A stretch of DNA of 64,000 bases, from contig NC_092806.1 of the NCBI RefSeq assembly GCF_040954645.1, forward strand, positions 3,534,001 through 3,598,000, read 5' to 3'. A program made the position numbers and the translations under genes. Source of the DNA: Diabrotica undecimpunctata. Taxonomy: Eukaryota > Arthropoda > Insecta > Coleoptera > Chrysomelidae. The notes beneath the pieces were generated by a model. It did not search any database, was not told the DNA's origin, and saw nothing but the letters and a program-made list of their open reading frames with translations. Shown one piece after another: positions 1-64,000 of the stretch (position 1 is its first letter; each line of letters starts with the position of its first letter).

Positions 1-600
1 TACTTAGGTACTCTTATTGATCAGACATGTAAAGAAGAAACTGAAATCAACCTGAGACTGACCAAGAGCAACAGGTGTGCTGGAGCCATAAGCAAAATAA
101 TTAAGGCCAAAGATATATCTCGTAATACAAAAATAAGAGTATACAAAACTATAATTAGACCCACAATGCTATACGCTGTCGAGACATGGACTATGAACAA
201 AACCGTACAAAACACATTGGAAGCATGGGAAAGAAAGATACTTCGCAGAATATTTGGTGGAAAAGTAGTAGAGGGAGAATGGAGAAGACGAACTAATGCA
301 GAAGTGTATCAGTTGTATGCTAACCCTACAATATCAAAAGTGGTGAAAAAACGTAGACTAGAATGGCTCGGCCATCTAGAAAGAATGCAAGGTAATAGAC
401 TAGTCAAGAATATTGCTTGGAGAGTACCTGAGGGCAAAAAAAAGTAAGGAAGACCAAGAAAGAAATGGAGAGATGCAGTGATGGAATATGTCAGAGAGAT
501 GAGAATCAGAGATTGGAAGCTGTTAGCTAAGAATAGAAAACGATGGAAATTATCCAGCCAGCAATGGGCCTAAAAGGCCTGTTAAAGCTGTACATACATA
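1..600 (+). pseudogene. LINE reverse transcriptase, 3' end fragment
   Basis: The window opens inside a non-LTR retrotransposon ORF2. The reading frame begins with a YLGTLI motif, continues through a segment ending YAVETWT, and carries the typical C-terminal tail with RRLEWLGHLERM and, after a stop at about 445, GRPRKKWRD. These motifs mark the end of RTE/BovB-like endonuclease-reverse transcriptases. The open part is 166-447. One in-frame stop separates it from the last 40 or so residues, so the copy is broken. It ends in a short (ACAT)n run near 590-605, which would be the 3' tail. The 5' part lies outside the window. The family is clear; the clade is inferred. Confidence 0.7.
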
Positions 601-1174
601 CATATACTCTATATTTTATTACATTTACCGCTGTATTTTTTTAAGCCAATTCTTTTGGTATATATGTATACTCTATACTTTTGAGATATTTCATTATCTA
701 AGTTAAAACATAATATCAGTTAACTATTTCAACATTAATAGAGGGTCATGGTTTTATTATTTAATTCTTTTCGAGCCCGACGGGACGTATGTATCCCAGT
801 CATCAAGTCATCAAGTCTGTTGGACTAAATCTGAACCGTTTTACATAAATTTTTATCGTAACCGACTTTTTAAGAACTTAATAACAATTTTTAAAAATAA
901 TTTGTGTAAGAGGCAAATTTCTAACCGATTCGCACTGTATTTTCGTTTGATGCTGATTGATCTATGGAGTGTGTTTATGTAGTTTTGTTAATGATTATCA
1001 CAGGGAAAGTTGTACGCTGTTACTGTTGTTGCAAATTTGTTTATGTGAGTGGAGCTACCTACAAAACAGGTAAATATATTCAATAAAACTAATATTTTGT
1101 TTTAAGGGTGAAATATGTCCCAACAGACATTTATGGTGGGTTGTATGTGTCCCAATAGTCTTGTTTTGTTCTAG
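601..1174. other. non-coding stretch before piggyBac relic
   Basis: AT-rich sequence with no coding signal. The part from about 780 may be the 5' untranslated and intron part of the adjacent piggyBac relic: a GGGACGTATGTATCCCA-like motif at 782-798 recurs in altered form near 1118 and 1148, and a tttgttttgttctag acceptor lies directly before the ATG at 1175. I see no clean TTAA-flanked terminal repeat. Confidence 0.35.
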
Positions 1175-1970
1175 ATGAGTAGAAAGATATTGACGCAGAA
1201 AGAGCTAGAGAAGAAGGCAGCAGCCATTTGTACCAGCGATACAGAACCAGAAGTCGATCCTTTTGACACTAGTGGCTCCGATGATGAAGACTACAATCCA
1301 TCAGAATGCGAAGGAGAAGTAGAACGAGAGCTACACGAAATAGATTTAGGTTCCCAGGGCAATAAGGTGGAAAAAGAGAATCAGATGATAAGTGACCAAC
1401 CAGGTATTTGGTTTCATAAAGATGGAATTTTTTTACCACGTTTTTTGGTTCCATGGCACCATAGTGAAACGAAAAATGAAGAATGGCTCTAAAATGAATG
1501 AGCGATTTCCTGAACTTCTTGACATGCACAATAAGAAAATGGGCGGCGTGGACCTGGATCATATTTTGGGCTTGTATGACTTTGATCTCCTGAAAATCTC
1601 CTAAATGGTGAAAAACAGTATTTTTCCACTTTCTGACGATGGCTGTTGGAAATTCTTATGTACTACACAGTGATTTAAAAAGGAAAGAAAAAACACCATT
1701 TTTGCCTTTTCTAAGTAGTGTAGCTGAGGAACTTATTTCATTCGGAAGAAGCTGTGCTGCTGTTAAAAGAAAAGTCTCGATTTCACTTGGACGTCCTCTA
1801 GCAAAAAAAAATGTCCAACGTGGGAGTTCATTTACCTACTGAAAGAAAGACCCGTAGAAGATGTCAACGATGTTTTTCTCAGAAAAAAGAAAAACGAACC
1901 ACCACAGTATATCAGAGCTGCAATGTACCCTTGTGCAAAATATGTTTCACACCTTTTCATTTACATTAAA
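1175..1970 (+). pseudogene. piggyBac-type transposase relic with internal deletions
   Basis: Four pieces of one piggyBac-like transposase follow each other in changing frames. 1175-1440 gives the acidic N-terminus (SGSDDEDYNPSE). About 1458-1590 gives the conserved MGGVDLDHILGLYDF segment (normally MGGVDxxDQ). 1639-1842 gives the region after the catalytic core. 1811-1970 gives a C-terminal Cys-rich domain (RRCQRCF...CNVPLCKICF) that binds zinc in this family and ends at a TAA. The DDD catalytic core is absent, so roughly a kilobase has been lost and the copy cannot be active. Gene type is seen directly from motifs; the size of the deletion is inferred from the usual length of about 600 aa. 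Confidence 0.75.
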
Positions 1971-2149
1971 TATTGATCTTAGCTTTAGTCCTTTTGTTTT
2001 CAAAATATGAGATTTTATTTGTATTTTCGATTTTTCTTAACTAAAATAAAGTAATAATTTGGTGTCTGATGGGTTATTATAGTCCCACATATATGTTTCA
2101 AAAAAGTCTGACTGTCTTGTAATTGTAGAAATATTGTCGGGTATAAGAG

Positions 2150-2650
2150 AACTAAAAGCAATTAGGACTGTGCATCTTATCTTTATTTGTCGCAACAGGT
2201 TTGAAAAATACCTGATTTTTAATATAACCCCAAATGTCAAAATTTAAAGAAGCCAAGTCAGGAGAACGAGCTGGCTGACGAAACGAACCTTGATTGGCCA
2301 TCCATCTATCATCAAACATGTCGTAAAGATGTTGAGCAACAGGCCCAAAATTATAAAGATGTTCTTTATCTTGCTGATACCAAGCTGAAGCCGCTTCTCT
2401 ATTTCTTAAAGTATGTAATGCCGGTCGTATAGCTGCTTCTAAAAGGTGGCAATATCTTTCACAATTTAAATTTTCATCATAAAATTTTAATGCTAAAATT
2501 TTACCGTATTTTATTGCACAAACAACGTTAAAACTTCAACTATGTTGGAAATATCGTTCTAAACTAACACGTGGATTTTCATTAGACCAAAAAATGGGAA
2601 TTACGTCGATTAAAGATTCCATTTTTGCTAAACATTATTTCATTAGACCA
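2150..2650 (-). pseudogene. IS630/Tc1-type (DDE_3) transposase relic
   Basis: Read on the minus strand from about 2650 to 2150, the sequence spells a decayed DDE_3 transposase: a WSNENPR motif, then AWYQQDKEHLYNF (normally WYQQDGAPAH, second catalytic Asp), then DRWMANQGS and ARSPDLASLNFDIWGYIKN (normally SPDLTPLDFFLWGYLK, third catalytic Asp). There is at least one stop (near 2540) and no open start. It is the same superfamily as the full-length transposase at 27506-28579 but a different subfamily. Inactive relic. Confidence 0.65.
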
Positions 2651-3476
2651 AATAACTTTTTTTCATCCTCTTGTATCTTCATTAAAAATCAGTCACAGAA
2701 TTATATCCTTCTAGGAAGATTACATAATTGTAAGTGTTGTACCAAATGATATGAAAATGGTTTCCATTTGTGTTTTATTATGCGATGAATTGTTCTCTTC
2801 GACAAAGTAAGATCTCTCTAACAATCTCTAAAGAAGGCATTTGAAGAGGCTGTTAAATAACTTAAAACATTAATTTTGTTTATGTCATTGTTCACTAGTG
2901 GTTTATTTTTATTAATTTTTGTCTTAAATTTAAAAAACTGACGGCAGTTTTTAAACAATCTTCTTAAAATATCACCAGTTTATTACGTTCATATAATCAA
3001 CATATCGTAGCCAACATGTGGATTCGAGCATAGACTTCAACAGCTCTGAAGAAGACATCAGAGAGGATGTCGAAAGCTCGGAGCAGTGATAATTGACGCG
3101 GTTCAACCAGGAAGCCTATTGAATGTTATATTATTTCTTGTAATAGTATTAATCTTAGCTTTGGGTTTAATTCGTATCGTTTCGAAAACAAAATATGATT
3201 GAAATGTCAGTTGACAGTTCAGATTTCTTTCCTAGGTGACGCTAGGAGTTATCGCACTGGCCAAACTGCGTTTCCATTTAAGTGTCGTCCTGGACTTTTA
3301 GTAGAATAATTATCTGAAACAGAATTTATATTTTTTGATAAAAAATCTTATACATGACTAAAAAAATTAGTATCTAATTATGCATTTTAGTATACGGAAA
3401 CAGAATTTATATCGTTTACGATTTCATCGTGTTGTATAATAAAATGTGTATCTAATATATTGTTTTTTTTTTGTAG
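2651..3476. other. upstream region and 5'UTR intron of TMTC
   Basis: No coding sequence recognised. A GAAGAAGACATC..GATGTCGAAAGCTCGG motif at about 3050-3080 resembles a common insect interspersed-repeat tail. The stretch ends with a strong polypyrimidine/acceptor at 3462-3476 (T-run then GTAG), so a non-coding first exon of TMTC lies further upstream, probably outside the clearly readable part. Confidence 0.4.
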
Positions 3477-3849
3477 GCCAAGAATCCCAATGTTTAGCTT
3501 TAAAGGAAGATGATTCCATAAACCACAATCTCCATTTAGTAAAAATCTAGCAATTTACACCTGATCGACAAAAAATGCCCCGGAAGGTTCACAACCCTAC
3601 AAACATCACAAACCTACAACCAAGTTCTCTGCCACTCTATAGTCTTGTGGCGACGGTGGCTATAGCGTGCTATGTCAACGGCCTTAACGGCAACTTCGTG
3701 CACGACGATATACCTGCATTGACGGTTAATAAAGACGTACTGGCAATAAATAAACTGCGGAATATCTTTCTAAATGACTTTTGGGGAACTCCTATGGCAG
3801 ATGCGAATAGTCATAAGTCTTACAGACCATTGACCACTTTAAGTTTTAG
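3477..3849 (+). CDS. TMTC1: TMTC exon with start codon (5'UTR 3477-3574, coding 3575-3849)
   Basis: First coding exon of a transmembrane and TPR repeat-containing protein. TMTC proteins are ER membrane O-mannosyltransferases acting on cadherins. The exon follows an acceptor AG at 3475-3476, has an untranslated leader, and starts at ATG 3575. It encodes the N-terminal membrane helix (about residues 18-36), the luminal FVHDDIPA motif and the hallmark NDFWGTPMADANSHKSYRPL segment. The acidic residues in HDD correspond to the GT-C glycosyltransferase catalytic loop. The exon closes with AG|GTAAGT at 3849/3850, phase 2, and joins exon 12803. TMTC1 is favoured over TMTC2-4 because exons at 52498, 56523 and 61933 match TMTC1-specific residues (KETGVTVF, LTYSYL, TLPHNAK). 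Confidence 0.9.
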
Positions 3850-4902
3850 GTAAGTGAAAATCTGACATCCAAGTATAGTTTTGTTCATACACACTATTAA
3901 AGAATTTTTTTTATTTTGTCCTCTACATACATTTATACAGTTACTGCCCAAGATTTGCCCTTAAGGTCTCTCTTTCCTATTGCTTCCAGGAACTAATCAC
4001 TCAACAAGTCTTAGCATTGGTGATTATCATTTGAACATGCTTTGCTATTTGAACAAGCCTGCCCAAACTGTCTTAAACTTTGATTTCCACCACATTATCC
4101 TTCTTTTTTTCGATTCATACATCATCGATGTCTTATAACGTTGTATATGTTACGAGCAATGTGCGAAATTGGACAATACTAGCATTGTACGAAAAATCTT
4201 ATCCACTTCTAACATTGTACCCCTTTACTGTACAATCTCCGAAATAGACATAATCGTCGGACTTTGTATAAAAGAATTGCTATACAATGCTCAAATTTCA
4301 ATAAGTAGCCATGCGTCAAAGTTGTAGAGCAGAGTTTCCCAAACTTATCTCAACTGAGACCCCTTTTTGCTAAAAAATTTGTTCGCGACCCCCCAATTTC
4401 CCCCCACTCATTTATTCAATATTAATTGACAGAAATAGCGTACCTAATTTAGAATTATTTGATGGTTTCTCAAATTTAATTTTACTTTACTGTTTAAGTT
4501 TAAATCAAAAACAATTATTTTATTTTAATACAATTATTTTAATGATTGCGATCTGTCCCACTAGTAATTAGTAGTAGGTACTTCTGCCAGAATAGCATTT
4601 ACAATAAAAATAAATAATAAGAAGTCGACTGCACATTGTACACCGCTACATATTAGCTTGTGTCCACATCGCAAAACTCTTCCATGATAATCGCGAAAGC
4701 GCTCGCTACTAGATGGCACTCTGTAACGTTCTCGTAGCCTCGTTTTGGCTTTATTATATAAGCGGCGATGCGCAACGAAACCTCAGTTCGAATCCAAACA
4801 GCCTATGGTGGCGAACGCGGTGTTGAGTAATGAGTAAATATTTTACGACTTACATATTCCTATTTACGTATTTACGTCTACGATAAATTATAAATTATGG
4901 AT

Positions 4903-5503
4903 CTTCTTCTTAAAGTGCCTATCCGTTCCGGATGTTGGCGATCATCACGGCTATCTTTACTTTATTTATTGCAGCGCGGAACAGTTCAGTGGTAGTCGTG
5001 TTATACCACTTTCGTAAATTTTGAAGCCAGGAAATGCGTCTTCTTCCCGGTCCTCTCTTACCATTTACTTTCCCTTGGAGAATCAGCTGGAGAAGGCCGT
5101 AACGTTCTTGATTTCTCATTACATGTCCTAGATATTCCAACTTTTTAGTTTTGACGGTCATGAGAATTTCACATTCTTTCCCCATTCTACGCAGGACCTC
5201 CACATTAGTAACTCTGTCAACCCAGGATATACGTAAGATGCGCCTATAACACCACATTTCGAAAGCTTCGAGCCGATTCATAGATGCAACAGTCAGTGTC
5301 CATGCTTCCATTCCGTAGAGCAGAACTGTGAATATGTAGCAGTTCTATAGACGGCATTTTGTTTTTAATGATATGTCTCGACTGTTGAAAATGGTTCTCA
5401 TTCTAACGAATGCTGCTTTTGCTTTTATTATTCGCTGTTTAATTTCTGTTGAGTGGTCCCATTGGCTATTTAAATTGGTGCCTAGATATGTATATTGCTC
5501 GAT
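4903..5503 (-). mobile_element. 5'-truncated LINE inserted at the hAT start codon
   Basis: Minus-strand 3' end of a non-LTR element. The 10-bp target duplication AATTATGGAT occurs at 4893-4902 and 5504-5513. The sequence encodes the usual C-terminal reverse transcriptase tail (YTYLGTNLNSQ near 5475, a segment ending YGMEAWTL near 5300, KKLEYLGHVMRN, GRRRISWLQNLRKWY). The open frame 4919-5311 ends close to the 3' end. A frame change near 5311-5345 breaks the ORF. Copies of the same 3' end occur at 26140-26266, 50281-50473 and 58798-59404. Confidence 0.85.
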
Positions 5504-5507
5504 AATT

Positions 5508-6559
5508 ATGGATAAGTTTTTAAAAAGAAGTGCAGAACCATCTACGTCTGAAAGTGGCAGTAGCAGCAATAAAAAGAAAAACAGATTCTTCGTTGATGAA
5601 TATCTTAAATATGGTTTTATCGTTATTTCCAATAAACCACAATGTGTTATTTGTGGACAAGTTTTGTCAACTTTGCAGACCCGTATTTTTAGAAAAATTT
5701 GCAAAGACATGGGTGCTTCATTTGAAAATCTTCTCTATCACACCGAAGTAAGGTGGCTTTCAAGGGGCAACGTCTTAAAAAGAGTATTTCACTTAAGAGC
5801 AGAGCTTTTAATGTATTTGAAAGATGAGAAGTCCCCATATGAAAATCAATTTTCCGATCCTATTTGGCTTCTGAAACTAGGTTTCCTTGCTGATATTTTC
5901 GAGCAATTAAATATTTTGAACAGTAATTTACAAAGTCGCGACATTAATATAATTACAGCCACAAATAAAATTAAGGCGCTTCTAAGAAAAATCGATTTAT
6001 GGTCGACCTCACTTGGCAAAAAACAACTCAATTCATTCCAGTGTCTTCAGGAAATTATGGAAAATGTATCCAAATACAGTGCTACAAATTTTGAACAAGT
6101 TTTTGCTGACATGCATGTTACTTTGCTCAATTTAAAACAACAGCTCTGTGATTATTTCCCCAAAGAAATTCAAAACAGTTACGACAGTTGCAGATGGATA
6201 CCTTATCCTTTTTTAGCCGATTCCTTTCAGCATGTTGAAATACCAATAAACATGAAAGAAAAACTTAGTGAAATATCAAATGATGAAATGTTGAAGCTCC
6301 AATTTTTTCCCAGAACTCGGACCAATTTTGGACCGAAAAGATGCAGGAATACCTCCAGTTGGCGAGTGAAGCTGTAAAATGTTTGGTTCCATTTGTAACA
6401 TCATATTTGTGTGAGTTAAGTTTCTCGTCGATGACTGCCATTAAAACAAGAGTTAGAAATCGTCCCGTACTTGAAAATGATATAATTGTGTGTGTCTCAA
6501 ATACACAGCCTAGATTTGAAAGATTAGTTTCACAGAAACAGGCGCATAGCTCTCATTAA
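5508..6559 (+). pseudogene. hAT transposase (ZBED5-like), deleted and frameshifted
   Basis: From ATG 5508 the protein starts MDKFLKR, has a Ser-rich linker, then a BED-like half finger (PQCVICGQVLS). It jumps abruptly to the RIFRKICKDMG...TEVRWLSRGNVLKRVF region, showing an internal deletion that removed the rest of the zinc finger and the first catalytic part. The frame stays open to about 6310 (through FADMHVTLLNL), then shifts to another frame (about 6325-6559) that carries the C-terminal hAT dimerisation segment (SYLCELSFSSMTAIKTRVRN). Non-functional. The apparent longer ORF starting at 5373 begins in antisense LINE sequence and is not the native start. Confidence 0.8.
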
Positions 6560-7319
6560 GATTATAATATTTGACTTTGTTTTACTCTTTTATTTTTACG
6601 GACTTTGATATTTAGTTTTATATTTCGTCTGATAATTAATTGTTAATTTCTATTTACGGCGTTGTTAAAATAAAAATACATGATCTAACAAAGTGGTGCT
6701 TTTGTCTTATTTTGGAAATATTCGGCGACCCCCCTAGTACCTCATGGCGCCCCCACTTTGGGAAACACTGTTTTAGAGAATATGACAGTTAGATTCATAT
6801 CGATTTTTACTAACATTATCATTCCATTGTAGTATGTATAATTATTTCATGTTATTTATGATAACACACAAGTTATGTGCTACATTGCACAGAATTTCAT
6901 CACATTGTCGATTTGAGAACGAAAAACTCTATATATAAATAAAAAATATAAAAATATCAAATAATTAACAAGAAATATTCGATTTTTGATTTGGTGTGTC
7001 GCTTGTCAATAATAATCGATTCGAATCGATGAGCGTTTCGATAATGATTTTTCATTTTGGTCATTTCAAACATTGTACAGTTTGCGGGTACAATGCTAGA
7101 AGTGGAAAATAATTTACATACGATGCTAGGAATGTCCAATTTCGGGCTTTACTCGTAACATATACATAGAATTATCCTTTCAGTTTCACGGAAATATTTC
7201 TTTCATAAAACACACTACATTTCTTCTACTATTCCATTCATTTGAGGCGTTGAGAACCAGAACGAACCATCCTATTGAAACATTAAATGGAGAAAACTGA
7301 GAATAACAATATAACAATA

Positions 7320-9060
7320 TAATATAATAACAATATAACAATATCTTTATTTTTAGAAAATAATAACCATTCCGTGAACATAAAATTATTTAAAAAAAAA
7401 CAGTGTCACAAACGAAAATATTATTTACTTATTCCTAACCGTTACATATACAAATAGTCCTCCACAGAATATGGCTCAAGAGCTACCAGTAATTTAAATA
7501 TTTGATGTTTATACAAACTTAATCTTTCCTCCCTTTTAATAGGTTCAGGCAGTTTATTAAACAATTTGATGCAGCAATAAAGAGCGTTTTTTTCTATTAT
7601 ACTTAACCTGTGTATTGGAATTTTATAATTATATAACCTGGTATTTACTATACTATTGGGCTCAAAATTCCTAAAGAGTATTTTATTTTTATATAGAAAC
7701 AGTAAGCATTCTTGAATAAATACAGCGTAAACTGTTTAAATATTATTACGCCTAAAATGCCCTCTACATGATTCCCTACTTTTTAAGTCAAACATAACTC
7801 TGATTATTTTTTTCTGAACCAGAAATACATTATTTATGTCCCTACTGTGGCCAAAATTTATTAGACCATATCTAAATTTTGCTTCAAAATTAGCATGATA
7901 CACTGTTTTTAATGAGTTACTATTCATGTATTTTTTTAGAACTCTAAAGCTGTAAATCACTTTACTCAAAGACATACATAACTGGTCAACATGTTTATCC
8001 CAACATAAAAAACTGTCAATTATATAATCCTAAAAATTTGGTACTGCTGCTAATATTTAAAGTGTCATTATTTACAATAATACTGTTTGGCATATCTGAA
8101 TGTGCATAATTTGTCTTAAATAAAAGAAGATCTGTTTTATTTTGATTTAAAACCAACCTATTCATTGAAAACTAGTCTTTAGCTTTCTGGAACTCTAAAC
8201 TAGCATTAACGCTTAGAACAGACATGTCTTTACCACTGACTAAAATGTTTGTATCATCTGCATAATTTGTTATGCTGGAAGTAGTATTAGCCACTAGACC
8301 ATGAAGATCATTGATATAGATCACAAACAGTAAAGGACCACTCACACTTCCTTGTGGTACTCCAATATTGATAGTGCTTTCAGATGAGATGCCTATTTCA
8401 GTGTTTTTATGTATTTTTACTAAATGTCTCTTATTTGCCAAGTAGGACTTAAACCAGTTCAATGTTGGTCCACGTATACCATGTTTCTCCAATTTATCAA
8501 ATAATAGGTCATGCACTAAACAGTCATATGCCTTTGATAGGTCCAAAAAGAGACCCAAAGCCATATGACCAATCTCAGTACATTTCAAAATATCGCAAAT
8601 TGAAAAATCGCAGTCTGAGTTGATTTTCCCTGTTGATAACCATGCTGATTTGCACTAATAATATGACATTTTGTTAAAAATTCTGTTATCCGCCCATACA
8701 TAGTCATTTCTAAGATTTTTGAAAAGGAACATAGAAGGCTAATTGGTCTATAGTTATTAATTAATTTAGGATCACCCTTTTTGTAAACAGGTGTTACTAT
8801 GGCAGTTTTCAGGCATTCAGGAAATACACCAGATTTTAGTGAATTATTTATGATTGTAGTGAGATTATTCATTATCTCCTTTATACAAAGTTTAAGGATT
8901 TTAGTGGGTATTTCATCAATTCCACAACTCATTTTGTTTTTTAAATTTTTAGTTATATCCATAATTTCAGTTTCTGTCACAGGTGCGACAAACACTGAAT
9001 TTATGTTACTTGCAATGTTGTCTTTACATTCAGTGTATTGTAATTGAGATAAAGTGTTAT
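7320..9060 (-). pseudogene. Jockey/CR1-like LINE reverse transcriptase, 5'-truncated and frameshifted
   Basis: Minus-strand reverse transcriptase relic. From about 8995 it reads NNYRPISLLCSFSKILE (fingers), then a frame change near 8585, then LFLDLSKAYDCL (motif A), GVPQGSVSGPLLF, and NYADDTN (catalytic YADD at about 8252-8263). After a stop at 8171 the frame continues in pieces to about 7736 with a segment ending RYGLINFG. The 3' end at about 7300-7360 consists of TAACAATA-type simple repeats, a plausible LINE tail. The endonuclease domain is missing. Clade assignment is from motif style only. Confidence 0.8.
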
Positions 9061-9344
9061 TTATGGTAACAAAAACTGGTATTTTAAAGAATTTTTTGTG
9101 GCTTACATAAAAGTGTTAAATTTTTTAGTATGAAGCACTGGCAATAGTAGTGGGTATTTTGTAACGGATTGTCCAAGAAAATGTGTTTTTTTTTGTGATT
9201 TACAAAAATAATGTCGGTTGATCCGCTTTGGTATTTAGAAAATCTTCCATGCATGTACAATAGTCCTTTTAAAAATAGACATAACTATGGAATAGCTTTA
9301 TTGTTAGTTATGTAAAAATACAAAAGTATATAAATTTAGTCCAA
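9061..9344. other. intron sequence, nothing recognised
   Basis: AT-rich sequence without ORFs or repeats I can support. It may include the decayed 5' border of the adjacent LINE. Confidence 0.3.
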
Positions 9345-9701
9345 ATCATCTCCTCGCAGTGAAATTTCGTCCTGAACAGTATCGGAGCATTTGAGATCTT
9401 TATAAAAGTCATGATAGATCGGTGGAATAAACTTAGTCAATTGCAATAGGTGTTATTTTTTGGCTGGAGTTTTAACATTTCCATCAGAATATAAAATTGG
9501 TAATTTATCCTTCAAACGATCCTTTGGTATATTCCTTTTTTCAATATTAAATTTTTGAAATTGATGAAGATCACTTACACCATATTTAAAATTAATAATA
9601 CAAGAATAATATTTTTTTAAACTGATGCTGTGAATTTTTAACCACACGACTTTCGTTACATCCGCCGAGACTTTCCTATGTGTAGTATTTTTTTGCAAAT
9701 T
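9345..9701 (-). pseudogene. unidentified transposon-like ORF relic
   Basis: Minus-strand 81-codon open stretch (9453-9698) with charged, protein-like composition (KYGVSDLHQFQKFNIEKR), followed beyond a stop by a further readable segment ending near SLRGDDLD-like residues at about 9345. It reads like the C-terminus of an insect transposon-borne protein, but I do not recognise the family. It could be part of a MULE- or Kolobok-like transposase. Confidence 0.3.
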
Positions 9702-10559
9702 AGCTTACATGAAAAGAAATTTCTTCTTCTCGCCGTGGAAATTACATATTGTTCCAATCTTTAGGGTGAAAAATATTGGGCTGATATTTTTAAATTCTGA
9801 TTTTTTCACCTTTTTCCAGAACAATAAATTTTTTTTGGAAATTTATTACTTTTACCCATTATTATTTCTATCGGAATTCGTAGCATGCAAATCAATTAAA
9901 GCTGAAAAGCATAACTTATTTTCGAAATAAGCGAGTCTACAGTCACAACAAAGATTGCCTACAAAGCACGATTAATAAAATGTATATAGATTATGATAGA
10001 TCGGCTCATTTCTGGCTCAAAATGATGGATGATTTTGATCAACATAAAGAAAGTGGCTGTTAAACCGACAACTTATTATTAGGGAAGTATGCTAAGGAAT
10101 TCATAAAGTAAATTGAATAGGAAAAGTCAATAGTCTTTTCTAAAGTTGCTACAAAATATAATACAGAGAAAATATACATTCTCGGCACATCATTTCCGAG
10201 GTTAATGATATATATACTGTGCGACATATTTATACTTTTTAAATTATTTTCATGGAAAAACAATACTTGTAAGATAGGGTGGTAGATGGGAAAAATAGAC
10301 GGTATGTGTTTTCAATAAAATAAACTTTTTATAAATCCTTACTTATTAAGGGTTCATCTACAGATTATTTATTTGCTGCAGATACAAGTAATGCATTATC
10401 GGTATTTATTTTTATTTTTTCTAGAGTTTATCGAATCTTGATTCAGTATTCCATATCATATTTAAATAAAAATTTGTTGTGGTTATGTTTTGTTTATTAT
10501 CCATAGCGATTATATGGTGAATGTGTTTATGAGATTTAAGAGTTTATTAATATAAGAAG
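9702..10559. other. intron sequence, nothing recognised
   Basis: AT-rich stretch. The short ORFs here have no recognisable motif and low-complexity composition. I see no RNA gene. Confidence 0.3.
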
Positions 10560-11460
10560 AAGTGTTTAGGATGACGGTGGCATTGCCTTCCTTCCTCACC
10601 GTCAGACATTCTAGTAAGTTTCGATATCGCTTCACAATTGAACAAACATTCCTACAGACGAAACTCTAATCATTCTGAAAACTAAGTACAGTATCCTACA
10701 AGACCACTTATCTCTTATTAAACATTGTATGTTCAACACTTATTTCATCTTCCAAAATCAATTCTACAGACAAATAAATGGTGCCCCAATGGACTCCCCA
10801 CTATCTCCAGTAATTGCCAATATCTTTATGGAAGACTTCGAGACCCGAGGACTATCCATATCAATGCTCAAACCCATATGTGTGCTGCGATATGTACATT
10901 CGTCATTTGGCCCCATGGCAGAGATGCTTTGGTATCTTTTTAAACCCATGTAAATGGTATACATCCTAGTATCCAGTTCACGATGGAGGTGAGAATTGAT
11001 TCATCTCTATTGTTTCTCGACGCTTTTCTTTCTTACATCAAAGGTGTTACTGACAAAATCGATAAAATTCTAAAATCAAGAGAAGTAAAAATAATAGTTA
11101 GTCCCCAACAAAAACTTTAGTCCCTTGTCCGATCAATCAAGAACGAAATTCCAAATGAATGACACGGAGTTTATGAAATTATTTGTGCAGACTACCCCCG
11201 ATACTATATAGACCAAACGAATAGTAAAATTCAAAATAGGATTAATGAACATTAAATTTCTGTTCGCAATTCCGACTCGGTTCCAGCTCTAGGTCAACAG
11301 CATCTTCATATTGTTCACAAAATTAATTTTGAAAACTCCAGAACCATTGCCCCCATCCGCTTCTATAAACCACGAATTATCCGAGAAGCCATAGAAATTG
11401 AAGCCTTTTTTCGGCTCTATAGAGTGGGGTCTGAAATCTTTAAAAGACATCTCAGTCCAG
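10560..11460 (+). pseudogene. Penelope-like element relic (RT plus GIY-YIG endonuclease)
   Basis: At 10690-10860 the + strand spells the Penelope-like reverse transcriptase core GAPMDSPLSPVIANIFMEDF (normally G.xMGSPLSPVxAdixM). At 11170-11260, after several stops and frame changes, it spells HGVYEIICADYPRYYIDQTN and RIxEH, the GIY-YIG endonuclease signature of these elements (normally YxIxCxdCxxxYIGQT). This is the domain order of Penelope-like elements, with much of the middle lost. The 127-codon ORF at 11424-11807 runs out of it and has no independent support. Confidence 0.65.
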
Positions 11461-11989
11461 GACGCCGCCTGACTGATCTTAGTGCAGGATTCGTTCTTCG
11501 TACTCCCGGCGATAGTTTCCGAGGTACTTTAAAATGCCCTCTCGTCGCCAAGTCTACTCCAAACGCCTACCTGCTAAACCAAACCCTGCTCTGTCATCCA
11601 GCGATCCGGAAGCGGAATGGCCGCTGTAAGGCCGGCATCACTTCCGAAGCACTACTTTCATTCATTCACTCTTCATTCATCTACATCCACACTCCATTCA
11701 TCAGCAAGGAGGTTCGCTGTCTCGTTCCAGGCTCCATCGCTCCTAGAACGGCATCACTCCTAGACGGGCATTTCCTCCTTCCCCACAGTCTGACTCAAGT
11801 ATTATAACCCATACAGTCTTACCCAATTTTCTAGCTTCAACTTCCAGCATCTTTTACTCTTTCCTTTGCCGTTGGTCCAGCTGTTTTTTCCCTTTCTCTT
11901 CTTTTTTCATGATCACTGCACAGATATAGTTGTGTATGCTAGTCCAACCTGATTTATTTTCAATCATTATCTCAATCATTTCTCTCACT

Positions 11990-12205
11990 GTAACAAAATT
12001 CACACCTGTCTCTCTTTAAATTCTGTTCCTTTCTGCTAACCATCTGTTGCAATCTAACATCGTATGTGTCACAATGTCCAAGTGTCCACAGTATAGACAT
12101 TCATTTATGTCAGCCTTTCCGAACCTATAGAAATAGGCCCTAAAACACCCGTTTCCTCTAACCATCGTAAAAAGATCAAATACGAGCACACAAAGGACCA
12201 TTTGA
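11990..12205 (-). pseudogene. R1/jockey-type LINE C-terminal fragment
   Basis: Minus-strand frame 12016-12201 contains GNGCFRAYFYRFGKADINEC followed by LYCGHLDIVTHTMLDC and W..ER. That is the C-terminal zinc-knuckle-like motif of R1/jockey-clade LINE ORF2 (GHGcFxxYLxxxG..C..C...D...HtlfeCprW). Only this tail remains. Confidence 0.7.
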
Positions 12206-12600
12206 ATAGCAGGGAATAGTGCATAGCATACGCGAATGATGTGATACCAGGGAGAACGAAAAAATTACTAGAAAAAGTTTTCCAGAAATTTGAAGAAGAA
12301 GCGAAAAGATACGGATTAACAATAAACCAAATAAAAACGCAATATATGGAATTCGGGGAGTCAATCTGCTTACTACGCCCCTCACTCGTGACGTACCAGT
12401 ATCTTGTTTTACAGAAATACGAGAACCATCAAACGGCACTGAGGTCTCAATCTGCCTACTCCTTAGTGTCAAAATCTTCCTAGCATTACAAATAAAGAAG
12501 TACTGAAAGTGGATGGTAAAGAAACAGGACTAATTACTACTACACGAAGATTTAATGAAGATCTGTTGGGCGAAGGCAGAATTCTTAGTTGAAGAATCTA
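12206..12600 (+). pseudogene. RTE-like LINE fragment (YADD region)
   Basis: On the + strand the sequence 12229-12360 reads YANDV, GRTKKLLEKVFQKFEEEAKR and GLTINQIKTQYME. This corresponds to the YADD-containing palm region and thumb start of RTE-like reverse transcriptases, with YADD mutated to YAND. About 120 bp of unrelated sequence (12360-12480) follows, and then a short continuation (NKEVLKVDGKE). Heavily decayed. Confidence 0.6.
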
Positions 12601-12802
12601 CGTGATTGATATCAGTGCAAATAGATTGATTTGTTTAGAGCAGCAGGTTCAAAAATAAAAATAGACAATATGTCGGGTAGATAAAAACTTATACAAGGAG
12701 AGCCAGCGAATGGGTCCTGCTGGCCAGTTGAAATTTATAGGTATTTCCATGTAATTTAATGCTACGTATTTTATTTGACAATAATTTGTTTGTTTTTTGC
12801 AG

Positions 12803-12980
12803 ATGGAACTACCAGCTGTTTGGATTAAAGCCACTGTGTTTTCATTTAACAAATGTTCTACTTCACGCACTGGCCTCAGTACTATTTACAAGACTGTGTA
12901 TTCGTGTAGCTTCTTTACGACCTCCGTTCTCAGCTATTGCTGGATTAATTTTTGCAGTACACCCCATACACACGGAAGCG
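12803..12980 (+). CDS. TMTC1: TMTC coding exon 2
   Basis: Acceptor TTTTTTGCAG ends at 12802; donor GTATGT begins at 12981. The exon is 178 bp, enters with 1 base completing the split Arg codon and ends in phase 0. It encodes WNYQLFGLKPLCFHLTNVLL, a membrane helix, and the second hallmark of the family, FAVHPIHTEA. The VHPIHTEAV motif is a conserved luminal loop of TMTC proteins, continued by VTGIVGRADV in the next exon. No disruption. Confidence 0.92.
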
Positions 12981-13526
12981 GTATGTATACCATTATTATT
13001 TAACATAATAGTAGTGTAAAGTAAATATTTGGAATGTGGGACAAGTCGACGATCGATTTTTTCTTATAAACTATCAAGAAGGTAAGAATACAAATCGTCG
13101 ATGCAAGGTGGTACCCTCACCATTTGACTTACCTGGCTATAGCTGCCAAAATGCAGTGGCAAGAATTTTTCTAACAGTAATGTCCAATATAACGAAACAG
13201 TGGCGTTTCAATAAATAATTATCGTTTACTATAGGTAAATAAGACACAACATATAAAGTATTTTTGGAGCTGCTCACCATTGCATTTAAAACTAGCTCTA
13301 TAAATTGTTAATTGTAGTAAAAAAATTACAAATACTGTGAACCATCAAATTAAAAGGTTGGACGGACCAAAATCACGACGAACCAGGCACGTTGTGGACA
13401 TGGGGTGACAAATTATAAGGTCAAGTGGAGAATATTAATATATTGCAACAGTGACATGGCACATATTCCGACCACTATATATTAGATTCAATTTCATCAA
13501 TGAATCAATAAAATTCAACAATAAAC
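12981..13526. other. intron 2 proximal sequence
   Basis: No coding sequence or repeat recognised between the exon 2 donor and the hAT element at 13527. AT-rich. Confidence 0.35.
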
Positions 13527-13891
13527 CAGGGCTTCCCAAACTTATTCGTACTGTGACGCCCTTGGGACTTTGCTATTTTTTTGCGACGTCCCCTTAACCC
13601 AACCACCAATATTACTTACCAATTTTAGTACTAGCCTAGTAACAGGTTATAGTTATAACAAAACAAAAATACTATTTGAATATTTTTTTTTTATTAGAAA
13701 TTAAAAACGAAATCAAAACATAGGCACAAAAATGAAAAGGGATATTTATTTATGTAACTGGCTGGTTAATGTGAGAGATGTGCTTGCTTTTTTGAGTAGC
13801 ACAGCTGATGAAACTGGAGCTCCTGTTTGGAATTTTTTTTTCTCTTTGTTTTTTAAAAACTCTCATTGCTTTTTCTAAGTTTATGTTTGAC

Positions 13892-16237
13892 GGATTTTAC
13901 AAACACAAAAATATACATAAGTACACATGGACTCAAGAGACAAGAAAACTAAGATCCATTATTGACTACATTATCATGAACCACAAAAGCTCCATCAAAG
14001 TGAAAGACATCAGAGTGAAAAGAGGGGCAGAGTGTGGAACAGATCACAAACTTGTGGTGGCATGGATGGAATTCCCCTATATCTGGACAAAACAAAAACA
14101 TACATCGATTGTTACAACGGGAACGACAATAAACGAAAAGAGGCTCAAATTACATCTATTGCAGGAAGAATCAATAAAAGATTTATACAAAAGAAGACTA
14201 GACCAAAAACTAGAAGAATTCAGATATGACACGTTAGATGAAATGCATGAACACATAAAAACCTGCCTGATTTTAGCGGCCTTCGAAGCTCTTGGAGAAG
14301 ACGACCAAAGGAACACCCATCAGAATATCAAATTAAGGGAAGACACATTGAAATGCATAAAAGAAAAGAAAAAACTACACATAAAATACCTAAACACCAA
14401 AAAACAGGAAGACTTAGACCTATATAGAGCGAAAAACAGAGAGGTAAAGAAAAGAGTAACAAATGAAAAGAACGAACGATGGGAACAAGCATGCACAAAG
14501 ATAGAACGACATATCGGAGGAACGAGAAATTCAGAATCATGGCGAATATTAAAAGCACTTCAACGAAATAAGACAGAGAAAATCCAGATCGGCAAAATTA
14601 GTGAAAACGAGTGGCAAGAATACTACGTAGAACTACTTACAGAAAACCGTCCCCAATTTCAGGAAGAGAATATAGAACATGCAGGAAATGGGGCATACGA
14701 CCAGATAGAAATAAGCCTGGCAGAAGTTAAGAGAGCAATCAATCAAGACATTGAAGAACAAAAAAGCCAAAGGACCCGGAGGAATACCAAACGAACTAAT
14801 TAAAAACGGAACGGAAAAGTTATTCCGCATGCTACATAGAATGTTCGAAAGAGGACTAAATGGAGAAGAAATACCTGCGGAATGGACACAAGCATACATC
14901 ACATCCATACATAAGAAAGGAAACAGGAAAAAATGTGAAAACTATAGAGGAATTAGTATAATATCATCGGTAGGTAGACTTTACGGGAAAATTATTAAAG
15001 AAAAACTAGAAACTGAAATAATAGGAAAAATTGGAGAAGACCAAGCAGGGTTCACAGTAGGAAAATCATGCCTAGATCATACGTACACATTAGAACAACT
15101 GATAGAAAAGAAAATGGCAAAAGGTAGACCGGTCCATCTGGCCTTTGTTGATCTAAAGAAAGCATATGACTCAATACCTAGAGTCAAATTATGGGAAGCA
15201 ATGAATGATCTCGGAATCCGACAAACACTAATAAAAGCAGTTAAAGCACTATACAAAGAAAACAAAGTAGCTATTAAATGTGGAAATAAAGCCTACAATC
15301 CATTTAAGACGACAAAAGGACTTCTACAAGGCTGTGCTACGTCCCCTACTCTGTTTAAAATATTTTTGGAAAAGACACTCAAACCATGGAGGAGAAAGTG
15401 CGAAGGAATGGGCATACCAGTAAGAGACGAATACCTATACACCTTAAGTTTTGCTGACGATCAAGTAGTCATCGCACAAGATGAAGAAGATCTCAGCTTT
15501 ATGCTCAGAAAACTAGAAGAAGAATATAAAAACAACGGAATGGAAATAAACTTAGAGAAAACCGAATACCTAACAACAGAAAACAAGGATATGAGAAACC
15601 TAGAGATAGACGAGGGAAGATAAATAAATGGAACAGATAAATTCAAGTATTTAGGAACCATAATATCGAACCAGGGAACAACAGAAGGAAGATATAAACA
15701 ACAGACTGAGACAAACAAGAAACTGTATAAGACAACTAAACTCAGTGTTGTGGGATAAGAACATTACGATAAAGACAAAAAAGAGAATATATAACACCCT
15801 GACAAGAAGTATCCTGACATATGGGTCCGAAAACTGGACAATAAACAAGAGAAATAGAGGTAGAATAAGAGCAGTAGAAATGGAGTTCCTGAGGAGAAGC
15901 TGTAGACTTACAAAAAGAGACAGAATTGAAAACGCAGAGATTAAGCGGAGAATGGGAGTGCAATCAGACATAATCAACTATATAGAGGAGAAGAGACTAT
16001 CCTGGTACGGCCACGTCAGAAAAGCGGACAGAGGACGCTGGATAAACAAAATCACAGAATGGAGCCCGATTGGAAGAAGAAAGAGAGGAAGACCCCGAAG
16101 GTCATTCAGAGATGAAATCGACGAGGCTATGGAGAAAAGAACCCTGCGAGATGGAGACTGGAATGACAGGGAAAATTGGAGAAAACGGTTGAGTGAAGGA
16201 AGACAGTGAAAACTGTGGAAATCCTTAGTAGTAGTAG
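13892..16237 (+). mobile_element. LINE A, 5'-truncated, near-complete reverse transcriptase
   Basis: 2.35-kb insertion with a perfect 10-bp duplication TATGTTTGAC (13882-13891 and 16238-16247) and a (GTA)n 3' tail. It begins in the apurinic-like endonuclease (IHKYTWTQETRKLRSIIDYI, GTDHKLV). It then carries the RT: GPGGIPNELIKNG, NYRGISI, FVDLKKAYDSI (motif A), LLQGCATSP, SFADDQVV (catalytic FADD at 15449-15460), and a C-terminal tail RLSWYGHVRK with GRRKRGRPRRS. Frame changes near 14760 and 15625-15745 split the ORF into three parts (13892-14803, 14751-15623, 15745-16209). Otherwise it is unusually readable, so insertion is fairly young. Confidence 0.9.
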
Positions 16238-16247
16238 TATGTTTGAC

Positions 16248-17338
16248 CTGAACTTGTTTTTAATTACTGCAACTGCAGAAAAGCCCGTTTCGCACAAGTA
16301 CAAAGTCGCAAATGGTAATAAAACCTTTAATGCCGCAGTGCTGATGGGGTGATATTCATAAGAAAGTGAGCTCCAAAATTCAAACAGTTCATCCTTGTTG
16401 TATTGAAGTTTTAGACTGGAATCACAGGACAATTCTATTAGTTGTTCTTCTTCCTCTGTTAATAGTGTCGATGGCGTGGATGACAGAAGAGGGTTTCTGA
16501 TCTTGTCAAATTGCTCTATATCTTTGGGAAAATATTTCTCAGTGTTCGCTCAATGATAACATGTATTGAGTAAATATATTTTTTTAAGAGAAATCCTGGA
16601 TTTCTACCGATTTTTCTTGTAGAATACCTTGTAAAGCAGGGAAACTTCTAATTTTCTTGTCCATAAGAGCAACTTTTTCTCAAACCCAGTAATTTTATCT
16701 GCCAATTGCAGGATATGAGTATTGTTTCCCTGCAAAGACTTATTCAGATCATTTAATTTGTTAAATATGTTACAAAGATATACTAATTTTATTAAAAAAC
16801 TCTGAACTAATAAAGTTTTGAGCATCATCATGTGATTCTGTATGTAGATACGTATAAAATTCATTTATACAAGTGCGAGTACGTTGCCTTTGGACAGCCA
16901 AAGAGAGTTGCAATAATAAATTAAAGAGGTGTGCTCGGCCCCTATTTCTTCACAAAGTTTATGGAAAAGTCTTGATTTCACGGGTCGTGTTTTAATGTAG
17001 TTCACCACTTTAATAATGCTATCCATCACAACACTTAATTCAGATGTAACGTTCTTTGCTGCTAAGTCCTCTCTATGTATGACACAATGTGTCCATTTTA
17101 CACTTCGAGTCTTGGTGCGCACAAAGGTACACACGCCTACTGTGTATCCGTACACACGCCTACACAGTTTTCCCAGTTAATAGTATTTTCAGTCATATAT
17201 GAGTTTAAAATCTCGAATAAATCAGTAGCTTTACAACTTTCACATATTTTTCTGCAAAATAACAAATCCTCACATATATTTATTTCTTGTATGTACCGTA
17301 CATAACATATCAATTGAGCGTCATCATTACTATCAGTC
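16248..17338 (-). pseudogene. hAT transposase, central and C-terminal part
   Basis: Minus-strand transposase of the host hAT. From 17338 it reads EINICEDLLFC, ENTINWENCVGVCTDG (catalytic-domain motif around a conserved Asp), VKWTHCVIHREDLAAKNV, then FHKLCEEIGAEH, then a region with KITGFEKKLLLWTRK, and near 16330-16410 the C-terminal ATLYLCETGFSAVAVIKNKF dimerisation segment. Frame changes and stops occur (for example near 16600 and 17160). The N-terminal part continues beyond LINE B at 19438-19690 (LFAIQLDDVTDSNDDAQ). Broken by insertions and point decay. Confidence 0.8.
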
Positions 17339-19424
17339 TACAGTTTGGCGCCATGGAATAATTTAAACTTTACAGAAATTAGGTATACAAGGAAATATGC
17401 TAAACTTCATCGCTAACTTTTTAAAAAACCGAAGCTTTCAAGTAAAAGTAGATGATTTCATTTCTAAAACAAGAATACAGGAACATGGAACCACTCAAGG
17501 ATCATCTATTAGTGTTACTCTTTTTCTTATTGCTATTAAAACTATTTTGGAAAACGATTCTCCACCAGTAAAGAGTAGGCTATACGCAGATGATTTCATA
17601 ATTTATCGTAAAGAAAGAAACATAGAACTAATTAAACAAACCTTACAAGATACTATTTCTGCATTAGAAAAATGGTCAATGAAATCTGGAATGAAATTTT
17701 GTTCCAACATAAGTAAATGTATCCATTTCACCAGAAATCGCAATGTTAGTAGTCCAGAACTTACAATCTTTAATACAAAAATAGAATATTTGGATTATAT
17801 CAAATTCCTTGGAATTAATTTTGACAAACCTTTTAATTTTAAGCAACATATTTATCATCTTAAAACATCTTGTCAACAATATTTGAACATAATGAAAGTT
17901 CTATCTTCTAAAAATTGGGGATGTGATCAAGATATCTTATTGACAGTATATAAAAGCCTTATTAGATCTAAAGTCGATTACGGTTCAATAGTGTATGAGT
18001 CTACTAGTCAATCACTTTTAAAAGAGTTGCAAACAATCCAAAATGCTGCTGTAAGAATAGCTTAAGGAACTTTTTTTAGCACACCTACAGATAGCTTACT
18101 ATGTTTAGTAGGAGAAATACCTCTGGAATTAAGAAGACAATATCTTAGCCTAGCATATGCGGCAAACGTTTCAGCAAATATTGAAAATCCCGTCAGAAAC
18201 AATGTCTTTGCTTCTCGTTTCCACACAACATATCTTAACAAAAAAAAAGATCTAAACCCCCTTTTTATGAAAGACTTAATAGATACATGACCAGAAATAA
18301 TATTGTCTTCCCTAAAATATACCAAACCACGCTTCTCCTCCTTGGATGGTCAGAAAACCCTTCCTAGACTTAAGTTTAACAAAGACTAGTAATCAACTTA
18401 ATGCTTCCTCTATGGTTAAACAATTTTACAGTAAGATTGATAAGTACCAGAATTACTAACATATTTATACTGATGCCTCCAAATCAGAAAAAGGAGTGGG
18501 ATACACTGCTTTATACATAATCTCAAATTTTAGCACAGTATATACACGAGAACTATTCGCAATCTACAAAGCATAATAATATGCACTGAACGCCAACTTA
18601 AAAAGGTGCCTAATAATAACAGATTCCTTAAGTTCCATGAGTAGTTTACTCACCATTTACCTCTAACTCATTTACCTTTAACTCATCCATTGCTGCGACT
18701 GATAAAGAACCATTTATACCAACTTCAGCAAAAGAATGCGATTGTAAAATTTATGTAGATTCCGTCAGATATAGGTATATATGGTAATGAAAGAGTATAT
18801 GCTGCCGCATATATTCACAACAACGAAGACTTGATAGAATCTACCTATAAGAAAGATTTTCATCACTGGATTAACTCGACATTGAAAGAACGGTGGCTTC
18901 AAGAATGGAATCAATCTCAACAAAAACTACGAGACATAAAAACAACAGTTACAAGATGGAAGAATATGTGTAGGAACAGGAAAGACCAAATTATAATAAA
19001 CAGACTGAGATTAGGACATACACGCTTAACACATGAATACCATATTACTAAAAGTGTTCATCCAATGTGCGGTAAATGTTTTAACAGTTTAAGTGTCCAA
19101 CGTTGCTTAATCGAATGCCTTGCATATTCAAATGAAAGGAAAAAGTCTAAGAGTGTCTAGAAGAAAACTGTGTATATTCGTCTGTTTTAAGTTTTCTAAA
19201 ATCAATAGCAATATACAACCAAATTTAAACATCAGTGCATCTACAAATAAATGTGTAATCTTCTATTAACCAATGTACTTGATTTAACTTAGATTTGTGT
19301 ATGTTAAAATCTATGAATGTCGAAATCTGTATATATTATATATCCAAAAAGGTAAAAAAATTGTAACACCAAGCGGCGCTAATAACCACTTAGGTTGATG
19401 CGCCTTAATTGCAAATAAAAAAAA
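17339..19424 (+). mobile_element. LINE B (I/Nimb-like) with RNase H, 5'-truncated
   Basis: Insertion with a perfect 13-bp duplication ATTACTATCAGTC (17326-17338 and 19425-19437) and an A-rich 3' end. The open frame 17397-18065 carries the RT core (GTTQGSSISVTLFL; catalytic YADD at 17583-17594) and the thumb (FLGINFDKPFNFKQHI). After a frame change near 18062, about 18460-18640 spells an RNase H start (YTDASKSEKGVGYTAL, RELFAIYKA, ITDSLSSM). 18831-19160 ends with LRLGHTRLTHEYHITK and C..C. An RT-RNase H order with the RLRxGHTRLTH ending is typical of I/Nimb-type LINEs. Confidence 0.85.
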
Positions 19425-19437
19425 ATTACTATCAGTC

Positions 19438-19697
19438 ACGTCGTCCAGTTGAATGGCAAATAAAGCTGAAGTTTCCCCATAATTTGCTTAATAATATCTT
19501 CTGCCGTGTCGTAATACGGCGACTAACAATGTTGTTTGAAAGAGGTACATTTTTTATTTCTTTAGCTGCCGATTCTCCAATCATCACTGTTACCATATTA
19601 ACCGCTGCAGGTAAGATCAGTTTCTCAGGGATCGTATGTGGTTTTTACATTTGGCAACACGGTAAGCTACCATGTAAGAGGCGAGCAATGCTTTGAT
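19438..19697 (-). pseudogene. hAT transposase N-proximal fragment
   Basis: Continuation of the hAT transposase interrupted by LINE B. On the minus strand it contains residues equivalent to LFAIQLDDVTDSNDDAQLIC, with the LDxxTD motif that provides an acidic catalytic residue in ZBED5-like proteins. Stops further upstream show decay. The BED zinc finger is not recognisable. Confidence 0.7.
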
Positions 19698-20293
19698 CAT
19701 CGAGTTAGAATCTATGGAGAGGGCATCACGTGACTAAAAACGACCTCACTTCGGCCATATTGTTTTGCCACTTTTGACAGATCGTATATGTTTATTTACG
19801 TTTGTTATTTTTCGAATATTTTTAGTTTTATAATACTTTTATAGAAACTGTAATAATATATTGTGATAGTGCATAATAATGGTTTCTTGTTTTCAACGTA
19901 GTTGCAGTGGCAGAAGCAATATTAATAAAAAATCTTCAGGAATAACGTTCTACAGGTTAGTATACAAATATGTAAACAAAGGAATGGCCCGTACTTCAGA
20001 GAATAAATTAATAGTATTTGACTGTATTAATTTATCTTTATGTATAATATATCGTGTTTTTTGTGTTTACCGCGGGATAAATAAATCATAGTTTATTAAA
20101 AATGTATTGCACTTTGTAGATTATGATTAAATCTCCTGAATAATTACTCATATTTTTATAGTAGTTTTAATATTATTGAGTCCGGCCATGATCCCACCGC
20201 CATATTGGTTTCACAGTTAGCCACGCCTACCTACGCCGTTTTTAATACACACGTTAATATGCTCATAGCTTCTCCATAGATTCTAACTCGATG
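19698..20293 (+). mobile_element. P-element-like non-autonomous transposon (596 bp)
   Basis: Exact 23-bp terminal inverted repeats start CATCGAGTTAGA at 19698 and end TCTAACTCGATG at 20293. A perfect 8-bp duplication GCTTTGAT occurs at 19690-19697 and 20294-20301. P superfamily elements make 8-bp duplications and start with CA. An internal ORF starting at 19879 looks like the first THAP exon of a P transposase, followed by a GTTAGT donor. The rest of the transposase is missing, so this is an internal-deletion derivative. Confidence 0.8.
19879..19955 (+). pseudogene. THAP-domain first exon remnant
   Basis: ATG at 19879 encodes MVSCFQRSCSGRSN followed by GITFYR. THAP fingers (C2CH) start M-x-x-C-x4-C and carry a GITFHxFP-like motif before the first long loop. 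The exon stops at TACAG|GTTAGT (19955/19956), matching the usual position of the first intron in THAP genes and P-element homologues. The C-terminal CxxH half is absent, so no full finger can be made from this copy. Confidence 0.6.
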
Positions 20294-20301
20294 GCTTTGA
20301 T

Positions 20302-20787
20302 AGAATTGATAGTCTTGAAACCAAAGCCGTGGTCTGATGTTACTGCTCTCGAGTGATTTTTTACTTCGTTTTCTATTCTTTTGAATATAAATATCCATTA
20401 TTAATAGCAGAAAACTACACGTGCGTAATAAAACAAAACAAAAGCTTGACTAACTAAATGACAACAAACACGCGTGACAGTAGAGAACACGGGGGAGGGG
20501 AGCCGACCAGCGAAACAGAATGCGCCCTGGGCTCACTCGAGTCCAGTGTTGCTAATGTCCGTATAATTATCCGATTTTCGGATAATTTCGTGAACCATCG
20601 GATAATTTTTGGATTTAACCATTTTTTGAATAATTTCGGATACTTCAAAGGTCTATCGACTTGATGTTATATTTTTTATTTAATTTATATTTTATATTCA
20701 TTTAAATTCAAATAAATATATTTTCTATATTAAAGCCCGCGCTGACATGCGACGCCCGTGAGACAACGCACAGTTTAGGAAGCCCTG
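20302..20787. other. 5' end of hAT 13527-20787
   Basis: Non-coding terminal part of the hAT. It holds a GC-richer segment (about 20470-20540) and a stretch 20560-20645 with repeated CGGATAATTT units. The 68-codon ORF here is low complexity and not supported. Confidence 0.4.
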
Positions 20788-21627
20788 CAATAAACTATAA
20801 AAATTAATATAATTAATGTAAAATAAATATTTTTGTAATAATCATTGGTGCTAACATAACCGCAATACGTTGGTGTGCCTTGAAAGCAAATAATTTGTCT
20901 TAGAACTTTCACGTACGTACGTTATATACACAAACCCCTCCGTTTAAGGCAAATATTCCCGCCCATGGTTCCAAATATTCTTAACTTTTACAGATGGTAT
21001 GTACAAATAAAGGAATTGGGACCCAATTCCTCATTGACACTCCACTTAACGTTCGCAGGGTAGATTATACTCCTGTCTTCTCAGGAATATTTAAAGACAT
21101 TGCTTCGGGACGTGCAAGTCATTCTGTTGGAATAAATGTCCTGACAAGAAACACTTTTACAAGTAAATGTATTACTCCGGAGTGAGGTAGCTGTTTTACC
21201 GGGAATGATATAATGCTAAACGTTTCTTTTCTACTTTGATGTAAAACGATATTATCTAGATTACTTAGAAAGGAATTTTAACAAATGTAGATTAGAAAAT
21301 ACGTTTTTTTTATTCAGAAATAATTACGAGAAATTGCAATGAATATAAAAATGTATAGAACAAAGAAAAGTTAATTTTAGGAATGTTTATTTTATACTAA
21401 CAGACTAAATTTCTATGAAAAAATATTGAAATATTTGGAGCAATAATTTTCTAGAAGCTTTTTTCCACCGTGACACGAACAGTTCAACTGATCAAATAAA
21501 AAACAATATTTATGTTGATCCTTTGGGTTGGTAGCAGCAATTGACAACTTAAAATCCTATGAAATGGATACACTTAATATCTCCAAAAATAGTGATATTT
21601 TACACAAAAAAATGTTAATTATCGTCA
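20788..21627. other. intron 2 sequence, nothing recognised
   Basis: AT-rich. Short open frames (for example 20994-21185) have no recognisable motif. Begins with the second copy of the hAT target duplication. Confidence 0.3.
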
Positions 21628-23733
21628 AAGGCTATAGCGGGATAAGATGGTCAAAAGTGCCCCCGCACCGATCAGCACTGCGACTTGTGCTTTCAATAAA
21701 GTATATAAACATGACTTCATACAAATTTTTAGCTTTCCAGAGCCCATAGAACCTCTTAAATCTAAAAAAGAAGCTTTTTTTGACTTTATTTTTTTCTAGA
21801 CGCAATTTTGCTTTAAAAAATCTGAAAAAATTCATGAAGATCTACCTTTTGAATACAAAATAGCCTATTTTTTTTTTAATTTTTATATTGAAAATTAAGC
21901 TGCAGAAACATTATTGAAATTTTCAATAATTTCTTAGGTTATGTTTATGATTTTTGGCTTAGTTTTAAATACTAATTTTTTATGTGCTTTTTTTGTTCTT
22001 TTAAATGGCCAAGGCAGAATTTTCAATTTCTTAGCGGAAAGCATCAAAAATCAAAAAAACCGTTTTTTTACCAATTTATTTGCACATAACCTCAAAACTC
22101 AGTTGATAATTGAACATTTTTTTCTCCACATTATCACATTCTTTTGTAAAAGTCCCCATTTAACCCTTTTATAAAGTTAGAATTCGAAAATACCACGTTT
22201 TTATCCTTTTCGCACTTTTTTTACCTTACCTCAAAATCAAATAGTTAGATGTATGCTTTTCCATCAATTTTCTTACGGGCTATGAATTATCATTGTTAAA
22301 ATAATTATTATTTTTACCTTAAAAATTTTAAAATTGCGAAAAAAATCGTGTTTTTTTAATATATTCCCACTTTATTGGCCCATAACCGTAAAATCTGGTA
22401 GCTAAATGATCGAATTTTCGCGTATTTTTGATCGCACCCTTTAATTTTGTTATTCCACTTGTCTTTTTTTCTTAAATAGTCAAAACTTGATAAAAACCTA
22501 TAGCTCTATGATTGAATCTTCCTTAACAATTGTTTTTATCGCTTTTAATCGCATATCACCTTTTGGTGCGCAAGCCTTAGCTGATAATCCATATTGCCTA
22601 CATATTATAGTCTAGTGCCAAATGTTTATCAAAATAAATAAGGTACTAGATAATGATAGAGCACGCCTATGAGATATATCATTCCTTTGTCTTAAAATCC
22701 GTTGCGAGTTAATTAAGGTTGATTTGTGAAAGTTAAATTGTGCTTACTTACTAATATAAATTGCAGTAAGTATAAGGCGCTACCCTAGCCTATGTTAGAG
22801 CATGTAATTATATATTGTTTTTGTTAACACCAGATCAAGAATTTTAGTTTTAGTGTTTGAATAGTGATCAAAATAATGATGGGTTACAGGAGATAATAAT
22901 AAATTTTGACTATTGAAGAAAAAAAAGACAAGTGGTATAACAAAATTTGAAGGGTGTGATCAAAAATACGAGGAAATTCGATCATTTAGCTACTAGATTT
23001 TAAGGTTATGAGCAATAAAGTGGGAAAATATTAGAAAAACACGATTTTTTTAGCAAGTTGAGAATTTGTAAGTAAAAAATGATTATTTTAACAATGATGA
23101 TTTATAGCCCGTAAGAAAATAGATGGAAAAGCGTACATTTAACTATTTGATTTTGAAGTAAGGTAAAAAAAAGTGCGAAAAGGATAAAAACGTGGTATTT
23201 TCGAATTCTAACTTTATAAAAGGGTTAAATGGGGACTTTTACAAAAGAATGTGATAATGTGGAGAAAAAAATGTTCAATTATCAACTGAGTTTTGAGGTT
23301 ATGTGCAAATAAATTGGTAAAAAAACGGTTTTTTTGATTTTTTGATGCTTTCCGCTAAGAAATTGAAAATTCTGCCTTGGCCATTTAAAAGAACAAAAAC
23401 CAAAAATCATAAACATAACCTAAGAAATTATTGAAAATTTCAATAATGTTTCCGCAGCTTAATTTTCAATATAAAAATTAAAAAAAAAATTAGGCTATTT
23501 TATATTCAAAAGGTAGATCTTCATGAATTTTTTCAGATTTTTTAAAGCAAAATTGCGTCCAGAAAAAAATTAAGTCGAAAAAAGCTTCTTTTTTAGATTT
23601 AAGAGGTTCTATGGGCTCTGGGAAGCTAAAAATTTGCATGAAGTCATGTTTTTATATGCTTTATCGAAAGCATAAGTCGCGGTGCTGATCGGTGCGGGGG
23701 CACTTTTGACCATTTTATCCCGCTATAGCCTTT
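21628..23733. repeat. 2.1-kb foldback with about 0.85-kb inverted arms
   Basis: The left arm (about 21628-22490) and right arm (about 22905-23733) are reverse complements with modest divergence. Examples are AAAGGCTATAGCGGGATAA at the outer left against its complement at 23715-23733; CCCCGCACCGATCAGCAC against GTGCTGATCGGTGCGGGG; and ACCACGTTTTTATCC against its complement at about 23177. The spacer is about 410 bp. Arms are AT-rich and non-coding. The structure fits a foldback or large MITE. I find no convincing target duplication. Confidence 0.8.
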
Positions 23734-24019
23734 ATTTGGAAAAAAAACCAAAGAGTATAAAAATATTTCAATTTCAATAAATAATAAAAATCATAATTAG
23801 CCCACAGAAACGGCCAATATCACGTAGGCTTATACATGTAGGGCGGTTAAGATGAAGTAAGTTTATTAGTAAAATGACAGTTGTAGGTGTGAATGATATA
23901 TGCAGTGAACAAACAAAGTACTTAGGCTAAGGAGTAAAAAATGGACCTTGCAGCTCTATAACAAGTGCTAAAATCTGCGAATATCCAAAAGCATGAAGAA
24001 TATCAAAAAAAATAAATAA

Positions 24020-24560
24020 TTGTTAAAACCAGGGAAAGACCTAGAAAATCAGAAGTACAGACCTATTGCCCAGCTGTGTTACTTTTTCAAACTGTACTAG
24101 AGACTCCTGGCCGCAATGGAAAAAAAGTTGCCAAGCACCTTATTCTACAATAAGGGAAATTCAGATCAAGCAAATCTTGTACTAGCCAAGTTCTCACACT
24201 AACAGATTGCGTTAAAGAGGACTTTGAAGATAAACTTTTAGCAGGAGCTGCTTTCGTAGATCTGACAACAACCTATGACACATTAAGGCACGAGAAATTT
24301 CTCCATAAATTGTACGATACTCTCATTGACCACTATCAAAAATGAGGTCAAAAGAATTGCCTTTCACAAGGAAGCACCCACGCCGACTGAGACCAAGCAC
24401 TTCCTTTATGCTGACAATTTTGCAATACATGCTTAAGAAAAGAGTTTTAAAGAAGTAGAAGAGAAACTCGAAACTGCCTTAAAGACAATGACTGCGCACT
24501 ATCTGCAGACTTTCCTGGGGCTGGAGATAAGTTGACATTCGAAACGAAGCACACTAATGC
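24020..24560 (+). pseudogene. LINE reverse transcriptase relic
   Basis: On the + strand, in changing frames: a segment like YRPIAQLCYFFK (about 24060), AGAAFVDLTTTYDTLRHEKF (about 24240-24300, motif A) and FLYADNFAIHA (about 24400-24440, normally YADD). Stops are frequent. Decayed CR1/jockey-type RT. Confidence 0.6.
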
Positions 24561-25139
24561 TAGCCGGGTATCCAAAAGGCAAGCCTTATCGGAACCATGA
24601 AACCGACGAACGGCACAATGCAACGAATCTCATCGAGTTTTGATATCGTGTTGGAGTTCTTGTACCCAGAACTCCCACACGATAAGCACCTGGCTAATAA
24701 GAGAGCCCCTATCGCGCATCAGAGTGCTATAGGGGAAAAGGGATGGTCTGGAGCATTGGAGCGCGATGGACTGGCTCCATCTCTGTTTTTAACTCGAGGT
24801 AATACACCTCGCTCCAATGAATTGAAAAGCCCGAATGTCATTCTAAGGGGTGTTGCCGCTGCCTAGGTATCAGTTCTCTTTGAACATCTAGAAAAAGCGA
24901 AACTAATCTGGCTTGGCAATACCAAGGGTTTTTAATATTCTAAGGGGATAATTGTCAACCCTATACCCATAATTTTTAATGTTAAAACGTTTTAAGTAGA
25001 GGTAAAGGGATATTGGAGATGACGAGTGCCATGAAGGCCTTGTAACTTTAAAAAGTGACTTGAACGTTCTTAAAGTTATGGACTTCCTTCGAAGAAACTG
25101 TCGATTAAGTATTATGGCGACTACTAAACATGTACACAA

Positions 25140-25990
25140 CACTTCTTCTTCTTCTTTCTTCTTGTTTGTAGGCTTTAAAGCCTGTTTCTTCTTCTTTATT
25201 AGCCTCCTAAATTGTTTAAATTATCTCAACATTTTTTTCTAGGTTTGCAAATACATGTTCGTCCATTTGGTGACTTATCTCCTGCTATTCATACTATCCT
25301 ATCCTCTGCCATTCTACTAATGTTCGTTTCACTCTTGTTTCCGTTTTGACACCCATCCATTTATGTCCTCTATATTTATGGCTTCTCTCTCTATTCAACA
25401 GACTTTTCCCTGATATTTGTTGAAGTATTTTTATCTCTATTATTTCTAGTAGTCGTCTCGTTTTAGATGTGTCAGGTTTTGTTTACGCCGTGTTGATAGA
25501 TTGTAAATTACTGCTTTATAGTTTCTTAATGTATATTTAAATGGGAATAAGCCACAATTAAAGGTTAAAATACGTTTATTGACGTTTCAATTTCCACTTC
25601 GGGAATCGTTCTCAAAGTCAAATCGTTCATTTCCGAAGTGGAAATTGAAACGTCAATAAACGTACTTTAACCTTTAATTGTGGCTTATTCCCATTTAAAT
25701 ATAAATTAATTTAAAATGCCACAAGAAAATAGCTTCAGAACAATATTATAGTTTCTTGTTTTTGTGTCTTGTCTTAGGTGTTTGTTCTTCCAGATTGTGT
25801 CATTAAGAAAGTCCACCGCATATTGGCTTTTAAGCTTTGTTTTCGTATTTCTTCTTTAACATCTCTGTAGCTAGTTATATTTATTCCCAGACATCTAATC
25901 TTTGCTTCCTGCTTTATTTTTTTTCCATCAATTTCGATTTTACATCGTAGTGGGTATTTAGATGTTGTCAAATATGAGGAAAGTCTGCGC
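25140..25990 (-). pseudogene. LINE 3' end (same family as 56815-57910), split by a MITE
   Basis: Minus-strand copy. 25774-25971 encodes CKIEIDGKKIKQEAKIRCLG, matching the + strand copy near 57335-57400. The end at 25140-25200 (AGGCTTTAAAGCCTG and GAA-rich tail in reverse) matches the end at 57860-57910. A 222-bp palindromic element interrupts it at 25527-25748. Confidence 0.7.
25527..25748. mobile_element. palindromic MITE in a LINE
   Basis: TATTTAAATGGGAATAAGCC (from 25532) and its reverse complement (near 25680-25705) face each other through about 70-bp arms that include ACGTTTATTGACGTTTCAAT and CCACTTCGG. The duplicated flank TTATAGTTTCTT before 25527 and after 25748 shows where it inserted. 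The uninterrupted LINE sequence can be seen at 57495-57515. No coding capacity. Confidence 0.7.
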
Positions 25991-26139
25991 TGAACTCAGA
26001 CTTGTCAGTGCAGATCAAAAGACTCTTTTTTTGTCAAGGGTCATCACTTGTCACGAAACAAATTTTTCAATATAACCCTGAAATCAAGCGATAATCCATT
26101 CAGTAGGAAATTTTAAACTCGATAGATAAAAGAATGCGT

Positions 26140-26266
26140 CTTCTTCTTCTTGCAGTACCGTCTCCTATCGGAGGTTGGCTACCATCACAGCAATCTTTAC
26201 TTTGTTGGCTGCAGCTCTGAACAACTGTATTGAACTGCGCCCATACCACTCCCTTAAATTTCGCGA
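26140..26266 (-). mobile_element. short 5'-truncated LINE tail
   Basis: Only about 127 bp of the LINE 3' end also present at 58798 (the stretch from CTTCTTCTTGCAGTACCG onwards is almost identical). Flanked by AGAATGCGT at 26131-26139 and 26275-26283. Confidence 0.75.
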
Positions 26267-26283
26267 AAAAAAAAAGAATGCGT

Positions 26284-26981
26284 AAGCAGAGTATATTGAA
26301 GATAAAATATTAAATTAAACAAAATTGCCAAATATAATACATTATGCTCTTATAGATATATTATTTTCAGGTAACAAAAGCAAATCGCAATTTATGTTCA
26401 TCCTCTTAATCCAAATAAACCTTGTACAAAACCTGCGGTTAAAACCACGAGCTAATTTGTCGTCGCACATCCATCATTTAGCCGGAACAATAATCCTTTT
26501 CGATTCGATTGAATTTCCTCCTTTCTCTGAATCGCCAGAAGTGTGTTTCTACCCTCACCGGTAATCAATCACCTATAAATCTATCCCACTCTCATCTTTT
26601 TATCCCTGCTGGTCATCCTTTTCTATCCCGGATGGTTATCCCTTCGAAATCAGATCCCACTTAAACGCTTTCCTCTACGCTATCTCCAGACATTGTCGGA
26701 GAAATAGGGGGATTTTTTATGCTAAATAAATAATTGATAAGAGTCTCTTTAATGGAAATCGATGGTAAAAAATACTTGTTTTAGTAAAGAAGAATCAACT
26801 TAGATATACTTTTTCTGTAGTAGATTGTGAACTGTTACTTTCAGTTAAATATACTAACACGGCTGGCTCAAAATAAAAAGAGTGAAAGGTGTATATAGGT
26901 TGGGAAGTAAGTTTTTTTTTAAACCAAACTTATCAAGCAGCAAATACATGTAGGATCATTAATAAAACAATTATCCTTATA
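26284..26981. other. intron 2 sequence, nothing recognised
   Basis: The 79-codon ORF at 26325-26564 has no motif. There is no repeat or RNA gene I can support. Confidence 0.3.
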
Positions 26982-29149
26982 CAGGGTATTTCAAAAAAAG
27001 GTAACCCCGTCTCTAGGATAGGTAAAAAACTAAAAAATAATTGGGGTTTGTTCGGTAAAAATTTTTGTAACGCCATCCGTTATCAAGATACAGGGCGTTG
27101 AAGAAAAAAAATTTACGCATTTTTTACGATTTTGCCGAAACTACTGGCAACATTGTAATGTAATTGTATACGAATATGTTTTGGAAGCTGATACATCCCA
27201 TGAATTTATTTTTATATCTGATTCTCATAGAGGGCGCTAGTTACAGGGATCGTACTAAGTATTAGTCAATATAACTTTTTTAAGAGTATAATTATTAATC
27301 AAAATTTCAAGTTAACTTAAACATCATTCAATTTTACACGGAAAAGGTACTCTTGGTAAAACTCGATACTGTGTACCGTTTTCGGAATATTTTGATTTGA
27401 AAATTATGAAGTAATAATTGATGTTGGTTTAAAATAGTTAGTAATTAAACAAAACCCACATGAAGAAAATTAAATTAATGACTAAGAACATAAAATAAAA
27501 TTCAATTACAGTAAGTGGTCAAAATGCCCGTTTTCACGAATACACAAGTCTATTCTTTTTTCTAAAGATTCCATTAACTTTCTAAACGGTAGGGGATCAG
27601 CTATGATGTCATTAAATTGACGTTGAATTCTTTCTTCCAATTCTTGGCTTGAATTTACCTCTGTAGCATAGACTTCTTCCTTAATATTCGACCAAACTGC
27701 GTAGTCCAAAGGGTTAAAATCGCATGTCCGAGGAGGCCAATGAATCGGAGCTTCTGCACCTCTACCAATCCATCGATTTGGAAAATGATTACTCAACCAA
27801 TTACGACACCTTCTATCAAAGTGTGGTGGAGCTCCATCGTGCATAAAAAATAAAGATCTTCGCTCGTTTAGCGTTAAATCTTCTAATATCTCGAATAAAG
27901 AATTGTTTAAAAAATCAAGATACATATCACCATTTAAATTTTCAGGTAGAATATGATAACCTATTAATTTGTTACCTAAAGTTGCTGCCCAAACATTAAC
28001 TTTAAATAAGTGTTGGTAATGTGATACTCTTTTGACTCGTGGAATCTCATCACACCAGTAGTGTGCATTATGGGAGTTAAACATACCTTGTCGCGTAAAG
28101 GTGGCCTCGTTCGTAAAAAGAATGCATTTTAAAAAATTTGGATTGTGGGCTGTCCTTTGTTGCAATGTTTCACAAAAATCCACTCTAACCGGTAGATCAT
28201 CTGGCAAGATCTCTTGGACTTGTCTGTAATGATAAGGATGTAATTGCTGTTCTTTCAGTATCCGCCAAGTACGTGAAGAAGAAGTATTTGTTTGTCTTGC
28301 TATATTCCTTACGCTAACTGTTGGATCTTGATAAAGTAAATTTAAAATATTATTTTCTTTATTAATTGTTCTTGTTGTTCTTGGTCTACCAGAATTTATT
28401 TTATTTGGTCTCACATTTCCAATTTCTCGACAACGTCGTTCAACGGCTCTAAATATTTTTTTACTTGGTAAGTTTCTTCTAGGAAACTTTTCTGCATAAC
28501 GTGTCACAGCTGCACTAGAACATCCTAAACATTCGCCTAAGGTTAATAACATGTCAGTGTATTCAGCATTTGAGTACATTTTGATTTGATTTTACAAATA
28601 GCAAGGTTTCAAAACTCTAATTATTGTTGATTTATCGTCATAACAATCCATAAATGTCAGATTTCCATGGCATACTTATAAAATACAGGTATACCTATTA
28701 GAACTTTATCATTACTACCAGCATTAATTATTACTTCATAATTTTCAAATCAAAATATTCCGAAAACGGTACACAGTATCGAGTTTTACCAGAAGTACCT
28801 TTTTCGTGTAAAATTGAATGATGTTTAAGTTTACTTGAAATTTTGATTAATAATTATACTCTTAAAAAAGTAATATTGGCTAATACTTAGTACGATCCGT
28901 GTAACTAGCGCCCTCTATGAGAATCAGATATAAAAACAAATTCATGGGATGTATCATACAAAACATATTCGTATAAAATTGCATTACAATGTTGCCAGTA
29001 GTTTCGGCAAAATCGTAAAAAATGCGTAAATTTTTTTTTCTTCAACGCCCTGTATCTTGAAAACGGATTTCGTCACAAAAATTTTTACAATTATTTTTCA
29101 GTTTTTTACCTACCCTAGAGACGGGGTTGCCTTTTTTTGAAACACCCTG
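26982..29149 (-). mobile_element. IS630/Tc1-type transposon with 0.43-kb TIRs
   Basis: Both ends read CAGGGT(A/G)TTTCAAAAAAAG. Left TIR is about 26982-27422 and right TIR about 28725-29149. The arms are highly similar over about 430 bp, including the stretches CGTCTCTAGG and TTACGATTTTGCCGAAACTA. TA lies directly outside both ends (26980-26981 and 29150-29151), the Tc1/mariner target. A single full-length transposase ORF fills the interior. The preserved structure implies recent activity of the family. Confidence 0.88.
27506..28579 (-). CDS. IS630/Tc1-type (DDE_3) transposase, 357 aa, probably catalytically dead
   Basis: A complete ORF from ATG 28579 to stop, inside matching TIRs. The N-terminal 110 residues hold two helix-turn-helix segments (VSVRNIARQTNTSSSRTWRI is the second). 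The DDE domain follows: LFTNEATF (residues 155-161), MHDGAPPHF (D248) and WPPRTCDFNPLD (D287), spacing D-39-D. In this superfamily the first motif is FTDE/FSDE with the first catalytic Asp. Here residue 157 is Asn (codon 28109-28111). If that alignment is right, the protein can bind ends but not cut. Length and ends are normal. A sequencing error at one base would restore the usual residue. Confidence 0.85.
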   Translation of the reverse strand: MYSNAEYTDMLLTLGECLGCSSAAVTRYAEKFPRRNLPSKKIFRAVERRCREIGNVRPNKINSGRPRTTRTINKENNILNLLYQDPTVSVRNIARQTNTSSSRTWRILKEQQLHPYHYRQVQEILPDDLPVRVDFCETLQQRTAHNPNFLKCILFTNEATFTRQGMFNSHNAHYWCDEIPRVKRVSHYQHLFKVNVWAATLGNKLIGYHILPENLNGDMYLDFLNNSLFEILEDLTLNERRSLFFMHDGAPPHFDRRCRNWLSNHFPNRWIGRGAEAPIHWPPRTCDFNPLDYAVWSNIKEEVYATEVNSSQELEERIQRQFNDIIADPLPFRKLMESLEKRIDLCIRENGHFDHLL

Positions 29150-29479
29150 TATAAATTTATAAGCAATAAAGTACAAAATGAATGATATAACACAACTAAA
29201 CATTATAAAATAAAGTATTGATAATTTAGTTAGATATTTAATATATTCTGTTAATTTCTTTTTAAAATTAAAATTGATGAGTTTTTTGACCATTTATTAA
29301 AGTAAATAAACCATTTAAAAATCGCAGAACTCGCTAAGTTGTTGATTCGGCTACGAATATAAAAATTCTAGTGATTTTTCTCGTCACCATGCAACAGGGG
29401 ATCCAATCAACTATTATCAACGGTCATTTCACTCATTTTTTTCTAAATTTCTCCTATTTAAGCCTAGGACTATGCCGTA

Positions 29480-29706
29480 AACCATAAATGGACACAAAAT
29501 AGAAAAAACGATGGAATAACCACATAAGCAGAATAGAGGAAACCCGGGTCGTCAAAATAACAAGAGATAAGTCACCAATCGGCAGAAAAACTATCGGACG
29601 ACCGCGCAAAAGATGGAGTGACAACCTTCCATAGGGGTATTAATCCGCCAATGAACAAGCAGAATTGCTTATAAAAAGGAAGAAGAAGAAGAAGAAGAAG
29701 AAGAGT
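29480..29706 (+). mobile_element. LINE 3' tail with (GAA)n
   Basis: Encodes NHISRIEETRVVKITRDKSP and GRPRKRWSD followed by a (GAA/AAG)n run at 29680-29706. It is the same 3' end as the LINE at 56815-57910 (RIARDKSPNGRRS, GRPRKRWCD). Confidence 0.7.
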
Positions 29707-29734
29707 TGCTGCTCATCTAATAGCTTAACAAATA

Positions 29735-29880
29735 ACTAAATCGATCATGAGCTTATAAATGCTAGACACTTTTCCAACCTAATGAATATCCGCACCCACA
29801 GAGGCGGTAAGATTGACTCAGACTACTTTCTAAATCAATTAAAATCAAATAGAGATTTCGGAATGCCAGTTTACTAGAAA
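29735..29880 (+). pseudogene. LINE endonuclease fragment
   Basis: Reads DHELINARHFSNLMNIRTHR and KIDSDYFLNQ, which matches the end of the LINE apurinic endonuclease domain (usually DHvLIdaRhxsxvxDVRSfRGAniDSDHyLV). A small isolated piece directly after another LINE tail. Confidence 0.55.
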
Positions 29881-30113
29881 AATTTATCCAGGAACTGACA
29901 TTGGCTCAGACCTTAACCTTGTTTTTAAACCAATAAAGAAGTCTGAGTGTCGAGACATAGATTTAAAAATGCTTAAGGTAAAGGTCCTCTATTTGGGACT
30001 GTGTTCGGGATCGTTTTATATTCTAACGTTAAAAAGAAACTATGATATTATCATTTATTTTATGGTATCAATTAAAGACTAATACAATAATTTTGTCATT
30101 TTTTAATTTATAG

Positions 30114-30187
30114 GTTACTGGAATTGTAGGTCGTGCTGATGTGCTAGCTTGTGTCTTCTTTTTAATATCAATATTATTATACCATAG
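30114..30187 (+). CDS. TMTC1: TMTC coding exon 3
   Basis: Short 74-bp exon between the acceptor TTTATAG (ends 30113) and donor GTAAGT (30188). It encodes VTGIVGRADVLACVFFLISI, the highly conserved GIVGRADV loop followed by a membrane helix. Enters in phase 0 and ends in phase 2, to be completed by the first base of exon 52498. The Polinton sits in the following intron. Confidence 0.92.
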
Positions 30188-31627
30188 GTAAGTATAGTAA
30201 TAAAAACTAAAATTTAATAAAATATTCCTATAGTTCTTACAATATATTATAGTCTTATAGAGTTAGGGATGTCGATCCATATTGCGACAAAAGAATCAAC
30301 AAAAATGCTGTGTTCATAAATAATTGTACAAAAATTTAGATGAAAACAAAGGAAATTATAGAAATTTTTGAATGAAATAAAAACAATTTCAACTCAAACA
30401 TCCTTAGGAAAAATTCTTTTGAAAGTGTCTTAGCTCGTCTATAACATTGTACTTTTTATTAAGTAGTCCTTTAGTATTTCAGGTGCCAAAATTCATAATC
30501 CTTTTTTGTTTGCCAAGTAGTCGTTGTTATGTACATCCAGTTTTAACTTTATAATAGTAACTTTAGCGGTCTAGCTCTACCCCCTCCCAAGGTTAACTGC
30601 ATAGCGTACACACATTTGTTCATCATTCATTGCAATCATTGCCCAGAGGTCACAACGTAGACTTGGGAATAGCATAACAGCACACACAACAACCATTTGA
30701 CCTGCTTAAAATCATTTATAACCTATTAAAAAATACATAAAATATATTTGCGAAGTATTCTCGCGAAACTCGCTTAGGAAATTGATTTTATGCCTCTAGT
30801 ATTAGTGCAATTGGATTCAACGCTCCCGGAGAATCAACGTTAATAATTATTCAAAGGCAATTTAGGTTTAGTAGCAAAATTACTTCGTATACCGATTCGT
30901 GTACTGAAACTTGATGATTTGGTAAACATTAGATGCAATATTTACCTGGATAACATTGCTTTGTGGTATTTGTAACGCAAATTGCGGATACAAACACCTT
31001 ATATAGCTAATTATTCAGGTACTCAATATACGATATGTTAATTCAATTCAACTGCAGTCAGTAGTCCAGACAAATTAAGATATTTTTTTACCACCAAAAA
31101 TGAGATGTTTTAATCAAATAATGTTTCAAATATAATATAGATATCTTAATTCGCATACCGGCCAACTTCATTTGAACAAATTTTTTAGAACGACAGCTAC
31201 TGACGACAAAAATTACAATCCAGTTGGTTGATAATATCATTACCTATTATTTTTGCCAATACATTATCGTTTATACAATGATCCAGACCACATTAGGGCA
31301 TTTTAAGCAGTTATCCAATTTTCTTTTACAGGAAAAATACGTACTATTGGAGTTAGCTGGTACGCTATAATCCCATATTGCTGTGAAGAGAGCAGAACCT
31401 TCGAGATTATATAAAAAATATAAACATGAAAAACTGTACAAGTTTGTTTTTATAGATGAAACTTGATCTATGGATCTATATGTCGCTTCTGGCAAGATGA
31501 GAATTAAAATGTGTAGAATCTATTAAAACTGATGGAAAACCGTAATATATGTATATTCACCATAATAACCGTAATCATATTGAAAACATGAAGGCGTTGA
31601 AATATTTTTTTTGTAGATATATTATAG
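30188..31627. other. intron 3 sequence before the Polinton
   Basis: AT-rich, no gene or transposon recognised. Ends with TATTAT (31622-31627), the left copy of the Polinton target duplication. Confidence 0.4.
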
Positions 31628-31660
31628 TAGATAGATAGAGTTCCTTCTGGAGCGGAAGTG

Positions 31661-32890
31661 ACGTCACACGTCGATCGTCAAGCGTACGTATCCTCATGGG
31701 TCAAGGCCACGCCCCCCTCGTGACGTAGGAACGTGCCTAGGGTCTCGAGGCCACGCCCCTCGACCAATGGTGACGTAGGAACGTACCTCGTGTCTCTAGA
31801 CCACGCCCCTCGGCCAATGGTGGCGTAGGAACGTCCCCCCATGTCTTGCTGACCAATGGTGGACGTCCTCGTGACGTCGGAACGTGTCGTCGACCAATGG
31901 CAGCATAGCAGCGTCAGTGGTGGGAATAGCAACACCCCCAGCGACCAATGACAGCTCAGAATTTGAATAAACATCATAGAAATGGCGGTATAGCGATGAG
32001 GGACCAATGGTGACATAGTAACGCCCTCCTCGTGACGTCGGAACGTGTCGTCGACCAATGACAGCATAGCAGCGTCAGTAGTGGGAATATCAGGCCAATG
32101 GTGGCATAGTAACGCCCTCCTCGTGACGTCGGAACGTGTCGTCGACCAATGACAGCATAGCAGCGTCAGTGGTGGGAATAGCAGGCCAATGGTGGCATAG
32201 TAACGCCCTCCTCGTGACGTCGGAACGTGTCGTCGACCAATGACAGCATAGCAGCGTCAGTGGTGGGAATAGCAGGCCAATGGTGGCATAGGAACGTCCC
32301 CCAATGTCTTGCTGACCAATGGAGGACGTCCTCGTGACGTCGGAACGTGTCGTCGACCAATGACAGCATAGCAGCGTCAGTGGTGGGAATATCAGGCCAA
32401 TGGTGGCATAGGAACGTCCCCCAATGTCTTGCTGACCAATAAAGGACGTCCTCGTGACGTCGGAACGTGTCGTTGACCAATGGCAGCATAGCAGCGTCAG
32501 TGGTGGGAATAGCAACACCCCCAGCGACCAATGACAGCTTAGAATTTGAATAAACAACATAGAAATGGCGGTATAGCGATTAGGGACCAATGGTGACATA
32601 GTAACACCCTCCTCGTGACGTTAGAACGTTTTCCTCGACCAATGATGCCACAGAAACGTGTCCTCGACCAATGGTGGACATCCTCGTGACGTTGGAGGCC
32701 AATGGTGTGCATCAACGGCCAATGAGAAAGACGTGCATCGACTAATGGTGGAGTCGTACCACAATATTAACGAAAAGACGCCCCCAGTCCCCCCCATTCC
32801 CCGAAAAAACGCTCCCAGTCCCCCCATTCCTCCCGAAAAGACGCCCCCCCAATAATAACAAAGCTACACGTCCAACGTAACCAATGAGAA
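31661..32890. promoter_or_regulatory. TIR array of CCAAT boxes and TGACGT sites (left copy)
   Basis: A full CRE palindrome TGACGTCA lies at 31661-31668, followed by CCACGCCCC boxes. About 24 CCAAT pentamers (mostly GACCAATGG, GGCCAATGG or GACCAATGAC) and roughly a dozen TGACG(T) sites occur between 31745 and 32890. They are arranged in tandem units of 91 bp (GAACGTGTCG at 32041, 32132, 32223) and 120 bp (32223, 32343, 32463). CCAAT is the NF-Y core and TGACGTCA the CREB/ATF core in animals. A promoter/enhancer role is inferred. Confidence 0.65.
32765..32855 (-). repeat. G-rich tandem block in TIR, G-quadruplex-prone
   Basis: Two and a half units of about 38 bp (CCCCCCATTCC..CGAAAA..ACGC(C/T)CCCAGTCC). 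On the minus strand there are repeated runs of 3-7 G separated by 1-15 bases. The mirror copy is at about 48724-48815 on the + strand. Confidence 0.7.
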
Positions 32891-33456
32891 CGATGTTCAA
32901 TCGCTGGTCGGTGACTGCGTTCTATGAATTGACAAAGAGAAGAAGACGAATGACAGACAAAGAGAGCCATTTTTCCTCGTATTTTTTTGTAATTAAAACC
33001 TACAACCATTAGCGTAAAACTTCTAAATTTTTTCAATTTATATTTTACGAGTTACCTCGTATATATTTTATCGATTACCATAATAACAAAAATTCGTTTA
33101 TTTTTCAATTTATACTTTACATGATCAGTTGAAATCTTTATAAAATATATCTTGCTACTGAGAATAATGACATCATCGGATACGCCGGCTATTAAAAATG
33201 TCTCACGCGATCACGATATATAGCCGGAAACACGTGCACATTCCAATTCGATTATTTAATGTAAGATAAAATATATTCTCTCATGGAGGCAGGAAGTTAA
33301 TAATTAAGCCCGGCATGTGATGCATAAATGAATAGTCTTACGAAATATTGCGCAACATAGTTTTAGCGTGGGAGAGGCAGGTGTGGAGAGGTAAGAAGAT
33401 ATAATTAAACGTGTTCATGTTCACAGCGTTATTTCGTAAAACGTAGTCATTACAAC

Positions 33457-34071
33457 ATGAACAGTGTGGAAGTAAGAGCCAAAAGTGAAATGATGCTGCT
33501 TAATACTTTGTATAATTTTGAGCATTTAAAAGTATTAGTTGGATTAAGTTCAGCTCGATCATTTGGACCAGGTGTTAAATTAAGCAGCGAGAATAATGAG
33601 ATATCGTTCGGTATATGTGATTGGATCCAATTCATCGATGAACTTAATCGTAAATATAATCAGTTTTTCCTGATGCCTCTGCAATGCTATTGTGAAGATG
33701 AACATCCAGAATGTTGTGAATTGTTAGCAATTGAAACTCAAGCGACAGATCAACTTAAATGGCTCAATGTTAAGAAACTTGGTGTTACTTTGCAGATATT
33801 TGAAAAAGATGTTAAAAATCTTATTGAAGGAAATGAAAAGTTAATTTTACCACGCATTCGTTTTCTCGAAGGACTGAGATTTTTAGATTACTATTGCAAT
33901 GCGTTAAAAATTGCTACTTCATTCAAAAACGATTTACAACCAATAGACATTTTATATTCATTTTGTGAGGCTTCTTGTGATACTAGTATTGTAAGTTTAT
34001 CATTAAGGGAATATTTGTATTATTATAAGGAAGATACAATTAGTGAATTAAATAACAGTATTTTTGAATAA
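33457..34071 (+). CDS. Polinton unknown protein A (204 aa), paralogue of 42492-43211
   Basis: First gene inside the left TIR; ATG at 33457, stop overlapping an AATAAA at 34067-34072. Not a family I can name. It contains VGLSSARSFG near residue 28, an ISFGICDWIQFI segment, a Cys-rich patch (CYCEDEHPECC) and the C-terminal motif FCEAS..DT...SLREYLYYYK. These positions match the gene at 42492 (VGLSPARHF, ISLNTFEWDDII, FCEIS..DT...ALREYLYYYK), so the two are paralogues. No membrane segment or signal peptide. Position next to the TIR suggests transcription from TIR signals. A function in host interaction is only a guess. Confidence 0.85.
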   Translation: MNSVEVRAKSEMMLLNTLYNFEHLKVLVGLSSARSFGPGVKLSSENNEISFGICDWIQFIDELNRKYNQFFLMPLQCYCEDEHPECCELLAIETQATDQLKWLNVKKLGVTLQIFEKDVKNLIEGNEKLILPRIRFLEGLRFLDYYCNALKIATSFKNDLQPIDILYSFCEASCDTSIVSLSLREYLYYYKEDTISELNNSIFE

Positions 34072-34172
34072 AGGATTAAAACATTTATTTCTATTTATTA
34101 TACCAGGGTAGTGGGGGTGATTAAGAATATTATTTATATTGGCTTTTGGAGCGAAAGACATTTATTTCATCG

Positions 34173-34364
34173 ATGACTTCCATACGGTGTAGATTAGAAG
34201 AGTTGTACGAAAAAATACAAAAGTTAAAAGCCGATATACAGTGGTACGAAGATAGAACTGCAATTGAAAAACGATTTGCAGAGTTTAATTTGTCAGAAAG
34301 AAAGTTACCAAAAACAACACAATACCCGTTAAAAAGAATTCAACCGACAAGATGCCTCCACTAA
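34173..34364 (+). CDS. small coiled-coil protein (63 aa)
   Basis: ATG at 34173 begins MTSIRCRLEELYEKIQKLKA, a highly charged heptad-like helix, followed by a basic C-terminus. Its last 13 bp overlap the start of the next gene (ATG 34352). The size, overlap and composition suggest a real small Polinton gene, but there is no recognisable family. A TTG-initiated extension to 34146 is possible but unlikely in a eukaryote. Confidence 0.5.
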   Translation: MTSIRCRLEELYEKIQKLKADIQWYEDRTAIEKRFAEFNLSERKLPKTTQYPLKRIQPTRCLH

Positions 34365-34777
34365 CAACCTCATTCATCATCCTTACAGCTATTGTTAACA
34401 ATGTCCTTTATACAAACGTTCCAAACAACGTTAAGAACCAGGCGATATGTTTTAATGATGAAAAAACTGATTGTAATCGACCGAACTGGACTCTAATGGA
34501 TCATGAAGTGGTGAATTATGGACAGCTTCCAGTATTTTTCAAAGCGATACCAAAATCAGGAGGAGCATTCTATAAGATCAAGCTAATATCCCCAAATAAC
34601 ACCGAAAGTGATTCAAAATGGTACAAAACTAATAATGATGACATCGATCAATATGGTTTATCGATTATACTCTTAAGTATTATATTCGTAATAAATGCCT
34701 TTATAGCGATTAATATCATTAAAAAATTTCTTGTAAATCGTAAATGCGAATCATCTTGCATTAAAATAAATATGTAA
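34352..34777 (+). CDS. Polinton membrane protein (141 aa)
   Basis: N-terminal hydrophobic stretch (about residues 4-20, possible signal peptide), a polar middle with two Cys and an Asn-rich part with an N-x-T site (NNTES), then a strong membrane helix (about residues 106-127, LSIILLSIIFVINAFIAINI) and a short basic tail. This is a type I membrane topology with the body outside. It could be an envelope or virion membrane component; function unknown. AATAAA signals follow at 34787 and 34798. Confidence 0.6.
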   Translation: MPPLTTSFIILTAIVNNVLYTNVPNNVKNQAICFNDEKTDCNRPNWTLMDHEVVNYGQLPVFFKAIPKSGGAFYKIKLISPNNTESDSKWYKTNNDDIDQYGLSIILLSIIFVINAFIAINIIKKFLVNRKCESSCIKINM

Positions 34778-34786
34778 AACTGTTAA

Positions 34787-34820
34787 AATAAAACTAAAAT
34801 AAAACTTTTAATCTTTTATT
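34787..34820. terminator. convergent polyadenylation signals
   Basis: Between the stop codons of the convergent genes at 34777 and 34837 there are AATAAA on + (34787-34792 and 34798-34803) and on the minus strand (TTTATT at 34815-34820). A compact back-to-back 3' end. Confidence 0.6.
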
Positions 34821-34836
34821 AAAAAAAAAATCCAAT

Positions 34837-35328
34837 TTATATAGGTAATATTTTGTTACACAGCCATTGACGGAGGTGATCCACATTTATCGAGGAGCAG
34901 GAAAATAGTCCAGTAGCGTGGCAGTTGTATTCATGTGGAGCAAAGCCTCCAGTGGAGTATGGAGAATCATCAAACTTGCAAACATCAATAATTATGGGAC
35001 AGACGTCAAGCATATAACATTTGTATCTTAAAAATTCTGCTTGTTGTTCTCCGCGAACGTAGATGTAGTCAGCTGCATACAACAACTTAGATTCCAGTAT
35101 TTTATTTATTTTTGAATATTTAACATCTCCATTAGAATACCGAAGACCATGCACGTTTTTCTCCAAGTACACAGCAGTCTTCTTATCTTGATTACTTAAT
35201 GTAGCAAACGGTTGTGGAGGTTTAAATATATAATGGCAATGTTTAAAGCCAATTTCAATGCTGAGTTCTTTGGGAACAAACCACCCATCTACGGTGAATC
35301 CTTGAATGTCAACTAATGCGATCCTCAT
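34837..35328 (-). CDS. conserved Polinton protein of unknown function (163 aa)
   Basis: Starts MRIALVDIQGF, with PKELSIEIGFKHCHYIFKPP next. Later it has NVHGLRYSNGDVKYSKI, YVRGEQQAEFLRYK and a C-terminal HEYNCHATGLFSCSSINVDH..LRQWL. I know this pattern from uncharacterised insect proteins often near transposons: a VDLQGF-like start, KEI, and a final H...CAL.NV..L..WL. The order Asp-(Glu)-...-His hints at a DEDDh exonuclease-like RNase H fold, but the key residues are not certain. Last gene of the leftward late block, after the major capsid gene. Confidence 0.75.
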   Translation of the reverse strand: MRIALVDIQGFTVDGWFVPKELSIEIGFKHCHYIFKPPQPFATLSNQDKKTAVYLEKNVHGLRYSNGDVKYSKINKILESKLLYAADYIYVRGEQQAEFLRYKCYMLDVCPIIIDVCKFDDSPYSTGGFAPHEYNCHATGLFSCSSINVDHLRQWLCNKILPI

Positions 35329-35373
35329 GATGGCTGATAGTATACTGAATTGGATATGATTGAATAAGTCAAG

Positions 35374-36627
35374 TTAAATGATATTTTTGATAACTTCAGT
35401 TAGAGGAAAGTATTCGAGTAGACTGTCGTGGACAATTAAACAGTACGCTCGAGTGCCTGCAGGAAAACCTTCATCTGCTTCGATTTCCAACTTAATATCA
35501 ACGGTTCCCGATCTAAATGACGTATCATCCTGTTTGGAGCAGTCGAAAGTAAACAAAGCATATTTTTTAAAAGCATTATAATCCAAGATTGGATGTTTTG
35601 TTGACGAATGAGTATAACTGGGAAAGAATTGGGTATAGTTGTAGTGAGCTATAGCATAATCATTTTTCGCAAAATCCAATTGCATTCTCTCGTTAGGCCA
35701 ATATTCACCATTAATAACCACTCGTACGCTGGACACCTTAATGTTATCGAATAACGTTGGATTGGCGTGAATGTCATCTCGTTTAGAAGTTTGAAAAGCT
35801 ACAATGACATAGCGTGGACGTTCAACAGCTGAAGTTGTCTTTACACTCCATATCTCACGTCGGGATCCAGCCGTAAGTGAAGGTAGTTCATTAAGTTCCC
35901 ATTTACGGAAAGGTATGGTTATCGGCGTATTATTCTTAATCGGAGTCATTAGGTCAATTTTCACATCGTCATTCGGAAAGACATGTTTGACCTTCAGTTC
36001 CATGCTGGTAACAGTTAAAGACACTGTTGTTGTTGTTGTGGCATTAGGTTCTTCCACTAAAATACTGTCTCTATCATTACGTGCTCGAACAAATCGAAAC
36101 ACTTGACGACCATAGGTTAATTTATTGTAATCGTTGAAAATGTTGAAAATATGTTTTATCGGAATCAGTAAACTAAAGCTGTCTCCCGATAAATGTGGAT
36201 TATTGGGATAGTTCCATCCTGCAGTACTGAGATACTTGGAATCGTCAGGAGTGTAACACAACAAACTGCGAATAGTGCTAACTACACCAGGATCTCGAAC
36301 TATTTCCATGTCGTGTGAACTTTGGATGTATGTACATGTATCAAACAAGAAGGCTCCAGCATTCGGTGCAAGAGAAACAGTTCCAGTACCCACTTTCTTT
36401 ATACTTCCTTTAATTTCCAAAAGTGTTTCGTGTATGGCAAAAAATGCATCTGATTGATTGATGATAAACTCGACAACGTCGCTATTATTAAATGACTTGA
36501 TGTAAGGTGTATATGTACGAAATTCTTCTTTTCTAATAGTATCGTCGAACTGAGGTTTCTGGTACAGATCTAAAATAGGTGGTTGAGGTTCCTGAACCTG
36601 TCGTCGAATGTATTGACGTTTTGACAT
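35374..36627 (-). CDS. major capsid protein (double jelly-roll, hexon-like), 417 aa
   Basis: ATG at 36627 (MSKRQYIRRQ), 417 residues. Motifs shared with adintovirus/Polinton hexons are FRFVRARND, ITIPFRKWELNELPSL, RYVIVAFQTSKRDD, NGEYWPNERM and LFTFDCS, followed by a beta-rich C-terminus. The double jelly-roll fold would form trimeric capsomers of an icosahedral capsid. The gene lies between the penton-like gene and the 163-aa unknown in the leftward morphogenesis block. Its first 95 bp overlap the small ORF 36533-36754. No breaks seen. Family call rests on recognised motifs; the fold is inferred. Confidence 0.9.
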   Translation of the reverse strand: MSKRQYIRRQVQEPQPPILDLYQKPQFDDTIRKEEFRTYTPYIKSFNNSDVVEFIINQSDAFFAIHETLLEIKGSIKKVGTGTVSLAPNAGAFLFDTCTYIQSSHDMEIVRDPGVVSTIRSLLCYTPDDSKYLSTAGWNYPNNPHLSGDSFSLLIPIKHIFNIFNDYNKLTYGRQVFRFVRARNDRDSILVEEPNATTTTTVSLTVTSMELKVKHVFPNDDVKIDLMTPIKNNTPITIPFRKWELNELPSLTAGSRREIWSVKTTSAVERPRYVIVAFQTSKRDDIHANPTLFDNIKVSSVRVVINGEYWPNERMQLDFAKNDYAIAHYNYTQFFPSYTHSSTKHPILDYNAFKKYALFTFDCSKQDDTSFRSGTVDIKLEIEADEGFPAGTRAYCLIVHDSLLEYFPLTEVIKNII

Positions 36628-36754
36628 CTTTTAGCTGTAATCCAATGGAAACGAGAAAGGCTTTATTGACAGCAGACACGTCACGTCGCTTGTAAGATTT
36701 GCGTGAGACTAATGGATATTGATGCGTAGAGCTTTGTTTTATAATTAAACCCAT
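36533..36754 (-). CDS. small basic protein (73 aa) between penton and capsid genes
   Basis: Its ATG follows the penton stop immediately (TAG then ATG, 36755/36754). The frame runs 222 bp and overlaps the start of the capsid gene by 95 bp in another frame. Composition is basic and Ser/Thr/Tyr-rich (SRKSYKRRDVSAVNK). It would otherwise leave a 127-bp gap in a gene-dense block. Family unknown; it could be a small structural protein or a chance frame. Confidence 0.45.
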   Translation of the reverse strand: MGLIIKQSSTHQYPLVSRKSYKRRDVSAVNKAFLVSIGLQLKDVKTSIHSTTGSGTSTTYFRSVPETSVRRYY

Positions 36755-37480
36755 CTATATCGTTTCCTTAAAATCCAAATGAAGTGTACTTTTCTCTCCT
36801 CTAAAGTTGACTGGTCTTAAATCTTGATCGAGTACGCTAACGGTAATGTTGGCAATTTCACGTATGCTATTGCTTACTGGTATGTATATAGGATTATGAG
36901 GACGTTCGTCAATAGAGAAACCAGGATCAACACTTATCGGAAAATGTAGAACGGTGTGCGCAGGTCTGTCCTCGTAAAAGGCTCCTTCGGTAATGTTGCA
37001 TTCAAAAAGTAGGCTCGATACTTTTATAATGTTTACAGGTTGGTCCGAAGAATGCATTTTTCCTGGCACCAATATTCTGTTTGATGAGAAACCCAATATT
37101 TTGCCGAGACTGTCATCTTTCTCGAAAGTAACAGCATGATCTTGACTAAAGATTTCACACTTGAGCGTATTGTTGTTGGGTCTTAAGATGAACTCATTAT
37201 CTCGAATCGAATTATATTTATCGATTAATGCGTTATAAATATACGTTTCGATATCGGTAATTTCATAAGATCCAGACGGAATATCGATGCTACACAACTT
37301 TTTTCGATCATTTTTCTCGTAGTAGTAAAACTTTTCGCCATCGATGTTTGGAATCGAATTAAATGTATGAAATCCCAACACTGCTACATAATACTGTCGG
37401 TTAGGGTCAAGCACAAGAGGTACTTGAGGAGTAAACGAAAACTCGTTGGAAGTACTTGTCAAGGTCAACAATCGAGACAT
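36755..37480 (-). CDS. penton-like minor capsid protein (241 aa)
   Basis: Start chosen at ATG 37480 (MSRLLTLTS), where similarity to the family begins; the longer frame from 37639 has no support upstream. Motifs are VPLVLDPNRQYYVAVLGF near the start, DIPSGSYEITDIETYI, RPNNNTLKCEIF, LGKILGFS, a FECNITEGAF stretch, and VNFRGEKSTLHLDF at the end. This is the single jelly-roll vertex protein of Polintons and adintoviruses. The SGSYEI and LRxNNNTLKxEI motifs are typical. Stop abuts the 73-aa ORF. Confidence 0.88.
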   Translation of the reverse strand: MSRLLTLTSTSNEFSFTPQVPLVLDPNRQYYVAVLGFHTFNSIPNIDGEKFYYYEKNDRKKLCSIDIPSGSYEITDIETYIYNALIDKYNSIRDNEFILRPNNNTLKCEIFSQDHAVTFEKDDSLGKILGFSSNRILVPGKMHSSDQPVNIIKVSSLLFECNITEGAFYEDRPAHTVLHFPISVDPGFSIDERPHNPIYIPVSNSIREIANITVSVLDQDLRPVNFRGEKSTLHLDFKETI

Positions 37481-37556
37481 GACTGATACATTTGAATAGG
37501 TGTATGAAATTAAATAGCAAAATATGTTAAAAATTCCTTTATTTATTCTTATACTG

Positions 37557-37781
37557 TTACAAATTTTTCTCATAATATGACACATTACAAAATACACATC
37601 TACTTTCCATATACATGCCGCAAACATCACTCCATTCATGTCTATTATAGTCTTTCTTGCAGGGTAAATAATATTCTAGTGCGCGACGAATATCTTGAGG
37701 TAGTTCATACCAAACAACGCTCGTTATATTTTTCATAAAAATGCAAATGACACTTCTCAATATATCGTTAGATGGTTCCAT
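37557..37781 (-). CDS. small Cys-rich protein (74 aa)
   Basis: ATG 37781 overlaps the last 14 bp of the protease frame, and the frame ends 76 bp before the penton start, so it fills the gap exactly. It has CKKDYNRHEWSDVCG and RCVFCNVSYYE, four spaced Cys with a CxxC that could bind zinc. Unknown function. Confidence 0.5.
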   Translation of the reverse strand: MEPSNDILRSVICIFMKNITSVVWYELPQDIRRALEYYLPCKKDYNRHEWSDVCGMYMESRCVFCNVSYYEKNL

Positions 37782-38136
37782 TGTAGAGAAACTTTAAACA
37801 AAGATGTCCACAGTTAATTTGGTTATAACTTTGATATTGGTCGTTATTGTAGAAAATTCTTCCACCGTTCAAGTAGGATACTAGTTCTCGTGGTGGTTTC
37901 AAGCAACCATATGAATCAAAGTACTCTATATCGTTGTTTATCTTTCTGTAAGCTACCCAATGTGTACCGGGGTTTGTGGAAATGTCGAGATTAATAATAG
38001 CACATTCATGTTTACGAGGGCTACGTGGTAAATTATCTCGCATGAACACGCCGCGGAAATTTGAAATTTTAAGTAGTTTAACAAATCTATTTAAATCCAC
38101 ATTGGTTAAAGGCCTATTAGGTAGCTTCAGCGGAAG
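37768..38136 (-). CDS. adenain-like cysteine protease, ATG-less, probable -1 frameshift product
   Basis: Catalytic pattern of adenovirus-type (C5/Ulp1-like) maturation proteases: GTHWVAY (His), EYFDSYG (Asp) and INCGHLCLKFL (Cys), with a Gln seven residues before the Cys for the oxyanion hole, as in adenain. It processes virion proteins. The family N-terminus (PLTNVDLNRFVKLLKI..FRGVFMRD) is present but has no ATG. The frame is open only from a stop near 38175, has GTG at 38100 and its first ATG after that motif. It overlaps the PLA2 gene and enters the -1 frame directly at the heptamer A AAA AAC (38142-38136). Translation as a PLA2-protease fusion is the simplest reading; GTG or splicing are alternatives. 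Confidence 0.85.
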   Translation of the reverse strand, partial: LPLKLPNRPLTNVDLNRFVKLLKISNFRGVFMRDNLPRSPRKHECAIINLDISTNPGTHWVAYRKINNDIEYFDSYGCLKPPRELVSYLNGGRIFYNNDQYQSYNQINCGHLCLKFLYNGTI

Positions 38137-38903
38137 TTTTTTGCCTTTTTTAAATATAATCCAAAGCCACCTTTAGCGTTTTTTCGCAGGTATAATCCTT
38201 TGCCTAGATGTTCCATTGCATTGTTGTGACGTTTATCTTCTTCTAGTTTCTTTTGAGCATTCTTTGAATCGATAACAGTTTTCGCTATCGCGCTTGCGCC
38301 CCCAGCGAGGCTTCCGAGAGCTGATAGGCCTGCAAAGATTGGGATTAAAGGTAAAATCCCACCAGATTTTGGTTCAAATGGAATAATTCTTGGAACACGT
38401 ACATTTTTCTTCCCACCTACATTCTTAACGGCTGTTCTAGCTGCTGCAAGTGCAAGTAGAGCGGATTTACGCAGATTTGGTGACGGAGGAGCACGTTTCA
38501 ATGTTTTGATAATTGGCTGTAACACATGTCGCTTAAATGAACCAACACCTTTACCACGTTTCATACCCATACCCAGTTTTCGTTTAGCTTTCATTGCTGT
38601 AGTAGTTAACCAGGCAGCGGTTTTTTCACCCAAAGATGCGTCTTTTGCTTTAACTCGTTCCCACGCTTTATTTTCCAACACCCAATCTGCTTTATGTCGA
38701 TCTTTCAATGAATTACTTTGGGAATATGCGAGATCGTGATCTCTCGCAGCTCGATCTAACGGATTTATCCCCGGATCTCCACGAGCTAGACGTTTCTGTA
38801 ATTTAGTTCCAGGTCCTAGATATTGGTAACCAGGAGCATGCAATTCAAACGGTAGACTATTGATCAGAGAATTCAACACTCCTTCACCTTGAACGATCAA
38901 CAT
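38127..38903 (-). CDS. minor capsid-like protein with parvovirus-type PLA2 domain (258 aa)
   Basis: ATG 38903. Residues 20-60 form a viral phospholipase A2 core: YQYLGPGTKL (calcium loop) and DRAARDHDLAY (catalytic His56-Asp57). PLA2 domains of this type open endosomal membranes in parvoviruses and occur in adintovirus-like elements. The middle is very basic (KAKRKLGMGMKRGKG), followed by a Gly/Ala hydrophobic segment (about 195-226) and a basic C-terminus (LYLKKAKNFR). The layout resembles adenovirus core/pVI-type proteins. The stop lies 6 nt after an A AAA AAC slippery heptamer. Starts 23 bp from the divergent ATPase gene. Confidence 0.85.
   Translation of the reverse strand: MLIVQGEGVLNSLINSLPFELHAPGYQYLGPGTKLQKRLARGDPGINPLDRAARDHDLAYSQSNSLKDRHKADWVLENKAWERVKAKDASLGEKTAAWLTTTAMKAKRKLGMGMKRGKGVGSFKRHVLQPIIKTLKRAPPSPNLRKSALLALAAARTAVKNVGGKKNVRVPRIIPFEPKSGGILPLIPIFAGLSALGSLAGGASAIAKTVIDSKNAQKKLEEDKRHNNAMEHLGKGLYLRKNAKGGFGLYLKKAKNFR
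38136..38142 (-). promoter_or_regulatory. candidate -1 ribosomal frameshift site (A AAA AAC)
   Basis: On the minus strand the PLA2 codons GCA-AAA-AAC give the canonical X XXY YYZ heptamer in the right phase. Two codons later comes the PLA2 stop (TGA 38129-38127). A shift of -1 enters the protease frame, which lacks its own ATG. I cannot judge the downstream RNA structure by eye; only short stems are visible (CCT..AGG, AGGCCT). Confidence 0.6.
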
Positions 38904-38926
38904 TGAAATGAATCGTTTTTTGAAAA
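38904..38926. promoter_or_regulatory. 23-bp divergent intergenic region
   Basis: Only 23 bp separate the ATGs of the PLA2 gene (minus) and packaging ATPase (plus). Any promoter must sit inside the coding sequences, or one or both true start sites lie elsewhere (ATG 38972 is an option for the ATPase). Confidence 0.5.
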
Positions 38927-39658
38927 ATGTCTTTATATAACCATGTGTACAAAATACATCTCAATCACAAGATGAAGGTCATTCAACAAGACAAGACACT
39001 AGCAGTGGAAAACTTGGATTTTGTCGACAACGTGACAAGAACCAGCAAACATGGTGCATTGCTACCACATTCATTTCGTGCTATCATATGTGGTCCAAGC
39101 GGATGTGGAAAAACTAATGTTATGTTGGCATTACTTTTTGACCTGAATGGCGCTAAATTCAAAAATGTTTACGTTTATTCAAAGTCGTTGTTTCAACCCA
39201 AGTATCAATTTTTGAAGGAAGTGTTGGAGTCTGTGAAAGAAGTAGGTTATTTTCCATTTAAAGATAATGATGATGTTATAAGCCCAAGTAAAGCTAAACC
39301 AAACTCAATATTCATATTTGATGACGTATCAACGGATCCACAACAAACAATACGTGAATATTACTGTATGGGTAGACATAAAGACATTGATTGTGCATAC
39401 CTATGTCAATCATACAGTCGAGCAGGCAAACAACTTTTACGTGATAATGCGAATCTTATTGTATTGTTTAAGCAAGATGAGCTCAATTTGAAACACGTCT
39501 TTGATGACCACGTATCACCTGATATGACATTTGAGCAATTTAAACAATTTTGTTCCGAATGTTGGAAGGACAAATACGGTACATTCGTCATTGTTAAGGA
39601 TTTCGATATTTCTAACGGACGATATCGTAAAGGTTTCGACAAGTTTATAAAACTGTAG
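38927..39658 (+). CDS. FtsK/HerA-type genome packaging ATPase (243 aa)
   Basis: Walker A CGPSGCGKTNVM at residues 55-66, Walker B SIFIFDDVSTD (D132, D133), then a sensor region CMGRHKDIDCAYLCQSYSRA. These are the marks of the A32-like packaging ATPases of Polintons, adintoviruses and NCLDV. It pumps DNA into the capsid. Starts at ATG 38927; an internal ATG (residue 16, MKVIQQDK) is a plausible alternative. The stop is followed by a 2-bp gap and the next ATG. Complete. Confidence 0.93.
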   Translation: MSLYNHVYKIHLNHKMKVIQQDKTLAVENLDFVDNVTRTSKHGALLPHSFRAIICGPSGCGKTNVMLALLFDLNGAKFKNVYVYSKSLFQPKYQFLKEVLESVKEVGYFPFKDNDDVISPSKAKPNSIFIFDDVSTDPQQTIREYYCMGRHKDIDCAYLCQSYSRAGKQLLRDNANLIVLFKQDELNLKHVFDDHVSPDMTFEQFKQFCSECWKDKYGTFVIVKDFDISNGRYRKGFDKFIKL

Positions 39659-39660
39659 GT

Positions 39661-40776
39661 ATGATCGAAAAACACGCATTGTATAACAATATGTCAGACA
39701 AAGAGGTAGCTGCGCGCACGCGTAAAGTTGCCGAACTAGCTCGTGTCATTCGCAAAAAGTATTTGGCATTAAAGTTAGGTAAAACAGAACAAGATGAGTC
39801 GCTAAATAAACTCTTTAAGCCCATAGCTAAACCTCTAACAGATATTGCGCAATCGTCAAAAACGTTGCATCATGCTATTAATAACAAGCTTAGACACGTT
39901 AAAAAAGAAGAGGTGAAAACGGAGGAAGAGATAAAAAAAGAAGCCAGAGATGACGATGTATTTTCCGATGCAGTATCAATCGATCAAGTTAACGAACATG
40001 ATATATTTGATCCTAATAATGTTTCGAAAGAGGCTATTGATGAATATATCGAGCAATATCCTCCAATGAGCCATAAGTATATAAAAGAATTTTGGATGAA
40101 AGATAATAAAATTGATAAAAACTACGGACCTATTTACAATGATGAAATTGGCTGGATGTTGGGTAAACGACGAATAAACTTTAACAAAAACAAAGGTAGT
40201 ATACAAGTCATCAGTGATGGTAGTGGGGAAGGAGGATGGGTGCCGGGAACGCCAGGTCTATACCAACTAATTTTCTATGATAACCCTGAAGATTATAATG
40301 ATACAGATTTAAAGCACTATAAAAGTTTATTAAATAGTACAGAAGTTCATCTGGATACCAAAGGTCGTCTTAAAGGTGCAACTGGGAAAAAATATCATCA
40401 TATTATCAAACCGCTATTTAAACCTACCGATGAAACAACAAAGAAATCGCCACCGAAAACTCGATCTACTGCATTAAAGAGACAACCTTTCGAAGGTCTT
40501 GTTCGTTTAGCAAAAACGACTCGTTCATCATCGATGACAACGTCTCCTCGAACATCGTTATCTTCACCATCTAGCTCCAAAGGGTCAGGGCTCGTCGATA
40601 ATTCTCATTTGATCTACAACGATAATCCTATTGAATATGTATATTGGGATGATCCAAACGAACTATGCGACAGACTCAAATTGCTGGTTGCTTCCCAAGA
40701 AGCAGGAAACACATCTCACAATAATGAAATTGTTGCCATTATCAACGAATTACGTGAAGCAGATATTATATATTAA
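39661..40776 (+). CDS. conserved Polinton structural-like protein, unknown (371 aa)
   Basis: N-terminal helical, charged region with an acidic/basic linker (residues 80-110). The middle holds the recognisable WVPGTPGLYQLIF...P.DYNDTDLKHYKSLL segment and GATGKKYHHIIKPLF (residues about 195-258), then a Ser/Thr-rich low-complexity tail. The GxxGLxxLIF...DLxxYxxIL...T..HxxxxG.....KY..II.P pattern recurs in uncharacterised proteins of insect Polintons, always near the ATPase, but I know no assigned function. The hydrophilic tail fits a virion or scaffolding role. Complete. Confidence 0.85.
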   Translation: MIEKHALYNNMSDKEVAARTRKVAELARVIRKKYLALKLGKTEQDESLNKLFKPIAKPLTDIAQSSKTLHHAINNKLRHVKKEEVKTEEEIKKEARDDDVFSDAVSIDQVNEHDIFDPNNVSKEAIDEYIEQYPPMSHKYIKEFWMKDNKIDKNYGPIYNDEIGWMLGKRRINFNKNKGSIQVISDGSGEGGWVPGTPGLYQLIFYDNPEDYNDTDLKHYKSLLNSTEVHLDTKGRLKGATGKKYHHIIKPLFKPTDETTKKSPPKTRSTALKRQPFEGLVRLAKTTRSSSMTTSPRTSLSSPSSSKGSGLVDNSHLIYNDNPIEYVYWDDPNELCDRLKLLVASQEAGNTSHNNEIVAIINELREADIIY

Positions 40777-40806
40777 TGTTTGGATTATTGGAACATCATT
40801 TCCAAC

Positions 40807-41406
40807 ATGAGTGTTGACAAGTTTGGTCGTCATCATTACCGTTCTAATGAACAAGTTGTTAAAAAGCTACGTGAAGGCTTAAAGCAATCCATTTTGGATT
40901 TACAAAACCAGATACATGAAGTACATAAAGACATTACACGAGATCCTCCTGTAGCAGGTAATCATCTTTCCAATAAGAAATATGTAGATGACAGCATTGT
41001 TCGTGCGAAAACTTTTCTAAGAAAAGAGATTAATTTGATACAAAAAAATAGAATTCAAAAAGATACTCAACTCGAACAAAAAATCTCAAACTCCATTAGT
41101 AAAATAGAAGTTAATTTAAGTAAAAAAGTTAACGAGTTGTCTGATGAGAATAAAATGACTGCTTCGAAAATATCTGATTTATCAAAACAAATGCATGAAT
41201 TTAAAAATGATCTTGATATATTTAAACAAGAAATGACGAAGAATATTACAGATGCCGCCAACCAAAATGCACAAATTATGATGAAAACGTTGGAAATAGA
41301 AAAAAAGATTAAAACGGCGGATCTTAATTCACATGATTTAGATGAGCGTCTTAATGTAATGGAAGATTACCTCTTACATAATAAAGCCAACGGAACAACG
41401 AATTAG
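40807..41406 (+). CDS. coiled-coil, fibre-like protein (199 aa)
   Basis: Start set at ATG 40807; a TTG extension to 40780 is unlikely. Nearly the whole protein is predicted helix with heptad pattern (IHEVHKDITRD, then long Lys/Glu/Leu/Ile repeats to NVMEDYLLH). It includes VAGNHLSNKKYVDDSIV, which resembles the (N/D)HxxNKKYVD hinge of phage and viral tail-fibre proteins. It may form a trimeric spike on the penton-like vertex; inference from composition and motif. Located 30 bp after the 371-aa gene and 36 bp before integrase. Confidence 0.6.
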   Translation: MSVDKFGRHHYRSNEQVVKKLREGLKQSILDLQNQIHEVHKDITRDPPVAGNHLSNKKYVDDSIVRAKTFLRKEINLIQKNRIQKDTQLEQKISNSISKIEVNLSKKVNELSDENKMTASKISDLSKQMHEFKNDLDIFKQEMTKNITDAANQNAQIMMKTLEIEKKIKTADLNSHDLDERLNVMEDYLLHNKANGTTN

Positions 41407-41442
41407 CGTTAGTTCAAAGAATCGAATCGTTGGAAGCTAGAC

Positions 41443-42375
41443 ATGGCATTTACCGAGGAGAAGATACAACTAGTTAACGAGCTACACAAGCCTGCACGAA
41501 AAAATTATCCTCGTCGACGAACAATCATTAAAGGACTAGACGATTTGTGGCAAATGGACCTTGCTGAGATGAGGCCTTATGCCAGTCAAAATAAATCTTA
41601 CAAGCTCATTCTTGTTGTAATTGATTGTTTTTCAAAGTTTGTGTGGACTCGACCATTAAAGACGAAAACAGGGGAGGAAATTACTCGAACATTTTCGGAT
41701 ATTCTCGCTCATACTCGACGATGTCCGAAAAATTTACAAACAGACCAAGGCACAGAATTTTTCAATTCCAAGTTTCAAAATCTCATGAAAAAGCATAGTA
41801 TTAATCACTATAATACCTTTAGTGTTAAAAAAGCAGCCATATGTGAACGAGTTATTCGAACATTGAAGGAAAAACTTTACAAGTATTTCAGTCTTAATGG
41901 AACTTACAAATGGATTGATATCTTGCCTCAAATTACAAAAGAGTACAACAACACGAAACACAGCAAAATTCGACTTAGACCTATTGATGTTAATAAATCT
42001 AACGAAAATGAAATTTTACGAAAATATTATACTCACTTGAAAATTGCCGGTCCAAGAAAATTGAAAGTTGGTGACGTGGTTCGCATTAGTAAAAATAAAC
42101 ACATTTTCGATAAGGGATATAAACCGAATTGGACAACAGAACTGTTTAAAATTACTGAAATTAAAATAACGAATCCCACAACATACTTGATTGAAGATAT
42201 GACTGGAGCGCCTATCAAAGGAGCATTCTACGAAGAAGAATTACAGAAAACAAAAAATAAAGACATATATTTAGTAGAGAAAGTACTGCGCAGACGTGGA
42301 AATAAGATGTATGTTCAATGGTTGGGATTCGATAGTAGCCATAATAGTTGGATTAACGTTAAAGATATCATTTAG
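41443..42375 (+). CDS. retroviral-type integrase with C-terminal chromodomain (310 aa)
   Basis: Catalytic DDE triad in the rve core: WQMDLAEM (D39), LQTDQGTEFFN (D101) and ICERVIRTLK (E135). This is followed by an SH3-like segment (VGDVVRISKNKHIFDKGY) and a chromodomain in the last 35 residues (YLVEKVLRRRGNKMYVQWLG...NSWINV). It would cut and join the TIR ends, making the 6-bp duplication seen at both ends. The N-terminal zinc finger is not obvious. The chromodomain suggests targeting to methylated histones. Complete. Confidence 0.95.
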   Translation: MAFTEEKIQLVNELHKPARKNYPRRRTIIKGLDDLWQMDLAEMRPYASQNKSYKLILVVIDCFSKFVWTRPLKTKTGEEITRTFSDILAHTRRCPKNLQTDQGTEFFNSKFQNLMKKHSINHYNTFSVKKAAICERVIRTLKEKLYKYFSLNGTYKWIDILPQITKEYNNTKHSKIRLRPIDVNKSNENEILRKYYTHLKIAGPRKLKVGDVVRISKNKHIFDKGYKPNWTTELFKITEIKITNPTTYLIEDMTGAPIKGAFYEEELQKTKNKDIYLVEKVLRRRGNKMYVQWLGFDSSHNSWINVKDII

Positions 42376-42491
42376 GATCTACTTTTACATACACCGCGTA
42401 GATATACACTAAATGAGTGGGGGGTGACAAAAAGTATAAATTTCATATATGCTGCAAGCTCATGCCCAGTTGTTCCTGCCAGTTCATCAAT

Positions 42492-43211
42492 ATGAGTTCT
42501 CAAGATAGTGGTTATAGTTCATCAGACGATATGGTGGTAGCTGCTGCTTCACCATCAGATGATATCGATTATGAAGCTGAATTAGATGGAGTTTTGGCGA
42601 CATTCGAAGAAGCAGCCAAAAATGAACCATATTATTTACTAGAAGCATCCTTTCCGCTTGACAAGTGTATAATCAAAGTTGGCCTTTCTCCAGCTCGTCA
42701 TTTCTCATCAGCCATTATTTTGTGTCAGCACAACAAGAATGCAAGAATTAGTTTAAACACGTTCGAGTGGGATGATATAATCGGAATTTTTAAGCAGAAG
42801 ATTTGCGATTTCTTTAACAGCACCTCTCAAGATGATTACAATCCTATCGAGTTTCAGTGTGGAGACTATTGTAAAATTAAACAAATAGTGTATGATTCAA
42901 CCAAGTTCCTTGTTATTGAAAAGCATGGTCTGGAATACTATCTAGATGAAAGGGATGTCAACCAAATCCTAGAAGTAAACAGCAGTCTGGTGTGTCATCG
43001 TGTATCGTTATTGGATAATTTACACTTTCATGCTTATTATAGAAATGTTATCGATTTGATACAATCAAACTTTTGCAGCAGAAGCAGTTTATATGGACCA
43101 CTTGAAGCTTTAACTGCGTTTTGCGAAATTTCCACAGACACTTTGTTAAGTAATGCTTTAAGAGAATATTTATATTATTATAAAATTAAAGTTGTAAATG
43201 ATTTTATGTAA
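42492..43211 (+). CDS. Polinton unknown protein B (239 aa), paralogue of 33457-34071
   Basis: ATG 42492 (MSSQDSGYSSSDD) is preferred; ATG 42462 is in frame upstream. The acidic/Ser-rich N-terminus (about 45 residues) is absent from the paralogue. The shared part has IKVGLSPARHF, ISLNTFEWDDII, a GDYCKIKQI patch, ERDVNQILE and the C-terminal FCEISTDTLLSNALREYLYY. Located directly after integrase, the last rightward gene; AATAAA at 43219. Function unknown, not an enzyme I can recognise. The pair indicates an old duplication within the element. Confidence 0.82.
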   Translation: MSSQDSGYSSSDDMVVAAASPSDDIDYEAELDGVLATFEEAAKNEPYYLLEASFPLDKCIIKVGLSPARHFSSAIILCQHNKNARISLNTFEWDDIIGIFKQKICDFFNSTSQDDYNPIEFQCGDYCKIKQIVYDSTKFLVIEKHGLEYYLDERDVNQILEVNSSLVCHRVSLLDNLHFHAYYRNVIDLIQSNFCSRSSLYGPLEALTAFCEISTDTLLSNALREYLYYYKIKVVNDFM

Positions 43212-43495
43212 TAATCAAAATAAATGCTATTTATGCAAACATGTCTTTTTTATTTTCACGTTGAATGTCTCACAACGCTGGAAAAGATAAGCTGAGACTT
43301 AAAATTACAGGAAAACAATGTATATTTTTTAGAGTTTTTATTTTCTACTTATAATAATTACAAATGTTGATTTTCACTAAATTACAATTATCATTCTACA
43401 TATTCATTTAACAAATAGCCAATCCATTTTCGTGTGGAGATTGATAAAGCTATAAAAAAAAAATTGGTTATGTTTTCATTTATTAATTTTTGTTT
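43212..43495. terminator. convergent 3' ends of protein B and polymerase
   Basis: AATAAA on + at 43219-43224. TTTATT (minus-strand AATAAA) at 43479-43484 just after the polymerase stop. No ORF in between. Confidence 0.5.
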
Positions 43496-46400
43496 TTACT
43501 CAATCATTGTGGTTTCATAATGACCCCAAGGTAAAGTGTCATGAGAATTTTGTTGCAAGTAACGTTTATCGTCATACGGACTTAATGCAATTTTTTCTTG
43601 TGTTATTGTAAAAAGATCATGGGCGTAGGAACGAAACGTTGATTGGGAAACACTTTTAGTTGTAAATTCGTTTAAACACTTAACATAATCATCGAAAGTA
43701 ATGTCATTTTTTACCGTTGAATATTTTACACCCTTAGATTTTTTTGTGACGCCTAAATTATTTGCAAGTCTTTCAATATTTGCATCATCCATATTATTCT
43801 TGTATTTATCCCACAATGCATTTCGATCCTCATCCGTCGTACTAATCTTAAACGAATACATTTTAGATCTAAGTCCGACAAAATGAGTCATAATGCGACC
43901 GTTTGCCTCATCTTTCATCATTCCGAGAACTTTTTTGTTGACTTGAGGTATTCCATAAATATTATTCTCAGAATAGTCTGATGTATCGAATTTGGATAAA
44001 TTTGCTTTAATAACATCTCTGTAAACGTCATCACATTTTAATTCATAGATAAAACTATCAGTGTCCCCATACATTAGCTTACAATTTTCAACTCCCATAT
44101 ATGGCAGCATAAAGTTATAATGAAAATCGTACATACACACTTTGGATATATCTAAAATTGACATGCCGATGTACAATGGTTTGTTGAAAATGAGCTCTGT
44201 TTTGTTAAGTTCGATTGCCATTAAATTTTCATTAAACACAGTTCTATTATGAAATCTTGGACTAGCAATCAAATTTTTCGCTCCATATCTTCCATCCCAT
44301 TTTGATACAAGTTTTACAATGCGATGTTTCCTAATGTTTTCCATCGTTTTACCAAATATGGCGTTATTGGCTAACTTGTACAAGTCTTTTTCAAATGCTG
44401 TAGTTGCTGCAGTTCGCAATTTTGTATTAAGATCGATATATGGCTTAAGCCAAGCGCTCTGTTTGAATTTCAACACTTTATGGATTTTTGTTAGTTTGAG
44501 TCCTGCATTCAGAGCTTGTTTTAGATTGCGATAATGCAAAGTGTACTCTTTTTTATGGTACAAGGTGGTCATAAGTTTTGGAAGCTTACTTCTTGGTGGC
44601 ACACGATGTTCGCAACAAAACGGTAAATCTCGATGTAAGTCATGCAAGTGTTCTGGGTATTCCAAATCCACTTGTAGTATGTATCCTGTATCTCCATCGT
44701 CAGGAATAGACAAGACATCAATATTGGTATCGACCCACTCGAAACCCCCATATGGTAAGAATTGAGACATTGCCCAACCATACAAATTGTTGACATCTAA
44801 ATATAGCACATATTTACTAGGCTTTGATGGATCATAATTATGCATGTATTTGTTATTTGCCTCAGAATACCGATTACTTACTTGACTTATACCACCTCGG
44901 ATAGCTTTCTCAATAAACATGATTTTATCGATATCATTCAGCAGTTCAAGTTTACATCCAGTATATTTAAGCATTGCATCCCAAGAAAATCCAGGCATGG
45001 TATAGTACCATGCAGGATCAAGACTGTATGTACTTCGACGTTTTTGTCGAAAATTTTCAAAAATGCAAGTCAGTAACATAATATCAGTTTTCATGTACAA
45101 CATACTATATTCCAAAATATTTTTAATACCGAATGACTGCCAAACATTCTGAGCATGATGATACATATTTTTGGAGATGTGTTCACCCGATAATGAGCTG
45201 TAAAATTTATCAATTGATGGTAGTTGCGTTTCATTCAATTTATTGAAAGACTCAATATATTCGTATGGGAATATGCCTTTTCGTTTCAATAATTCCATTT
45301 GTTCGGGAGTGGTATTTGGAAATTCGCTAGCTAAATATCTTAAATCCTCAGGTTGCAATGTGGCAGCCAACTTGTCCAATGATGAATTTAAAAATCTCAG
45401 TGAATCAACGAACCTCAACTTAATACTGACCTCAGAATCGTATATTGTAAATGAAATATACTTTTCCTTATTTATTGGTAGTAAGCTGATACTACCATTT
45501 TTCGCAAGATCTCTAATCATCATATGCGAATCGTAACCGCTAAGATTATGAAAAAAAATTGGGACAACGAAAAGTTTTTTGAAATTTAAGTTACACACTT
45601 GGTGTGCGAGTCCTCGAAAATCTCCGGTAAAATGGTCATGATCACGAACAATTACATCCTTATCTGAAAACGTTTTTTCGCAAATGTGACAATTAGATGC
45701 ATTAAAACTGGGTGTGACATTCATAGGTACAATATCTTTAATTTTTCCTTGCACAAATGCCGCCAACAACGTCATTTCCTTGGCAAACCACTCCATGCAA
45801 TCTTCACCTGCGTAACTTCGGTAAAACGACAGAGATTCATCGTAAGAGCATTTTACGTAATAACCTGCACTAAAGGCTTTATGCTGCTGATACTTAATTG
45901 TTTTGCATTTTAATGGACTGTTTTTAACTTTGTTCAACATTGACTCAAAATCGGCATAGACTACAAAAGGAGTTGTTTGTTTATAAATATGATTTTTAAA
46001 TTCAACATTCTGATATGATGGAAAAGAAACTTTACATTCATTAATTTTCTCACAGTATTTTGCATGATCATTTAATCTGTCAAAACTACTAAAATAATTC
46101 AAACACCTATCACATAAAAATTTTTTATTACGGTTCTTACTTAACTGCCTGGACATAAGTCGAGACATATCTTTAATCATGCAATAATGATACTTAATTT
46201 CTACAGATTCATCGTGAGCCATAGGTGCTTCGTAGTCATTCAATTTTGGAAAATATTTATCTTGTACAATCAATAAATTTACATGTTTAGTTAATTTGGT
46301 TTTGCATAGCCTTACCGGCGTTGTTACGTAAAATGTTCTCTCTTTAGCAACATTCATTTCTAACCCGTACACGTTTACAGAAATATTATTTAACTTTTCA

Positions 46401-47305
46401 AATTTTGAAATACCCTTTATAGTCATAGGTGTCTCTAGCCCATCGATATTTAAGACAGTCGCATAATGTGGATATGAAGATGTACGATCTGAACTGCATT
46501 TAGCTGGATAAATCGCTGAAACTATGCTCCAAAAAAAGCATGCTTCATCATCGTTTTTGATATTTATACATGCGTGCTTCTTTTGGATTTGTTCTGGTAG
46601 TCTAATGAACGACGAAGCTCCATTTCCCACTTCATATTTATTTATATTGACTTCTAAAGAAACTATTTTTTTCAAAGCCCACCCTGATCCCGTTTCTTCA
46701 AATTCCGATAGCTTAGACATTAATTTATCGACTATGTTTGTGTGAAACCATAAAACCAAGTCCGTTCCTGCGTCTATGGCTTCGTTTTTGGTATTAAAAT
46801 ATTTAAATTGGTTAATAGCACCTCCTTGATTTGATTTTCTAATAAATTCTCCACATAATGTCATATTACATTTTATCATATTTAATTTTTTTAAAATGTT
46901 TTTAATTCGAATTCTAAATAACTTAAAACAATCCCCGAAAAATTGCATTAAATCTTTGTGTCCTAGATTAATAATTATACCTGTTCTGATTCTACTCTTG
47001 AATGCGGAATTTACATCTTCCCATTTAACCCGACGATGTTTAGTAATTCCACCACCCACGCGAAGACCGAAATTTTGAATTTCCGATTTAATTGTCTTTA
47101 AATGCCCCGCGTTTGTCTGTAGTTGCCGTAATTTAGCTAATTCCAAGTCCCCACACCGAATCGCTTTAGTAAACAAAGTCAAATGCCTTTTAATGTGATT
47201 TAACCAAATATTCGCTTCTCGCGGTGTATAATTTCGAAACAAAACATCACGCGCTTGAATTAAATGTTGTACAATGTCACTACTAAGATCACCAATGTTA
47301 CTCAT
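43496..47305 (-). CDS. protein-primed family B DNA polymerase (1269 aa)
   Basis: ATG 47305. Residues 1-440 form the Polinton-type N-terminal region: CINIKNDDEACFFWSIVSAI near 246 and a zinc-finger-like CDRCLNYFSSFDRLNDHAKY near 398. Then come ExoI VVYADFES (D452, E454), an endonuclease VII-like CxxC...DHDHFTGDFRG...CN motif (539-573), ExoII FFHNLSGYD (N587, D592) and ExoIII YMKTD (Y737, D741). Next are motif A YLDVNNLYGWAM (D837), motif B KLANNAIFGKTM (977-988) and motif C LMYGDTDSF (D1081, D1083). All catalytic residues are intact. Replicates the linear element. Last gene of the leftward right-hand block. Confidence 0.96.
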   Translation of the reverse strand: MSNIGDLSSDIVQHLIQARDVLFRNYTPREANIWLNHIKRHLTLFTKAIRCGDLELAKLRQLQTNAGHLKTIKSEIQNFGLRVGGGITKHRRVKWEDVNSAFKSRIRTGIIINLGHKDLMQFFGDCFKLFRIRIKNILKKLNMIKCNMTLCGEFIRKSNQGGAINQFKYFNTKNEAIDAGTDLVLWFHTNIVDKLMSKLSEFEETGSGWALKKIVSLEVNINKYEVGNGASSFIRLPEQIQKKHACINIKNDDEACFFWSIVSAIYPAKCSSDRTSSYPHYATVLNIDGLETPMTIKGISKFEKLNNISVNVYGLEMNVAKERTFYVTTPVRLCKTKLTKHVNLLIVQDKYFPKLNDYEAPMAHDESVEIKYHYCMIKDMSRLMSRQLSKNRNKKFLCDRCLNYFSSFDRLNDHAKYCEKINECKVSFPSYQNVEFKNHIYKQTTPFVVYADFESMLNKVKNSPLKCKTIKYQQHKAFSAGYYVKCSYDESLSFYRSYAGEDCMEWFAKEMTLLAAFVQGKIKDIVPMNVTPSFNASNCHICEKTFSDKDVIVRDHDHFTGDFRGLAHQVCNLNFKKLFVVPIFFHNLSGYDSHMMIRDLAKNGSISLLPINKEKYISFTIYDSEVSIKLRFVDSLRFLNSSLDKLAATLQPEDLRYLASEFPNTTPEQMELLKRKGIFPYEYIESFNKLNETQLPSIDKFYSSLSGEHISKNMYHHAQNVWQSFGIKNILEYSMLYMKTDIMLLTCIFENFRQKRRSTYSLDPAWYYTMPGFSWDAMLKYTGCKLELLNDIDKIMFIEKAIRGGISQVSNRYSEANNKYMHNYDPSKPSKYVLYLDVNNLYGWAMSQFLPYGGFEWVDTNIDVLSIPDDGDTGYILQVDLEYPEHLHDLHRDLPFCCEHRVPPRSKLPKLMTTLYHKKEYTLHYRNLKQALNAGLKLTKIHKVLKFKQSAWLKPYIDLNTKLRTAATTAFEKDLYKLANNAIFGKTMENIRKHRIVKLVSKWDGRYGAKNLIASPRFHNRTVFNENLMAIELNKTELIFNKPLYIGMSILDISKVCMYDFHYNFMLPYMGVENCKLMYGDTDSFIYELKCDDVYRDVIKANLSKFDTSDYSENNIYGIPQVNKKVLGMMKDEANGRIMTHFVGLRSKMYSFKISTTDEDRNALWDKYKNNMDDANIERLANNLGVTKKSKGVKYSTVKNDITFDDYVKCLNEFTTKSVSQSTFRSYAHDLFTITQEKIALSPYDDKRYLQQNSHDTLPWGHYETTMIE

Positions 47306-47365
47306 GATTAAGTAAAAAGCAATAAATCAATAAATGAAAAACTCACCAATATTTTTTTTTATCCT

Positions 47366-47677
47366 CTAATTTTCTATTATTTCAAACGAGGCGGCTGGCT
47401 GCACCTTTCCAGTGGCAACGTTTCCTCGGAACACCAAGCTGTACTTTCCCTCGCTGAAATGTTCCAAATGCGGCCTGTAGAGTTCAACCACCCTTTGCGG
47501 CAAGAACGTCACCTCCTTTTCTAATTCAATAAGGATGGATTTCCCAAATTTCGTATCGACTTCTCTTGCCGCAATTATCTTCTGGGGTACTCCTACGGGT
47601 AGGCTGTTTAGCTTTCTAATTGGCTTGATTGTCTTCTCTGTAAGCAGAGAGGATGCATTAATCTTTTTTAGGTCCAT
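47366..47677 (-). CDS. small conserved protein (103 aa), possible OB-fold/ssDNA binding
   Basis: ATG 47677 (MDLKKINASS); the frame to 47686 begins with TTG. The core reads VPQKIIAAREVDTKFGKSIL, with LELE, then VTFLPQRVVELY. This short protein recurs near transposons in insect genomes. The pattern of alternating beta strands suggests an OB fold, hence a possible single-strand DNA-binding role beside the polymerase; this is a guess. Its ATG follows a TTGTTGCAG acceptor, and a GTAAGT lies upstream at about 48040, so a leader intron is likely. Confidence 0.65.
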   Translation of the reverse strand: MDLKKINASSLLTEKTIKPIRKLNSLPVGVPQKIIAAREVDTKFGKSILIELEKEVTFLPQRVVELYRPHLEHFSEGKYSLVFRGNVATGKVQPAASFEIIEN

Positions 47678-48195
47678 CTGCAACAATATATATTTTCTTA
47701 ATTTAACAGTAACATATCTTTGACTAGCAATTTCTTAATTTAACAGTGAAATATCTTTGAGTAGCAATATTATTTTACAAAAATTCTATCTATTATAATA
47801 TGTATATTTTTTAATTTAACAATGAAATAGTTTTAACTAACAAAACTTTCATAGAAACAAAAAATTACAAATACCGCACTATTTACAAACATTTTTTTTT
47901 TTTTTTTTTTTTTTAGAACGGAGAATATAACCAAGTAATTTGAATAAAATGTTTAAATCAGAAAAATTATTAAGAATTGGAAATTAGTAAAGATAATGAT
48001 GAATTCTAAATGATATAAAAAAGGTTAAGTATTATAAAACTTACTTTTGTATATATAATTGCCGGCACTTCACAAACACAGAACTTCTCCGAACGGTACT
48101 TTGTATAATTGCTGACGCTGCACAAAACACACAACTTGTCTGAAGGATGATCAGAATTGAACTGACGATATGTAGTGCATCTGCTCTTTATCTAA
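47678..48195 (-). promoter_or_regulatory. leader/5'UTR region of the polymerase block
   Basis: Contains a candidate 5' splice site (GTAAGT on the minus strand, 48045-48040) and acceptor (TTGTTGCAG, 47686-47678). It also holds three imperfect 40-bp repeats of TTAATTTAACAGTGAAATAT type (47699-47840), a poly-T run (47891-47912) and a two-copy 55-bp repeat (48050-48150). No ORF. Confidence 0.45.
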
Positions 48196-49951
48196 CTGCC
48201 TCTCCCACGCTAAAACTATGTTGCGCAATATTTCGTAAGACTATTCATTTATGCATCACATGCCGGGCTTAATTATTAACTTCCTGCCTCCATGAGAGAA
48301 TATATTTTATCTTACATTAAATAATCGAATTGGAATGTGCACGTGTTTCCGGCTATATATCGTGATCGCGTGAGACATTTTTAATAGCCGGCGTATCCGA
48401 TGATGTCATTATTCTCAGTAGCAAGATATATTTTATAAAGATTTCAACTGATCATGTAAAGTATAAATTGAAAAATAAACGAATTTTTGTTATTATGGTA
48501 ATCGATAAAATATATACGAGGTAACTCGTAAAATATAAATTGAAAAAATTTAGAAGTTTTACGCTAATGGTTGTAGGTTTTAATTACAAAAAAAATACGA
48601 GGAAAAATTGCTCTCTTTGTCTGTCATTCGTCTTCTTCTCTTTGTCAATTCATAGAACGCAGTCACCGACCAGCGATTGAACATCGTTCTCATTGGTTAC
48701 GTTGGACGTGTAGCTTTGTTATTATTGGGGGGGCGTCTTTTCGGGAGGAATGGGGGGACTGGGAGCGTTTTTTCGGGGAATGGGGGGGACTGGGGGCGTC
48801 TTTTCGTTAATATTGTGGTACGACTCCACCATTAGTCGATGCACGTCTTTCTCATTGGCCGTTGATGCACACCATTGGCCTCCAACGTCACGAGGATGTC
48901 CACCATTGGTCGAGGACACGTTTCTGTGGCATCATTGGTCGAGGAAAACGTTCTAACGTCACGAGGAGGGTGTTACTATGTCACCATTGGTCCCTAATCG
49001 CTATACCGCCATTTCTATGTTGTTTATTCAAATTCTAAGCTGTCATTGGTCGCTGGGGGTGTTGCTATTCCCACCACTGACGCTGCTATGCTGCCATTGG
49101 TCAACGACACGTTCCGACGTCACGAGGACGTCCTTTATTGGTCAGCAAGACATTGGGGGACGTTCCTATGCCACCATTGGCCTGATATTCCCACCACTGA
49201 CGCTGCTATGCTGTCATTGGTCGACGACACGTTCCGACGTCACGAGGACGTCCTCCATTGGTCAGCAAGACATTGGGGGACGTTCCTATGCCACCATTGG
49301 CCTGCTATTCCCACCACTGACGCTGCTATGCTGTCATTGGTCGACGACACGTTCCGACGTCACGAGGAGGGCGTTACTATGCCACCATTGGCCTGCTATT
49401 CCCACCACTGACGCTGCTATGCTGTCATTGGTCGACGACACGTTCCGACGTCACGAGGAGGGCGTTACTATGCCACCATTGGCCTGATATTCCCACTACT
49501 GACGCTGCTATGCTGTCATTGGTCGACGACACGTTCCGACGTCACGAGGAGGGCGTTACTATGTCACCATTGGTCCCTCATCGCTATACCGCCATTTCTA
49601 TGATGTTTATTCAAATTCTGAGCTGTCATTGGTCGCTGGGGGTGTTGCTATTCCCACCACTGACGCTGCTATGCTGCCATTGGTCGACGACACGTTCCGA
49701 CGTCACGAGGACGTCCACCATTGGTCAGCAAGACATGGGGGGACGTTCCTACGCCACCATTGGCCGAGGGGCGTGGTCTAGAGACACGAGGTACGTTCCT
49801 ACGTCACCATTGGTCGAGGGGCGTGGCCTCGAGACCCTAGGCACGTTCCTACGTCACGAGGGGGGCGTGGCCTTGACCCATGAGGATACGTACGCTTGAC
49901 GATCGACGTGTGACGTCACTTCCGCTCCAGAAGGAACTCTATCTATCTACT
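48196..49951 (-). repeat. Polinton right terminal inverted repeat
   Basis: 1,756 bp, reverse complement of 31628-33380. Frames of 169, 121 and 129 codons in each arm are identical between arms and arise from the repeated units, not from genes. The CRE palindrome lies at 49911-49918. Outer end ...ATCTATCTACT at 49951 followed by TATTAT. Confidence 0.95.
48690..49918. promoter_or_regulatory. TIR array of CCAAT (ATTGG) boxes and TGACGT sites (right copy)
   Basis: Mirror of the left array: repeated CCATTGG, GTCATTGGTCGACGACACG and CGACGTCACGAGGA units with 91/120-bp period, plus CRE palindrome and GGGGCGTGGCC boxes at 49767-49875. Faces the polymerase block. Confidence 0.65.
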
Positions 49952-50152
49952 TATTATTCTTCATGCTGGTAATGAAAATGGCTTCATTAAGGGTTCACAG
50001 GTATACACATATAGACATTATAACAGATAACGCTTCATGCCATAGCATATTCTTAGAGAAAGTACCAAACATGTCTTCAAACAAGACTCAAATAAAAGAT
50101 TGGGTAACTATAAAACAATAAACTGCTAACCGAAATAGAAACCCATGTATTT

Positions 50153-51500
50153 TAATTCTCGTCACTGTCTGAATCTAAGCTATCCTCAGGATTTATTGTA
50201 ATTAGATTTTTAATAATTTGATTAGTATGGCTGACACATTTCTCCCAAATATCTGCATTACATTGTTCGAGTGCCTTATTGAAAGAAATATCATGCAGGG
50301 CAAAATTAAGGGCAAAAGAAGTGTGGGAAGAAGAAAAATATCGTGGCTTCGTAATCTACGTGAATGGTTCGGGTGTAGTTCGATTGAACTTTTTAGGCGC
50401 GCTGCTAACAAAGTCGCAGTGGCCATGATGATTTCCAATCTCCGCTAGGAGTGGCACGAGAAAAAGAAGAAGAAGTGCCTTATTCCACATATTTAAATTA
50501 TAATAAACCGTAATACGGAGGCAGTCTGAACACCTCATGACCATATTCTCGAACCAACTCGTCAATTACATATATATTTTCTTTTTTGTTATTTTTGCCT
50601 ATTTGTAGCAATTCAGCTTCAGCTGACCCACAGAAAAATATGGGTCAAAATATTTAATATTATTTGTTATCAACCAACTAATAATTTCATCTTTCCTTCA
50701 AGTAGTTGAAGGTTGTTTATTTAAAAGGACAATGTGGTAAGAAGCATTATCCATTACAACCAATGATGGCTCTTCTAAATTAGGTATTAATTATCCACTT
50801 AGTAAAAAGTTCGTTGTTCATTTCTCCATGATAATCAAATACGTTAGATTTTGAGCAAAACAATAAATTTGCTCCCGAAACAAATCCTTTGCGTGAACCA
50901 GCGTGAACAATTACAAAACTTTTACCATCATAACCTCCTGGTTTTCAAACACTTTTGGCACTATTGTCTTGTCAAGAATTTGTTTTATTTCCTTTAGAGT
51001 AAATTCAAGTTTCATTTAAAAAACAACTTCTCTTGTAAATACACTTCCAAGATTTTCCATATATTTACGAAGGAATCTGGGTCTTAGAGCAGCAATACTA
51101 GTTTGCTCAATTAATGCTCGTCGATTGTCATCCTTTTTGAATTTAAATCGGATGTCTTTTAACAATGTACTAAGCGATGATTTTCCAATATCCACTACTT
51201 CTTTATCCCTTAAGTGGCAGCTCAAACTCCAAAGAGTAACATGCTTCTCTGAAAAAAAAAACAAGAATTCATTATCGTCTTTTATAGCCAAAAATAAGTG
51301 AATAGAAAATTTCATGAAAATTGAAGTACCTACCCAGGTTCTTGTTTATCATAAAAATTCACACTGAAGAAATCAATACTTACTTTTAAGACGACGTCTT
51401 TTTTTGTCTGGTTGTGAAAGGACGGGATTGTTTTATTTCCTTTTTTTATCAAGTATATTGTCCGCCGTGATATTTTTAAAGCAGCGGCAACTCTCTTAAA
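50153..51500 (-). pseudogene. IS630-like transposase relic (second DDE_3 family)
   Basis: On the minus strand: ALKISRRTIYLIKKG-like helix-turn-helix near 51480; RRALIEQTSIAALRPRFLRK near 51110; SFVIVHAGSRKGFVSGANLL near 50930; DYHGEMNNELFTKWI near 50830; YGHEVFRLPPYYGLL near 50540; and the C-terminus CNADIWEKCVSHTNQIIKNL ending in an acidic tail at about 50153. Frequent stops and frame changes. A LINE tail is inserted at 50281-50473. Confidence 0.7.
50281..50473 (+). mobile_element. 193-bp LINE tail inserted in the IS630-like relic
   Basis: Encodes GRRKISWLRNLREWFG and AANKVAVAMMISNLR, then a stop and an A/G-rich tail. The perfect 11-bp duplication AGTGCCTTATT lies at 50270-50280 and 50474-50484. 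Same LINE family as 4903-5503 and 58798-59404. Confidence 0.85.
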
Positions 51501-52497
51501 AAATCACTTAATAGTAGCTGATTAATAAACATGCATTTGATATTTTACCTCTTGAACAGATGTAAGAGGCTCCAAAGGTCATCCATTACTTCTTTCTAAC
51601 TTAAAATATTCATATAAATTCAACACAAGTTGGTGCGCTTGGGAATTCAGCGTTTTCCAGGCATATCTTAAAAATATTAATAATAAATCTCGAAAATATA
51701 CAAATAAGTTTCTGTTGGACGGAACTATAGCCAGGCTGATGTGGTATAATGACAACAGTTAGTCGTTCTAACAATAATTATTTTTGAAAATATATAATTC
51801 AAATGACATACCCAAAGACTTAAAGTTAAATAATTTAAAAAACCAAAAAAAATTCAAATAAATTAATAAACACGACAAATGTGCTAATGTCCCTGTCAAT
51901 GAAAATTATAAACGTCAAAATTTCAAAAGTAAACAAGATATCAAAGACATACCATATTGTTGATCCTTGTTTAACTCATTGTGATTTCTATGGACAAGCG
52001 GCGTATTTTTGTAATAATAGTTTCTGAGAGTAAAAAAGAGACGTAGTATAAAAAGTAATTCGTGAATAATTTCATGCATGGGAAAAGATAGAGTGGACGT
52101 ACCATATTTTTAGTTCTTTCCATATTTTAATTAATTTAGCTGTTGCGGTTCGGGCCACCGCTAGTCTGAGCTTGATATTCGAAGAGTTGTCACCATTGTT
52201 ATTCATCATAGAGCCCAAATCTACAAGGTTTAAATTACACTTTCAATATTCTTTGACACGTTGTACTTACCATAAGGGCTTTAGTAAAAGCATTAACACA
52301 TATTAGAAAAAAAAAAGTATTGACTACATTAACAAAAGTTTACTTTTGAACTGTAACACATATTTTGAAGATGACTTACTATATAAAAACCGAAATATCA
52401 AATAAAACCTTTTATTACGTGATTTATCTTAAAACATGTTTTACCTTTTATTTTTATTGTTAGTAAATATTAACCATAATACGGTATTCTGTTTCAG
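51501..52497. other. intron 3 sequence, nothing recognised
   Basis: AT-rich, no ORF of note. Ends with the acceptor TCTGTTTCAG at 52497. Confidence 0.35.
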
Positions 52498-52632
52498 TGA
52501 CTCAGAAAGATGCTACCTAAAAACGAGCATATTTTTAGCCGGTTTCAGCATGTTGGCGAAAGAAACAGGGGTCACAGTGTTTCTGCTTAATTTAGCCCTC
52601 GATTTCTACTTCAGTTGGCCCCACTTAAAACG
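52498..52632 (+). CDS. TMTC1: TMTC coding exon 4
   Basis: 135 bp between TTCTGTTTCAG and GTAAGA. Its first base completes the codon split after exon 3. Encodes FLAGFSMLAKETGVTVFLLN, the conserved SMLxKExGVTV membrane segment. KET rather than KEQ at this point favours TMTC1. Ends in phase 2 (CG|G). Confidence 0.92.
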
Positions 52633-52716
52633 GTAAGATGATATCGTTAGAGTTGAAAATTTAAGTTAAGAAAACGAAACCTTTTTGTACAATTCAACGA
52701 TTCCTATGCTTTGCAG

Positions 52717-52789
52717 GTCCTCGGGGTTTCTCAGGTGGAATGGCGAGACGTTTCGGTTTGTTAATCGAATTGCCAAAGTTCTTGCTTCG
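52717..52789 (+). CDS. TMTC1: TMTC coding exon 5
   Basis: 73 bp between TGCTTTGCAG and GTGAGT, phase fits the preceding exon (CG+G). Encodes SSGFLRWNGETFRFVNRIAK, a divergent cytosolic/linker stretch, ending in phase 0. Support is the matching splice sites and phase on both sides; sequence conservation here is low. Confidence 0.8.
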
Positions 52790-52984
52790 GTGAGTTTGTA
52801 CTCTTTAGATAAATACGAAGTTTATTCTGAAGTTTCGGAAATTTTTAACTTGATTTTAATTTTTACTTTGTTAAATTTATTATTTATTTGTTTCTCTCGA
52901 CAGAACGTGAAAGTTAATTCTTAATATTACAATGTTATTTAATACAATACAATTATTATCACACAATAAAAAATACAGTAATAA

Positions 52985-53580
52985 TAGGATATTTGTATGG
53001 CCGGTTGAAAGGTAGCACTTTTGAGTATTTTAGTACTTTCGGAAATGCTCCAGTTGATAGAATTATATTAATAAGATGAGTGAACGGTGTTAAAACTATT
53101 TGGTAAGTTTCTTTTAAAATTTTGCTATCAACGGGACGAAAAAAAGGAATTGCTCGGAGAAGGATAATTTCTATAATTAAAGAGGATATCGACATTAATA
53201 GTGGGAAGAGATATAATAACATTCTCTGCAATTGTACTAAAAAATTGATTTATTTCGTCTGGGGGTAGATCAGGTTGTATCGAACTGGATCTTGTGTTGT
53301 TTCTTTCGAAATTTATTATTTTTCAGCAGTCTCTAGATTTATTATTGGAATTAGTAATAAAATTACAGTAAGCTGACTTTTTAGCAATTTTTAATTGCCA
53401 ATTATATTTAAATTATTATTGTTTATATACTTGGAACAAATCGGAATCCTTAGTGGCATCTGCAATGTGTTTAATAAGAGAAAGATTAGATCTACAAGAC
53501 CTTAATACAATATTAAACCATTGCACGGGTATTTTTCAGCAGTTTGTCGTACATTTTTTAATCGGAAATGCTTTAATATT
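52985..53580 (-). pseudogene. LINE reverse transcriptase N-terminal relic
   Basis: Minus-strand reading gives DEINQFFSTIAENVI near 53250, then, around 53000-53120, VLTPFTHLINIILSTGAFPK and YSKVLP. This is the start of CR1/jockey-type RT domains (normally FTxLINxSLxxGxFPxxLKxAxVxPi). The upstream part to 53580 is unreadable and the assignment of its left end is approximate. Confidence 0.55.
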
Positions 53581-54786
53581 AAGTTGGTATAAGTTTCGAT
53601 AAGAAAGACTGACAAAAAAATCTCAAAAATGTCAGAGTACTCTCGAGACGTCAGAAGTCCGTTATAGACTATTTATTAGACAATAAAGAGAAAGACGATA
53701 AAAGATGTAAAGGTAGAAAGAGAGATAAAACGAGACACTGAAGATTATCTTCTCATAATGGCACATTTTTTTGCAAAGAGAAGAAAAAATGGAAATAATA
53801 TAATCGAAACAAAAAATTAAAGCAAAAAATTAATAGATCAAAAGACACAGAAATCAAACACCAACAAAGATTAACACAGCAGTTTGAAGAAAATAAATAT
53901 AACGAATTAGAAAAAAAATGTAGCTGGATCTACAAACTTGTGAAAAAATTCAGGAAACCACCAAGAAAATTATGATGTACAACTGTGAAAGTCTAACGGA
54001 TCCAAGTCCCATTTATACTAAAATGACAAAAAATGTGCAGTTACAAATAATGGATGCTGGATCACACCATTATCGTTGTACCGTTTGTTTAAATGGATAC
54101 AACACAGATTCCTTACAGAAATTATGTTTAAGCATTGTGACCACTATAAAAATATACCATCAAAAGTCTCAGACTATAGCTACTTTAACCCAAAGGAAGG
54201 TATTTATTAATTATTCTTGGGATTTAAATGAAGATCTAATAAGAAAAAGAGTGGGATCGCCCTCTAAGTTCTTTAGCACTTTGTTATTTTTTGTAAGAAT
54301 ATCCAGTAACTGACTCTTCTGTCCACTTACATCCAAAAAACTACGATTAAGTGGTACTTAGGGGGATATTTTTGGAAACAAAAATATTAGAGCTTTGCAG
54401 TTTGAGTCTGTCTATGTACCAAGGTACTTAGAACTTTCTAAAAAAATTGAGTACACAGCATATAGAGTAACGTTCTTTGGAAACAAAGTGAAGGAAAAAA
54501 GGAAAAGTCCAAATATAGCAGAAAGTAGTAATACGAAAGATTGAAAAAAAAGTATTCGGAGCCAGGGCACAGAAAAAAACAATGATAAAGTAGTATGGAA
54601 AAAAAAATCAGAAAAACAATACTATATTAATATTAAGAAAACACTCAATATAAATCTAGTAAATTATAAATGTATTGTAAATATTGCGTTGTAATTAATT
54701 ACTTCGATTTAAATGCTTAAATTAAGTAATTAGAAATAAATATTATAACATGCCAATTATTTTGATATTTTGTAATTTCTTTTTAG
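53581..54786. other. intron 5 sequence with unidentified ORF
   Basis: Lys-rich frames at 53700-53960 and a 113-codon ORF at 53972-54313 (contains YRCTVCLNGYNTDSLQ) have no family I recognise. They may be LINE-derived. Ends with acceptor TTCTTTTTAG at 54786. Confidence 0.3.
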
Positions 54787-54890
54787 TTTGGAGTCCTACT
54801 GTCACTTCGATTGGCAATGTTACAGGGATCCTTTCCTAAATTTTCACAACAAGATAATCCAGCTGCTTTCCATTCTTCTATGTATGTACG
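54787..54890 (+). CDS. TMTC1: TMTC coding exon 6
   Basis: 104 bp between TTTCTTTTTAG and GTAAGT. Encodes a LLSLRLAMLQGSFPKFSQQD and NPAAFHSSMYVR part, the start of the DUF1736 region (P.F...DNPA). Enters phase 0, ends phase 2. Confidence 0.9.
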
Positions 54891-54979
54891 GTAAGTTTTT
54901 TGTAATAAACATCTATACGGTGTTTGTGAATTTATCGTAAGTTCAATGTGGTCATAAATGATCAATTAGAAACTTTTGT

Positions 54980-55530
54980 AGGCTGCGTTTCGGAATTATT
55001 TATTTTTGGTATTTTATCAGTAACTGCGCCAAATACATATCATATATGTGACAACACATCTTCTAAATAAAGCTATCCTATAAACGCCATTATCTTTTCT
55101 AAATTGGTACATAAACAATCTTGAGGACGAATGTATGGTGAAAGCAGTTCATCAAGTTTCTGGTTTTTAAAAGTTACGATTTAAGCGGGAATATCTATAG
55201 CAAAGAATATTTTCCAGCTGCCTAAAATCTCTTTTAAACTTTTAGCTTCATTTACTAGTCCTGGAAGTTTAGTGACAATATTTGGATGGCGTGTTTTAGC
55301 TGAAATGAAGTTGGGTTTATTCTTTCCACTGGGTGCCATGTTCCTCTATGAACTGAGGCCCAATTTGCAGGTTAATTTTAGAAATATTGTCAATAGAAAC
55401 TTCTTTTTCTGTGTCACTGGAGAATTGTTCAGTATTGGTGTTATGTAAACTATGCTCCGAAATATTATCATTGATATCCTGATCAGACTCGAATTCTGAT
55501 ACGGAACTTCTTCGTGCCTTTTTTGGCAAC
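54980..55530 (-). pseudogene. piggyBac-like transposase N-terminal relic
   Basis: Minus strand: ATG 55529 (MPKKARRSS) with an acidic region (EFESDQDINDN), then after a stop a readable succession equivalent to KLPGLVNEAKSLKEILGSWK and, around 55120-55020, KPETR..ELLSPYI and LYLEDVLS. The order fits the N-terminal domain of piggyBac-like transposases (IVxxTNxxI...FIGLLxLxGV). Several stops. Assignment moderate. Confidence 0.4.
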
Positions 55531-56522
55531 GTGCCTCTGTTATTATTGACACCGCCTTATCTATAAATATATTTACGTACATTAAATCCAAAATTACATA
55601 AAATTATCAACGCTTATCTAAAAATGACTTAGACCACTTAATTTCACAAACGCAAAAGGTGGCGTCGTTAGATTTTACCTAACAATTTTCATAGGAACAG
55701 TCGCGCGTAAGATTCAGACTACCGTCACAGCATAGACACTGTCGTACGGCCGTAGCGTCCTCCATGGTGTTTGGAGCTTCCTGGCGTTCTACGACCGCTA
55801 CTCTGAAGGAGGATCGTAAGTTTTTCGACTCCATCTTCGTGGAGTTCGTGGGGAAGTTTGCCGGGCCTCTGTGATCGACAAAGGGACACCGGCAACCAGA
55901 ATAGTCTAACAATTCGACTTTCTTACAATGACTTCATCTTACATGAATCGAAATATATGCTTAGTATTCTGGGCACAGTGTATACCTCGAACTTCACAGA
56001 GATGCCGGAACTTCGCACATCACTGTGTGGCCACGTTCACTCTCCTCGAAAGGCACAAGAATGCCGACAAAGTGTTGACTCTTCACTGCCCCTCGCTTCG
56101 TGTCACTACCTTTCGCAAACAATATTTTCGATCCTGTAAGGACGATTACTATTTACGTAAAGTTCCCGATCGGAAGATGTGCTGCTCTTTTATACACTTT
56201 GTGTTTGAGAATTCGCAGCAATCTTCCGCCGGGAGGCCAATGACAAAGCAGTTAATAACGAGCTTTGTGATTGGCCGGCCAAAGTAACAATCTGTGTCGT
56301 GATTGGTCACTTTGGCGACAGCACAAATTTGTTCCTTATGCTATGCTACTGTTCAGCTTTATACAGACACGACATTGTAACACCTCTATAGCATTGCAGA
56401 ATCCTGGAAACGATTTTTCAAAGTTTGGAGGAAATTTGTGTATTGGATAATTTTTTGTTAGATTTTAATGGATAAAACATGTACTGTACACTTTGTAGCA
56501 TACATTTTTAATTTATTTTTAG
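55531..56522. other. intron 6 sequence with a GC-richer island
   Basis: 55660-56345 is clearly GC-richer than its surroundings and holds open frames on both strands (55679-55912 minus; 55858-56139 and 55928-56287 plus), none recognisable. CCAAT/ATTGG motifs cluster at 56234-56310 (GGCCAATGAC, TGATTGGCCGG, TGATTGGTCAC). It may be part of an LTR or another unknown element. Not resolved. Confidence 0.35.
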
Positions 56523-56712
56523 GTTTTTGACGTACAGCTACTTGGTAGCCTTCAACTTTTGGTTGCTGTTATGTCCGTGGACGCTATCACACGACTGGCA
56601 GATGGGTTCCATACCATTAATTACATCAATCTTTGATTCCAGAAATATTTTAACAGTATTCATTTTTGGTATGCTGTTTCTTTTTATATTAAAAGTGGTA
56701 ACAAATGTTGAG
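56523..56712 (+). CDS. TMTC1: TMTC coding exon 7
   Basis: 190 bp between TTTTTAG and GTAAGA. Encodes FLTYSYLVAFNFWLLLCPW and DWQMGSIPLITSIFDSRNIL, the core of DUF1736 with membrane helices. LTYSYLxAFNxWLLL and DWQxGSIPL match TMTC1 more closely than the other paralogues, in my memory of the family. Enters by completing the split Arg codon, ends phase 0. Confidence 0.94.
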
Positions 56713-56814
56713 GTAAGACCGGCTTTATTGAGCTTTAAATTTTTTAATAAGAATTATTAAAAAAACGGAACGTTTAATGGGGAATGATTGTTAGTGACTT
56801 TAGTTTAATTACAT

Positions 56815-57910
56815 GTAAAAAGTTCCAATATAGATCTACTGAACACCGCACTTAAGCTTACCACAGAAGTCCTAACCAACAAAATCAATAAACTAACAAC
56901 TTTATCAGATGAACAACAAGGATTCAGATCTGGAAGATCGTGCGTAGACGCCATATTTGTACTAAGACAAATCACAGAAAAGGCCATCGAGTACAATAAA
57001 CCAGCATATCTATGTCTTATAGACCTGACAAACACTTTTGATCGCATGCAAGTCGAAGACGTCTTATCTATTTTCGACGATCGAAAACATCTACTTCCAT
57101 AATCGAATACAGGCAAAGATAAATGAAGAACTAACATAGTATATATCAGTACAAAGCGGAGTCAGACAAGGTGACTCATTAAGCTCACTTCTCTTTAATA
57201 TAATAATGGACGAAATAATACAAGCAGTAAGTAAAGGTCATAATTACAGAATGGAGAGAAAGAAATCCAAATATCATGTTATCTAGACGATGCCGCAATA
57301 ATCGCCGAGACAGAAGACGAGCTCCAAAGATGTAAAATCGAAATTGATGGGAAAGTAATAAAACAGGAAGTAAGGTTTATATATCTGCGAATAGATATAA
57401 CTAGTTATGGAGATGTTGAAGAAGTACGATAACAAAGCTTAAAAGCAAGTAAATACAATATGGAAGAACAAACACCTAAGAAAAGACACGAAAACAAGAA
57501 TCTATAAAGCAGCAATTAAGCCTATATTAACATACACGGCGGGGACAAGACCTGACACATCTAAAACGAGACGGCTACTAGAAACAACAGACATGAAAAT
57601 ACTCCGACGAATATCAGGGAAAAGACTGTTGGATAGGGAGAGAAGTGAAAACATAAGCAGAGCATGCAATATAGAAGACATAAATGGATGGGTGGCAAAA
57701 CAGAAACAGGAGTGGAACGAACACGTTAGTAGAATGGTAGAGGATAGTATCGTACGAATAGCACGAGATAAGTCACCAAATGGACGAAGAAGTATTGGCA
57801 GACCAAGAAAAAGATGGTGCGATAATTTAAACAATGTAGGAGGCTAATATTGAAGAAGAAACAGGCTTTAAAGCCTACATACAAGAAGGAAGAAGAAGAA
57901 GAAGAAAAAT
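56815..57910 (+). pseudogene. LINE reverse transcriptase, 5'-truncated, decayed
   Basis: In shifting frames: LSDEQQGFRSGRSCVDAIFV near 56915, CLIDLTNTFDRM near 57010 (motif A), SGVRQGDSLSSLLFN near 57155, YLDDAAIIAETEDE near 57280 (YADD mutated to LDD), KIEIDGKVIKQE near 57340 and MKILRRISGKRLLDRE near 57590. It ends with RIARDKSPNGRRS, GRPRKRWCD and a (GAA)n tail at 57885-57910. Same family as the minus-strand copy 25140-25990 and tail 29480-29706. Confidence 0.75.
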
Positions 57911-58473
57911 AGACAAGAAACTACACAATAGTATTAGTACGGCGATGGTTTATTGTTGGACATGTAATCAGGAAAGCCGTTAAAATTATGGTATAAGATT
58001 TCTTATTGAAGCAAGTCACCTTTAATATTCATCAAAGGAAACATAACCGCCGTATGATACATCCAGGATATTTATCTTATATACGGATGCCTAACAATTC
58101 ACTTTTCCAACAATATAATTCGCTATCCCATACAGTCAGAATTACGTTGGATGATTTTGAAGACAAGTCGATTTGTTTACTTGGCTCTTTAGATTTCCCC
58201 ATATTTCACTCATTGAACATATCTGGAATATTAGGGGAAGAAGATTAGATACCACAAGAGCAAGATTATCCCGTTAGGATTACGCCCAGATGCATTTCTG
58301 GATTCTGAAGACATCATGGAGACTCAAGACATTATTAATTTTATACATTTTTTCCAACTGTTAAATTTTTCTATATTTGTAATAAATTCATTATTCCTGG
58401 ATGTTCTTTTATCTATGTCATTATCTTATTAGAACTTATGGGTATATTTATAACATGTTTTATATATTTTTAG
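57911..58473. other. intron 7 sequence, nothing recognised
   Basis: No supported gene. The 80-codon ORF at 58006-58248 has no motif. Confidence 0.3.
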
Positions 58474-58595
58474 GGTCAAACACATACACCAATAGTTTTA
58501 GGTTTATTACTTCTCACAGTGCCTTTTTTACCTGCTACAAATTTGTTGGTAACCGTAGGTTTCGTTGTAGCAGAGAGAGTACTTTATATTCCAAG
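58474..58595 (+). CDS. TMTC1: TMTC coding exon 8
   Basis: 122 bp between ATATTTTTAG and GTATGT. Encodes LGLLLLTVPFLPATNLLVTV and GFVVAERVLYIP, the most conserved TMTC block (F(I/L)PASNL...VGFVVAERVLY.PS). Enters phase 0, ends phase 2. Confidence 0.95.
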
Positions 58596-58797
58596 GTATG
58601 TATATTAACACTTACTATAAAATTTTGAAATAAGTTTCATGATTCGATAAAAAACACGATTCTATAGTTTGATATATCTATTTTACTATTCAATTGATTT
58701 CCGTGAACTTCAATACATACCAACCACTCTTTGGTTTCTTGTTTTGATTTTTATTCATAGTTTATGTTCCATAGTTAGTAAAACTCTTGGGATTTCC

Positions 58798-59404
58798 TTC
58801 TTCTTCTTGCAGTACCGTCTCCTATCGGAGGTTGGCTACCATCACAGCAATCTTTACTTTGTTGGCTGCAGCTCTGAACAACTGTATTGAACTGCACCCA
58901 TACCACTCCCTTAAATTTCGCAACCAGGAAATCCTCCTACGTCCCACATTTCTCTTTCCCGAGATTTTTCCTTGGATTATGAGTCTAAGCAGAGAGTACT
59001 TTTCTCCTGTCATTATGTGGCCCAGATATTCCAGTTTTTTCATTTGTATGGTTTTTATGACTTACTCTTTCTGTCCATGGTATTTTCCACATTCTCCTGT
59101 AACACCACATCTCGAATGCCTCAATGTTTTTGATGTTTATCTTTTTCAGTGTCCAGACTTCCATGCCGTACAGCAGAACGGAGAAAACATAGCACCTTAA
59201 CATTTTCGTTCTTAAGTTTATATTTATGTCCCGGCTGCATAGGAACTTTTTCATTTTGACAAACAATTGTCTCGCTATCTCTATTCGCCTCTTGATTTCT
59301 CTTGTCTGGTCATTAGTATCAGTGAAGCAAAGACCTAAATATTTGTAGGACGTAACTCTTTCAACTGGCTGATTATTTATGGTTAAATTCACATTGGTGT
59401 ATAG
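58798..59404 (-). mobile_element. 5'-truncated LINE, 607 bp
   Basis: Perfect 12-bp duplication CTTGGGATTTCC at 58786-58797 and 59405-59416. Minus-strand frames carry TSYKYLGLCFTDTNDQTREI, YGMEVWTL, FEMWCYRRMWKIPW and KKLEYLGHIMTGEKYSLLRL to NLRE, with one frame change near 59030. Best-preserved example of the LINE family found four times in the window. Confidence 0.88.
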
Positions 59405-59416
59405 CTTGGGATTTCC

Positions 59417-60056
59417 ATATTGTCCTAATATGCTTAAAGAATTTCCTCCTATACAACAAAAACATTTGTCGTTAAATGTATATTAGCCCTGTGTTGATGT
59501 CGTAGGGTATGACGTACCCCTCACATGCAAAACACTGGACTTTTTGTATGGAAATTAACATCTTCAATAACATCAATGGGAAATCTTCAAGATTTATTCA
59601 GGTCATTGTTCGAGACATGACCAAGATCTGTTCCAGACCTGATTAGAGACTGTTCTAATGATTAATCCTGGTTAATCCTAGCCCTGATCAGGTCTTGAAC
59701 GGGTCTTAAAGAGGTCTCAAACAGCTTTTAATCCGCTTTCGAACAGCTTTCAAATAAGTTTTGATCATTATGTTTTGTTTTTTTCTACTTGCTACCACCT
59801 TATTTTCAACGGCCCTTCACGCACCCTTATAGAATAAGCCGTTTGGACGCTACATACGTAAGGCCTCTTTGGGTATCCATCCCCTAACGCATAACTCTAT
59901 TTTAGATTTTTTTAACTACCATTTCTGCTATTTTGGAACCGTACAAAAATTTCGGTGCAGATGTCTTTGAAATTCTATAAAAACCTTAATGTTTTTTAGT
60001 TAAGTTTTGCTACGAAATGGTTTGTTAATAAAATATTTCTTTTTGTATTGTTTTAG
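59417..60056. other. intron 8 sequence, nothing recognised
   Basis: A stretch with AGGTCT/AGACCT-like repeats (59600-59760) is mildly repetitive. No gene seen. Confidence 0.3.
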
Positions 60057-60221
60057 TTTAGGTTTTATATTACTGGTGGTTTATGGATTACAAATAGTTT
60101 GGACAAAATATTCGAGGCAGAGACAAACCATATCTGTCTTACTACTATTATTTTTGGTAACACAGAGTTTAAGAACTATCATGAGAAATAGAGATTGGAA
60201 GTCTCGTGAATGGTTGTTGAG
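60057..60221 (+). CDS. TMTC1: TMTC coding exon 9
   Basis: 165 bp between TTGTTTTAG and GTAAAC. First base completes a Ser codon, giving the PSLGF continuation expected after VLYIP. Encodes a membrane helix, SVLLLLFLVTQSLRTIMRNR and DWKSREWLLR, the family W.xxExL(F/L)(R/K) link to the TPR region. Ends phase 2. Confidence 0.93.
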
Positions 60222-60841
60222 GTAAACGAAAAGTTTTTAATTTACTATGTTTTTCTACAGTACACAAAATAGCGAAGAGACGCGAGGGTCATATATGGTC
60301 CAATAGTTATGTATTCCAATTTAAATGAATTCTATAAAGATGTATGTAATTCGTTTTATATTTACCCAAGATACCAATTTAACTCACCAATAGCTTGTTA
60401 TATAGAAATAATTAAATGTTAAGTAGTTGTGTCGATACAAATGATTTAGAATACCATTTCAACGTACAGTCAACTACCATTTATCCTTTTAGCGATAACG
60501 AAAGTCGCGAATATTATGCCAACTAAAGTTGTTATAATTTACAATTTTTAATTTATACTTACATTTTTACACTCTTTCGAGGCATAATCCTGTTTCTATG
60601 AGCTGTATGGTTTTAAAGTCTACCAATGGGGTGCTAACCTAACTGTAGACCCCTTCTTCTTTATCCACGCTTGAGACTCTCTGTCTCACATCTAACATTT
60701 TTTACACTGTTTTTTACACCGGTTATCTAGGTATTCTAAAAGTTCGTTAATGTGACACAAGGGCGCTTCGTGAGTCACTTATTTCCCAGATGTAAAATCT
60801 CTTCTACATACTTCCTTGTCACTTTTCTCTTTGTTTTCTCC

Positions 60842-61600
60842 TCAGCATTTTCTTAGGATGTCTTCGTCCGTTAGATCCTTAAATCCAGGGTCAATTTTCA
60901 TCTTTCTACAATTTTCGATGTTTGGTAACAATTTTTTCTCATATTTCCTTGGTCTATAGACTGAACTAAGGGATTCGTTTGTGGTGGCAATATTTTGCAA
61001 ACATTTTTCCGAGAGCAGACTTAAGGGGTAGTCAATCAATAATACATCTTTTTGATTTGAAAGATCAAAGAAAGATCTGTTTTTTTTTTGTCTTATTAAT
61101 GACCGTTAACTTCAGTTACCTGTGTGACTTTTTGTAGCTTTGCTGCAGGACATAATTGTGATAAGTTCTTTGTTGGATTTATAGCCACTTGCTTTAACAT
61201 TACTTGCAAAAGCTAGCGTCCGAGTGGAAGACGTTTCCAAAAGAGCTCCGATTCGTCTGCGTTATAAATTTGTTCATAGCAAATATCAGTCGAAGACAAA
61301 ACTCTTCTAATCTACTTTAAAATTCCTTAGCTTCTTGTTTGTTACTGCTGAGCTTCTCCTCATAAAGTCCTATCTCCTTCATCCTATGGCTGTGCATAAA
61401 GCGAATGAACCACGTAGATGATGCATCAAAATCTTCTAAGCCCAAAGCGCCCAAAAAACTGTTTTTCTTTTGCATCAATTGTTGCACCTGATAGGGATAT
61501 AACCATGTTACGAGCTTTATCTATCCATTCTGCTAATGCCGACTCTAATTCCGCATAAGGCAAAATTTTCATTGTTTTTTTTTCTTCTTCCTGTCAGAAA
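60842..61600 (-). pseudogene. Tigger/pogo (jerky-like) transposase relic
   Basis: Minus strand: NADESELFWKRLP (near 61260-61220; catalytic-domain NADETGLFWK of jerky/Tigger proteins), NVKASGYKSNKELITI (near 61180), then LLIDYPLSLLSEKCLQNI (near 61030-60980), with the open frame 61039-60842 at the end. Stops break it elsewhere. The helix-turn-helix region is not readable. Confidence 0.65.
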
Positions 61601-61932
61601 AGCATTCTGACATTGACGCAAAACGAAAGAAATTTGTCCTAAATAAGATAAGAGAGCTTATAAGTTTACGAAAACAACAGGAGTTGACTGTACTCTCCAT
61701 ATTTTTATTAAGTGACAATAGTGACAATGTGTTGATATGCACAACACGATCCAGTGAAATAGTATGAGCTTTCGTTACTTTGCTGAGTTTTGTTACTGAG
61801 CTGCTAGCCTTCGCCGATCTTACTTAATTTGTTCCCTGTAATTTCTATAAAACGATTATATAATTCAAGTAAATTGTTAAGACAATTACTACACATTTAT
61901 TTGCCTTTATTTAACATATTTCGTCGTTTTAG

Positions 61933-62046
61933 ATCAGGTTTAAAAACTCTACCTCACAATGCCAAGATGCATTATAATTATGCCAATTTTTTACGAGATT
62001 CTTCTCAACAAGAGTTAGCTAAATTCCATTACTACAAAGCAATAGA
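61933..62046 (+). CDS. TMTC1: TMTC coding exon 10
   Basis: 114 bp between TCGTTTTAG and GTAAGT. Completes an Arg codon and encodes SGLKTLPHNAKMHYNYANFL, the start of the first tetratricopeptide repeat in the luminal C-terminal half. TLPHNAKxHYNYANFL is a TMTC1/4-type TPR. Ends phase 2. Confidence 0.94.
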
Positions 62047-62754
62047 GTAAGTATTTATTTATTTACCATTAGAAAAACATAAATATTTGTCTATATTTAT
62101 TTATTTCAAACTTATTACTGTTCATAAGCCTTCTCTGTATCATTTGTGACTATGTTAGTGGTGGTTCAACAATAATTTTCAATCTGTATGCCAGTATAAT
62201 TTGGCTATAGTTTTAAGTAGAGGAATTCACTTGTAATTGTTACCGTTCCTGTTATTTCCTTTCTTGTAAATCGCTAGTATCATAAATAATTGCTGATATC
62301 TTGGATATTTTATCATTTCCGTTGTTATTTTATCATTTCCAGAAGCTTTTCCATTCTTTTTAGTCTTCTTATTCCTTCACTCAGTTTTTCGTATATAACA
62401 TAGTCTTTTATATCTTCTATTTTATTGTTTACCTGATAATTTATACTTTCCTCATCATTTCCTCAGTATCGAGCTAACTTTAAAAATAATGTTTCCAGCT
62501 TGTCATGATTTCTACTTCGTCAGTAGCAATAAATTCTTTTATATTTTTTATTGCCATTCGATCTACCTTTTCATTTCTTAAATTTTTAATCGCTTTTAAG
62601 AATAATTTTTAATTGCCTTTGGTGTCTCATTTTAATCTCGTTCGAAGCTTCTTGTTTAGCTTGTTTAGCTAATTTTTAGCCTTTAAATTTTCTTATTCGT
62701 AAAGCTCACAATTATAGTTAAATTAGGATATGTTATTAACAATATATATATTCA
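62047..62754. other. intron 10 sequence, nothing recognised
   Basis: AT-rich, no ORFs of note. Confidence 0.3.
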
Positions 62755-62835
62755 GGGATTCTACAGTATTCACTGCCTTCCCTCGCTCAACCGTTTCCAT
62801 CTCTCTCTGTTGCCCATTCTCCATCGTTTAGGCCT
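62755..62835 (-). mobile_element. fragment of LINE A tail
   Basis: ACAGTATTCACTGCCTTCCC and CGCTCAACCGTTT on + match the reverse complement of the 3' end of LINE A at about 16150-16215. Only about 80 bp remain. Confidence 0.6.
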
Positions 62836-62886
62836 CTCTTACTCTATTAACAATACTTGATGTAATTATTACTTTATTTATTTCAG

Positions 62887-63030
62887 GCTTTGGCCAACTT
62901 ATGCCAGTGCACACAATAATTTAGGTACTTTATTAAATAATAAGTCAGAAGCAGAGGAACACTTCTTATCAGCTATAAATTATTCTTCAGATCATATTAA
63001 TGCCCATTATAATTTGGGTCAGCTATACAG
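62887..63030 (+). CDS. TMTC1: TMTC coding exon 11
   Basis: 144 bp between TATTTCAG and GTAAAT. Completes the split Glu codon and encodes the end of one TPR and a second repeat (SAHNNLGTLLNN, AHYNLGQLY). Ends phase 2, so further TPR exons must lie to the right of the window. Confidence 0.94.
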
Positions 63031-63671
63031 GTAAATAAAAAATTTAATTTTGTGCAGATAGATCAAGAAATTAAAATTCTTTTATTTAGTACTGTTAAAA
63101 CCATTTATATCCATTTTACAACATTCAGTGGCTTCAAATTCTTATTGATTAGACTACCAAACTATGATAGATCTAACAAATCTCTATCTAGAACTATCAA
63201 AACAGAACAAAGAATATCTGAAAATTCTCTGCTTCAGATTAAGGAGCATCATTGCTTTTCTTCAAAATACTTGATTTTGACGGATTTTATCAGCATCTCA
63301 TTGTGATCTATGATATCGCTGAATTTTCTTTTCATTTAAATGAAACTCCACAAGCAACTCTAATTATCAATCACGCAATGGTGTAGATGCGTGCAACAGA
63401 TAATATCCTACAGTTTAGAGAAAGTCGTCGGGAAATTTTATAAAACTATGGATTCTTTTATAGCAGGTTTCCAGGTTTTTCTTCTATACCCCTTGAAGAA
63501 CAATAAACATATAATTTTTCTTAATAGTATATTTACATAAGATAAATTTTAGTAGCATAATCAAGATGAAAGACATTATTAGTGCAACCATATCTAAAAT
63601 TGAATGGAGATGGGCCGGAAGTAGATATACAAGACGGGTTCTAGTGCAACCCTAGGTTCGACGTAGGATGA
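63031..63671. other. intron 11 sequence, nothing recognised
   Basis: The 84-codon ORF 63052-63306 has no motif. No repeat I can support. Confidence 0.3.
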
Positions 63672-63932
63672 TGTGCGAGGGGTCGTTGAAAATGGGATGA
63701 AAAATGGGGTTGAATGCCCTATACGTTATTTGTATTAGGGCATGCGAAAAAGACATTCATTTTATGTATTTGTATTCTATGCGTTATATCCTTTTCAACG
63801 AAACCTCAGACGTCATTGTACGTTAGGTCATTTGGGCGCTATACGGTTAATGTTCTTTTGGCGTGCTCCAATACACATGACGTATAGTGCATTCAATCCC
63901 ATTTTTTATCCTTTTTTCAACGTTAGCTCGCA
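63672..63932. mobile_element. palindromic MITE, about 260 bp
   Basis: Arms of roughly 100 bp are reverse complements: TTGAAAATGGGATGAAAAAT on the left and ATTTTTTATCCTTTTTTCAA on the right, plus CTATACGTTATTTGTATTAG against its complement at about 63865-63885. Non-coding. No clear target duplication. Confidence 0.6.
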
Positions 63933-63934
63933 GT

Positions 63935-64000
63935 CTGAGGCTTGAAAACGCAGTCATAAAAGGCTGCAACCAGTATAAATATCTAGGAAGCATCATATCA
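63935..64000 (+). pseudogene. LINE fragment at window edge
   Basis: Reads AVIKGCNQYKYLGSII, the YxYLGxxI motif that follows the palm domain in LINE reverse transcriptases. Cut by the edge. Confidence 0.5.

What the first reader, a model, noticed from the sequence alone, without database searches (positions are those of the whole stretch)
38100..38180. Protease of the Polinton appears to be made by -1 ribosomal frameshifting from the PLA2 gene
Seen directly: the adenain-like protease frame has no ATG before its conserved N-terminal region. It is open back into the PLA2 gene and lies in the -1 frame. The PLA2 codons GCA-AAA-AAC form the canonical slippery heptamer A AAA AAC (38142-38136), two codons before the PLA2 stop. 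Established: A AAA AAC is the classic heptamer used in retroviral gag-pro frameshifting to make low levels of protease fused to a structural protein. In adenovirus the protease needs a peptide cofactor from the C-terminus of protein VI. Inference: a Polinton uses the same expression logic, and a fusion would bring protease and a basic, pVI-like C-terminus together. I know of no described case in Polintons.
Basis: partly seen in the sequence, partly recalled or inferred. Interest (0 to 1): 0.9.

Follow-up and report, generated by a model that had tools for sequence, protein, structure and literature searches.

The report
Polinton protease made by ribosomal frameshifting
In this beetle virus-like transposon the capsid-maturation protease has no start codon of its own and is very probably made, as in retroviruses, by ribosomes slipping back one base at the end of the gene in front, a trick that sequence comparison suggests is shared by many related elements.

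Summary
On the minus strand the adenain-like protease frame (38172-37768) is open only from just inside the end of the PLA2 gene (38903-38127), lies in the -1 frame, and has no ATG before residue 44. The slippery heptamer A AAA AAC (38142-38136) is in phase two codons before the PLA2 stop. It is no accident of one copy: the 30 best-ranked family-1 loci and the 30 best-ranked loci of a second family in the same genome all keep the heptamer and lack an ATG (CTG or ATA, in other subfamilies TTG, at the usual start position). Of the 120 best PLA2 homologues, 109 end in x-K-N plus 0-2 residues. There the 0-frame residues vary almost only among those that keep the -1 reading K-K-L-P: a dual-coding signature. 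A minority of copies, and some relatives, have PLA2 and protease in one frame. No stable downstream RNA structure was found in family 1, and no experiment exists. Best explanation: -1 programmed frameshifting giving a low-level PLA2-protease fusion. A 2024 preprint suggested slippery sites in adintovirus penton and hexon-adenain, not here. New variant of a known kind.

The parts
38127..38903 (-). PLA2 gene (258 aa, parvovirus-type phospholipase A2 domain plus hydrophobic and basic C-terminal part)
   Evidence: Pfam PF08398 E 1.6e-10; 91% identical to a Diabrotica virgifera protein, P0121
38136..38142 (-). slippery heptamer A AAA AAC, in phase with PLA2
   Evidence: the 30 best-ranked family-1 loci (the window's own among them) and the 30 best-ranked family-2 loci keep it
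38127..38129 (-). PLA2 stop codon TGA, overlapping the protease-frame codon CTG (38130-38128), where other subfamilies have TTG or ATA
37768..38172 (-). open -1 frame containing the adenain-like protease (134 codons plus stop); after a slip the protease part begins at 38136
   Evidence: adenain 1avp by profile, E 2.2e-5; adenain 1nln by fold, E 2.6e-6
38041..38043 (-). first ATG in the protease frame (residue 44), at the end of strand E39-44 and after the conserved N-terminal helix
38173..38175 (-). upstream -1-frame stop TAA that closes the overlap
38145..38151 (-). A AAA AAG, a possible second slippery site, not conserved
   Evidence: A AAG AAG in subfamilies 1b and 1c
31626..49951 (.). whole Polinton, bounded by inverted repeats of about 1,755 nt that are 100% complementary and by the 6-bp target-site duplication TATTAT (31620-31625, 49952-49957)
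   Evidence: rve integrase, A32-type ATPase and double-jelly-roll capsid domains

Best explanation
Ribosomes translating PLA2 reach GCA AAA AAC with tRNA-Lys in the P site and tRNA-Asn in the A site. A minority slip back one base, so that both tRNAs re-pair on AAA AAA, and go on in the -1 frame with L-P-L-K-L-P..., bypassing the PLA2 stop (junction ...A-K-N-L-P-L-K..., by the recalled rule of simultaneous slippage). The result is mostly PLA2 and a smaller amount of PLA2-protease fusion, which delivers the protease into the particle at low dose, like retroviral Gag-Pro. Shown here: the ORF layout, the phase, the absent ATG, the conservation and the dual coding. Inferred: that slippage happens, its rate, the packaging role and any later self-cleavage.
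For: Heptamer, phase and missing ATG confirmed. Kept in 30 of 30 best-ranked family-1 and 30 of 30 best-ranked family-2 loci, none with an ATG in the first 60 nt of the -1 frame after the PLA2 GFGLYL motif. Subfamilies 1a, 1b, 1c and 1d (1d is one copy) have TTC, TCC, TAC and TCC after AAA AAC (Phe, Ser, Tyr, Ser in PLA2), always a Leu codon (CTT, CTC, CTA, CTC) in -1. Of 120 PLA2 homologues 109 end xKN plus 0-2 aa (P0138 removed). Of those 109 the residue before KN can have an A-ending codon in 109, the next residue or stop fits a TNN codon in 105, and of 65 with a second tail residue 64 fit CNN. On a tree 49 of 53 changes at the first position stay in the TNN class, against 0.64 expected for one-step changes, P about 2e-6 if changes are independent. 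Controls: other KN dipeptides are followed by a TNN-class residue in 41 of 244, an upstream GLYLRKN in 2 of 23. Of 19 protease homologues (of the best 120) with 5 or more residues before LPxxAL and no PLA2 part, 12 have K-K-L there. KKLPxKLP also appears in annotated fusions P0138, P0188, and residues 11-20 are modelled at pLDDT 92. In-frame fusions occur: P0043, P0063, P0088, P0099, and 10 of 60 hand-picked copies of this genome, so a fused product is plausible.
Against: No expression data. No stable nested structure follows the heptamer in family 1 (z -0.7 to 1.4; z -0.12); family 2 has a local hairpin (z about -3.4 for 40 nt, about -1 for 80-110 nt), so no shared stimulator is known. Pseudoknots were not tested. 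Many relatives may have ATG or GTG overlapping the PLA2 stop (second tail residue Q), which would also allow reinitiation. 7 of the 19 extended proteases lack K-K-L. 10 of the 120 PLA2 proteins lack the terminal KN. Some fusions may be errors: P0063 is 96% identical to P0214, which ends KNFQ. Outside the genome of the window only protein sequences could be read.
Confidence: 0.85

Rival explanations
1. Translation of the protease restarts at the codon overlapping the PLA2 stop (CTGA here, possibly ATGA or GTGA in many relatives), by stop-coupled reinitiation or near-cognate initiation.
For: 84 of the best 120 predicted homologues have fewer than 5 residues before LPxxAL, many being called as starting MKLP exactly there. 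Of 66 PLA2 tails with a second residue, it is Q in 43, which with a TGA stop allows ATG or GTG.
Against: The codon is CTG, TTG or ATA in the families read as DNA; ATA is a poor initiator. In 16 of those 66 tails the second residue is H, which excludes ATG. 6 of the 8 JGI-derived proteases do not begin with M, though some may be partial. It does not explain conservation of the heptamer and of the -1 reading upstream of that codon.
Confidence: 0.08
2. RNA polymerase slippage on the A-run adds one A (or drops two) in some transcripts, fusing the frames.
For: Family 2 has an A8 run; genomic copies with one A more are in-frame fusions.
Against: The window has only A6 runs, and the copies of its family that were read mostly keep a C before the run of six. 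Slippage of transcripts would need neither the fixed phase xxA AAA AAC, consistent with 109 of 120 relatives, nor a run as short as six.
Confidence: 0.04
3. A spliced mRNA supplies an ATG exon to the protease frame.
For: NCBI gene models in Exocentrus and Aethina run from PLA2 into protease, some apparently through predicted introns (P0242, P0243, P0167); AAG|CTACC could serve as an acceptor in both families.
Against: The stretch before that AG is purine-rich (by eye); splicing there would not conserve the -1 reading upstream. That gene predictors bridge frames with introns is recalled.
Confidence: 0.03

Closest known systems
Retroviral gag-pro -1 frameshifting at A AAA AAC (MMTV, HTLV type; recalled)
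   Same: same heptamer and phase, protease in the -1 frame of a particle protein, stop codon just downstream
   Different: DNA transposon/virus, unrelated cysteine protease, PLA2/pVI-like partner instead of Gag, no pseudoknot or stem shown
Hypothetical slippery sites in adintovirus penton and hexon-adenain ('Hexain'), PMC11071296 (passages read)
   Same: same virus group, -1 frameshift, adenain fusion proposed in the hexon case
   Different: other partner genes; KnotInFrame prediction called hypothetical; PLA2-protease not mentioned in the passages seen
Adenovirus adenain (peptidase C5)
   Same: fold; His, acid, Gln and Cys residues; role inferred
   Different: a review reports 'no hint of recoding' in adenovirus (PMC8310308, passage); its cofactor peptide is cut from protein VI (recalled)
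Spodoptera Mavericks with PLA2 ('CAP') and PRO genes, PMC5803895 (passages)
   Same: insect Polintons with the same pair of genes
   Different: described as separate ORFs; frameshift expression of PRO not mentioned in the passages seen

Membership tests
-1 programmed ribosomal frameshift cassette | X XXY YYZ heptamer in the 0-frame phase within the overlap | tested here: met
-1 programmed ribosomal frameshift cassette | downstream ORF in -1, open through the heptamer, lacking its own start | tested here: met
-1 programmed ribosomal frameshift cassette | conservation across divergent relatives with dual coding | tested here: met
-1 programmed ribosomal frameshift cassette | stimulatory RNA structure 5-9 nt downstream | tested here: inconclusive
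   none in family 1, local hairpin in family 2; pseudoknots not tested
-1 programmed ribosomal frameshift cassette | measured frameshift product | not testable with these tools
   no expression or protein data held
Adenain (peptidase C5) | adenain fold and sequence profile | tested here: met
   Pfam PF00770 matches 12 of 23 aligned members at E 0.01 but not the window protein itself
Adenain (peptidase C5) | catalytic His, acidic residue, Gln, Cys (set recalled) | tested here: met
   H71, D86, Q114, C121 invariant in 23 sequences
Polinton/Maverick (adintovirus-like) | rve integrase, A32-type ATPase, double-jelly-roll capsid protein, PLA2 | tested here: met
Polinton/Maverick (adintovirus-like) | protein-primed PolB | tested here: inconclusive
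   of polymerase-type domains Pfam found none in the 1,276-aa ORF, only Endonuclease_7 above its cut-off; a YGDTDS motif is seen by eye
Polinton/Maverick (adintovirus-like) | long terminal inverted repeats and 6-bp target-site duplication | tested here: met

The most novel reading that the evidence does not exclude
A large clade of insect Polintons independently evolved retrovirus-like Gag-Pro logic: -1 frameshifting at A AAA AAC sets a low ratio of PLA2-protease fusion to free PLA2, packages the protease through its membrane-active partner, and gives it a built-in basic cofactor peptide, the counterpart of adenovirus pVIc, before it cuts itself free.
Probability: 0.35. Interest if true: 0.9.

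Novelty: new variant of a known kind. Interest (0 to 1): 0.76.

Why it matters
A 2021 review says relatively few eukaryotic DNA viruses are known to use frameshifting (PMC8310308, passage). A clade-wide case in Polintons would show that the Gag-Pro dosing solution arose again in a lineage related to adenoviruses. It would explain why protease genes of these elements look start-less or are annotated inconsistently, and supply a testable signature (x-K-N near the PLA2 stop, the -1 reading K-K-L-P at the protease N-terminus). It also suggests how protease could enter particles of such elements.

Tried and rejected
Rejected: sequencing error or decay of one copy (60 of 60 best-ranked loci agree; one of them is the window itself). 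Rejected: A AAA AAG as the main site (not conserved). Rejected: initiation at the first in-frame ATG, which would remove the conserved N-terminal helix and most of the first strand. Led nowhere: IMG/VR and GTDB scans with protease queries gave no relative; a PLA2 scan of IMG/VR gave one distant contig, L031, in whose ORFs of 90 aa or more I recognised no protease. RNA folding gave no common stimulator. The search for fused proteins with P0188 gave 5 rows, all Exocentrus. The model of the fusion P0063 has low confidence in the PLA2 tail.

Slips of mine: one search used hand-copied contig lengths to pair genes (pairs not used as evidence); one search read PLA2 out of phase (redone); one search anchored family-2 rows on an earlier motif, and one search printed minus-strand family-2 rows unreversed (both redone); one search included one wrong row and was not used; the motif mis-hit P0003, P0043 and P0063, which I left out by hand, together with the fusions P0088 and P0099, to reach 19 of its 24 rows.

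Full report
What is there. The window holds a Polinton, 31626-49951, with terminal inverted repeats of about 1,755 nt that are 100% complementary and a 6-bp target-site duplication TATTAT. Pfam finds an rve integrase, an A32-type ATPase, a double-jelly-roll capsid protein and a PLA2 domain. The assembly (1.74 Gb) holds at least 40 matches of about 100% identity to the PLA2-protease junction, the window's own included (40 of 381 candidates scored). The best PLA2 relative is from Diabrotica virgifera, 91% identical, so the host is probably a related leaf beetle (inference).

The observation. PLA2 (38903-38127, minus strand) ends ...TTA AAA AAG GCA AAA AAC TTC CGC TGA. The protease frame is -1 to it, open from 38172 to 37768, and has no ATG before 38043. 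A AAA AAC sits at 38142-38136 in the slippery phase. The protein is adenain-like: a profile of 23 relatives matches 1avp at E 2.2e-5, covering query residues 21-129; the AlphaFold2 model has mean pLDDT 89.8 and its best solved match is 1nln at E 2.6e-6; H71, D86, Q114 and C121 are invariant. Hmmscan of the window protein alone gave no Pfam match. Residues 11-20 (KKLPLKLPNR), which straddle the usual predicted start, have mean pLDDT 92; the first 10 have 63.

Conservation as DNA. The 30 family-1 loci (the window among them) all keep heptamer, phase and missing ATG, with GCA or ACA before AAA AAC. A second family in the same genome (copies 93% identical to query P0133, against 67% for family-1 copies) reads TTG AAA AAA AAC TTC CAA TAA AGC: PLA2 ends LKKNFQ, the -1 frame reads EKKLPIKLPNRPL, and the overlap codon is ATA. 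Its 30 best-ranked loci all keep the heptamer. Among 60 further copies picked by hand for divergence, long open frames or truncation, 42 have the heptamer and are not fused, 10 have PLA2 and protease in one frame (1 of these also keeps a heptamer), 7 have no in-frame heptamer and 1 could not be placed. In 4 of those 42 an ATG appears within 60 nt of -1 frame, each apparently through an indel or a truncation. By my count of the table, 8 of 105 full-length family-2 matches have an open frame of 391 codons or more (2 of the 8 with an internal stop). Frames joined by one extra A thus occur in both families, while the best-ranked, nearly identical copies keep the frames apart.

Dual coding. Subfamilies 1a, 1b, 1c and 1d (1d is one copy) differ after AAA AAC as TTC, TCC, TAC and TCC: Phe, Ser, Tyr and Ser in PLA2, always Leu in the -1 frame; the next -1 codon is CCG (Pro) in all four, and the overlap codon is CTG or TTG, both Leu. 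Single 1a copies depart (L102 and L120 have a Ser in place of that Pro). Upstream, A AAA AAG became A AAG AAG in 1b and 1c, so that site is not under the same constraint.

Conservation as protein. Of the best 120 of 1,711 PLA2 homologues, 110 match xKN plus 0-3 residues at the C-terminus; one of them, P0138, is a gene model that continues into protease and is removed, leaving 109. The residue before KN can have a codon ending in A in 109 of 109; the following residue or stop fits a T-first codon in 105 of 109; the second fits a C-first codon in 64 of 65. Background frequencies are 0.81, 0.22 and 0.26, so the first of these is weak evidence. On a tree of these proteins plus the window protein, 40 of 40 changes before KN stay A-compatible and 49 of 53 changes after it stay in the T-first class, including repeated moves to and from a stop; single-step codon change predicts 0.64, P about 2e-6 if the changes are independent. 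Other KN dipeptides in the same proteins are followed by a T-class residue in 41 of 244 and the upstream GLYLRKN in 2 of 23. The simplest reading is selection on the heptamer and on -1-frame L-(P) while the PLA2 tail itself drifts. On the protease side 84 of the best 120 of 683 homologues have fewer than 5 residues before LPxxAL and are silent; of 19 that reach further and carry no PLA2 part, 12 have K-K-L there and 7 do not. The species named among the PLA2 hits belong to Diabrotica, Leptinotarsa, Diorhabda, Exocentrus, Aromia, Aethina and Coccinella (beetles, recalled), besides one protein filed under a Rickettsia MAG of Sceptobius; most hits are unnamed contigs, so the host range beyond beetles is unknown.

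Exceptions. P0017 and P0029 look as if they start their protease at an ATG with no KKL. P0043, P0063, P0088 and P0099 carry PLA2 tail and protease in one frame without the KN stop; P0063 is 96% identical over the compared part to P0214, which ends KNFQ, so it may be an indel copy or an assembly error. P0138, P0188, P0242, P0243, P0198 and P0167 are annotated fusions, some apparently made by predicted introns. 10 of 120 PLA2 proteins lack terminal KN; three of them (P0167, P0188, P0198) are among these fusions.

Mechanism. Shown: layout, phase, missing ATG, conservation, dual coding. Inferred: simultaneous slippage of tRNA-Lys and tRNA-Asn, low efficiency, co-packaging of protease with the membrane-active PLA2 protein. 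Not shown: an RNA stimulator. Family-1 folds are no better than shuffles (z -0.7 to 1.4) and family 2 has one local hairpin (z about -3.4 for the 40 nt from +5, about -1 for 80-110 nt); pseudoknots were not examined. The basic tail of PLA2 could be the counterpart of the adenovirus pVI cofactor peptide (recalled), but the only model, of the fusion P0063, gives mean pLDDT 42 and 59 for residues 51-60 and 61-70.

Rivals. Reinitiation at the stop-overlap codon remains possible for relatives with ATG there, but not comfortably for CTG, TTG and ATA families, and it leaves the upstream conservation unexplained. Transcriptional slippage would not need the codon phase. Splicing cannot be excluded without RNA data. 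Misassembly and decay of a single copy are excluded by the other copies.

Literature. Searches: 'Polinton + frameshift + protease' (17 papers), 'adintovirus + frameshift' (of which 10 listed), two or more of 'ribosomal frameshift, Maverick, Polinton, adintovirus' (of which 40 listed), two or more of 'adintovirus, adenain, PLA2', three or more of 'programmed ribosomal frameshifting, DNA virus, adenovirus-like protease, protease' (of which 20 listed), 'ribosomal frameshift + Maverick', 'frameshifting + Polinton' (of which 2 listed). I looked at the passages around 'frameshift' in 10 papers: 8 of the 17 and 8 of the 10 listed; the others were not opened. The nearest is PMC11071296: possible -1 slippery sites in adintovirus penton and a similar relation for hexon-adenain. 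In the other nine the word concerns mutations, search settings or other viruses. PLA2-protease frameshifting was not seen in any listing or passage that I saw; the main adintovirus paper (doi 10.1093/ve/veaa055) is not held, so prior mention there cannot be ruled out. The few frameshift cases in eukaryotic DNA viruses and the lack of recoding in adenovirus are from passages of PMC8310308.

Verdict. The finding is real and its main interpretation is well supported by comparison, though not proved by experiment.

Noticed in passing
37781-37557, minus strand: Small ORF (74 aa, starts MEP, Cys-containing end) whose ATG overlaps the end of the protease gene; family 2 has a counterpart (MEPT..., LPC, CxFC) in the same place, so the next gene, unlike the protease, has its own ATG.
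   Followed up: partly
33409-34071 and 42417-43211, plus strand: Two ORFs of the same element are paralogues (31% identity over 208 columns, E 2e-23); function unknown.
   Followed up: partly
38184-38178, minus strand: A second in-frame A AAA AAC in PLA2, followed at once by a -1 stop, hence probably unproductive.
   Followed up: yes
L062-L069, L071, L108: Genomic copies in which PLA2 and protease lie in a single frame, mostly through one extra A; they occur in both families.
   Followed up: partly
family-2 loci L053 and L072, about 5-45 nt after the heptamer: A local hairpin stronger than shuffles (z about -3.4 for 40 nt), absent from family 1.
   Followed up: partly
31626-33380 and 48196-49951: The terminal inverted repeats contain internal repeats, read as ORFs of 137-192 aa with recurring CHWSTTRSDVTR; not studied.
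   Followed up: no
27506-28591, minus strand: A 361-aa transposase-like ORF outside the Polinton (DUF4817 and HTH domains), probably mariner/Tc-like.
   Followed up: no
protein P0238: A Polinton PLA2 is filed under a Rickettsia endosymbiont MAG of Sceptobius lativentris, probably host contamination.
   Followed up: no
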